Shown here: one piece after another, positions 1 to 32,299 of the stretch
How the letters are laid out: every line of letters begins with the position of its first letter
Numbering within the stretch: the first letter of the stretch is position 1
Source: a virus
DNA length: 32,299 nt
Strand: one strand, 5' to 3'
Virus record (IMG/VR): IMGVR_UViG_3300025594_000032
Coordinates: 1-32,299 of that record
Translations under genes and position numbers: made by a program
The notes under the pieces: model-generated
What the model saw: only the letters and a program-made list of their open reading frames with translations
What the model was told of the DNA's origin: nothing
Database searches by the model: none

Positions 1-113
1 TATAAGTGCGTGTTATGTTACTTTGTGTTGCATACCGTTGTATATATAAATCGGGCTAAACCTTTGATTTTAAAAGTAATTCAATTAAATCAAAGACTTA
101 GCGTTTTGCGACT
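1..113. other. Probable host flank, downstream of a tRNA gene
   Basis: I see no gene here. The phage seems to start at the tRNA-like fragment that follows, so this stretch is read as host DNA lying downstream of the tRNA used for integration. Positions 56-70 and 87-101 form a 15-bp stem on the minus strand. Its two imperfect positions are G-U pairs on that strand but A-C mismatches on the plus strand, which suggests the RNA is made from the minus strand, as expected for a tRNA trailer. Frame 1 of the plus strand is open up to a stop at 169-171, but it has no start in view and I do not call it. Confidence 0.45.
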
Positions 114-129
114 TGGTGCTCAGAGCGGG
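114..129 (-). other. Candidate attachment core: tRNA 3'-end fragment
   Basis: On the minus strand these 16 bases read CCCGCTCTGAGCACCA. That is what the last bases of a tRNA gene look like: T-stem 3' arm CCCGC, acceptor 3' arm TCTGAGC, discriminator A, then CCA. The bases on the phage side (higher coordinates) do not continue into a T-loop, so this is only the fragment left at the distal end of a prophage inserted in a tRNA gene. The predicted tRNA has a 5' acceptor arm GCTCAGA, would lie on the minus strand to the right of the window beyond the integrase, and might be tRNA-Phe; the isotype is a guess. No second copy of the core was seen inside the window. Confidence 0.55.
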
Positions 130-196
130 CAACGGTATAACCAATGGAATCATCGGGTTAAAGGTGGGTAGGCGTAATTATTTGCGCCAAATATCA

Positions 197-234
197 AAAT
201 AGTGCTTGCAATGATTAAGCAAAACGCTTAATAT
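197..234 (+). promoter_or_regulatory. Promoter with a palindromic operator for the left-end operon
   Basis: The -35 is TTGCAA (206-211) and the -10 is TAATAT (229-234), with a 17-bp spacer. A perfect inverted repeat, ATTAAGC-N5-GCTTAAT (214-232), fills the spacer, so a bound dimer would block polymerase. The 13 bases at 197-209 are identical to bases upstream of the cro-like gene. The palindrome differs from the repressor operators near 27.5 and 28.1 kb, so another regulator is likely. Transcription would start near 241, about 30 bases before the first ATG. Confidence 0.6.
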
Positions 235-270
235 GTATTTATTGAATCAACCAGCGCAGAGAACGACACA

Positions 271-435
271 ATGAAAAACAACCAACTAATTATCCTTACA
301 GAAGAAAACGTAACAGCAGAACTTGTTGACCTAGCTCTTAACTCTACAAAGGGCGTTCATTGGGATAGCTCAAGCTCAGTTGTTAGCAAGATGGTTGCAG
401 AAGGAATGGACAGAATCTTAAAGAAGCTAAGATGA
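271..435 (+). CDS. Small protein of unknown function (54 aa)
   Basis: First gene of the small rightward operon at the left end. It begins with MKNNQLIILTEEN and ends in a basic tail, MDRILKKLR. The middle (VTAELVDLALNS, then SSSVVSKMVAEGMDRIL) looks like two short helices, and a small DNA-binding protein is possible, but no family is recognised. The ribosome site is weak (AGAGAA, about 8 bases before the ATG). Its stop overlaps the next start as ATGA, so the two are probably translated together. It lies behind a promoter with its own operator and is therefore likely to be regulated. Confidence 0.6.
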   Translation: MKNNQLIILTEENVTAELVDLALNSTKGVHWDSSSSVVSKMVAEGMDRILKKLR

Positions 436-575
436 GCAAGTTAACAAAAAGCCTCGGCATATCAGGAAATCATTTCTTGGTGTGGCGGGGCGGTTCGATT
501 ATAGCGGTATTTGTGAGTGAGGCTGATTGCGATGAATACATCAATATGGCACATAAGGCTGAGGAAATAACATGA
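432..575 (+). CDS. Small protein of unknown function (47 aa)
   Basis: Second gene of the left-end operon, joined on both sides by ATGA overlaps (start at 432 inside the previous stop, stop at 573-575 over the next start at 572). The product begins with MSKLTKSLGISG, has a short hydrophobic stretch (GGSIIAVFV) and an acidic end. It resembles one beta-strand pair followed by a helix. I do not recognise a family. The unbroken overlaps are the main evidence that it is a real gene. Confidence 0.5.
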   Translation: MSKLTKSLGISGNHFLVWRGGSIIAVFVSEADCDEYINMAHKAEEIT

Positions 576-739
576 CCCTACCCGAATACATCAATCAATA
601 TTACAACTCTAAGGCAGAATTTGCGAAGGCTCAAGGCGTTAAAGTGCCTCAAGTATATCAGTGGATAGCGAAGGGCTTTATCGTGGAAGGTGGCGTATTG
701 TACTCGCCTAGAAGGGAGCTTGTGGAGGTGGTGAAGTGA
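572..739 (+). CDS. Small helix-turn-helix protein (55 aa)
   Basis: The segment SKAEFAKAQGVKVPQVYQWIAKG (about residues 13-35) fits a helix-turn-helix: a helix ending FAKAQGV, a turn, then a recognition helix PQVYQWIAKG. It is followed by a short strand (GGVLYSPRREL), a layout seen in very small Cro-like phage repressors. It overlaps the preceding stop by ATGA. It is a candidate for the regulator that binds the palindrome in its own promoter at 214-232. That link is inference from position only. Confidence 0.55.
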   Translation: MTLPEYINQYYNSKAEFAKAQGVKVPQVYQWIAKGFIVEGGVLYSPRRELVEVVK

Positions 740-789
740 GTAAATCTGCCGCGCCATGTTCAATTTGCAAGGGTGTTCGATATTATTGA
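736..789 (+). CDS. Possible zinc-binding micropeptide (17 aa)
   Basis: A GTG start inside the stop of the HTH gene (GTGA overlap) opens a 17-residue frame containing CSICKG, a CxxC pair typical of one half of a zinc ribbon. It ends at the convergent junction with the metallophosphoesterase gene. It may be a micropeptide, or the N-terminal remnant of a longer zinc-ribbon gene cut short when the two arms of the genome were joined. Its length makes chance a real possibility. Confidence 0.25.
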   Translation: MSKSAAPCSICKGVRYY

Positions 790-806
790 ACGAGTTTAAA
801 ATTGAA
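758..806. repeat. Nested inverted repeats at the convergent gene junction
   Basis: GTTCAATTT (758-766) and AAATTGAAC (798-806) form a perfect 9-bp inverted repeat. Inside it, GTTC (775-778) and GAAC (788-791) form a second, extendable hairpin. The structure sits exactly where the rightward left-end operon and the end of the leftward operon meet. It may stop transcription from both sides, though neither side has a long T run. Confidence 0.4.
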
Positions 807-1799
807 CTAAGCCGCCCTTAAGTGTCTAGCCGCTAGGCGTTTAAGCCAAGTGGATCGCTCGTAAATGTCGGGATATTTTTTCTGCATGAATAGGCTAACC
901 GGCATACCTTCGTATTTCCGGCAAAGGTAATCGAAGCTCACCTCCATTAAATCATAATCGCCTTCAAAAACCTCATGTTTAATTATGATCCCACGCCGAT
1001 GACCGTTGCCCTGATAGCCTTTATATTCTTCGTCATGCAAATATCCAGAGCCATGAATTAAGCCCCTAATTATGCGCCCATTGTTTAATTCTCTAAGCCC
1101 TGTTTGATAGGTTTGTTGATGCCCCATTGTAAAACTAAAACCTATATTCTTGAGCTTGGTTAAAATCGACTCGCCGCCGTATGGTCTACCGCTCATAGGG
1201 TTGTAAAAATAATGAGCATAGTGAACACCGTCAATCTCGACAGGCTTTAAAAAGTCGTGAACCGTCCAGCCTAAATCCGCATAATTGAGATTATTAATAG
1301 ACAGAAATCCGTCTAGTTTTGCGTCGCATTCTGTTGCTATGTTAATGCGGTTTTCGTGATTACCAAGCGTGAAGTGTAGCTCTGGTGAGTAAGCGTCCGT
1401 GATAGGCTTTGTGAGTAGCCGCATCGCCTTGTTTGCCGCATCTAGGTCATTGATAACCCTGCGCCCCTCGGATGCCTTTTTGCCCCTGTCATAAGAGCTT
1501 AGGCTTTCCATGTCGGCATGATCGCCTATGTGTACTATTACGTCTGGTCTAATCTCAGCTAGATAATGCCCGATCCATTCTAGGTGATCCGTCGGTGTAT
1601 CTGGTGTGACTTGCGTGTCTGGTATCATTGCGTGAACCCTACCAACGCCTGACGACTTAACAACGCCTGAACCAGCCCAACTGCACGATAAGCATTTAAA
1701 ACGCTGTGAAGCCCCTGTGAGCGTCTTACGCCTGCCTTTTTTGATTAGATCGAAGCTCTTACACTCTGGACATACTACGTTTTCACCTTGAAATATCAT
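807..1799 (-). CDS. Metallophosphoesterase with N-terminal zinc ribbon (330 aa)
   Basis: Residues 1-42 form a zinc ribbon with cysteine pairs CPEC (10-13) and CLSC (36-39). From about residue 55 the protein has calcineurin-like phosphoesterase motifs in order: PDTQV (60-64; the usual D-x-H is D-x-Q), GDHAD (92-96), GNHE (146-149) and GHQQ in the C-terminal half. Such enzymes use two metal ions to hydrolyse phosphoesters or phosphodiesters; the substrate cannot be read from the sequence. Related phage proteins are often annotated as metallophosphatases. The GGAG upstream of the ATG at 1799 supports that start, which lies 17 bases inside the preceding gene. It is the last gene of the long leftward transcription unit, outside the virion and lysis modules, so it is an accessory function. 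Confidence 0.75.
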   Translation of the reverse strand: MIFQGENVVCPECKSFDLIKKGRRKTLTGASQRFKCLSCSWAGSGVVKSSGVGRVHAMIPDTQVTPDTPTDHLEWIGHYLAEIRPDVIVHIGDHADMESLSSYDRGKKASEGRRVINDLDAANKAMRLLTKPITDAYSPELHFTLGNHENRINIATECDAKLDGFLSINNLNYADLGWTVHDFLKPVEIDGVHYAHYFYNPMSGRPYGGESILTKLKNIGFSFTMGHQQTYQTGLRELNNGRIIRGLIHGSGYLHDEEYKGYQGNGHRRGIIIKHEVFEGDYDLMEVSFDYLCRKYEGMPVSLFMQKKYPDIYERSTWLKRLAARHLRAA

Positions 1800-2028
1800 T
1801 ATCTAACTCCGCAACCTTTAGCAGTCTGATAATCGCGCTTATTCTGTGCGTTGTATTATCTTCTGAGTTATCGTTATTTATTAACGACTGGTTTAAGTGT
1901 CCTAGTGCTTTTCTTAATTCTTCGTGATGTGGTTTGTATGTCAGCCCCTCGCCGTATTGGTCAGAATTAGCCGCAAGTGCGGATAAAACCTGTTTAGCCG
2001 CGTTCGGGAATAATTCGTCTAAGGTCAT
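1783..2028 (-). CDS. Small helical protein, possibly DUF5664/MazG-like (81 aa)
   Basis: I prefer the ATG at 2028, which overlaps the preceding stop as ATGA, over the in-frame GTG at 2040. The protein (MTLDELFPNAAKQ onward) is all-helical by eye. The run SDQYGEGLTY, then HHEELRKALGHLNQSL, an acidic stretch DNSEDN and a final helix ISAIIRLLKVAEL resembles the short dATP/dGTP diphosphohydrolase-type (DUF5664) proteins of phages. The resemblance is from memory of the family pattern and is weak. It lies between a nucleoside-hydrolase-like gene and a metallophosphoesterase, so a role in nucleotide turnover is possible. Confidence 0.5.
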   Translation of the reverse strand: MTLDELFPNAAKQVLSALAANSDQYGEGLTYKPHHEELRKALGHLNQSLINNDNSEDNTTHRISAIIRLLKVAELDNDISR

Positions 2029-3401
2029 GCCGTAACCCACTGAATATTAGTGCGCTCGTTCGCTTGGCCCCGAACATCCCATTGCGGACTCCTGGTGTTA
2101 GTGCTTGCGATTAAACCAACTGGGTCGCCTTGCTGAATCCAATTGAGAAACTGCCAGCCCTTTGGCCTTCTTGGCTCGCCTATTACGCTGTACTCAAACA
2201 TAAACACATACCATTGCTTAGTTTCACGGTCATAGCTAACAATGCCGTGAGTACCATCAATTTTACGCCCTGCCTGGTAAGTCTTACCCGCCCACGTTCC
2301 CGACTTACTGTGGCGTATGGTGTGGCTGCTAATTCCTATTGATGCGCTCTGAATTGTGGAGGTCTTTTTATATCTGAATGGGTTACGAGTGCCGCCGTAT
2401 ACAATGCAAGTAGACTGGTTGAATGTATTACGGTTAATCGGTGTTCTGTCTAACGGTGGTGACTGTGGAGGCGTAGATTGCACCAAAGTCTCTACAGCGC
2501 CTAGAGCAACACGATCCTTGCAAATATCCATGCCGTTCTGGATGCCGTTGAATATCCGCGCTATGTCTTTCTCGAAACCTAAGTCTTTGGCTACACAAAG
2601 AACGTCGGCTATTCGCAAGACTCCAGTGTTGTCTTTTATTCCAGCGTTTAACTCCTGGTTGCGCTTTAGAATTTCAGGGGTATTTGCCATATCCCACGCC
2701 TTCAAATCACGATTGCGGTTTATAAAAGTGTGCGTGTCTTGGAATGGTGGCGGTAGGTTGCTACGCTTGATTAACTCATAGTATTCAGTCACCGCGCCCG
2801 ACCTGTCCTGCAATCGATCTAAAACGTACTTAGCAGAAACATAGTTAATCTCTTCGTTCCAAGTATGCTCGAGCAATCGAGGCAATCTGATGTTGTGGAT
2901 ATGTACGCTATCATCCTTGAAGGCTCTAGCCACATCACCCGCAGGCGAACCGAGATAGATCTTAAATATGCCCTTCTTGCTATGCTCGACAATCGCATCG
3001 CTTAACTCAGACTTTGCGCCTAAGTATGTTGGTGCGCCTTCGAGTACTGGCACATTTAAACATAGCTCTTTAACTGCGTTAATGGTGGGCTGCTTATTAA
3101 CGCCATGCTCACCACATGACACACCTATAAATGCTGGTTTAGTGCCTGTCTCGGATATTAGAAGATATAATTGCGCCTGAACGTCCTGTGCCCCATTAGT
3201 CTCACGCCCTGCCGCCACCTCTGGCGTACATTCATCAATGATGCAATAGTTGCCCACTGGCAAATCTGCTATGGCTGGAGTCGGTGTAGGTGTCTCGCGT
3301 TGGTTGAACTTCTTACGCTCTTTGCGGTCTTTGCTTGCCTTAACAGCCGCGCCGATTAAAAGAACTAATATAATCCCAATGACTACTTCCAAATTTCCCA
3401 T
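2025..3401 (-). CDS. Membrane-anchored nucleoside-hydrolase-like protein (458 aa)
   Basis: One transmembrane helix (residues 4-20, VVIGIILVLLIGAAV) is followed by a basic stretch (KASKDRKERKK) and a Thr/Pro linker (TPTPTP), so the N-terminus is anchored and probably N-out. The body follows the order of an inosine-uridine-type nucleoside hydrolase: a first strand NYCIIDE, a degenerate metal site (AQDVQAQLYLL), FIGVSCGEHG, NAVKELCLNVPVLEGAP, then AIVEH with the strand IFKIYLGSPAGDVARAF. The usual DxDxGxDD signature is broken (IIDECTPE), so metal binding and activity are uncertain. The last 140 or so residues belong to no domain I know. It is coupled to the o-spanin gene (19-base overlap), late-expressed, and may act on host nucleosides at lysis or be only a fold relative. 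Confidence 0.5.
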   Translation of the reverse strand: MGNLEVVIGIILVLLIGAAVKASKDRKERKKFNQRETPTPTPAIADLPVGNYCIIDECTPEVAAGRETNGAQDVQAQLYLLISETGTKPAFIGVSCGEHGVNKQPTINAVKELCLNVPVLEGAPTYLGAKSELSDAIVEHSKKGIFKIYLGSPAGDVARAFKDDSVHIHNIRLPRLLEHTWNEEINYVSAKYVLDRLQDRSGAVTEYYELIKRSNLPPPFQDTHTFINRNRDLKAWDMANTPEILKRNQELNAGIKDNTGVLRIADVLCVAKDLGFEKDIARIFNGIQNGMDICKDRVALGAVETLVQSTPPQSPPLDRTPINRNTFNQSTCIVYGGTRNPFRYKKTSTIQSASIGISSHTIRHSKSGTWAGKTYQAGRKIDGTHGIVSYDRETKQWYVFMFEYSVIGEPRRPKGWQFLNWIQQGDPVGLIASTNTRSPQWDVRGQANERTNIQWVTA

Positions 3402-3658
3402 AATCGTTTATTAACCTTTTTTTCGTTTTTCTGGATGCGCTCGAAATCTAAATAGAGTAATTCGCGGTCGGCTATACACTGCGTCAATGCGATGGCTAGG
3501 TCTGTGGTGGTGGGATTCTGGTTTATCAGAATAGGTTGATATGGTTTGGTGGGTTGTAGGTCTTTAGTCAGCTTTGCGCTGCATCCCGTTAATGCGCTCA
3601 ACCCAATCATTAAGATTAGCAGGGTCAATACTTTTAATCGTTTCGGTAACATTGTCAT
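3383..3658 (-). CDS. Outer-membrane spanin lipoprotein, Rz1-like (91 aa)
   Basis: Signal peptide of a lipoprotein: basic MTMLPKRLKV, a hydrophobic core, and lipobox LTGC with the acylated cysteine at residue 26. The start lies inside the inner-spanin gene in another reading frame (95 bases of overlap), the embedded Rz/Rz1 arrangement of lambda-like phages. A short Pro-containing stretch (QPTKPYQPI) follows the lipobox. Spanins fuse inner and outer membranes at the last step of lysis. At 91 residues it is longer than lambda Rz1 (60), with an extra charged helix at the C-terminus. Identification rests on lipobox plus position. Confidence 0.75.
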   Translation of the reverse strand: MTMLPKRLKVLTLLILMIGLSALTGCSAKLTKDLQPTKPYQPILINQNPTTTDLAIALTQCIADRELLYLDFERIQKNEKKVNKRLWEIWK

Positions 3659-3848
3659 TACTCCGGTTTAATTGCGTGAGCTTGTCCTGAGCCGCCGCCC
3701 TGTAAATCTCACACTGTCGCGCTAATTCTTGCCGCTCACGGTAGCCTTGAAAGTCGTTGTATAGGTATAAAGATACCCCAACGAATAACAGCATGGCTAT
3801 TGGGTTAATCTTGCCGCCTGTCGTGAATAGGCTTATTAGCATTTGCAT
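3564..3848 (-). CDS. Inner-membrane spanin, Rz-like (94 aa)
   Basis: A transmembrane segment (about residues 14-32, INPIAMLLFVGVSLYLY) is followed by a polar helix, YRERQELARQCEIYRAAAQDKL, expected to lie in the periplasm as a coiled coil. The downstream o-spanin begins inside this gene in another frame. It starts at 3848 in a TAATG overlap with the small membrane protein upstream. The protein is shorter than lambda Rz (153), but the pair has the correct topology: an inner-membrane anchor plus an outer-membrane lipoprotein. Confidence 0.7.
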   Translation of the reverse strand: MQMLISLFTTGGKINPIAMLLFVGVSLYLYNDFQGYRERQELARQCEIYRAAAQDKLTQLNRSNDNVTETIKSIDPANLNDWVERINGMQRKAD

Positions 3849-4030
3849 TACTTAGCCACCCTCAAAACAAAAAGATGCGCTAGAGCTAAAGCCTGTACGA
3901 AGTATTGAAGTTTACCCACTGGAATTATCAGCACCGATGCAACCAGCAAAGCGATTGTGAGGTAGGTCTTAATGCCGCTTAACACTTGCGCGTCATACTT
4001 GTATAACAGTCTTCTAATTGATGCGGTCAT
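3848..4030 (-). CDS. Small membrane protein in the lysis cassette (60 aa)
   Basis: Hydrophobic protein with a basic N-terminus (MTASIRRLLYKYD), one clear transmembrane helix (TYLTIALLVASVLIIPVG) and a probable second (FVQALALAHLFVLRV). It overlaps the endolysin gene by 17 bases and the i-spanin gene by one base (TAATG). Position between endolysin and spanins, plus two membrane segments, suggests a second holin or an antiholin. No family is recognised. Confidence 0.6.
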   Translation of the reverse strand: MTASIRRLLYKYDAQVLSGIKTYLTIALLVASVLIIPVGKLQYFVQALALAHLFVLRVAK

Positions 4031-4439
4031 AGTGTGTAGCTCCGTTTATCTTCTTGTGCGCCTTGAGTATCTTGCCGCGCTCTATGTCTAAGTGTACCCA
4101 CCGCCCGAACTCGTCTATTAGTGTGCGGTATGGGATAACGTGCTTTACCGCTTCAATGACATCGTGTGGAGTCATGCCGTCAACGTGAAAATCTACAGCT
4201 AAACCCTCCATGTGCTTAGACGTTGAGCTACCTCTAACGGCTGTATTAAGCGCCTCACATCGAAAACCTGAGCTAACCATCACTGGCTTGTTGATAGTCG
4301 CCCTTACAGCCTCTAGCACCGTACAAACCCGCTTTAAATTGATTATTTGCTCACTGTTTGGGCTGTTGTCAATTCCATGACGTTCTGCCGTTTGGCTTAT
4401 TGTTAATTCCTGAAGGGTAAAGTTTGGAGTAAGGTTCAT
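4014..4439 (-). CDS. Endolysin, M15 peptidase family (141 aa)
   Basis: Single-domain D-Ala-D-Ala carboxypeptidase-like (Peptidase_M15_3) enzyme that would cut peptidoglycan peptides. The zinc ligands fit the family: H76 and D83 in SKHMEGLAVDF, and H116 in WVHLDI. SSGFRCEALN (56-65) is the other conserved block. There is no signal peptide, so export needs a holin, consistent with the membrane-protein genes around it. It starts in an ATGA overlap with the 41-residue membrane peptide gene. Length is normal for phage M15 endolysins. Confidence 0.85.
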   Translation of the reverse strand: MNLTPNFTLQELTISQTAERHGIDNSPNSEQIINLKRVCTVLEAVRATINKPVMVSSGFRCEALNTAVRGSSTSKHMEGLAVDFHVDGMTPHDVIEAVKHVIPYRTLIDEFGRWVHLDIERGKILKAHKKINGATHYDRIN

Positions 4440-4561
4440 AACCGTTCCTCGTAAAGAACGTCAACAACAACAAAAGCGCAATATGTCGCTAACATCAGCA
4501 CACCCAAAAAAAAGACCACCGCTAAAAGCAAGTGGCCGAGAAGGTGCAGGGCTTGGGTCAT
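4436..4561 (-). CDS. Short membrane peptide in the lysis cassette (41 aa)
   Basis: A gene of 42 codons lies between holin and endolysin. It starts in a TAATG overlap with the holin stop and ends in an ATGA overlap with the endolysin start. The product (MTQALHLLGHLLLAVVFFLG, then VLMLATYCAFVVVDVLYEERL) is one long hydrophobic helix with an acidic tail. The exact fit at both junctions argues that it is a real gene and keeps the lysis genes translationally linked. A pinholin-like, antiholin or holin-partner role is inference. Confidence 0.6.
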   Translation of the reverse strand: MTQALHLLGHLLLAVVFFLGVLMLATYCAFVVVDVLYEERL

Positions 4562-4767
4562 TATCCGTCCCTCGATTCCATCTCGAAGCGTTTGCGTTCC
4601 AGTTTAACCAAGTTATACTTATGCCAGAAATTCACTCCAGCACCAAAAAGCGCCAGAACAAAACCGCCGATTGCTAGTATTTCCGTTAAGGTTATCCCGC
4701 CCACTACCCCAATGGTTGCGCCCACCCAGCTTAAATTCTGAGACTGTTCTAAAATCTGATCTTTCAT
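4561..4767 (-). CDS. Holin (68 aa)
   Basis: Small protein with two probable transmembrane helices (about residues 12-29 and 31-46: WVGATIGVVGGITLTEI and LAIGGFVLALFGAGVNFW) and a charged C-terminal tail KLERKRFEMESRD. Size, topology and tail are those of class II phage holins such as the HP1 type. An AGGG lies 7 bases before the ATG, within a stretch that is otherwise all T. It is the first gene of the leftward lysis cassette, 35 bases downstream of the end of the late-operon terminator at 4802-4822. Confidence 0.75.
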   Translation of the reverse strand: MKDQILEQSQNLSWVGATIGVVGGITLTEILAIGGFVLALFGAGVNFWHKYNLVKLERKRFEMESRDG

Positions 4768-4801
4768 AAAAAAACCCTAACATGGGCGGTTATTGAGACA
4801 T

Positions 4802-4822
4802 AAAAAAAGCCGCTAGTGCGGC
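4802..4822 (-). terminator. Rho-independent terminator before the lysis genes
   Basis: On the minus strand a GCCGC-ACTA-GCGGC hairpin (4809-4822) runs into seven Ts (4802-4808). It lies about 245 bases beyond the last ejection gene and just before the holin. Transcription of the lysis genes must pass it, so late antitermination or partial read-through would set lysis-gene levels. Confidence 0.75.
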
Positions 4823-4844
4823 GCGTATGGTGTATTATTGGTAA

Positions 4845-5081
4845 ATGCTTAAAATAAAGCCCTCACACTGGTTTAATTACGTTGGTATTCCTGCAACTAT
4901 TATTGCTTGTATAGCGTTCTTCATTACCGGTAATGAAAGTTACGGAATGATCGGAGCTGGCATTGGTGGTTGGCTTGGTGGTTCATACCTAACGCTAGAA
5001 GCCGTTTATAAGAAAGTGTATGGCAAAAACCCCACTTCAAAAGAAGTCGATGAAGGGTTGGATAAGCTATTCGGCAAGTAA
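4845..5081 (+). CDS. Small membrane protein on the opposite strand, possible moron (78 aa)
   Basis: The only plus-strand gene inside the long leftward unit. It has two transmembrane segments (about residues 11-28, NYVGIPATIIACIAFFITG, and 33-52, YGMIGAGIGGWLGGSYLTL) and a charged C-terminal tail. Its last 15 bases overlap the end of the ejection-protein gene tail to tail. An independent gene against the flow of late transcription is the usual form of a prophage moron, for example a superinfection-exclusion membrane protein; P22 carries such genes in nearby places. The promoter is unclear: TATTAT (4833-4838) is a possible -10 but no good -35 was found. Function is inferred from context only. 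Confidence 0.6.
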   Translation: MLKIKPSHWFNYVGIPATIIACIAFFITGNESYGMIGAGIGGWLGGSYLTLEAVYKKVYGKNPTSKEVDEGLDKLFGK

Positions 5082-6803
5082 TGTTCTCAAGGCTTTAAGC
5101 CTAGTGTCATCGTCTCGCGTCTTAGATAGAGCCTTCATCACCTTTTCACCGAAGAATGTTCTAGGCTCGGATACAGCCCTAGCCGTTTGGCCTACTGCGC
5201 TCTCTGTAACGCCCTGGAGTGACGTTCTAGCCTGTGTAGGCAGTACGCGCTCCATTTCATTAGCAAACACAAGCAACGTGTCTAAATCATCGCCAAACTT
5301 GCCGCCTGTAGCTGTAGCAACCTGATTAAGCCCAGAATAAGCGTCATCAACACGCCCCCCGCTCATGGCATTGCTTGATATCCTTCGCGCCAATGTGCCT
5401 AAGCTCTTGTCGAAGTTATCACTAGCCGCATTGCTAGACTTACCTATTAGTGAATCAACCTCGCTTAAAGCGTTCTTTGTTGTGGCGTAGAGTGTATTAG
5501 CGTCATCATAATCAGGAAATCGACCGTCCAGCATTTCGTCCATGTTATGCCGTAGTCGCTTGATTAGGTTCTCGGCCTGCTTCTCTGCGCCTGTCTTGTT
5601 GCCCGCGCCATAAGTAACATTATTATCTATGTATCGCTTGAGCCTGTGAACATCGTAAGCGTCTGGCGTTTTGGTGTCTGACATTCGCGTAACGACTCGA
5701 TTAAGTATCTTTTGAGCGCCTGCTAATCCTTCAATGTCGGAGTCTTTAAAATCAAGCCTAATCTTTCCGTCCGTTTTCAGCTTTACGCCAATATCATCTA
5801 ATTGCGAAACAAAATCATCTACAAAAGGAGTAACTTCTACGGCCTCACCTTTTAATGATTCTGCCGCCTTATCAATAGCCGTCCCCGCCTTACGGTTTAC
5901 TTGCGTAACGTGCTTATAGCGTTGGGCTATCCGCTCGCCTATAACATTCAAAGGGCGCTCTTTAATGCCCACCTTTGGGTTATTTTTAGCCGCTCGATAA
6001 ATGCCCACCATTTTACGCATTAGTGATTTATCAGTCTTTGATGCGCCCTTAACTACGCTGACCACGCCCTGATCAAATCCTTGATCTATTGCCTCAATAG
6101 CAACTCTGTCCTTAACAACCTTGCCGGACTCATTTAGGGCAAGTTTAGCCACACGAGAATCAGGGTTAGTTTCTAGCAGTCTTTTAAGTTGTGCGTTTTG
6201 CGTTATTTTTTCGCCAATCTTCTGAGCAACCTTGCCGCCCGCATAACCCAAAGCTAAACCAGTTACACCGCCCTTCGCCCCATCAACAACAACCTCGCCT
6301 AATGTCTCACCCTCAGAGAATCCAACGCCAGCCGCAGTACCCACAACACCACTAGCCTTAGCCGCTTGCGCCGCCATGCTGCCGCCCTTCATTATTCCAG
6401 TTTTAGCTAGACCCGCGCCGCCTGTAAGTGCGGCGCCAACCAAGTTAGCGCCTAACGCCACTCCAGGGTTTTCTTCTGCAAATTCTCTGTTAAACTCGCG
6501 TATCTCATCCCTAGCTTGCTTGTATGTCTTATTGCTAAACATAGACACTACAGCCGCTTGCCCTTCATCTGCAAAGCCTAGTGATGCGCCTTGAGCCGCT
6601 TGGCTAAGAATGCCTAGACCATTTGATGGTAAGTCCTCGTACTCATCTTTTGATAGCGCGCTAATACCTTGAGGCTGTACGCCGTAGGGGTTGCCCGCTT
6701 GCTGTGGCGTATTGTGTGGCTGTTCTTGCGGTATTAAATCATCAAAAGCACCAATGCTTGCCGTAGCGTCTGATTTAGGTATTAAATCATCGAAAGCGCC
6801 CAT
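5067..6803 (-). CDS. DNA ejection protein, P22 gp16-like by position (578 aa)
   Basis: Last of three internal virion proteins and in the place of P22 gp16 (609 aa), which enters the host first and helps DNA cross the membrane. The N-terminus has two copies of GAFDDLIP (residues 2-9 and 18-25). A Gly/Ala-rich hydrophobic region (about 110-190: ALGANLVGAALTGGAGLAKTG and following) could insert into membranes. The rest is charged and helical (for example NLIKRLRHNMDEMLDGRFPDYD). The ATG follows directly after the previous gene's stop, with no gap. Assignment is by gene order, size and composition. Confidence 0.7.
   Translation of the reverse strand: MGAFDDLIPKSDATASIGAFDDLIPQEQPHNTPQQAGNPYGVQPQGISALSKDEYEDLPSNGLGILSQAAQGASLGFADEGQAAVVSMFSNKTYKQARDEIREFNREFAEENPGVALGANLVGAALTGGAGLAKTGIMKGGSMAAQAAKASGVVGTAAGVGFSEGETLGEVVVDGAKGGVTGLALGYAGGKVAQKIGEKITQNAQLKRLLETNPDSRVAKLALNESGKVVKDRVAIEAIDQGFDQGVVSVVKGASKTDKSLMRKMVGIYRAAKNNPKVGIKERPLNVIGERIAQRYKHVTQVNRKAGTAIDKAAESLKGEAVEVTPFVDDFVSQLDDIGVKLKTDGKIRLDFKDSDIEGLAGAQKILNRVVTRMSDTKTPDAYDVHRLKRYIDNNVTYGAGNKTGAEKQAENLIKRLRHNMDEMLDGRFPDYDDANTLYATTKNALSEVDSLIGKSSNAASDNFDKSLGTLARRISSNAMSGGRVDDAYSGLNQVATATGGKFGDDLDTLLVFANEMERVLPTQARTSLQGVTESAVGQTARAVSEPRTFFGEKVMKALSKTRDDDTRLKALRTLLAE
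6730..6800 (-). repeat. Two direct repeats encoding GAFDDLIP
   Basis: Two 23-base copies (6730-6752 and 6778-6800) differ at two positions and lie 48 bases apart. They encode the duplicated GAFDDLIP octapeptide at the start of the gp16-like protein. The spacing is a multiple of three, so this is a protein-level repeat, perhaps a peptide docking motif. Confidence 0.7.
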
Positions 6804-8096
6804 TTATTTAACTCCCATCTCTGCTAGTCTAGCCATAACCTGTTCTCTGTCAGCACCCGCCGCTATTGCCGCTTCTGCCTCTGCAATCAATGCCGAATTA
6901 TCTACACCGCCTTCCACCGCTCTATCTATGATTACTTCATCAGGGTCAAAATTACGCTTTTCCGCCAATTGCCTAAATGTTTCAACACGCTTGTTGTAGT
7001 TTTTCTCCGCTCTCTTGTATAGTTTCCCCGCCCTGTTTACAAAATCTTTTCGCTGATTGGTTTCAAGCATTTCGCCGTTTATGACTTTATTGTATCGAGC
7101 AACAATCCCCTGAGGCACAGAGCCGGCATTTTGCGCTGTAGCAAATTCACCCTCTCTGACTGTTGAACCAGGATCTAGCACCTTCATATAGTTAAATATC
7201 AAAGCCATATCCCCAGCAGGGCTGGGATCTTCCGCAGAAGCCAGCACACGGCCATAAGCGTCATTTACAGCCATGAATGGCTTAGTTTCAGCCGCGAACT
7301 CTTTGCGTAGGGATTGCACATCCTTAAAGTCAGCCACACCACCACCTGCTGCTTCCAGTGCATCTTGTTCCTTGTCATACTCGAACTTTTCACGATCTAG
7401 CTGATCTTTTGCACTAATAGCTTCTGGAAGTGAAGCAACATTGCCCGCCATTAAGCCTTGAATCTCTAAGGCTTGTGCGAACTCATCGCCAGTTTTAACT
7501 AAAAGCCCCGCGAGTTTATCCACTGGCTTACCTTCTGCCGCATACTCACGCGCCTGCGTTCTGATGTATTCCTTAGTGCCTTCTTCGCCGAACTTTTGAA
7601 GAACACTAAGACCATTGCTAAAGAACTGTTGAGCCTGCGCCGCATCTTGAGCAAGTGCCGCTTTAGCTTGAGTGTCCGAAGTCTTAAGAACGTCTAAAAC
7701 CATTTTTGCGCTTTCAGGGTCGTGCTTATTCATAAAGCTCAACTTCTTAAGCGAGTCAGGGTCGCCTAACATTCTCTGCAATCGACTGTTCTCATCAATG
7801 TTCTTTTTATTCTGGTCTGCCTGACTTGTCGCCTGCTCTATCTGTTGCTCTTTCTGCAATTCAACTTGAGCAGTTTGAAGCTGTGCTTGCTTTTCTTCTG
7901 TGGTGGGTTCAGCCGCTTCTGGCTCTGCAAGTAGCTCCTCCCGGTATTGATCAACCTTTTTATCGTTGGACTTATCCTTATAATGCTTGCCTATTGTCCC
8001 GATAGCTTGGCCTAACATTTGCCCCATCTCCGCGCCGCCTGATGGTAGAAAAGGGGCGGGTAATTTCGCTATATTTACTGCGCTAGGTGGTCTCAT
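6804..8096 (-). CDS. DNA ejection protein, P22 gp20-like by position (430 aa)
   Basis: Internal virion protein between the gp7-like and gp16-like genes; P22 gp20 is 471 residues. Residues 45-110 are Glu/Gln/Lys-rich and probably coiled coil (EKQAQLQTAQVELQKEQQIE). A central region with KVLDPGSTVREGEFATAQNA resembles a motif common in podovirus ejection proteins, where it occurs with NEQQ-like helices. The C-terminal end is Ala-rich (LIAEAEAAIAAGADREQVM). There is no enzymatic motif. The start overlaps the preceding stop as ATGA. Confidence 0.7.
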   Translation of the reverse strand: MRPPSAVNIAKLPAPFLPSGGAEMGQMLGQAIGTIGKHYKDKSNDKKVDQYREELLAEPEAAEPTTEEKQAQLQTAQVELQKEQQIEQATSQADQNKKNIDENSRLQRMLGDPDSLKKLSFMNKHDPESAKMVLDVLKTSDTQAKAALAQDAAQAQQFFSNGLSVLQKFGEEGTKEYIRTQAREYAAEGKPVDKLAGLLVKTGDEFAQALEIQGLMAGNVASLPEAISAKDQLDREKFEYDKEQDALEAAGGGVADFKDVQSLRKEFAAETKPFMAVNDAYGRVLASAEDPSPAGDMALIFNYMKVLDPGSTVREGEFATAQNAGSVPQGIVARYNKVINGEMLETNQRKDFVNRAGKLYKRAEKNYNKRVETFRQLAEKRNFDPDEVIIDRAVEGGVDNSALIAEAEAAIAAGADREQVMARLAEMGVK

Positions 8097-9190
8097 GCTG
8101 CTTCCCTCATTTCTTCTTTAATCTGTTTGTGTAGATTGCCATAATCAATTACCTTGTAATCCCCAACCATGCCCACGCAATCAGGATATTTGGCTTCGAC
8201 TTCTTGAGCCTTAAACCCTGTCGTCATTTCCGTTCCGACCATGTCTCTAACTGCTGGTTTCCAATCCCATTCGTAAAGCGTTAAACCACCAACCTCACCG
8301 ACTGGCTGCATGTTGTCTTTAAGTCTCTCGTCACTAAAGAAAATATTTGCTGCGGTTGATGCGGCAGACATCAACATTTGATTGTTATTTAGACGGTTTG
8401 CCATAATTGCATTAGCGCTGTTAATCATGCCGCCGCCAATAGCGTTAGCAGAACCCATAATTCCTTGAGCGCCATAGTAGGCCGCATTCATTACGCCTTG
8501 CGCTGCCGCCGTACTTCCCTGATTAATGTAGCTTGCCGACTGTGACGCGCCACTCATCATGGTGTTTGATGCGTTTTGCGCCGTACCTGTCAATATGTTT
8601 GATACGCTGCCCGCATACCCCATATTGATATTTGCTTGCCTTGCTGCCGCCGCTTGACCAACATTGACTTGATTAACTTTGCGTGAGTAGTCCTGACCTT
8701 CAATCGCCATTGCTAATTGTGTGGAGATGTCTGCCGCCTGTTGAGCAGCCGCACCGCTTCGCGTTAGTCCAGATTGACCCAAAGCGCCACTTGCCGCAGC
8801 CTGTCTATCATTTACTAAATCGCTATAAATGTCGGTGTCTGAAATCTTACGCAAACGATCTGCAAAACCCTCAAGCGTCGATGCCTCATTAACATCCTCA
8901 AGAAATCGAGTACCTGTCTCGACATACGGCGAAAGCATTTCTGTAGTCGTATCAAACTGCCGCTTCTGCTCTGCAATGGCTTTCTCTGATGCCTCAAACT
9001 GTAGATTAGCGCCATACTGTGACGCATGCGCAACCATTCCAGCGGCCGCAAATGCGCCATCTGCACCCATCTGAGCAGACCTTAACGCCGCATCCGACTG
9101 CATTTGAGCAATCTGCAAAGATGCGTCAGACTGTAGTTGAGCCGCTTCCGTTTGCGCTTTTGCTTGCGCTTTTGCTCCACTTGAACCCAT
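8093..9190 (-). CDS. DNA ejection protein, P22 gp7-like, with S74-type C-terminus (365 aa)
   Basis: The N-terminal 270 residues are Ala/Gln/Ser-rich with repeated motifs (SDASLQIAQMQSDAALRSAQ) and long helices, as in internal virion proteins. The last 80 residues begin with FFSDERLKDNMQPVG and continue through LYEWDWKP and TGFKAQEVEAKYPDCV. This matches the intramolecular chaperone domain of Peptidase_S74, normally at the end of tailspikes and fibres, where SDERLK holds the Ser-Lys pair for self-cleavage. Its presence on an ejection protein is odd for P22 gp7 (229 aa) but is known in other podovirus proteins annotated as DNA transfer proteins. Whether the protein cleaves itself is unknown. 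Confidence 0.7.
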   Translation of the reverse strand: MGSSGAKAQAKAQTEAAQLQSDASLQIAQMQSDAALRSAQMGADGAFAAAGMVAHASQYGANLQFEASEKAIAEQKRQFDTTTEMLSPYVETGTRFLEDVNEASTLEGFADRLRKISDTDIYSDLVNDRQAAASGALGQSGLTRSGAAAQQAADISTQLAMAIEGQDYSRKVNQVNVGQAAAARQANINMGYAGSVSNILTGTAQNASNTMMSGASQSASYINQGSTAAAQGVMNAAYYGAQGIMGSANAIGGGMINSANAIMANRLNNNQMLMSAASTAANIFFSDERLKDNMQPVGEVGGLTLYEWDWKPAVRDMVGTEMTTGFKAQEVEAKYPDCVGMVGDYKVIDYGNLHKQIKEEMREAA

Positions 9191-9564
9191 TAGAGTACCC
9201 TCATAAATAAATTGCCACTGTCAAATTCTTGTCGTTCCATTCCGGCAGCCCTAGCCATAAAACAAGCCCTGTGATGCCCGCCCTCAATGTATGCATATAC
9301 TTTTTTAAATCCCATCTCTTTAATCTGCTCAAAGTTAGCTAATAAGCCCTGTATAGGCTTCGCTGGTAGGTCTACAATCGCCGTATGTAAATAAACATGA
9401 TCACCGTTAGGCTCGTAAAATATAAGCCCTTCACCGACCTTGTAATAGATAAATGACGGATTGGGAATAAACGCCTTTTTGTCGTTTTGCCCCTGCCATC
9501 TCCATACCTTAGGCTGTGTTAATATTTTTTTTATTCGCCTAAGCGAAAACTCGCGCTCTAGCAT
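9190..9564 (-). CDS. P22 gp14-like protein, DUF2824/GNAT-like (124 aa)
   Basis: Sits between the needle-position gene and the gp7-like gene, the place of gp14 in P22. The protein has the alternating strand-helix layout of a GNAT acetyltransferase fold: KAFIPNPSFIYYKVGEGLIFYEP, YLHTAIVDLPAKP, a helix LANFEQIKEMGFKKVYAYIEG and HHRACFMARAAGMERQEF. The usual acetyl-CoA loop (R/QxxGxG/A) is not obvious. It is described in P22-like phages as a head-assembly factor; its activity is unknown. It shares single-base TAATG-type overlaps with both neighbours. Confidence 0.65.
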   Translation of the reverse strand: MLEREFSLRRIKKILTQPKVWRWQGQNDKKAFIPNPSFIYYKVGEGLIFYEPNGDHVYLHTAIVDLPAKPIQGLLANFEQIKEMGFKKVYAYIEGGHHRACFMARAAGMERQEFDSGNLFMRVL

Positions 9565-10640
9565 TAAAGTTCGCTAACTTGAAAAATCGTCCTATTTCCC
9601 GAAGTTGCTGAGGCAATGCTGCCCGATGTATCTACGTTCTCTACCCACATCTCAAGATAATCAGTGTTTACTAAGCTAACTACCTGATTCAGAGATAATG
9701 TTGTAACTGATGACCCCGCAGCCGTTCTGTAAATCTGACCGACCGCAGAACCATTTTTATACAAGTAGAGTCTGATACGGTCGCCGCTAGTCAGCCCGCC
9801 AAATCTAGCTCTAAGCCTTACGGAATAATACGCCGTTTTTGTCGATGTGAACTTATCTGATGCGAATAGTCCTGATGTATCCCAATCCTCAGTCCACCCG
9901 GTTAGCTTTTTCGGTGTTGCTGCTGTCAGTGACGATGAGCTGGTTAAGCCTGCACTGAATTGAGCCTTTGTAACACCCCCCAGCGCCGCCGCATCAACAT
10001 AAGCCTTTATAGATTGCTGTGTCGCTAATTTTGTTGCGCTGTCAGTGCTAAGAGTATCCTCATCTAAAACAAAACCCATCCCAGTTGTAACGGTATCTGA
10101 TAACATCACCGCGCCAGCCGCATTTACGTTAGTCGCGTCTGTTACGTCTGCGTTATTTTCTACCCCTGTCGCCGTAGAGTACCCCGCCACACTATGATCG
10201 CCCCACCCTTGCGCTGTATCAGCCTTTGCGCCCTGCGCCGCCGTTGCGTAGTCGGTAGCATCAAAAGCCTTAACTTGTGCAAGGTTAGTAACCTCGCTAT
10301 CCATTAACGCGCCTGCGCTCGTTACGTTGGCTGTATCGGTTGCGTCAGCGCCATCCTCTACGTTTAAAAACGCCAAAGTGGTGGTTTTGTTCAAGCCTAA
10401 CGCAATCGTGCCGCTAGTCGTCACTGGCGTGCCAGAATCCACCTCTATTCCATCAGAACCAGATACGGCAACGCTTGTGACTGTACCGCTTGAGCCAGCC
10501 CCTGCTGAATTAGCATCAACCGCTATTAGCAAGTCATCTAAGAACTTGTTCATGGGGTCGGTAAATACGACCTCTTTACCGTCCTTAGTCTTGGCTACAG
10601 TCTCTAAGTAATTAAGGCGCTGGCCTTGAATATCAGACAT
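9564..10640 (-). CDS. Tail needle/fibre protein with C-terminal jelly-roll knob (358 aa)
   Basis: Occupies the place of P22 gp26, the trimeric needle that plugs the tail. The N-terminal third has the SGSDGIEVDSGTPVTTSGTIALGL-type beta repeat of phage fibres. Two copies of a motif VExxADxTDxxNVxxAGAxM follow (about residues 95-115 and 160-180). TKLATQQSIKAYVDA then marks the usual fibre stalk. The C-terminal 130 residues (TGWTEDWDTSGLF through YYSVRLRARFGG, RIRLYLYKNG, DYLEMWVENVD) look like a C1q/TNF-type trimeric jelly roll, similar in idea to the knob on the Sf6 needle. No long coiled coil as in P22 gp26 is seen. It may carry receptor binding as well as plugging. Confidence 0.65.
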   Translation of the reverse strand: MSDIQGQRLNYLETVAKTKDGKEVVFTDPMNKFLDDLLIAVDANSAGAGSSGTVTSVAVSGSDGIEVDSGTPVTTSGTIALGLNKTTTLAFLNVEDGADATDTANVTSAGALMDSEVTNLAQVKAFDATDYATAAQGAKADTAQGWGDHSVAGYSTATGVENNADVTDATNVNAAGAVMLSDTVTTGMGFVLDEDTLSTDSATKLATQQSIKAYVDAAALGGVTKAQFSAGLTSSSSLTAATPKKLTGWTEDWDTSGLFASDKFTSTKTAYYSVRLRARFGGLTSGDRIRLYLYKNGSAVGQIYRTAAGSSVTTLSLNQVVSLVNTDYLEMWVENVDTSGSIASATSGNRTIFQVSEL

Positions 10641-12315
10641 TTGCGTTTAACCCTGTGATCGTAAACGGTATCTCTGCGCTAGTCTCTAACGCTAACTGTA
10701 AGCATCCATTGGTAGGTGTCAACCCGCCTGAGAAGTTGTAGCGTATTCGCTCGGACTCGTCCTTATCGCCATAACTAATAGTCTGCGCTGTTGACCATGT
10801 ACCGATTAATCCAGTCAAAGATAAATACATATTTAAATCGTCTGCTGAGTCGCCTGTAACAGCCGTCATGTAGTCGCCTCTTGCCCTGCGTGAATAGCTA
10901 ACCTCTAGCGAATCAAAAACCGTATCTCTTTGCGCCGCATCGTTTAGCCCTAAGTAAAGGCCACGTGTGATTGATCTTTCTACTGATGCGTTAGTAGAGG
11001 TGTTTATACTTAAGTCTTTAAAGTTTTGCGTGGATAGAGGTTTTGTTTTTTCAAATATGCCTAAAAATGAATCATCATTCCTCATGTTGCCCGCGAATAT
11101 CCATCTGCGGTCAAAGAATGTGGCGAACTGAAACTCAAAAGTAGGATGAAATCCAGCGTCTGAGACGCTGTCGTAGGCTTTGCCCATAGGTCTGCTGTGC
11201 CATTCATCATTATCGGAGTACTCCGCATTTATGTCTGAACTCAAGAACCCCCACTGATAACCGCCGCCGGACTGTTTCGCGTAAAGCGTAAAGTCGTCTG
11301 TAGTAAACGTGTATACGTTCTCGCCGCCAACAGGGAATGATTGCCCCCGCAAAACGCCCACATCGAAAAAAGAAGCCTCTGACGACCCGCCAGTACCAAC
11401 ACCATCACTTAAAGTAGACTGGCCGTTAAGTGTTATTTGGTTGACCATTAAGCTATCAACAACATACGGTGATATTTTATTAATAGAAGACCCGCTCATC
11501 TCATAAAACGAAGCTGCGCCGCCATTCTCACGACCTAAAAACAAAACCTTAGTCGATAACTTAATCATCCCTCCCAGATAACCTATAGGGATAACAGAAT
11601 TTGAGACATTTATAAATGGCTGAGAAGCACCACCAATATTCCTAAACCTTTGTATTGACTCCTCACCAAAAACAAACAAGTCTTCACCTATTACGGCTAA
11701 CGCCCTGTTTTTGTCCGGCCTAGCCTCTGCATCAAAAAAGTACAGCGCCGATACGTTACCAGGGTCATCAACCTCTGACCAAAAAATGCTCTCACCATCC
11801 GCAGTAAGCCAAACATACCGCCCGCCTAAATAGACTACATCCATGCAATCTGGAAGGTCTGCATCGGTAAGTTCTGAAATGTTCTGGCTAGAGTCTATAA
11901 AATATTTTTTAGTGCCTGTAGCAAAAGCAACGCCAGTGTAGCCCTCTGCCCATGCAATATCACCATCCCCAGGAATGGTAAGCCCCCCCGCCAACTGGAA
12001 AAGAAAATAGACCGTATCGTTTGGGGGGTTTAGGTCTGTAGTTGTGGTGTATTGGTATGCCGCATCACCAATAACCGTTAATATTTGGTTGCCTCCATAA
12101 ACCATCAAGCATCTGCATCGGCCAGACAAGTTGTGTATTTTAGTTAAAGTGGGCAGCCCCCCGCCACCGGCTGCTGCGGTATAATCATCAACCAGCAAGC
12201 GCATAGGCTCACGCGAAACCAAAGCGCCCCCCACGTTATACATATTGTGGAGGTATGAAATAGACTCAGGCGTGTCTAAAGAGCCTGAGATCGTATCAGG
12301 TAGGGGTAGCATCAT
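10633..12315 (-). CDS. Tail hub / packaged-DNA stabilisation protein, P22 gp10-like (560 aa)
   Basis: Follows the gp4-like gene as in P22, where gp10 (472 aa) forms the tail hub that receives the needle and spikes. The sequence is rich in beta strands with repeated blade-like segments (RYVWLTADGESIFWSEVDDPG, RALAVIGEDLFVFGEESIQRF, YLGGMIKLSTKVLFLGRENGG). Those are typical for this beta-propeller-like protein family. It starts MMLPLP; either of two adjacent ATGs may be used. It overlaps its neighbours by 8 and 20 bases. It is about 90 residues longer than P22 gp10; the extra length seems to lie in the C-terminal half. Confidence 0.8.
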   Translation of the reverse strand: MMLPLPDTISGSLDTPESISYLHNMYNVGGALVSREPMRLLVDDYTAAAGGGGLPTLTKIHNLSGRCRCLMVYGGNQILTVIGDAAYQYTTTTDLNPPNDTVYFLFQLAGGLTIPGDGDIAWAEGYTGVAFATGTKKYFIDSSQNISELTDADLPDCMDVVYLGGRYVWLTADGESIFWSEVDDPGNVSALYFFDAEARPDKNRALAVIGEDLFVFGEESIQRFRNIGGASQPFINVSNSVIPIGYLGGMIKLSTKVLFLGRENGGAASFYEMSGSSINKISPYVVDSLMVNQITLNGQSTLSDGVGTGGSSEASFFDVGVLRGQSFPVGGENVYTFTTDDFTLYAKQSGGGYQWGFLSSDINAEYSDNDEWHSRPMGKAYDSVSDAGFHPTFEFQFATFFDRRWIFAGNMRNDDSFLGIFEKTKPLSTQNFKDLSINTSTNASVERSITRGLYLGLNDAAQRDTVFDSLEVSYSRRARGDYMTAVTGDSADDLNMYLSLTGLIGTWSTAQTISYGDKDESERIRYNFSGGLTPTNGCLQLALETSAEIPFTITGLNANV

Positions 12316-12775
12316 TTGCTAGTGCCTCGCCGTTGAAAAATGCACCACTAACACGACCGCCGCGAGAACCCTGCCCGCGAGGTAGTGTTTTAGAGGGGAT
12401 TTTGTTAGGAATGTCATGTTGACGATACATCTTGCTCAAAGCCTCTCTGCTGAATGACGCTGGTGGCAGTAATTGCATGTCCTCTGGCTTTGCTCGTGCC
12501 GATGTAGCAAGGTAAGCCGCTACAAGGTTTACAAGGTTAAGCCTAGCAGCTAAAGGCTCGTTAAGCTCGTCTGAGGCAACCGTAGGCGTTGCTATTGTGG
12601 TAGTCGTTCCGCTAACAGTCTCCTCAAGGATAATGCCATTAACTCGCAGCTCCTCAAGAACTGAAATCAACACCTGTAAGCCGTTGGACGTAAGCGTTGC
12701 ATCTGTGCTTAGAATAGACGAACCTCGCCCAATCGAGTCATAAGCGTCCTGTATTATCTCGGAGGCTAACGACAT
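12296..12775 (-). CDS. Head-tail adaptor, P22 gp4-like (159 aa)
   Basis: Matches P22 gp4 (166 aa), the accessory factor that binds the portal and closes the filled head. It begins with a helix ASEIIQDAYDSIGRGSSI, then LQVLISVLEELRVNGI and the gp4-type helix LAARLNLVNLVAAYLATSARAKP. A basic, flexible C-terminus (NKIPSKTLPRGQGSRGGRVSG) follows. Length, order and helix pattern agree with the family. P22 gp4 also has muralytic activity; I cannot see an active site here. Confidence 0.75.
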   Translation of the reverse strand: MSLASEIIQDAYDSIGRGSSILSTDATLTSNGLQVLISVLEELRVNGIILEETVSGTTTTIATPTVASDELNEPLAARLNLVNLVAAYLATSARAKPEDMQLLPPASFSREALSKMYRQHDIPNKIPSKTLPRGQGSRGGRVSGAFFNGEALANDATPT

Positions 12776-12981
12776 TATTTAACCTTTGTGACTTTCTTCG
12801 CCACCTTCTTAGAAACCTTTACAGGCTTCTCAATTATCTTTGCAGGCGCTTCTACTTCTTTGCGCCAATTATCTTTTAGAGCTTTATCTAGCTCATCAAT
12901 ATTTACTACCTTGTACCAAAGCTCACGACCGAACACTTTGCGTGAATGCCGTCTTGGTACGTCTGAATAAACTACTTGCAT
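12775..12981 (-). CDS. Small Lys-rich protein between coat and adaptor genes (68 aa)
   Basis: I take the ATG at 12981, not an in-frame GTG/ATG farther up that would overlap the coat gene and the terminator hairpin. The product begins MQVVYSDVPRRHSRKVFGREL and ends with a strongly basic repeat-like tail (PVKVSKKVAKKVTKVK). The tail suggests nucleic-acid contact. The gene lies directly behind the terminator that follows the coat gene, so its level should be far below that of coat protein. P22 has no counterpart at this point. Function unknown. Confidence 0.55.
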   Translation of the reverse strand: MQVVYSDVPRRHSRKVFGRELWYKVVNIDELDKALKDNWRKEVEAPAKIIEKPVKVSKKVAKKVTKVK

Positions 12982-12995
12982 AATATTTACCCAAT

Positions 12996-13023
12996 AAAAA
13001 AGCCCCCCATTTCTGAGGGGCTT
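12996..13023 (-). terminator. Rho-independent terminator after the coat gene
   Basis: On the minus strand AAGCCCC and GGGGCTT (13017-13023 and 13000-13006) form a 7-bp hairpin with a 10-base loop, running into a T-rich tract (12996-13001). It begins 6 bases after the coat stop. It would make coat mRNA more abundant than the tail genes downstream unless antiterminated. Confidence 0.8.
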
Positions 13024-13028
13024 CTGGT

Positions 13029-14291
13029 TTAAATTGCCGCGCCTTGTGACGGTAGCAAAATGCCGCATCGAAGCGGGTCAACAACATTAGGCTTGCACCA
13101 TGTAGACAAACGATAATTGACTTGACCAGTTAGGGCAGAACCCTGCTTGATAAAGGCAACCTGAATGCCTGACTCTGTTGTGTAAGTGCTTAATACAACA
13201 CCGGCAGAACCATCCAACGCTGACCAGTTAAGGTCTGATACATACAACTTGATCGCGTCCTTAGTGGTGAACACTGTAGGAGTAGAAGCCGCTGTATTAA
13301 TCGGACTAATAACTGCCGCATTTGCAGGCTTTGCAGATACGTTTTGATACGCGCCACTCGCTACAATCGCAGGAGCAATAGTTACCGAAGTAGTGCCGCC
13401 GCCAGAGATAACTCGGAACGTCATAAGCTCTCCAGTATCTTCTTTAGACTGCAAGTTGATACGATTAACGCCAGCGATTGTAAAAGCATCGCCGTTAGTC
13501 AATGAGCCACTTGTGTTAGTCACTACAAGAACTTGTGAGCGAATGTCATCAGAGCTAGGCAATGATAGAGTCGTATCAGAGTTATACCCTTTAGGGTCTA
13601 CGTCTTGGTCTGCACCATTAACCACCACAGTAGTAACCGCATCAGCACCAATCTGCTTCAAAGCATTGGTTTTGAATACGCGGAAATCACCGATAGAAGG
13701 TAATTCACCAGTCGCGTAAGTCATGTGGTCACGACTGTTATCAGTCGCTCGCATACCTAGCTGATTAGCAAGACCTAGCGAAGTGCGAGGAGCCATATAC
13801 ATGAATCGATCAGTGCCGGTAGCACCAACCTCATCAAGCATTGCACCCGCTTTCGCAAAGTGATCGTAGTCAGTTAATGCAGTAGTTTCTGCGCCAACCA
13901 AAGAACCCCAATCAACTACCTTATCCGCAATCTCTTTAGAGATATCAGACTGCAGCTTGCGAACCGCAGCGTCTACGTTATCAGTAACACGACGCGCAAC
14001 TAGCGACTCGTTAACAGATAGCGCGAATGTGCCGTTTTTAATGTCACCCTCAGCAAGTGAGATAGGTACAGAAATGTCTGCAACATCATCAATGCTTGAA
14101 GTAACGTCTAAGCCTGTACTCGTACTAATTTGATTAGAGTAAGGTACACGCATGGTTTGCCCAGCAAGTGCAGAAGCACCTGAATCTGGTTTGAAAATAT
14201 CGGCATTAGTAGCCATGATATTGTTGTTTTCGAACGCCTCACACGCATGTTCCCATGCAATTTGTTCAACACTGGTTAAAGAATTACCCAT
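13029..14291 (-). CDS. Major capsid protein, P22 coat-like (420 aa)
   Basis: Lies between scaffold and gp4-type genes as in P22 and has nearly the same length (P22 gp5, 430 aa). The N-terminal segment TMRVPYSNQISTSTGLDVTSS, the long helix DNVDAAVRKLQSDISKEIADKV and WGSLVG follow the HK97-fold pattern of P22-type coats. So does the block FAKAGAMLDEVGATGTDRFMYM, with its SLGLANQLG continuation. The middle (about 215-310) is beta-rich and may be the telokin-like insertion domain of P22 coat. The ATG at 14291 is preceded by AAGGTGAATT, a reasonable ribosome site. Confidence 0.85.
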   Translation of the reverse strand: MGNSLTSVEQIAWEHACEAFENNNIMATNADIFKPDSGASALAGQTMRVPYSNQISTSTGLDVTSSIDDVADISVPISLAEGDIKNGTFALSVNESLVARRVTDNVDAAVRKLQSDISKEIADKVVDWGSLVGAETTALTDYDHFAKAGAMLDEVGATGTDRFMYMAPRTSLGLANQLGMRATDNSRDHMTYATGELPSIGDFRVFKTNALKQIGADAVTTVVVNGADQDVDPKGYNSDTTLSLPSSDDIRSQVLVVTNTSGSLTNGDAFTIAGVNRINLQSKEDTGELMTFRVISGGGTTSVTIAPAIVASGAYQNVSAKPANAAVISPINTAASTPTVFTTKDAIKLYVSDLNWSALDGSAGVVLSTYTTESGIQVAFIKQGSALTGQVNYRLSTWCKPNVVDPLRCGILLPSQGAAI

Positions 14292-14307
14292 TTAAATTCA
14301 CCTTGAA

Positions 14308-15171
14308 TTATGCTTCCAGTTCCCGCTTTTTGGTCATAAATTCGTTCATTGTGATTTTGCCTGCTCTGCATTGATCGCGTAGTTTCTCAACTTTCGCCGC
14401 CGCATTTGCTACACCACTCAGCCCGCCTTTAATCGCTTCATCAGGTTCTGGTATTTGTTTAGTTTCTAGTTTTTTGTCTAAAGAATCAGCGTACCTAATT
14501 AGCTTTTGAAAACCCCGAATAGGGTCTGCTTTAATGCTTTTCTGCATGTCTGCGGCCTTTTCTAAATCACCGCCTAACGAATAAATCACATGCTCTGCAT
14601 TATCAAAATAGCCAATTACTACGGTATAAAGCTCGTCATCAATTTCGCCCCTGACCTTTTCTTCAACTTCTAAAAAGTCATCAGCATTTAAAGACTCTGC
14701 CCGCTCATAATATGAGTCGATAGATTCCTGCTGTTGTTGTTGGGCAATCTTGACGTTCTCTTGCTGCTCAATACTTTGAAACTTGTTATCAATTAGCTTT
14801 TGAGACTCCTCAGTCGCCCGCTTAACCAGGTTAGACTCATACTTATCCATCGCGGATTCATAGCCGTCTGGGTCATCGTAATAGTCATCTGCTTTAGGTC
14901 GCGTAACGCTCTCAGGTGCTATAGGTGATGCCGAAAGTTTATAAAGCTCTTGCTGTTGCTTAAGTGCTTGTATCTCTCTCTGGCTCTCCTCTAGCTGTCT
15001 CTGTGCTTCTTGTTTCTCCTTCTTAGTTTGAACAAACTTTGCCAACGGTACTCGCTGGTTATCAGGTTTCTTTTCTGCGCCCTCATCAATCTCTTGACTT
15101 GGTTCGACTTCGATTGCTTCCTGATCTTGTGGACGTGCTTCTACCTCAGATAAATTCTGATCTTCTGACAT
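14308..15171 (-). CDS. Scaffolding protein (287 aa)
   Basis: Highly charged helical protein immediately upstream of the coat gene, matching P22 gp8 (303 aa) in place and size. The N-terminal 50 residues are acidic (QEAIEVEPSQEIDEGAEKK). A coiled coil follows (KEKQEAQRQLEESQREIQAL), then more acidic helices. A basic C-terminal helix-turn-helix (KLRDQCRAGKITMNEFMTKKR) is the type of element that binds coat protein in P22. There are no cysteines in the coiled part and no membrane segment. It is expected to be lost from the shell on packaging. Confidence 0.8.
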   Translation of the reverse strand: MSEDQNLSEVEARPQDQEAIEVEPSQEIDEGAEKKPDNQRVPLAKFVQTKKEKQEAQRQLEESQREIQALKQQQELYKLSASPIAPESVTRPKADDYYDDPDGYESAMDKYESNLVKRATEESQKLIDNKFQSIEQQENVKIAQQQQQESIDSYYERAESLNADDFLEVEEKVRGEIDDELYTVVIGYFDNAEHVIYSLGGDLEKAADMQKSIKADPIRGFQKLIRYADSLDKKLETKQIPEPDEAIKGGLSGVANAAAKVEKLRDQCRAGKITMNEFMTKKRELEA

Positions 15172-15257
15172 TTTTTTCCTCTTGTTTTTGAGTAATCCGC
15201 ATTAGTCTGAATGCGTACAGAGTGAATCCGCGAAGGCTGTCGCGTACAGTGAGTTAT

Positions 15258-17252
15258 TTAACCGCTAACCACACGTTTTGCTTCCTCAGCCTTGATATAA
15301 GAATCAATCTTAATCTCCTCTGCCTCAGCCGCTTTCTTAGCTGCACTAGCAATCTTATCTGCCGTGCTTGCTTCATTCATTTGCGCTTTCGTTTCTTGCT
15401 CTTTAGCCATGCTTTGTAATAGCAGGGTATTAGCATCCACGCCTTGATTCTGTTGAGCTTGCGCCATGCCTTGCAAGAACTGTTGTTCTTCTTCGTTTTC
15501 AGGCTTAACAACGCCTTGAGCTAATAGCTCACGCCTTAACGCCGCCTTCGCATCTTCTGGTATTCCATCCTTTTGGAGTATCAACAAGCGAACCGCAATA
15601 GAGCGATAAGGGTCATCTGGGGCCATTAAACCAACGATGTCCTTTAGAGCTTCAAAGGTTTCTTCTTGTGCTGTCGCGTAGTCCGGTGATGTTCCAACCG
15701 ATACCTCAAAACTACCTTTAGCTAAATCATTCATTCGCACAAACTGGCCGTTAAAACCAGCGTCAGAATTTAATGCAACCATCTCAGGTGCGCCTTGCTC
15801 GTTGATAATCCGCATCTTACGATTAGGTGTAGCTGAGTAAACTTCACGGGCCATTGATTGATACACAATGCCTACACGCTTTAAGAACTTATCAATATTG
15901 TCGTAAAGAAAATCAATGTTCATATCAGCACGTTTAAGCGCCGCATTAATCGCCTTACCACTTGCATTAGGGTCGATGGTGTCCTGTGGTGCGCCGCCTA
16001 AGCCTTGTAACAAGCTCTCGCGGGTCATCTGCACTAAGTTACCCAAAGCAGGGCTAACATTAGTACCAGGCAGCTTATCAACCGCGCCTAACGCCATTGG
16101 ATTGCCTGAAGCATCCCTTACAGCGTCCAAAAGTAAATAAGGCTGCTGATGCCAGTTCTTAGACCATTGCGCCCGAATAGAAGGGTTTGCCACCTGTTCA
16201 GGATTTAGTATTAGTTTGTCATCGCTTGCGTGAGCCGCACTCTCAGCCGCTAGACCAAACGACATATTCATTAGTCTTTGCGCGTCCATCTTCTCGCGCA
16301 CAATGCCTTGATAGAACTCTGAACCATCGACAATAGACCGAATGCCATACAACGGAACTACAGGTAAATGCCTGCCCACTATCTGGCGTGAATCTTCTAG
16401 AATCTCTGAACCTGAAAATACAGTACGCATGATTCGATCTTTAACAATCTTGCGCTTACGCAGATACTTGTAACCAAGCATTTCCAGTTCATCTTTATAC
16501 GCATCCGTTAAATCCGCTTCTTTAGCGTGAAATATCGCATCTTCTACCCGCTCAGGATTGTGGTAGGTGTGCAACATTATCTGCTCACTCTCTACGTGAT
16601 ACCGAACCGCTACATACACAATGTCAGCCGTTCTCAAGAACCAGCTAAACGTGCTTCTGTCGTTAGGCTTGAACGTGCTAGGTGAGGCGTTAGGGTATAG
16701 CTTCTCGAAAGCATCACGGCTATGCGCTGATAGCATGGTCACATGCCTAGCGTCTGATTTATCCGCTCGTCTTGCCGAAGCATCCCAGACAACCATTGAA
16801 TAGGCGTTAGGTATCTCAGTAAATACAATATTCTGCGCTGTATTGTCTGGGTCGCCTTCGTCCTCATATTCCGTGTTGAGAAGTATCGCACCGTAGCCAC
16901 AACGGAGCATTTCATCAACTGCCGTGTCTATGCTGTCCTGACCGCCTGAGCGCTCCATATCGCGCCTAAATACGCCATCTAATAGAGTAGCTTGCTTTTC
17001 GTCTGTCGCTTCGTCAGCAGGCGAGAAATTAACGATTCTACGGTTAGCTCTCCATCTTGAAATTGCTCGCCTAACGTAATCAGAAACGTGATTTAACTCT
17101 GGCTTGGCTCTGTTCTCATAAGAATCTTCAAGCCACCCTTCCCACTGACCACCCGACACCGAACAGAATCTAAACTCCTCGTTCGCCATGTCGCGCACAT
17201 CTTCCGAAGCCGCTAAATCGTCTACGAATTGTTTTTTATATTGTTCTAACAT
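15258..17252 (-). CDS. Portal protein, P22-like (664 aa)
   Basis: Directly after the large terminase, as in P22 gp1 (725 aa). Portal-family features include the N-terminal block GGQWEGWLEDSYENRAKPELNHVSDYVRRAISRWRAN, the AILLNTEYEDEGD strand, the wing region around RIMRTVFSGSEIL, and the stem/crown helices with LGGAPQDTIDPNASGKAINAALKRAD (about 430-455). The C-terminal 80 residues are Gln/Ala/Glu-rich and helical (TADKIASAAKKAAEAEEIKID), consistent with a short barrel. Twelve copies are expected at one capsid vertex, binding terminase during packaging and gp4 afterwards. Confidence 0.85.
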   Translation of the reverse strand: MLEQYKKQFVDDLAASEDVRDMANEEFRFCSVSGGQWEGWLEDSYENRAKPELNHVSDYVRRAISRWRANRRIVNFSPADEATDEKQATLLDGVFRRDMERSGGQDSIDTAVDEMLRCGYGAILLNTEYEDEGDPDNTAQNIVFTEIPNAYSMVVWDASARRADKSDARHVTMLSAHSRDAFEKLYPNASPSTFKPNDRSTFSWFLRTADIVYVAVRYHVESEQIMLHTYHNPERVEDAIFHAKEADLTDAYKDELEMLGYKYLRKRKIVKDRIMRTVFSGSEILEDSRQIVGRHLPVVPLYGIRSIVDGSEFYQGIVREKMDAQRLMNMSFGLAAESAAHASDDKLILNPEQVANPSIRAQWSKNWHQQPYLLLDAVRDASGNPMALGAVDKLPGTNVSPALGNLVQMTRESLLQGLGGAPQDTIDPNASGKAINAALKRADMNIDFLYDNIDKFLKRVGIVYQSMAREVYSATPNRKMRIINEQGAPEMVALNSDAGFNGQFVRMNDLAKGSFEVSVGTSPDYATAQEETFEALKDIVGLMAPDDPYRSIAVRLLILQKDGIPEDAKAALRRELLAQGVVKPENEEEQQFLQGMAQAQQNQGVDANTLLLQSMAKEQETKAQMNEASTADKIASAAKKAAEAEEIKIDSYIKAEEAKRVVSG

Positions 17253-18568
17253 CAGAATGCTGAGTACCCTTGTGGTATTACTACGTCAATTTGTTTTACT
17301 GGTGGCCTAACCATTGCATCAAACAGCTCTGTAAAGCCCCAGATGGCTGCGTCTGCTCTATCCGGTGACTTAACGCCTTGATAGCCCTCACGACTAAACG
17401 CTAATAACTGATCCTCTAATTCTGGAAAATAGCCAACGTGATGAATCTTGCCCTGCTCATACAAAGCCGCTATTGGCTCTGCGCGAATGTGCTTACCCCT
17501 TGAGGCTCTCACTTCCTTATAATTAATATTAGGCTTGGCTGTCCTTACTACATGCTCAACCATTCCGCCGCCGTAATTAGATTCACCAATTACCGCATCT
17601 GCCTGATGCCTGTCGTATGCACTACCAACAACCTTGCCCCACTCGTTAGGGCTATGCCTTCCTGATAAGTCCTCGATTAAGTAGCCATGGCCATCAACAC
17701 CTAAACCAACGACAACAATCCCAACCTCATCGCTGCGCGTGTCCTGATCGCCGCTACACCCGCTAGGGTCTACTGCCACCACTACGCGCTTAAAGTCTGG
17801 TATAGCGTCTTGTATGCGCCCCAGCAGCCTAGAACCAAGTAAGAAGTCATCACGCCATAGAGCGTTTTCGTCATCGTCTGCAAACTCGCCGTATAAGAAG
17901 CGTTTGCGTGACCGTTCTGGCAGACTCCGCAAAGTCTCTAGATAATCCTCATCAATGTTCTGCTTGTTATCTTCTGGGTTAATCCGAAAATAAGCATAGT
18001 CATCTTGGTTTAGTAAGTTGTTAGACTCAACATCAACCTTTGCAACAAACGTTCTATATGTCCAATGCCGCTTTGATGGTGGGTTAAAGTCGAAATAAAA
18101 CTTATTCTTTAAGCTAGTCTTTTGAGCTAATCGCGTCTTACTCAATATGTAAGATGCGTATGGTATCTGACTGCACTCGTTGTAGTAGATCGTGGCAAAT
18201 TCCATGCCTAGAATTTTCTCTGATCGCTCCTTATCATCTAAGCCAGCGAACCAAATCTCACTACCGTTAGGCAATGTTAGAAACCAATCTTGCTTGTCTA
18301 GTCTGCAACGCTCCCATAAACCAGGGTATGCGCATTTGATAACCTTTGGCAGCGTATCGAGTACGACAGAAGCCTTAACAGCGTTAAACCTGAATCTAAA
18401 CACTACATGACGACTGCCCGCCGCCTTTAATGCCCTTGTGACAATCGCTAGAACAATTAGAAACGTCTTGCCGGAACGTGAACCGCCACCAATAGCTATG
18501 TGCTTTGCAGGGCTTATCAGTACATCAAGCGCCTCGTCTTGCTTATCAGTGAGACTAAACTTTGGCAA
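17252..18568 (-). CDS. Terminase large subunit (438 aa)
   Basis: ATP-driven DNA packaging motor and nuclease. Walker A is GGGSRSGKT (27-35). Walker B ends at E131 in ATIYYNECSQ, where the acidic residue follows an Asn. The RNase H-like nuclease domain begins VVVAVDPSG with D267, and D406 in DRADAAIW is the last metal ligand. FYFDFNPP and the block around RKRFLYGEFADD are typical of the PBSX/Terminase_3-6 group. The start is TTG at 18568, 14 bases inside the small terminase gene. No ATG gives the conserved N-terminus. Confidence 0.9.
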   Translation of the reverse strand: MPKFSLTDKQDEALDVLISPAKHIAIGGGSRSGKTFLIVLAIVTRALKAAGSRHVVFRFRFNAVKASVVLDTLPKVIKCAYPGLWERCRLDKQDWFLTLPNGSEIWFAGLDDKERSEKILGMEFATIYYNECSQIPYASYILSKTRLAQKTSLKNKFYFDFNPPSKRHWTYRTFVAKVDVESNNLLNQDDYAYFRINPEDNKQNIDEDYLETLRSLPERSRKRFLYGEFADDDENALWRDDFLLGSRLLGRIQDAIPDFKRVVVAVDPSGCSGDQDTRSDEVGIVVVGLGVDGHGYLIEDLSGRHSPNEWGKVVGSAYDRHQADAVIGESNYGGGMVEHVVRTAKPNINYKEVRASRGKHIRAEPIAALYEQGKIHHVGYFPELEDQLLAFSREGYQGVKSPDRADAAIWGFTELFDAMVRPPVKQIDVVIPQGYSAF

Positions 18569-18911
18569 CCTTGCCGCCTATCTGCAAAACCAAGTCACCC
18601 TCTTGCTTTACGTCTTGCTTGTCGTGCATTCCATGATTAGCCAGAACTAGCTTTGCAATGGTCGCGTTAAAGTCACCCTTGAGGCCGTTGTTTAGCGTTA
18701 CATTCTTCTGCTTTGACTCAATCCGCGCTAACGTGTCCGATAATTGCTCGTAAGCATCGCCCCATAAGTAAATAGTTGATCGACTAACGTCTAAATATTC
18801 AGACAGCCCCTCTACGCTTGGTATCACATCACCGCAGTCTTGATAGCAAAAAAGATATGAGTCAGCCTTAGCCTGCATATCCTTATTGTACTTTGTCGGT
18901 CTACCCGCCAT
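18555..18911 (-). CDS. Terminase small subunit, P22 gp3-like (118 aa)
   Basis: Begins MAGRPTKYNKDMQAKADSYL, continues with GDVIPSVEGLSEYLDVSRSTIYLWG and then FNATIAKLVLANHGMHD. This is the pattern of the GP3_package/terminase small subunit family: a DNA-binding HTH (residues 32-55) followed by an oligomerisation region. It recognises the packaging site and recruits the large subunit. P22 gp3 is 162 residues, so the C-terminal part is shorter. The pac site in P22 lies within gene 3; I cannot identify one here. It starts in a TAATG overlap with the upstream gene. Confidence 0.85.
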   Translation of the reverse strand: MAGRPTKYNKDMQAKADSYLFCYQDCGDVIPSVEGLSEYLDVSRSTIYLWGDAYEQLSDTLARIESKQKNVTLNNGLKGDFNATIAKLVLANHGMHDKQDVKQEGDLVLQIGGKVAKV

Positions 18912-19105
18912 TAGTCACCCATTGCCAAGCTAATAAACTCTAGCTCATACTCTGCTTTGATTATCGAAAGTGCGCCACATACGTCTATGTATGTAACTTG
19001 CCCCTCCATTTCTTCTAGTAATCCACCAACCGCTTCCGCTATGCCCTGAACAGGTCTCGTTTGTGTTCTGTTCTCGCTTTGCTTGAGTTTTACTATTTCA
19101 GCCAT
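18911..19105 (-). CDS. First late gene, small protein of unknown function (64 aa)
   Basis: First gene after the late promoter and leader. The product has a basic, Gln-rich N-terminus (MAEIVKLKQSENRTQTRPVQG) and an acidic helical rest (GIAEAVGGLLEEMEG, then CGALSIIKAEYELEFISLAMG). No family is recognised. Being upstream of and coupled to the small terminase, it may be a packaging accessory factor. Confidence 0.55.
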   Translation of the reverse strand: MAEIVKLKQSENRTQTRPVQGIAEAVGGLLEEMEGQVTYIDVCGALSIIKAEYELEFISLAMGD

Positions 19106-19115
19106 AATGTAAATT

Positions 19116-19176
19116 ACCCGCCCAATATCGTAAGTGGTAGCTTTTCCAGCCCCTGATAGGTGATGTTGTGGCGGGT
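19116..19176 (-). promoter_or_regulatory. Long-range inverted repeat in the late leader
   Basis: ACCCGCC (19116-19122) and GGCGGGT (19170-19176) are complementary over 7 bp with a 47-base loop. In the leftward RNA the second arm is the G-rich stretch 11 bases before the first late ATG (19105), the best ribosome-site candidate there. Pairing could therefore limit translation of the first late gene. Confidence 0.35.
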
Positions 19177-19198
19177 TTATTCTGTATCCCGATATGGA

Positions 19199-19235
19199 AT
19201 AAAAAAAGCCCCACCAAAATTAATGAGTGAGGCTT
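19199..19235 (-). terminator. Late-leader terminator (tR'-like)
   Basis: On the minus strand AAGCCTCAC (19235-19227) pairs with GTGGGGCTT (19214-19206) with one G-U pair, then runs into a T tract. It stands about 30 bases downstream of the predicted start of the late transcript and well before the first late gene, so late genes are silent unless polymerase is modified. Confidence 0.8.
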
Positions 19236-19247
19236 ATTGTGTTCTGT

Positions 19248-19302
19248 GGGCGCAATACTCAACCCTAGCGCCCTTTATACACTGGATGGACATACAGTTC
19301 AA
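19248..19302 (-). promoter_or_regulatory. Late promoter (pR'-like) with start-site hairpin
   Basis: Minus-strand -35 TTGAAC (19302-19297), 17-bp spacer, -10 TATAAA (19279-19274): the best sigma-70 promoter in the window. The expected start is near 19267. The first bases transcribed lie in an inverted repeat GGGCGC/GCGCCC (19273-19268 and 19253-19248). It lies between the Q-like gene and the leader terminator, as in lambda, and would give a terminated leader RNA of about 70 bases. Confidence 0.7.
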
Positions 19303-19335
19303 GCATTATTTACAAATAAATGCAAGTTTTTTTGA

Positions 19336-19794
19336 TCATATCCCGCCCCTCGCTATAAACTCATCTTGAGCCTTCGCTAATTGCCTGTCATACGTCCGAC
19401 GACATACACCGCACGCCTCTATGTATTTAGCCATTATTCTGGCTTTGTAGTGCCGGTCTGTCTCGCTATCATTCTGCCTTAGCTTGCCATACAAGACGCT
19501 CATTGAGTCCATGCGGCTTATGTAATGCCTAAGTATAAATTGGTAGTTAAACGGTTTTAGAGATGCAATAACGCCTGTAATTCGATTACCATCATCCTCC
19601 GCAAAGCTGAACCCGCTACGTTTGGACGGTGCGCCATGTGGTGAGCCTGTTAGTTTCTTGATCTCTAGCAAGTCCGACCGCCTGTATTGCCTGGCCCACG
19701 CCTTAAGCGTTGCGTCTGCCCTCTTAGATAATCTTTGACCTTTGCCGCGCACAATTACATTAGGCTGTATCTCTGCTTCGATTGTCTTACCCAT
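19336..19794 (-). CDS. Probable late-gene antiterminator, Q-like (152 aa)
   Basis: Last early gene, directly before the late promoter and its leader terminator, which is exactly where lambdoid Q genes stand. The sequence is basic (VIVRGKGQRLSKRADATLKAWARQYRRSD). It ends with a region resembling a sigma/ArpU-type DNA-binding tail (DRHYKARIMAKYIEACGVCRRTYDRQLAKAQDEF). I recognise no signature that separates Q families, so the call rests mainly on position and on the promoter-terminator pair it would act on. A RinA/ArpU-type activator is the alternative. Confidence 0.6.
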   Translation of the reverse strand: MGKTIEAEIQPNVIVRGKGQRLSKRADATLKAWARQYRRSDLLEIKKLTGSPHGAPSKRSGFSFAEDDGNRITGVIASLKPFNYQFILRHYISRMDSMSVLYGKLRQNDSETDRHYKARIMAKYIEACGVCRRTYDRQLAKAQDEFIARGGI

Positions 19795-20324
19795 TACTCA
19801 CCCCCTGAAACATCGGCCAAATGATCGGCCAAATGGGTCACTTCCCTGCCTAAGACCTTATTGAGTAGCCCTCCAGAAAATACGTCAGGGCTAAGATCAA
19901 ACCATTCGCCACCAACTCTAAAATCAGAAAAAAACGTGTGCGCCCTTCTTTCTTTGCCCCAAGCGTTGTTTTTATTTGCCCCAACATCAACAAAATCAAC
20001 CACCCTTAGCTTTCGCGGCGTTGCTGTCTGTAGCTGGCTTAATCGTTTTTTAACATCCTTGCTAATGCCTATCTTCACCCGCTTTTCGTCTGTTATCGAA
20101 TAGACAAAAAACCTTGGCTTTCTTGTTGAAAATTTAGCCTTCTTTTTTTCACTCAATTGAGTTACTAAGACTCTCTGCTTGTCCGTTAAGTATCCGTGAG
20201 TCCTGTAAAACTTAAGCAGGCTTTTTGCGATTGGCTTGCATTCATCATCACTTCTCGAAAGATTGGCCAAGCACTTTAATCTAGCTTTAAATGTGTCGTT
20301 TCCTTGATATTCTCGCTCTTTCAT
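19794..20324 (-). CDS. T5orf172/MUG113-type GIY-YIG superfamily protein (176 aa)
   Basis: The domain at about residues 70-145 reads FFVYSITDEKRVKIGISKDVKKRLSQLQTATPRKL, later GKERRAHTFFSDFRVGGEWFDL. These are the landmarks of the T5orf172 (GIY-YIG-like) family: a strand replacing GIY, KIGIS, a helix with RL..LQ..TP, E..H..F and GEWF. GIY-YIG enzymes cut DNA, but many T5orf172 proteins are uncharacterised. The first 60 residues are a separate basic helical part with a zinc-free CLANLSRSDDEC. Near the C-terminus HLAD is duplicated by a perfect 12-bp tandem repeat (19812-19835). It sits in the nin-like stretch. Confidence 0.7.
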   Translation of the reverse strand: MKEREYQGNDTFKARLKCLANLSRSDDECKPIAKSLLKFYRTHGYLTDKQRVLVTQLSEKKKAKFSTRKPRFFVYSITDEKRVKIGISKDVKKRLSQLQTATPRKLRVVDFVDVGANKNNAWGKERRAHTFFSDFRVGGEWFDLSPDVFSGGLLNKVLGREVTHLADHLADVSGGE

Positions 20325-20887
20325 AACTCTACCTCTCTAGTTAGTCGCGCGTAATGCTTCCGAATCTGCTCTAAGTCCTCGATTGTGTAATGTTTCGCTT
20401 CATGGTGTCCTTCTAGCCACTCCAGCCGATCTTGACCGTATCTCGCTACTATCCCCTTCGCGTACTCTTTAGGCATCCCGCCCTTGAATCCGTTGCAATC
20501 TCGGCATTGTCCGTTTACGTTTTTAGGCTCGAATCTCAATTCAGGGCTAGAGCCTACAGATTTATAGTGTCCGGCATCGAAAACACCGCCCAACCCTGAG
20601 CCGCCCATCATGTGCGCGTGTTTGCCACATGAGATACAGCCTAGCCCCTTGTCGCGCTCTCGTATGTAACGATTGAATACAACTTGAGTCACTTTAAGCC
20701 AGTGCTGTAAACCTTTGGCCTTTGCCTTATTTGTGCGCTTACGCTCTGCTCTAATCTTGCTTAGTGTCTTTGCTACTTCCTTGATTCCATCAGGGCTTTG
20801 TAGGTATATGCCGCGGCACTTGTAACTACAGGTTTTCTGGAACTTGTCGCCGTTAATCTGGTTGCAGACCTTGCATCGTATGGTCAT
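20321..20887 (-). CDS. NinG/Rap recombination protein (188 aa)
   Basis: Starts with a zinc finger-like CKVCNQINGDKFQKTCSYKC and has the NinG core: LKVTQVVFNRYIRERDKGLGCISCGK, then FDAGHYKSVGSSPELRFEPKNVNGQCRDCNGF. The C-terminus is a charged helix (YTIEDLEQIRKHYARL). Lambda NinG (Rap) is a Holliday-junction and branched-DNA nuclease with an HNH-like core, helping phage recombination. Length (lambda 204) and position among nin genes agree. It overlaps the methyltransferase gene as ATGA. Confidence 0.85.
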   Translation of the reverse strand: MTIRCKVCNQINGDKFQKTCSYKCRGIYLQSPDGIKEVAKTLSKIRAERKRTNKAKAKGLQHWLKVTQVVFNRYIRERDKGLGCISCGKHAHMMGGSGLGGVFDAGHYKSVGSSPELRFEPKNVNGQCRDCNGFKGGMPKEYAKGIVARYGQDRLEWLEGHHEAKHYTIEDLEQIRKHYARLTREVEL

Positions 20888-22062
20888 GCTGTAGCCTCCA
20901 GGATCGCCTCACCTACTGCCTGTACTACGTCAACGGTAACGGCATTACCTAACGCCTTGTAACGCGCTGTAGCTGGTACTTTCTTAATTACGCCCTCGTA
21001 GTCTCCGTACTCTGTCCAATAATCGCTAAACCCCTGTAGCCGTTCGCATTCGACCTCTGTTAGTCTGCGGATTGAGTTTACTGTTTGGTAATTATGGCTG
21101 GCGTTGGCGCGCAGAGTCCCTGCGTAGCTGTTTCTGAATCTTTGGCCGCTTAGATTTTCATTTTCAATATATGGCTCAACCACATAATTATCCTTAGCCA
21201 CGCTGGTTAATGTGTTTGTAGTGCCGTTGTGGTTAATCTCTAAAGTTTGCCGCATCGGTGCGCCTGCTGTTCTGTCGCTGGGCCTTTGAGGGTTTCGCCC
21301 TCTTTGCGCTGCTATCGAAACTTTAGGAACGTTGCCATGACCTGCTGATAAACACTGGCTATGTCCATCAACACTAAAAACCCTGCCATCTTGACTGCTA
21401 TTCAGCCGCGCTACCTCATTTACTAGAGTCATGCTAGAATGCATTCCGCCTGAGTTTCCGCCGACTGTAAGCGTTCTAACATTTGTGGCTTGCTCTGCCC
21501 TTTCATCAATCCCGCTAGACTTCGGCTCGACAGGAAATACCGTTCCGCCACTTCCCTCTCCAAGACTTCCGACAAGGTAGACGCGCTCTCTGTTTTGGGG
21601 TAGAAACCATGCCGTATTAAGCAATTGCCATTCAAGTCTATAACCCCCAATGTCGGCAAGGGCTTGGACAACTGCCCAAAAGTCTGCGCCATCGTTTGAG
21701 CTGAACACGCCCTTAACATTTTCCCAGATAAAAAAGTCTGGTCGGCACTCATCAATGAGCCGTATTGCTTCCCGCACAAGACTGCTGCGCTCCCCCTCAA
21801 TTCCTTCACGCTTTCCAGCCAAGCTGAAATCCTGGCAAGGTGAGCCGAAGGTGATAGCGTTAATTTTTGGCAATCTGTCGCCGCGAACATCTGTAACTGA
21901 CCCTGCATATTCCGCCTCTTTGAATTTGTTTCTGTAAATCGCTATTGGGTGCTTTTCTATCTCGCTAAAATAGTGGTTTTCAATCTCAAAACCCGCTTGC
22001 GTTAATCCTTGAGCAAAGCCACCTATGCCGCTAAATAAATCGAGCAAATTTATCTTGCTCAC
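20884..22062 (-). CDS. C5-cytosine DNA methyltransferase (392 aa)
   Basis: Complete set of motifs: I DLFSGIGGF (8-16), IV GSPCQDFS with catalytic C76, VI WENVKG (E114), VIII QNRERVYLVG (156-165), IX RRLTEVECERLQGF and X YKALGNAVTV. The target-recognition region between VIII and IX is about 160 residues and its sequence specificity cannot be read. No matching restriction enzyme is adjacent, so it is probably a solitary phage enzyme that protects phage DNA from host restriction or marks it. Start is GTG at 22062 in a GTGA overlap, behind GGGGGT. Confidence 0.9.
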   Translation of the reverse strand: MSKINLLDLFSGIGGFAQGLTQAGFEIENHYFSEIEKHPIAIYRNKFKEAEYAGSVTDVRGDRLPKINAITFGSPCQDFSLAGKREGIEGERSSLVREAIRLIDECRPDFFIWENVKGVFSSNDGADFWAVVQALADIGGYRLEWQLLNTAWFLPQNRERVYLVGSLGEGSGGTVFPVEPKSSGIDERAEQATNVRTLTVGGNSGGMHSSMTLVNEVARLNSSQDGRVFSVDGHSQCLSAGHGNVPKVSIAAQRGRNPQRPSDRTAGAPMRQTLEINHNGTTNTLTSVAKDNYVVEPYIENENLSGQRFRNSYAGTLRANASHNYQTVNSIRRLTEVECERLQGFSDYWTEYGDYEGVIKKVPATARYKALGNAVTVDVVQAVGEAILEATA

Positions 22063-22388
22063 AGATTACCCCCGCCCTGCCGCTTGTTCTCCAGACTCTC
22101 CATGCTAGGGAATGGAACGTGAACGCCAAAGTGAGTAGATGTGAATTTATTAATTGTGTCGTAAATATCCGTTATCTGCTGAGGTTTTAAATCCTCAGTG
22201 CTATCCACACCATAAGCGCGACGCGCTATGTCCTTCCACAACAGCTCTTTGATTGTCAGCAATGTCCAATTTCGCTCAACTGATTTTGATAGTAACTCCT
22301 GAACCGTTGCGCCTTCGCGTATCAAGGCTTGAGATAATTGCTCACAATGTAGATGTATCGCGCCCCTTTGCGCTGCACTTAGACTCAA
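22059..22388 (-). CDS. Conserved nin-region protein of unknown function (109 aa)
   Basis: Starts at TTG (22388), which overlaps the previous stop as TTGA and has GGGGGT just upstream. The protein SAAQRGAIHLHCEQLSQALIR, then WTLLTIKELLWKDIARRAYG and FTSTHFGVHVPFPSMESL follows a pattern I know from small phage proteins of the nin or replication region, where the end is also FGVxVPFPS. No function is established. It lies where lambda-like phages carry NinB, but NinB motifs are not evident. Confidence 0.6.
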   Translation of the reverse strand: MSLSAAQRGAIHLHCEQLSQALIREGATVQELLSKSVERNWTLLTIKELLWKDIARRAYGVDSTEDLKPQQITDIYDTINKFTSTHFGVHVPFPSMESLENKRQGGGNL

Positions 22389-22567
22389 AGCCCACCCCCG
22401 CTCTGTCTTTTTTGGGCTAAATAAAACTCATGCGTTTTCTTCATGTCTCGCTTAACTTTTCCGCAACTATAAAGACCATGAACATCTACACTTATTGCAC
22501 CATCAAAACGAACCTTATAAGTGCTAGTGCAAGTCTTTCTGTCGCCGCACGTACACGGTTTACTCAC
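22385..22567 (-). CDS. Small cysteine-rich protein (60 aa)
   Basis: Start chosen at GTG (22567), in a GTGA overlap with the upstream stop and behind a strong GGGGGTGGG ribosome site. A TTG at 22597 is possible but has no such site. The product is SKPCTCGDRKTCTSTYKVRFDGAISVDVHGLYSCGKVKRD and a charged tail. CTC...C...C spacing suggests one zinc site with an additional Cys. Function unknown. Confidence 0.5.
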   Translation of the reverse strand: MSKPCTCGDRKTCTSTYKVRFDGAISVDVHGLYSCGKVKRDMKKTHEFYLAQKRQSGGGL

Positions 22568-22743
22568 AGCCCACCCCCATAGATCAACCAAGCGCAATAG
22601 ATCGTACTAGACGCGCATATCAGCCCAAACACCGCACCGATTAACCCGGTTAGATCTGCGTTATGGCGAAGAAAGCTAAACGCTACATGCAAAGCCATTG
22701 TTCCCGCCATGCCTAGAATTATGATAAACATTAGATCAATCAT
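22564..22743 (-). CDS. Small membrane protein (59 aa)
   Basis: I choose the ATG at 22743 because GGAGG lies 8 bases before it; an ATG 15 bases upstream has no comparable site. Two transmembrane segments are visible (MIDLMFIIILGMAGTMALHV and DLTGLIGAVFGLICASSTIY). The end YGGGL is dictated by the ribosome site of the next gene. Function unknown. Confidence 0.55.
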   Translation of the reverse strand: MIDLMFIIILGMAGTMALHVAFSFLRHNADLTGLIGAVFGLICASSTIYCAWLIYGGGL

Positions 22744-23131
22744 CAGGACAACCTCCATTCGAGCATTCGAGCCTATCCAGCATCACTTGCTGTTTTGCTT
22801 CGTGCTGTTCTTGTAGCTGTTTCTCTAGCGCGTTAATTTCTCTCTGAACCTCAGCCTTTCTAGCTGTCAGCCTTTCGCGATCTTGGTTAGCTGTCTCTGT
22901 CTGGTGAGTCTCAGCCGCCATAATTTCGTTTAGCTGGCCTGTAAGCTCACTTAGCCTTATTTGCTGATTATTCATCTTCTGCCCTAATAACCCATCTATC
23001 TCGTTGCTTAACCGCATACACTCAGAATCTGGCGTGTGCAAATCTCGCGGATCAAATCCGTTTTCAATCAGCCTGCAAACTAGGTCGCCGTATTCCATCA
23101 TCTTGGATGTAATCGTTTCTTCGCGGTTCAT
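22736..23131 (-). CDS. Coiled-coil protein of unknown function (131 aa)
   Basis: Residues 50-125 form a long Gln/Glu-rich coiled coil (RLTARKAEVQREINALEKQLQEQHEAKQ). The first 45 residues are a separate helical part, MNREETITSKMMEYGDLVCRL. The C-terminus has CSNGGC. It is overlapped by 8 bases with the small membrane protein that follows. A dimeric or oligomeric accessory protein is likely; no family is recognised. Confidence 0.55.
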   Translation of the reverse strand: MNREETITSKMMEYGDLVCRLIENGFDPRDLHTPDSECMRLSNEIDGLLGQKMNNQQIRLSELTGQLNEIMAAETHQTETANQDRERLTARKAEVQREINALEKQLQEQHEAKQQVMLDRLECSNGGCPDD

Positions 23132-23310
23132 GCGTAAGCCCTCACGCCGCGATAAATCCAGTCCTTAACTGTGTTTATGTTCAAGTTGAATGTCTCGCTA
23201 ATCCATTTAGGCGTTTTGCCTATCTCGTGAAGCCTAACCACACTCTCTACAACCTCCTGAGAATGTTTAGCCTTTGGATGCTCTGCGCCTCTCTTTCGTT
23301 TATCGTTCAT
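23128..23310 (-). CDS. Small helix-turn-helix protein (60 aa)
   Basis: The segment QEVVESVVRLHEIGKTPKWISETFNLNINTVKDWIYRG (about 18-55) is a clear helix-turn-helix: WISETFNLN, then recognition helix NTVKDWIYRG, like transposase-type or NUMOD/YlxM-type HTHs. The N-terminus is basic (NDKRKRGAEHPKAKH). The ATG at 23310 is in an ATGA overlap. It may be a regulator or DNA-binding accessory factor in the nin-like block. Confidence 0.6.
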   Translation of the reverse strand: MNDKRKRGAEHPKAKHSQEVVESVVRLHEIGKTPKWISETFNLNINTVKDWIYRGVRAYA

Positions 23311-23384
23311 AAGTCAAACGCTCCAAATTCAGACGCGAAGTAAATAGCCGCAAGCCATACGCAAAATAGTCCTAGTCCAATCAT
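23307..23384 (-). CDS. Membrane micropeptide (25 aa)
   Basis: A frame of 26 codons starting at ATG 23384 (TAATG overlap with the 42-residue peptide) and ending in an ATGA overlap with the HTH gene. The product MIGLGLFCVWLAAIYFASEF is one hydrophobic segment plus GAFDL. The junctions on both sides are the main support. Confidence 0.4.
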   Translation of the reverse strand: MIGLGLFCVWLAAIYFASEFGAFDL

Positions 23385-23512
23385 TACCAACCCCCGAAAA
23401 TCTGCTTAATCCGAAACTCCACTTGATCGACCCACTTACAGCCAAATCCAGCCGCCACTTGATAGACCACGAATAAAGCGCAAACTATCCATAAAATTAT
23501 TAATCCGATCAT
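23384..23512 (-). CDS. Small membrane peptide (42 aa)
   Basis: Starts at ATG 23512 in an ATGA overlap with the preceding gene and ends in a TAATG overlap with the next. MIGLIILWIVCALFVVYQVA forms one transmembrane helix, followed by a polar tail GFGCKWVDQVEFRIKQIFGGW. Without these two peptides the stretch 23311-23508 would be the only unexplained gap in an otherwise gap-free operon. Confidence 0.5.
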   Translation of the reverse strand: MIGLIILWIVCALFVVYQVAAGFGCKWVDQVEFRIKQIFGGW

Positions 23513-23838
23513 AAGAAACCCCTGTAAGTCTTGCCCTTATTAAAGTCGTGAATCCGTTTAAGCAAAGTACCCTGCGAAATCTTCGTGCCTTGCGCCGTTA
23601 GCTTGTCGGCTTGCTCTTGCGCGTAAGACTGACCTCTGCCATGTGCGCGTTTATATCCGATAGCTATGCGCTCGATTACTCCTGCCGGAATCTTAATTGT
23701 TTGCTTGCCTGCCTTCTCCATGCGCTTAGTGCCATCGCTATTCCTGAAATCAGGCTCGCCGGTTAAGAACTGGCCCACTATGTCGTTCAGGCTTGGTGGT
23801 GTGTTCAATAATTTTGAACAGTGGTTATGTGTGAACAT
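23509..23838 (-). CDS. Protein of unknown function (109 aa)
   Basis: A mixed polar protein: MFTHNHCSKLLNTPPSLNDIV, then KIPAGVIERIAIGYKRAHGRGQSYAQEQADKL and GTKISQGTLLKRIHDFNKGKTYR. The second half could be a DNA-binding helical region, with a helix-turn-helix-like TKISQGTLLKRIHDF, but no family is recognised. It starts 10 bases after the upstream stop. Confidence 0.45.
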   Translation of the reverse strand: MFTHNHCSKLLNTPPSLNDIVGQFLTGEPDFRNSDGTKRMEKAGKQTIKIPAGVIERIAIGYKRAHGRGQSYAQEQADKLTAQGTKISQGTLLKRIHDFNKGKTYRGFL

Positions 23839-23848
23839 TACTGACCCC

Positions 23849-24034
23849 CTAATTGATGGTGTGCTTTAATTTAGCTCTATCTCTAGCAGTTTTTCCTGGT
23901 CTTGATACACCCGTCTTTTCCTTGCAGTTAAGATGTGTTGTGGACAGGCTTCCAAGTTTTTCTCGTTGCGATCTGCTCATATATTTACGCAGCCCTGTCT
24001 CTTTGCCTTCTTGGTTTACTTTTGTTCTAATCAT
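23849..24034 (-). CDS. Small basic protein (61 aa)
   Basis: Very basic (MIRTKVNQEGKETGLRKYMS, later KTGVSRPGKTARDRAKLKH) and probably disordered or nucleic-acid binding. It starts in a TAATG overlap with the DUF559 nuclease gene, so the two are likely co-translated. The pattern GVSRPGKTARDRAKLK resembles short HTH-adjacent basic tails, but no function is assigned. Confidence 0.45.
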   Translation of the reverse strand: MIRTKVNQEGKETGLRKYMSRSQREKLGSLSTTHLNCKEKTGVSRPGKTARDRAKLKHTIN

Positions 24035-24612
24035 TACTGACCTCCGTTAAGTTTGTTTAAAAGCGCCTTCCAAGCATCCTTTGCTGTTTGAGACATGTCC
24101 TCGCTCTTTCCGTATCTGATAGTCCCGAAGTCCTTATTTAATTCTTGAAAATAAAAGTGTGATGTTTTGCGGTAGTCGCTAAACCTGTCTTGGTTGAACC
24201 TTTCATCGTCATCAAGAAAGTCTGTGTATTCCTGGAATGTCTGCCACCCCTCAAAACGAACAACATTGAAGCCAAGCGACTCTAAATAATCTTGTCGCGC
24301 CCTGTCGTAATCAAGTTGGTCTTTGTGGTGCTTACCATCGGCCTCAATAATCAACATCAAAGCAGGGTTGCAAAAGTCAACGTAGTATTTTCCTATCTGA
24401 TACTCCGGCAAGAACTTGACCGAAATACCTCTAATTTGATTAAAAATGTTTCTCTCGATTGGTGTGCAATGAAACGTGTCTACCCCATCAATTCCATCTA
24501 AGTCATAAACGTGAAAACCATCGAGCGCCTCTGGCGTAAAGCTGTGAATATCTAAACCATGCTCACGGTAATAATCGTTTATCTTTTTTCTTTGCTCGAA
24601 CGTGTATTGCAT
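24034..24612 (-). CDS. DUF559/Vsr-type endonuclease-like protein (192 aa)
   Basis: A PD-(D/E)xK-type core: FLPEYQIGKYYVDFCNPALM (catalytic D in YVDF), then IIEADGKHH (E and D of the ExD/K element) and DRARQDYLESLGFNVVRFEGWQ, typical for DUF559 proteins related to very-short-patch repair endonucleases. PIERNIFNQ upstream is the usual first helix with its Glu. The start may be ATG 24612 or the adjacent GTG 24615, which overlaps the helicase stop. Role in the phage is unknown: repair, recombination or restriction-like nicking. It follows the DnaB gene directly. Confidence 0.75.
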   Translation of the reverse strand: MQYTFEQRKKINDYYREHGLDIHSFTPEALDGFHVYDLDGIDGVDTFHCTPIERNIFNQIRGISVKFLPEYQIGKYYVDFCNPALMLIIEADGKHHKDQLDYDRARQDYLESLGFNVVRFEGWQTFQEYTDFLDDDERFNQDRFSDYRKTSHFYFQELNKDFGTIRYGKSEDMSQTAKDAWKALLNKLNGGQ

Positions 24613-26000
24613 CACCCAAGACCTCCGACCCGCTTCAATGGCTGGTCATTTGTGGTGCGCTTATTCCAAAACGATGACTCTTGCGTTTCGCTCATAGTCT
24701 CGAACCTTTGGAACGCGCCGTTAAAAACTAAAGGAACAACGCCTGTAACGCCGTTTCTCTGCTTAGTTATGATTAGCTCTGCCTCGCCCTTAAACGCGCT
24801 CTTTTCTTTGGTGTAAACTTCATCGCGGTAGAGAAACATAATTGTTGATGCGTCTTGTTCGATTGCGCCGGACTCTCTCAAATCAGCCGTAATAGGTCGC
24901 TTGTCTTGTCTGCTCTCACATGTTCGATTTAGCTGAGAAAGTAAGACCACTGGAACGCCATGACGTTTAGCTATGGCTTTTAGTTTCTGTGAAAATGCTG
25001 TGACCTCTTCAAAGCGGTTTCCATGTGTCTCGCTACCCATGATCTGTAGGTAATCTAAGAAAATCGGCATCTTGCCCTCTTTCTTGAATAGCTTTCGAGC
25101 GATTGCGTCTATCCTGTTCGCGCTCAGTGCTGGCGTGTCGTCAACGAATATCCCCGACTCCATCAACTGCCCTGTCGCGTTAGTCAATTTAGACCAATCA
25201 TCATTGTGTAACTTTCCGCTTCTGATCGTGTCGTGATTAATTCCAAAGCTAGAAAACAGTCGATTAACTAATTGCATAACCGGCATTTCAAGCGAGATAA
25301 AAAGAGACTTGCCGCCGTTTAACCCGATGTTCTTAGCCATATTTACCGCTAGAACCGTTTTGCCCATACCAGGCCGACCCGCTATTACATAAACCTCGCC
25401 ATTCTCAAGCCCTAGTATTTTGTCATCTAGTGAGCTGAATCCAGTTGGTACGCCTACACACGTTCCATCAGACTTCCAGCGTTCCTCGATACCGTTGACC
25501 GCATCAGTTAGCGATGTTGATATGTGTTGTGCGCCGCCTGTCGTAGCGTTTTCAATCAGTGCAGTTGCGTTACGGTCTGCCATATCCACAATGCTTTGAG
25601 CTTCGCCGCTAGAGGCGTTGTACGCGCTTCCAATCAACTCTTGAGCGTCTTGGATGATTCTGCGAAGTAAAGACTTCTCTTTGATGATCTTCGCGTATGC
25701 CAAAAGGTTGTTAGTGTTCGGTGTGTTCTTGGTTATCGTTCCCAAGTAAGCCATGCCACCCGCATTTTCTAAACTGCCTTCGCTGTCTAACTGCTCAGAG
25801 ACAACGATCACATCAACTGGCTTATCCGATCTGTGTAGTTTCTGGATAGCGTTAAAAATCAACTGGTGAGAATGTTGGTAAAAATCATCACCGGACAAAA
25901 GGCTGATTGCGTCATCGGTATCCTTCGCGTTTAGCATCAATGCGCCTAGTGCGGAATGTTCAGCCTCTAGCGCCTGTGGTGGTAGGTTGAAATTATCCAT
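24612..26000 (-). CDS. Replicative DNA helicase, DnaB family (462 aa)
   Basis: N-terminal DnaB domain (PPQALEAEHSALGALML through LGTITKNTPNTNNLLAYAKII, residues 7-107), a linker helix, then a RecA-like ATPase with Walker A GRPGMGKT (208-215), Walker B PIFLDYLQIM, PVVLLSQLNR and the arginine-containing ADLRESGAIEQDA block. Full length for the family. It corresponds to P22 gp12, which needs no host DnaB. It would be loaded by the product of the overlapping upstream gene (8-base overlap) at the iterons inside that gene. Confidence 0.92.
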   Translation of the reverse strand: MDNFNLPPQALEAEHSALGALMLNAKDTDDAISLLSGDDFYQHSHQLIFNAIQKLHRSDKPVDVIVVSEQLDSEGSLENAGGMAYLGTITKNTPNTNNLLAYAKIIKEKSLLRRIIQDAQELIGSAYNASSGEAQSIVDMADRNATALIENATTGGAQHISTSLTDAVNGIEERWKSDGTCVGVPTGFSSLDDKILGLENGEVYVIAGRPGMGKTVLAVNMAKNIGLNGGKSLFISLEMPVMQLVNRLFSSFGINHDTIRSGKLHNDDWSKLTNATGQLMESGIFVDDTPALSANRIDAIARKLFKKEGKMPIFLDYLQIMGSETHGNRFEEVTAFSQKLKAIAKRHGVPVVLLSQLNRTCESRQDKRPITADLRESGAIEQDASTIMFLYRDEVYTKEKSAFKGEAELIITKQRNGVTGVVPLVFNGAFQRFETMSETQESSFWNKRTTNDQPLKRVGGLG

Positions 26001-26805
26001 TTTCAGCCACCATAAGTTTCTGCGCGTTTTTGCCTTTGGTGGTTAAGTAAATTTCGCCGTTCTGGTTTTGCGCGTAACAATCGTATCCGTTACCCTCAAG
26101 GCAATTACTAAAAGCTAAAACCCAATCAGTTTTTACAGATCGCTTTTTGTTCTCTATCCAGTAGTCTTTGAATTTAAACCAGCAGACATCGACAATGTCG
26201 TGAGGTATCCCCATCGTGTCAGATTTTCTAAAAGCGATTGAATCTAACGGTATTGGGTCAACACCAATTTCCTTACATTCTGCAATGTAGTTTTTTAGTG
26301 TTTGTCTTTTAGGTTTCTTAGTGCTTGAGGGTGTAGGCTCGTCAGAGCCGTTACTCTCTTCTACTCTATTCTCTTCTATTCTATTCTCTTCTATTAGAAC
26401 GGACTTTATCCCTACACTATCGGGACACTGTCGGGACATTGTCGGGATACGCTCTAAGTCATTGTTTCCATTATCTATTTCTTTCTTGATTAGCTTCTGA
26501 GTGTATTCGTCAGTGCGTGTCAACATTTTTAAGCATGTGACAACGCCATTTGTGTTTTCGAAGAGTTTTAGCTCAATAAATCGCCCCATCATCTGCTGCA
26601 CTTTTTCAACAGTTGACCCGGTATTTCGAGCAATAATTCGAGCATCATGCTCAAGCTCAAAGGTTAAATTGTGCTTCTCAACATTGGCCGCGATAAGCTC
26701 AAGGCAATAGAAATAAAGCCCATAACCCTCAAGACCATAATCCAATAAAACCTCTTGGAGTTTCGAATCCATGTTGGAATTAGAATCGTGTTTAAACCAT
26801 TTAAT
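25993..26805 (-). CDS. Replication initiator / helicase loader, DUF4373-type (270 aa, ATT start)
   Basis: The conserved N-terminal domain (KWFKHDSNSN, then LQEVLLDYGLEGYGLYFYCLELIA and FELEHDARIIARNTG) is the DUF4373/Lin1244-type winged helix of phage replication proteins. The first ATG (26772) cuts off the first 11 residues and has no ribosome site, whereas an ATT at 26805 starts at the family's usual place and has GGGGGTG about 4 bases before it. I therefore extend to ATT. A linker with IEENR repeats separates this from a C-terminal domain (about 165-270). The gene carries probable origin repeats (26350-26449). It equals P22 gene 18 or lambda O in position. Confidence 0.75.
   Translation of the reverse strand: MKWFKHDSNSNMDSKLQEVLLDYGLEGYGLYFYCLELIAANVEKHNLTFELEHDARIIARNTGSTVEKVQQMMGRFIELKLFENTNGVVTCLKMLTRTDEYTQKLIKKEIDNGNNDLERIPTMSRQCPDSVGIKSVLIEENRIEENRVEESNGSDEPTPSSTKKPKRQTLKNYIAECKEIGVDPIPLDSIAFRKSDTMGIPHDIVDVCWFKFKDYWIENKKRSVKTDWVLAFSNCLEGNGYDCYAQNQNGEIYLTTKGKNAQKLMVAENG
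26350..26394. repeat. 15-bp AT-rich repeats in the replication gene
   Basis: Two perfect tandem copies of TCTATTCTCTTCTAT (26365-26379 and 26380-26394) follow a diverged third (26350-26364, 11 of 15 matching). They encode the IEENR pentapeptide repeats. Next to the iterons, they could be the easily melted part of the origin. Confidence 0.65.
26417..26449. repeat. Three 11-bp iterons, probable replication origin
   Basis: Tandem units CTATCGGGACA, CTGTCGGGACA and TTGTCGGGATA (26417-26427, 26428-26438, 26439-26449). Eleven is not a multiple of three, so the copies are read in different frames and are conserved as DNA, not protein. The middle unit has a small palindrome TGTC-GG-GACA. As in lambda O, the iterons lie inside the initiator gene beside an AT-rich repeat. 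Confidence 0.7.
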
Positions 26806-27004
26806 GAGACACCCCCACCGCCTTAAACGTGCCTAGTACGCCATCGCCCAAAGTGACATAAATCTTTCTGCCATCAGGCAAAGCGATCAAATAGAAATCA
26901 AGATTAGAGCGAGTACATGTCCGCAGAACGGCATATTTCGTCTTAGATTGAACCATGCCCACGTTTGATGATTTAGAGGCGTATACCGCCTTTAAATTAG
27001 CCAT
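26801..27004 (-). CDS. Small protein of unknown function (67 aa)
   Basis: Compact beta-rich protein (KYAVLRTCTRSNLDFYLIALPDGRKIYVTLGDG) with a short N-terminal segment. AGGGGAA lies before the ATG. Its stop overlaps the ATT start of the replication initiator (ATTAA). It lies between the ribbon-helix-helix gene and the initiator, where lambda and P22 carry cII/c1 or no gene. No family is recognised. Confidence 0.5.
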   Translation of the reverse strand: MANLKAVYASKSSNVGMVQSKTKYAVLRTCTRSNLDFYLIALPDGRKIYVTLGDGVLGTFKAVGVSH

Positions 27005-27060
27005 TCAAATTCCCCTAGTTGGTAAAAAGTGTCTAACCTTTTGGTTAAAAAAAAGACCAA

Positions 27061-27282
27061 TCACGCTACTTTGTGAACGCTTAATAGGTCTGGCTGTTTA
27101 GCGTCCCTTCCTATAGATTGGTTGTCATGAAAACGTTGAAGCTCATTCTCTATTGCTGTACGGACAAAAGCACTAACTTGAGTTTTAGACAGCGCAACCA
27201 CCTGATTAAGATCTTCGGCTGTGTATTGGTCTATCACCGTTCTAACGGCTACGCTTTTAATTGCTTTAATGTCCTGGTACAT
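27061..27282 (-). CDS. Ribbon-helix-helix regulator (73 aa)
   Basis: VAVRTVIDQYTAEDLNQVVALSKTQVSAFVRTAIENELQRF (residues 11-52) fits a ribbon-helix-helix: a strand, helix A (AEDLNQVVALS), the turn, and helix B (QVSAFVRTAIENELQ). Proteins of this class in P22 (Arc, Mnt) are repressors. GAGGA stands 7 bases before the ATG. It lies after the cro-like gene and behind the terminator, in the cII/c1 place of lambdoid phages, but the fold differs from CII. A role in the lysis-lysogeny choice is likely. Confidence 0.65.
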   Translation of the reverse strand: MYQDIKAIKSVAVRTVIDQYTAEDLNQVVALSKTQVSAFVRTAIENELQRFHDNQSIGRDAKQPDLLSVHKVA

Positions 27283-27296
27283 AATTTATCCTCGGT

Positions 27297-27331
27297 AAAA
27301 AAAGCCCCATCAGCGTTTAGACATCAGGGGC
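27297..27331 (-). terminator. Terminator after the cro-like gene (tR1-like)
   Basis: On the minus strand GCCCC (27331-27327) pairs with GGGGC (27308-27304), followed by seven Ts (27303-27297). The stem is short with an 18-base loop. It begins 9 bases after the cro-like stop. Read-through is required for replication genes and everything downstream. Confidence 0.6.
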
Positions 27332-27339
27332 AAACACCA

Positions 27340-27522
27340 CTAGGAGTTGTGATTAGTTAAATAGTCGTGAAGCCTCTGAACCTTGCTAATGCCAGCGTCA
27401 GGGGATTCACCATTGCGAAACATAAGCAACCATCTGTAGCTCACATTGCAATCTCTAGCGACTTGAGCAAGTGTCAAATCGGTTTCAGCCAAAAGGCTTA
27501 ATGTTTTGTTGTATAAGTTCAT
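27340..27522 (-). CDS. Cro-like helix-turn-helix repressor (60 aa)
   Basis: I start at ATG 27522; a longer frame would run over the operator and into the repressor gene. The product has an HTH at about residues 15-38 (DLTLAQVARDCNVSYRWLLMFRNGES). It is divergent from the repressor and is first in the leftward early operon. The palindromic operator ends 7 bases before the start codon. No Shine-Dalgarno sequence is present, and the predicted transcription start coincides with the ATG, so the mRNA may be leaderless. Confidence 0.75.
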   Translation of the reverse strand: MNLYNKTLSLLAETDLTLAQVARDCNVSYRWLLMFRNGESPDAGISKVQRLHDYLTNHNS

Positions 27523-27528
27523 ACGAGT

Positions 27529-27566
27529 AGTGTGCAACATTTCGCACACTAAAGCAAGCACTATTT
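27529..27566 (-). promoter_or_regulatory. Leftward early promoter with operator (OR/PR-like)
   Basis: Operator AGTGTGC-N8-GCACACT at 27529-27550. On the minus strand it is preceded by TTGCTT (27557-27552) as -35, and CACACT (27534-27529) is the -10 after 17 bases. The 13 bases AAATAGTGCTTGC (27566-27554) are identical to the left-end promoter. A weaker related half site TGTGCAATATATGT lies at 27566-27579 toward the repressor gene, as a second operator would. Confidence 0.65.
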
Positions 27567-27593
27567 GTGCAATATATGTATATTTATTTGCGG

Positions 27594-27599
27594 TAAGAT
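27594..27599 (+). promoter_or_regulatory. Candidate repressor promoter -10 (PRM-like)
   Basis: TAAGAT lies 6 bases before the repressor ATG, which would put the transcription start on the A of the ATG. No good -35 exists at the proper distance (AATATA), as expected for a promoter that needs activation by bound repressor. The nearest SD-like bases (GGTAAG) are too far from the ATG. Confidence 0.35.
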
Positions 27600-27605
27600 T
27601 TTTAT

Positions 27606-27986
27606 ATGAAAAAGAAAACCACGACAGAAACGCTTGCATCGAATCTCAGGCATTTAATGGACTTGTCGGGATTTACTATTACTGAGCTAGTTAAGCGTAG
27701 TGGAGTGTCCAGGAGAACCATTGCATACATTCTCAAAGCAGAGAACTCCACAAGCATAGAGACAGCCGAAGCTCTAGCTAAACCCTTTGGTCTTGAAGGG
27801 TGGCATTTAATCATGCACAACTTACCGCACGATCTAAAAGCATCTAAGAGCCTTAATAGCCTCATATCTAACTACATAGGCAGCAGCTCAGAAGGGCAAA
27901 ACATGATTGACTTAATGGCAGAGCGCGAAGCTAGAATTAAAGCCGACAGCGACCCACCGACTACAAAACCAAAAGAAGCAAATTAG
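27606..27986 (+). CDS. Prophage repressor, XRE family, without peptidase domain (126 aa)
   Basis: HTH at about residues 23-46 (FTITELVKRSGVSRRTIAYILKAE), typical for the XRE/lambda-repressor fold, followed by TSIETAEALAKPFGLEGWHLIM. The C-terminal 50 residues are polar (SSSEGQNMIDLMAEREARI) and lack the S24 Ser-Lys peptidase of lambda CI and P22 C2. So RecA-driven self-cleavage is not expected. It is flanked by two near-identical operators. A strong terminator ends the gene. Confidence 0.85.
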   Translation: MKKKTTTETLASNLRHLMDLSGFTITELVKRSGVSRRTIAYILKAENSTSIETAEALAKPFGLEGWHLIMHNLPHDLKASKSLNSLISNYIGSSSEGQNMIDLMAEREARIKADSDPPTTKPKEAN

Positions 27987-28009
27987 CCACCTTCGGGTGG
28001 TTTTTTTTT
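27987..28009 (+). terminator. Rho-independent terminator of the repressor gene
   Basis: CCACC-TTCG-GGTGG hairpin (27987-28000) with the stable UUCG loop, then nine Ts (28001-28009). It begins one base after the repressor stop and keeps repressor transcription out of the rightward early operon. Confidence 0.95.
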
Positions 28010-28023
28010 GGCCTATAGAAAAT

Positions 28024-28079
28024 AATGTGCAAAATATGTTCAAATAATACTTGCAACAGTGTGCGAAATGTTGCACAAT
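28024..28079 (+). promoter_or_regulatory. Rightward early promoter with operators (OL/PL-like)
   Basis: Operator AGTGTGC-N8-GCACAAT at 28058-28079 is the reverse complement of the operator near the cro-like gene at 21 of 22 positions. -35 TTGCAA (28051-28056), 17-base spacer, -10 CACAAT (28074-28079). AAATAATACTTGC (28042-28054) resembles the element of the two other promoters. A weaker site, AATGTGCAAAATATGT (28024-28039), lies upstream, mirroring the weak site on the other side. Confidence 0.65.
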
Positions 28080-28114
28080 ACTTACATTGAAGCAATACAC
28101 AACGGAGCAGGGAA

Positions 28115-28321
28115 ATGAGTGCAGCACGATTACCAGAAGGGTTACACACAGATCCAGTTAAGTGGACCAAACCAAAACAGCCGCGAGTCGCCACTGAGCA
28201 TAGGCGAGCTATTAAAGCTTTAAAAGCGGAGGCTAATCGTAGAGGGCAGCCACTAAAGCCTTTTATGAGAAATCAGGCATTAGAGTCCGTTAGCAACTGG
28301 TTCTTTAACAAGGCGAACTAA
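28115..28321 (+). CDS. First gene of the rightward early operon; small basic protein (68 aa)
   Basis: Basic throughout, with RVATEHRRAIKALKAEANRRGQPLKPF in the middle. In lambda and P22 this place holds N, a short antiterminator with an arginine-rich RNA-binding helix. HRRAIKALKAEANRR could form such a helix, but it is less arginine-rich than lambda or P22 N, and no boxB-type hairpin was found between promoter and gene. I call it unknown, with N-like function as a possibility. A purine-rich ribosome site (GGAGCAGGGAA) precedes the ATG. Confidence 0.6.
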   Translation: MSAARLPEGLHTDPVKWTKPKQPRVATEHRRAIKALKAEANRRGQPLKPFMRNQALESVSNWFFNKAN

Positions 28322-28334
28322 ACACTCCTGCCAA

Positions 28335-28383
28335 GTGCTATGGCGATGGTTCGGTGACCCCTCCACCGATAGCACAAGAGGGG
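28335..28383 (+). promoter_or_regulatory. Structured RNA leader between early genes
   Basis: GTGCTAT (28335-28341) and ATAGCAC (28369-28375) form a 7-bp stem that continues with CG and TGG pairs after a two-base bulge. CCCCTC (28358-28363), in its loop, can instead pair with GAGGGG (28378-28383), which would break the first stem. These two exclusive structures stand just before the ribosome site (AGGTGAG) of the next gene. A switch or an RNase site are both possible. Confidence 0.45.
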
Positions 28384-28403
28384 ATTTACTAACAGGTGAG
28401 ATT

Positions 28404-28706
28404 ATGAATAAAGCACAACACAGCATAAACGAAGGCAACGAGTTTCTTGAACTGTGCCTGGCGAATGATGCGGCTGAGGCTAGATACAACGCCCACCGCG
28501 AAACGCTAAAGCGTATAGGTGAGTCATTAGCAGACTTTAGCCGTGATGACATTGTATGCCTAATTGGTGAGTCGCCAGAAAGTGCGGCTCTAAACCTAAA
28601 GGCTCTGATTATCGAGCGTCTAACAGGCAACCACCGCGAAAACTTTGCGGAGCGTTTTGATTTTTGGGCTGAGAAATTAACGGAAGATTGTGAGGCGATA
28701 AAATGA
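28404..28706 (+). CDS. Early protein of unknown function (100 aa)
   Basis: Start at ATG 28404 is chosen because AGGTGAG precedes it; an upstream frame extension would run through the hairpin. The product is acidic and helical (NKAQHSINEGNEFLELCLAND, then DDIVCLIGESPESAALNLKAL and NFAERFDFWAEKLTEDC). No family is recognised. It lies between the first early gene and the recombination genes, the place of small host-takeover or Abc/Gam-type inhibitors in P22 and lambda, but there is no sequence evidence for that. Confidence 0.55.
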   Translation: MNKAQHSINEGNEFLELCLANDAAEARYNAHRETLKRIGESLADFSRDDIVCLIGESPESAALNLKALIIERLTGNHRENFAERFDFWAEKLTEDCEAIK

Positions 28707-28942
28707 ACCATGAAGAACTACAACGAGATTTTTACCGCGATTTTGATAATTCGTATGTTAACAACTGGCATATCAATAGTGATTACTTGTCCGACCATGT
28801 GCCAGTTTTTCGATCACTTAAGATAGCAAACGAATCAGCACATGGCGAAGCAGCTAGACCTTTAGTAAAGGCTAATAGATACGCCAGGCAGAACCGATTA
28901 ACCGCAACATTGATAGGAGTAACACACGATGACATTCACTAA
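28703..28942 (+). CDS. Early protein of unknown function (79 aa)
   Basis: Starts in an ATGA overlap with the preceding gene. The first half is polar and aromatic (EELQRDFYRDFDNSYVNNWH). The second half is basic (RPLVKANRYARQNRLTATLIG). Its end overlaps the next start by 14 bases. No family recognised. Confidence 0.5.
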   Translation: MNHEELQRDFYRDFDNSYVNNWHINSDYLSDHVPVFRSLKIANESAHGEAARPLVKANRYARQNRLTATLIGVTHDDIH

Positions 28943-29090
28943 GCAAAAACAAATGAGCCTTAAATTAAGAACTAAATACAGCTTGGAGTCTCAGCTTTTC
29001 TACTTAAAGCGATGGATTAGAGTAAACGGCCCGGATGTATTAGCCGGACTTGCGCTTGGCTTGGCTTTATTAACTTTAGGAGCGATTTAA
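28929..29090 (+). CDS. Small membrane protein (53 aa)
   Basis: Basic N-terminal part (KQKQMSLKLRTKYSLESQLF) and one C-terminal transmembrane helix (DVLAGLALGLALLTLGAI). AGGAG stands 8 bases before the ATG and the start lies inside the previous gene, which supports it as real. A tail-anchored inner-membrane protein. It lies immediately before erf. Function unknown. Confidence 0.55.
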   Translation: MTFTKQKQMSLKLRTKYSLESQLFYLKRWIRVNGPDVLAGLALGLALLTLGAI

Positions 29091-29091
29091 G

Positions 29092-29799
29092 ATGAGTCAA
29101 TTAGTTGAAAAACAAGATGCTGTTATTACCACGCCCAGCAATCTGCTAGAGCTTGCAGTAAGCAAAGGGGCAGACGTTGACCAATTAGAAAAACTAATGG
29201 CTCTACAGGCAAACTATGAAGCCAAACAAGCTAAATCTGCTTATCTAATGGCTATCACTAAGTTTCAATCCGAAGTGCCGCGCATCAATAAGACGAAGGA
29301 AGGGCATAACTACAGATACACGCCACTGTCCGACATTGTAGAGCAGATTAAAGGCTTGTTGCAGCGTTGCGGTTTATCGTATCGCTTTGAGCAAAATCAC
29401 CAAGAAGGCATACAGGTAACCTGTGTTCTTTCTCACATTGAAGGGCATAGCGAGCGAACATCAATGACAGCCGACCCCGACACGAGCGGATCTAAAAATT
29501 CCGTTCAAGCTGTAGGCTCTACCGTTACCTACTTACAACGCTATACGCTGATCGGTGCGCTCGGATTAACCACAGCCGACGAAGATATGGACGGTCGCTT
29601 GCCATTCCAGGGTTTAGATCAAAGCCAAATAGCTAAACTAGACGAAATGCTTTCAGACTGTGAAGGCGAGTTTAAGGGCTTTAAGTCCAGCTTTTTCAAG
29701 TGGGCAAAGGTTAGCGATTTAAGCCAAATTAGCGCAAAGAATTACGACAGCGTTAAAAAGCAGATTGATAACTCACTGGAAGCGAGGCGGTCTAAATGA
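29092..29799 (+). CDS. ERF-family single-strand annealing protein (235 aa)
   Basis: The ERF domain (about residues 35-165) contains YEAKQAKSAYLMAITKFQSEVPRINKTKEGHNYRYTPLSDI, then the SDIVEQIKGLLQRCGLSYRF helix and VTCVLSHIEGHSERTSM, and the family's GSTVTYLQRYTLIGALGL ending, followed by acidic DEDMDG. P22 Erf (204 aa) is the archetype: ring-forming annealing of single strands for circularising and recombining phage DNA. The C-terminal 60 residues are a separate helical part. It is coupled to the exonuclease gene downstream (ATGA overlap). Confidence 0.9.
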   Translation: MSQLVEKQDAVITTPSNLLELAVSKGADVDQLEKLMALQANYEAKQAKSAYLMAITKFQSEVPRINKTKEGHNYRYTPLSDIVEQIKGLLQRCGLSYRFEQNHQEGIQVTCVLSHIEGHSERTSMTADPDTSGSKNSVQAVGSTVTYLQRYTLIGALGLTTADEDMDGRLPFQGLDQSQIAKLDEMLSDCEGEFKGFKSSFFKWAKVSDLSQISAKNYDSVKKQIDNSLEARRSK

Positions 29800-30413
29800 T
29801 TATCCACGATCAGTGTGAGCAAGGCAGTCCAGAATGGCACGTTTTACGCTCCGGCTTAATCTCTGCCTCAAGTGCTGGTGAGATATTCACGCCCACAGGC
29901 AAACCAGCCACAGGCGCGAAAGTTGAGAATTACATCAACCGACTGATAGCAGAGCGCGTCATGGGGAAGCCCGTAGAAAGCGGCTATACCAGCGCCGCGA
30001 TGGAGCGAGGGCATGAGATAGAGATTGACGCTCGGAGTTGGTACGAAATGGCGAAGGGCGTAGACGTTACGCAAGTGGCAATGATTCAAAACGGTGACTA
30101 TTCATGTTCGCCTGATGGTCTTATTTTTGCCGATGGTGAGCTAGTCAAAGGCTTAGAGATTAAAAGCCCTTTAGCGCATACACAAGTATCGTATTTAATG
30201 AAAAACCAAATACCTACCCAATACATTCCACAATTACAAGTTTCGATGTTTGTTGCCGGGTTATCTGAGTGGGATTTTTTGGCATACCATCCCGACCTAA
30301 ACCCTATGCTTTTAACGTGCAAGCGTGATGACGTTTGGCTGGATGGATTTTTAAAGGTTGCAGAAAACATACTCCTTAGAATTGTCGAAGGCGTAGAACA
30401 AATCAAACACTGA
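29796..30413 (+). CDS. YqaJ/lambda-type alkaline exonuclease (205 aa)
   Basis: The YqaJ viral recombinase fold: QGSPEWHVLRSGLISASSAG (residues 9-28), AMERGHEIEIDARSWYEM with E74 (69-86), SPDGLI with D107 and GLEIKSP with E121 and K123 as the D-ExK active site, then IPTQYIPQLQVSMFVAG with the conserved Gln. A 5'-3' exonuclease that makes single strands for the overlapping Erf protein, as the lambda Exo/Bet pair does. P22 itself has Erf without this exonuclease, so this is a mixed module. Confidence 0.9.
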   Translation: MIIHDQCEQGSPEWHVLRSGLISASSAGEIFTPTGKPATGAKVENYINRLIAERVMGKPVESGYTSAAMERGHEIEIDARSWYEMAKGVDVTQVAMIQNGDYSCSPDGLIFADGELVKGLEIKSPLAHTQVSYLMKNQIPTQYIPQLQVSMFVAGLSEWDFLAYHPDLNPMLLTCKRDDVWLDGFLKVAENILLRIVEGVEQIKH

Positions 30414-30420
30414 GGGAATC

Positions 30421-30597
30421 ATGAAGGAAACAATAATCCAAAAACTAGATGACTTGATTAACAAGGTCGAGTCTACCGAGTGCATAAATGGTCGCGTTGA
30501 TAATGACTTGATCGACTTACTAGAAAGCGCAGTTAATCACATTGTAGATTTAGAAAGCGAACTAGAACAACTTAAACGAACGGAGAAAGCAGCATGA
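30421..30597 (+). CDS. Small helical protein (58 aa)
   Basis: Acidic helical protein (MKETIIQKLDDLINKVESTE, then DLIDLLESAVNHIVDLESELEQLKR). Leucine spacing in the second helix suggests a coiled coil. AGGGAATC stands before the ATG, and it ends in an ATGA overlap with the SSB-like gene, so it may be its partner. No family recognised. Confidence 0.55.
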   Translation: MKETIIQKLDDLINKVESTECINGRVDNDLIDLLESAVNHIVDLESELEQLKRTEKAA

Positions 30598-30917
30598 AAG
30601 TAGGCGTATCAGTAAAAATAGATGTAACGAAAATCGACAAGGCTCGACTGTTTGAGGGCAAAAATGGTGCTAAATATTTGGACATGACAACCTTTATCGA
30701 CCTCGACAATCAGGGCCAGTTTGGTGACAACGGCATGATTACCCAAGACGTTAGCAAAGAAGAACGCGAACAAGGTGTTAAAGGCGCGATTCTTGGCAAT
30801 GTTAAGGTTTTTTATAAAGATGGCGGAACTAATCTGGCCCACGACCCATCTGCGAAACAAGCTAACCCGCAAGGTCAGGCGCAGGATGGTGGCTTTGACG
30901 ACGACATTCCGTTCTGA
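30594..30917 (+). CDS. Short SSB-like single-stranded DNA-binding protein (107 aa)
   Basis: The C-terminus GGFDDDIPF carries DDDIPF, the acidic tip by which bacterial SSB proteins bind RecO, exonuclease I and others. Before it comes a Gln/Pro/Gly linker (SAKQANPQGQAQDG). The N-terminal 80 residues are beta-rich (VGVSVKIDVTKIDKARLFEG, KYLDMTTFIDLDNQGQFG, KGAILGNVKVFYKDG), as an OB fold would be, but shorter than E. coli SSB (178) and without its usual motifs. Position after Erf and exonuclease fits. Confidence 0.75.
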   Translation: MKVGVSVKIDVTKIDKARLFEGKNGAKYLDMTTFIDLDNQGQFGDNGMITQDVSKEEREQGVKGAILGNVKVFYKDGGTNLAHDPSAKQANPQGQAQDGGFDDDIPF

Positions 30918-31131
30918 TGTACGCCTAACCCCGCACACTTAACGTATTGCTTAATTGATACATAAAACTCTAGCATAAAGTAATGAAACACAACAAGCGA
31001 ACTAACGCACAGCACAATAAGCGAATATTAGGCAAGGCTAACCATTTTGCATGAATTTTGAATAAAAATCGTGCGGTGACGTATCGCTAAAACCGCACGA
31101 TTAAAACTAAACGTATGAGTGGAGTAAGACA
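30918..31131. other. Gene-poor stretch between the SSB-like gene and the excisionase operon
   Basis: 214 bases with no convincing gene. They hold a perfect 11-bp hairpin (31067-31102) and an A/T-rich part around 30945-30985. A weak promoter-like pair TTGCTT/TAGCAT lies near 30950-30980. A 23-codon frame (30983-31054) has no ribosome site. Confidence 0.5.
31061..31102 (-). terminator. Perfect 11-bp hairpin, terminator on the minus strand
   Basis: AATCGTGCGGT (31067-31077) and ACCGCACGATT (31092-31102) form a perfect stem with a 14-base loop. On the minus strand it is followed by TTTTT and ATT (31061-31067); on the plus strand no T run follows. It would stop antisense transcription from the converging integrase gene. 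Confidence 0.55.
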
Positions 31132-31209
31132 ATGAACGCACTACACAAAGACCATAACGGCGCTATGTGCGCTATACAGGAGGCAAGAGATGAGCTGGAC
31201 AGATTTTGA
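31132..31209 (+). CDS. Possible leader peptide (25 aa)
   Basis: ATG at 31132 with GGAG 9 bases before it. It ends inside the next gene and contains that gene's strong ribosome site (AGGAGG). The product MNALHKDHNGAMCAIQEARD ends DELDRF. It may only couple translation into the next gene. Confidence 0.35.
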   Translation: MNALHKDHNGAMCAIQEARDELDRF

Positions 31210-31450
31210 TGAATTAACAGCAATACTATCAGATGTAGCCGTTCAAAAAGCTGAACCCACCAACCCAGCACTAGACGAAGTGATTGCGATTCTTGAGGGT
31301 GAGATAAGCAATTATGTAGGCGAAGAAAAAAGATTAAAGATGTCTAAGTTTCGCGCAAAATATAACCAACACAAGGGGGCAAGTTTTGCGTTGGGGTTTG
31401 CATTAGAGCAAGCAAAAGCAATCAAGGCTAAGAGCGAGGTGGGCGAGTGA
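31190..31450 (+). CDS. Protein of unknown function (86 aa)
   Basis: Strong ribosome site (AGGAGG, 7 bases before the ATG). The product is helical and acidic at first (DFDELTAILSDVAVQKAEPTN, then DEVIAILEGEISNYVG), basic later (EEKRLKMSKFRAKYNQHKG) and ends in an Ala-rich helix. No family is recognised. It is coupled to the excisionase-like gene by GTGA. Confidence 0.55.
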   Translation: MSWTDFDELTAILSDVAVQKAEPTNPALDEVIAILEGEISNYVGEEKRLKMSKFRAKYNQHKGASFALGFALEQAKAIKAKSEVGE

Positions 31451-31653
31451 GTGCAGACATAGAGAACTGGCTAGACGTGGAGCAGATGAGTGAGATTCTG
31501 CGGATTACGCCTGGCACGTTCCGAAATCACAAACTCCCCGAAATCAAGACGCGATGCCGCCATTTTAAAGACGGTAAACGTGTGTTAGTGCCTGAGCCTG
31601 ATTTTAGGCGCTACCTTAACAGCCGGATTGTTGAGCCTAGTCTAAAAGTTTAG
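31447..31653 (+). CDS. Excisionase-like helix-turn-helix protein (68 aa)
   Basis: GTG start in a GTGA overlap. WLDVEQMSEILRITPGTFRNHKLPEIKTRCRHFKDGKRVLVPEPDFRRYL (residues 8-57) is a MerR/AlpA-like winged helix: HTH helix DVEQMSEILRI, recognition helix TPGTFRNH, and a wing with the basic CRHFKDGKRVLV. Excisionases of lambdoid phages have this form. It is tail to tail with the integrase, overlapping it by 17 bases. Confidence 0.65.
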   Translation: MSADIENWLDVEQMSEILRITPGTFRNHKLPEIKTRCRHFKDGKRVLVPEPDFRRYLNSRIVEPSLKV

Positions 31654-32299
31654 CTAAATCTTCTGCGCTTGGATGGTAGTAGATCATCAATGACTTCAAA
31701 TCACGATGCCCAATTACGCGAGCTAACTCAATTACACTCAGCTTTTTAGCTAAATCCATGACCGCACGATGCCTTGTATCGTGGAATCGTAAATCTTCAA
31801 TCTCTAGCCGCTTGCAAACCTTCCTAAATGTACTCGATAGAACGTCCGGCTTTACCGTGAATAAGCGCCCATCAGTGCCGTTCTGAGCCGTTAAAATGCT
31901 CAAGGCATGGCTAGACAAGGGTACGTCCCTTTTATCCCCATTTTTCGTATCATTTAGGCGTAAAAACCGCCTCTCTAGGTCAATTTGTGACCACTCCAAG
32001 CTCAGTATCTCACCGCGCCTCATTCCAGTGGCTAATGCCAGATTAAAAGCCGCTCTAATTTGCTGACTGGATTCCTTGCCTTTAGTTAGATAATCATTGA
32101 TCTGCTCAATCTCTAAATCAGTAATAACCCTATCGCGTGAACGTGTTTTGCTCGGTTGCTTAACATCCCTCAACGGTGGCTCTGATAAATAGCCCCACTC
32201 GATACACTCGCGGAATACAGAACCCAACAAAGACAATTCACGTCTGATTGATGCCGGGCTAATAGTTTGCTCTAATATCCACTGCTTCCAGAATTGCGG
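31637..32299 (-). CDS. Tyrosine integrase, N-terminus outside the window (partial, 220 aa seen)
   Basis: Open to the right edge of the window, with at least 21 codons before the TTG at 32236. The catalytic domain is complete: ATGMRRGEILSLEWSQID (first Arg), the beta-hairpin DTKNGDKRDVPLS (Lys), HDTRH (His and second Arg), IGHRD and a tyrosine in MIYYHPSAED. Together R-K-H-R-H-Y. The missing part should be the N-terminal arm-binding and core-binding domain. It recombines the attachment sites, probably in a tRNA gene just beyond the window. Confidence 0.92.
   Translation of the reverse strand, partial: PQFWKQWILEQTISPASIRRELSLLGSVFRECIEWGYLSEPPLRDVKQPSKTRSRDRVITDLEIEQINDYLTKGKESSQQIRAAFNLALATGMRRGEILSLEWSQIDLERRFLRLNDTKNGDKRDVPLSSHALSILTAQNGTDGRLFTVKPDVLSSTFRKVCKRLEIEDLRFHDTRHRAVMDLAKKLSVIELARVIGHRDLKSLMIYYHPSAEDLAKLLD

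Follow-up and report, generated by a model that had tools for sequence, protein, structure and literature searches.

A tRNA 3'-end copy beside the integrase gene as the very probable attP core of an uncultured temperate tailed phage

The window analyzed here (32,299 bp) takes up the whole of a virus record in IMG/VR, without flanks on either side. Near its left end, on the minus strand at positions 114-129, lies the 16-mer CCCGCTCTGAGCACCA, which reads as 5 T-stem bases, 7 acceptor bases, a discriminator A and CCA, and which is single-copy in the window even when 3 mismatches are allowed. The opposite end of the record holds an integrase reading frame on the same strand (31637-32299), which is cut by the window end. 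What is retained are the C-terminal 220 of the approximately 315 residues of a tyrosine integrase (phrog_1, 3e-50; PF00589, 5e-26), with the N-terminal 95 residues lying outside the record. The Pfam Phage_integrase domain is present, and R189, H268, R271, H293, and Y302/Y303 are invariant in the alignment. An earlier note on this DNA had placed the integrase at the other end, its N-terminus facing outward, and was correct in this respect.

The same note had read the 16-mer as the 3' end of a tRNA on the minus strand, and this was borne out by a viral contig (L016) whose complete tRNA-Leu(TAA) terminates in exactly these 16 bases, the exact common block being 17 bases long. This tRNA-Leu(UAA) is the only intact tRNA that we found to carry the 16-mer, and ARAGORN detected no tRNA gene in the window itself. 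In addition, partial tRNA-Leu copies that end with the 16-mer occur in three other viral contigs (L002, L009, and L011), where the copied part of the same tRNA-Leu end is longer and extends from the anticodon arm to CCA; these copies are probably the attachment sites of unrelated phages that use the same tRNA. Matches to the 16-mer in unrelated contigs (e.g., L003, L004, and L015) have no tRNA context and were set aside as chance; nor did the viral contigs contain a variant core, with T as its second base, following a tRNA T-loop. That the 16-mer of the window is not itself a chance tRNA-like string follows from its occurrence at the same position in a relative that is otherwise no more than ~70 to 87% identical in its matching DNA.

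Scanning with the integrase identified three contigs (L017, L018, and L019) that bear on how the two ends of the record relate to each other. The first 127 bases of L018 are the reverse complement of window positions 127-1 at 100% identity, i.e., the two sequences show an exact end-to-end overlap. Beyond this overlap, L018 continues through a short leader into ATGGCTACATTCCGC, the start of the integrase, and past the int start it matches window positions 32299-31443 at 89%. Since L018 spans both ends, the two ends of the window are, in the L018 strain, connected via the missing N-terminal 95 residues of the integrase, and the bridge between the ends amounts to 316 bp in that contig. Independently, L017, which is 99.8% identical to window positions 26640-32299, lengthens int by 183 bp beyond 32299. 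The genome would thus be an almost closed circle of ~32.6 kb, of which ~316 bp are absent from the record; the gap is bridged not by sequence of the window itself but by a strain with 89% identity in its int DNA. An element of about 32.5 to 33 kb had been predicted, and the size found here falls within that range.

Judging from the behavior of assemblers, neighboring contigs would overlap by exactly 127 bases if they came from a de Bruijn assembly with k = 127. The record itself is very probably the unintegrated sequence (from a virion, or from a circular or excised form), in which the assembler broke the circle within int. The ends of the record are assembly breaks rather than prophage ends, and hence flanking chromosome is not to be expected.

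We next consider the DNA on either side of the 16-mer. The stretch from 1 to 113, located between the core and the integrase start, is 100% identical to L018:15-127 and runs past position 1 into int, with L018 going on to the int ATG at L018:159. As measured in L018, 145 bp separate the CCA of the core from the int start, and int reads away from the core. The earlier suggestion that the core belongs with the integrase was right. On the other side, the stretch from 130 to 240 leads into small phage open reading frames; it is kept across the core in a 29.9-kb phage contig (L014/L019) and is identical in contig G008. The 29.9-kb contig carries an identical 16-mer beside a related integrase (~71 to 76% protein identity to that of the window), the int start being 190 bp to one side, while the DNA on the other side of its core matches window positions 130-234 and 571-742. 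Across the core, window positions 55-234 are 77% identical to this contig, and the unbroken identity at the core comprises the 16-mer plus the 3 bases before it. Host chromosome was found on neither side of the core in L018 or L014; both sides are phage. As phage DNA flanks the core on both sides in these contigs, the site is an attP and not an attL or attR, with 1-113 as its P' arm and 130-240 as its P arm. We therefore regard positions 114-129 as the core of an intact attP, of the tRNA-3'-end type, of a temperate tailed phage, and give this reading a probability of roughly 95%.

The earlier note had instead placed a boundary between prophage and chromosome here, with the chromosome starting at the left, such that positions 1-113 would be chromosome downstream of the tRNA and 114-129 its displaced 3' end at the distal att site. 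A tRNA 3' end close to one extremity of the record and int at the opposite one are what such a boundary would look like. Nevertheless, positions 1-113 are identical to a phage contig in which they lead straight into int, and the region shows conservation with L014, a contig that has phage DNA to the left and right of the core. The note itself had named phage genes continuing to the left of position 1 as refuting its proposal, and L018, being identical over positions 1-127 and then entering the integrase start, supplies exactly these. We consider a boundary at this site very improbable. Still less credible is the possibility that the 16-mer is what is left of, or a piece of, a tRNA gene encoded by the phage, without a role in integration: some phages do carry tRNA-Leu genes, and the viral contig L016 has a complete one, but the match spans exactly the T-stem to CCA while the rest of the tRNA leaves no trace, the 16-mer lies 145 bp from the integrase start and is unchanged in L014 though its flanks differ, and related integrases have repeats of tRNA 3' ends at the same place.

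The attP core differs at a single base between two samples. Contig G008 (3300009435_000078), which derives from another sample, was compared with window positions 112-3111 and 3032-19882 (19.8 kb) and shows two base differences, at 128 and 14287. Position 128 lies inside the core and is a G in the window and an A at G008 position 17. Given that this position would fall within the segment that attP and attB exchange, the difference might be a trace of natural lysogeny, with phages leaving the chromosome with either the host's base or their own. We regard this as unlikely, and plain mutation explains the difference equally well.

We used the integrase alignment in a genome scan, which returned 80 bacterial loci. 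At many of these loci, a tRNA on the same strand ends ~100 to 200 bp before int, the tRNAs being varied (Thr, Leu, Arg, Val, Met, and Lys, among others). A second copy of the tRNA 3' end was sought in two of the prophages, whose integrases are ~40% identical to that of the window. The Stenotrophomonas prophage (L036), located at a tRNA-Leu(TAA), has an exact 20-base direct repeat of the tRNA 3' end 44.5 kb away, and the Rhodanobacter prophage (L027), located at a tRNA-Leu(GAG), has an exact 17-base direct repeat 41.0 kb away; both repeats extend from the T arm to CCA. The resemblance to the window is one of position and extent: in the two prophages, the tRNA-Leu 3' end and int share a strand and are 153 to 157 bp apart, the tRNA end coming first, as compared with 145 bp in the window phage (in L018), and the window core, at 16 to 17 bases, is similar in extent to their repeats. 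They differ in that L036 and L027 are integrated, measure 41 to 44 kb, and have other tRNA sequences, whereas the window phage is unintegrated and measures ~32.6 kb.

By analogy, we infer that the integrase recombines the core with a host tRNA gene whose 3' end is identical to it. The phage copy would restore the tRNA, which would come to adjoin int, while the host's original tRNA 3' end would be moved away to the prophage's other end. In the orientation of the window, the restored tRNA would then be located on the minus strand beyond the N-terminus of the integrase. The earlier note had expected the intact tRNA on this very side, in agreement with the layout of the related prophages.

Short repeated boxes near the core may represent additional integrase-binding elements. 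Directly before int, two TGCGCCAAA boxes stand 11 bp apart (L018:138-146 and 149-157), and they are also found in L014. A further copy lies on the plus strand of the window at 183-191, in the other arm, where it is inverted relative to the two copies before int and holds the only GCGCCAAA of the window; it is a candidate arm-type box. Perfect 7-mer repeats at 9- to 13-bp spacing, within 45 bp before int, occur at 22 of 51 family loci, 19 of them at exactly 11 bp; shuffled sequences would yield 0.4 such loci, and a control region yielded 3 of 50. The box sequence itself varies by subgroup and includes TGCGCCAAA, TTACGCC, TTCCCCA, and TTGGGAC, among others (L018, L014, and genome loci L025-L067). 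The tandem boxes are putative arm-type sites of the integrase, and those before int may also control int. In addition, the core of the window is flanked by a perfect inverted repeat, ATACCGTTG at 32-40 and CAACGGTAT at 130-138; this pair was dropped as an arm site, as it is not kept in L014.

The tRNA most likely targeted by the phage is tRNA-Leu(UAA). Two observations make it the best candidate: no other tRNA was found to end in the 16-mer, and tRNA-Leu(TAA) is used by a homologous integrase. With respect to the host, the 16-mer was absent from 398 Pseudomonadota genomes drawn evenly, and a longer tRNA pattern was absent from 369 genomes of the class drawn around G004; these samples are thin for a large group and may have missed a proteobacterial host. 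A comparison of the L016 tRNA-Leu with phage and plasmid records gave only 80 to 84% matches, spread over many taxa, and thus no host lead.

The hosts of marine phage contigs have previously been predicted from the combination of an integrase gene and a perfectly matching piece of a tRNA in the phage genome, including by tRNA-Leu matches (PMC3861242). The window phage resembles those phages in having both features in its genome, and differs in the length of the common block, which is 16 to 17 bp vs. the 36- to 46-bp matches quoted in that study; a host tRNA match of that type was not found for the 16-mer among the 398 Pseudomonadota genomes. The attP of the window is an ordinary arrangement, of a kind already in use for assigning hosts to marine phage contigs (PMC3861242). 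With the attachment site of this uncultured temperate phage placed, tRNA genes that match the core can be used to look for its host.

The record as a whole is the nearly complete genome of a tailed, temperate phage. PHROG matches were obtained for a portal, a major head protein, a scaffold, an Hc3 head closure protein, a DNA ejection protein, and Erf, and by this annotation the head genes would be of the P22 type; the likeness to phages that combine P22-type head genes with Erf recombination is one of annotation-level PHROG matches only. A megablast search of window positions 1-25000 against named phage records gave no close nucleotide match. The terminase large subunit (17252-18568) is closest, at 49% identity, to those of the Synechococcus phages Ssp-JY42 and Yong-M4-211 and is otherwise far from named phages, whereas the relatives of the integrase are mostly found in Gamma- and Betaproteobacteria. 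Finally, a DNA methyltransferase gene (phrog_116) is located at 20884-22062, in the same gene block as that of a DnaB-like helicase at 24612-26000.
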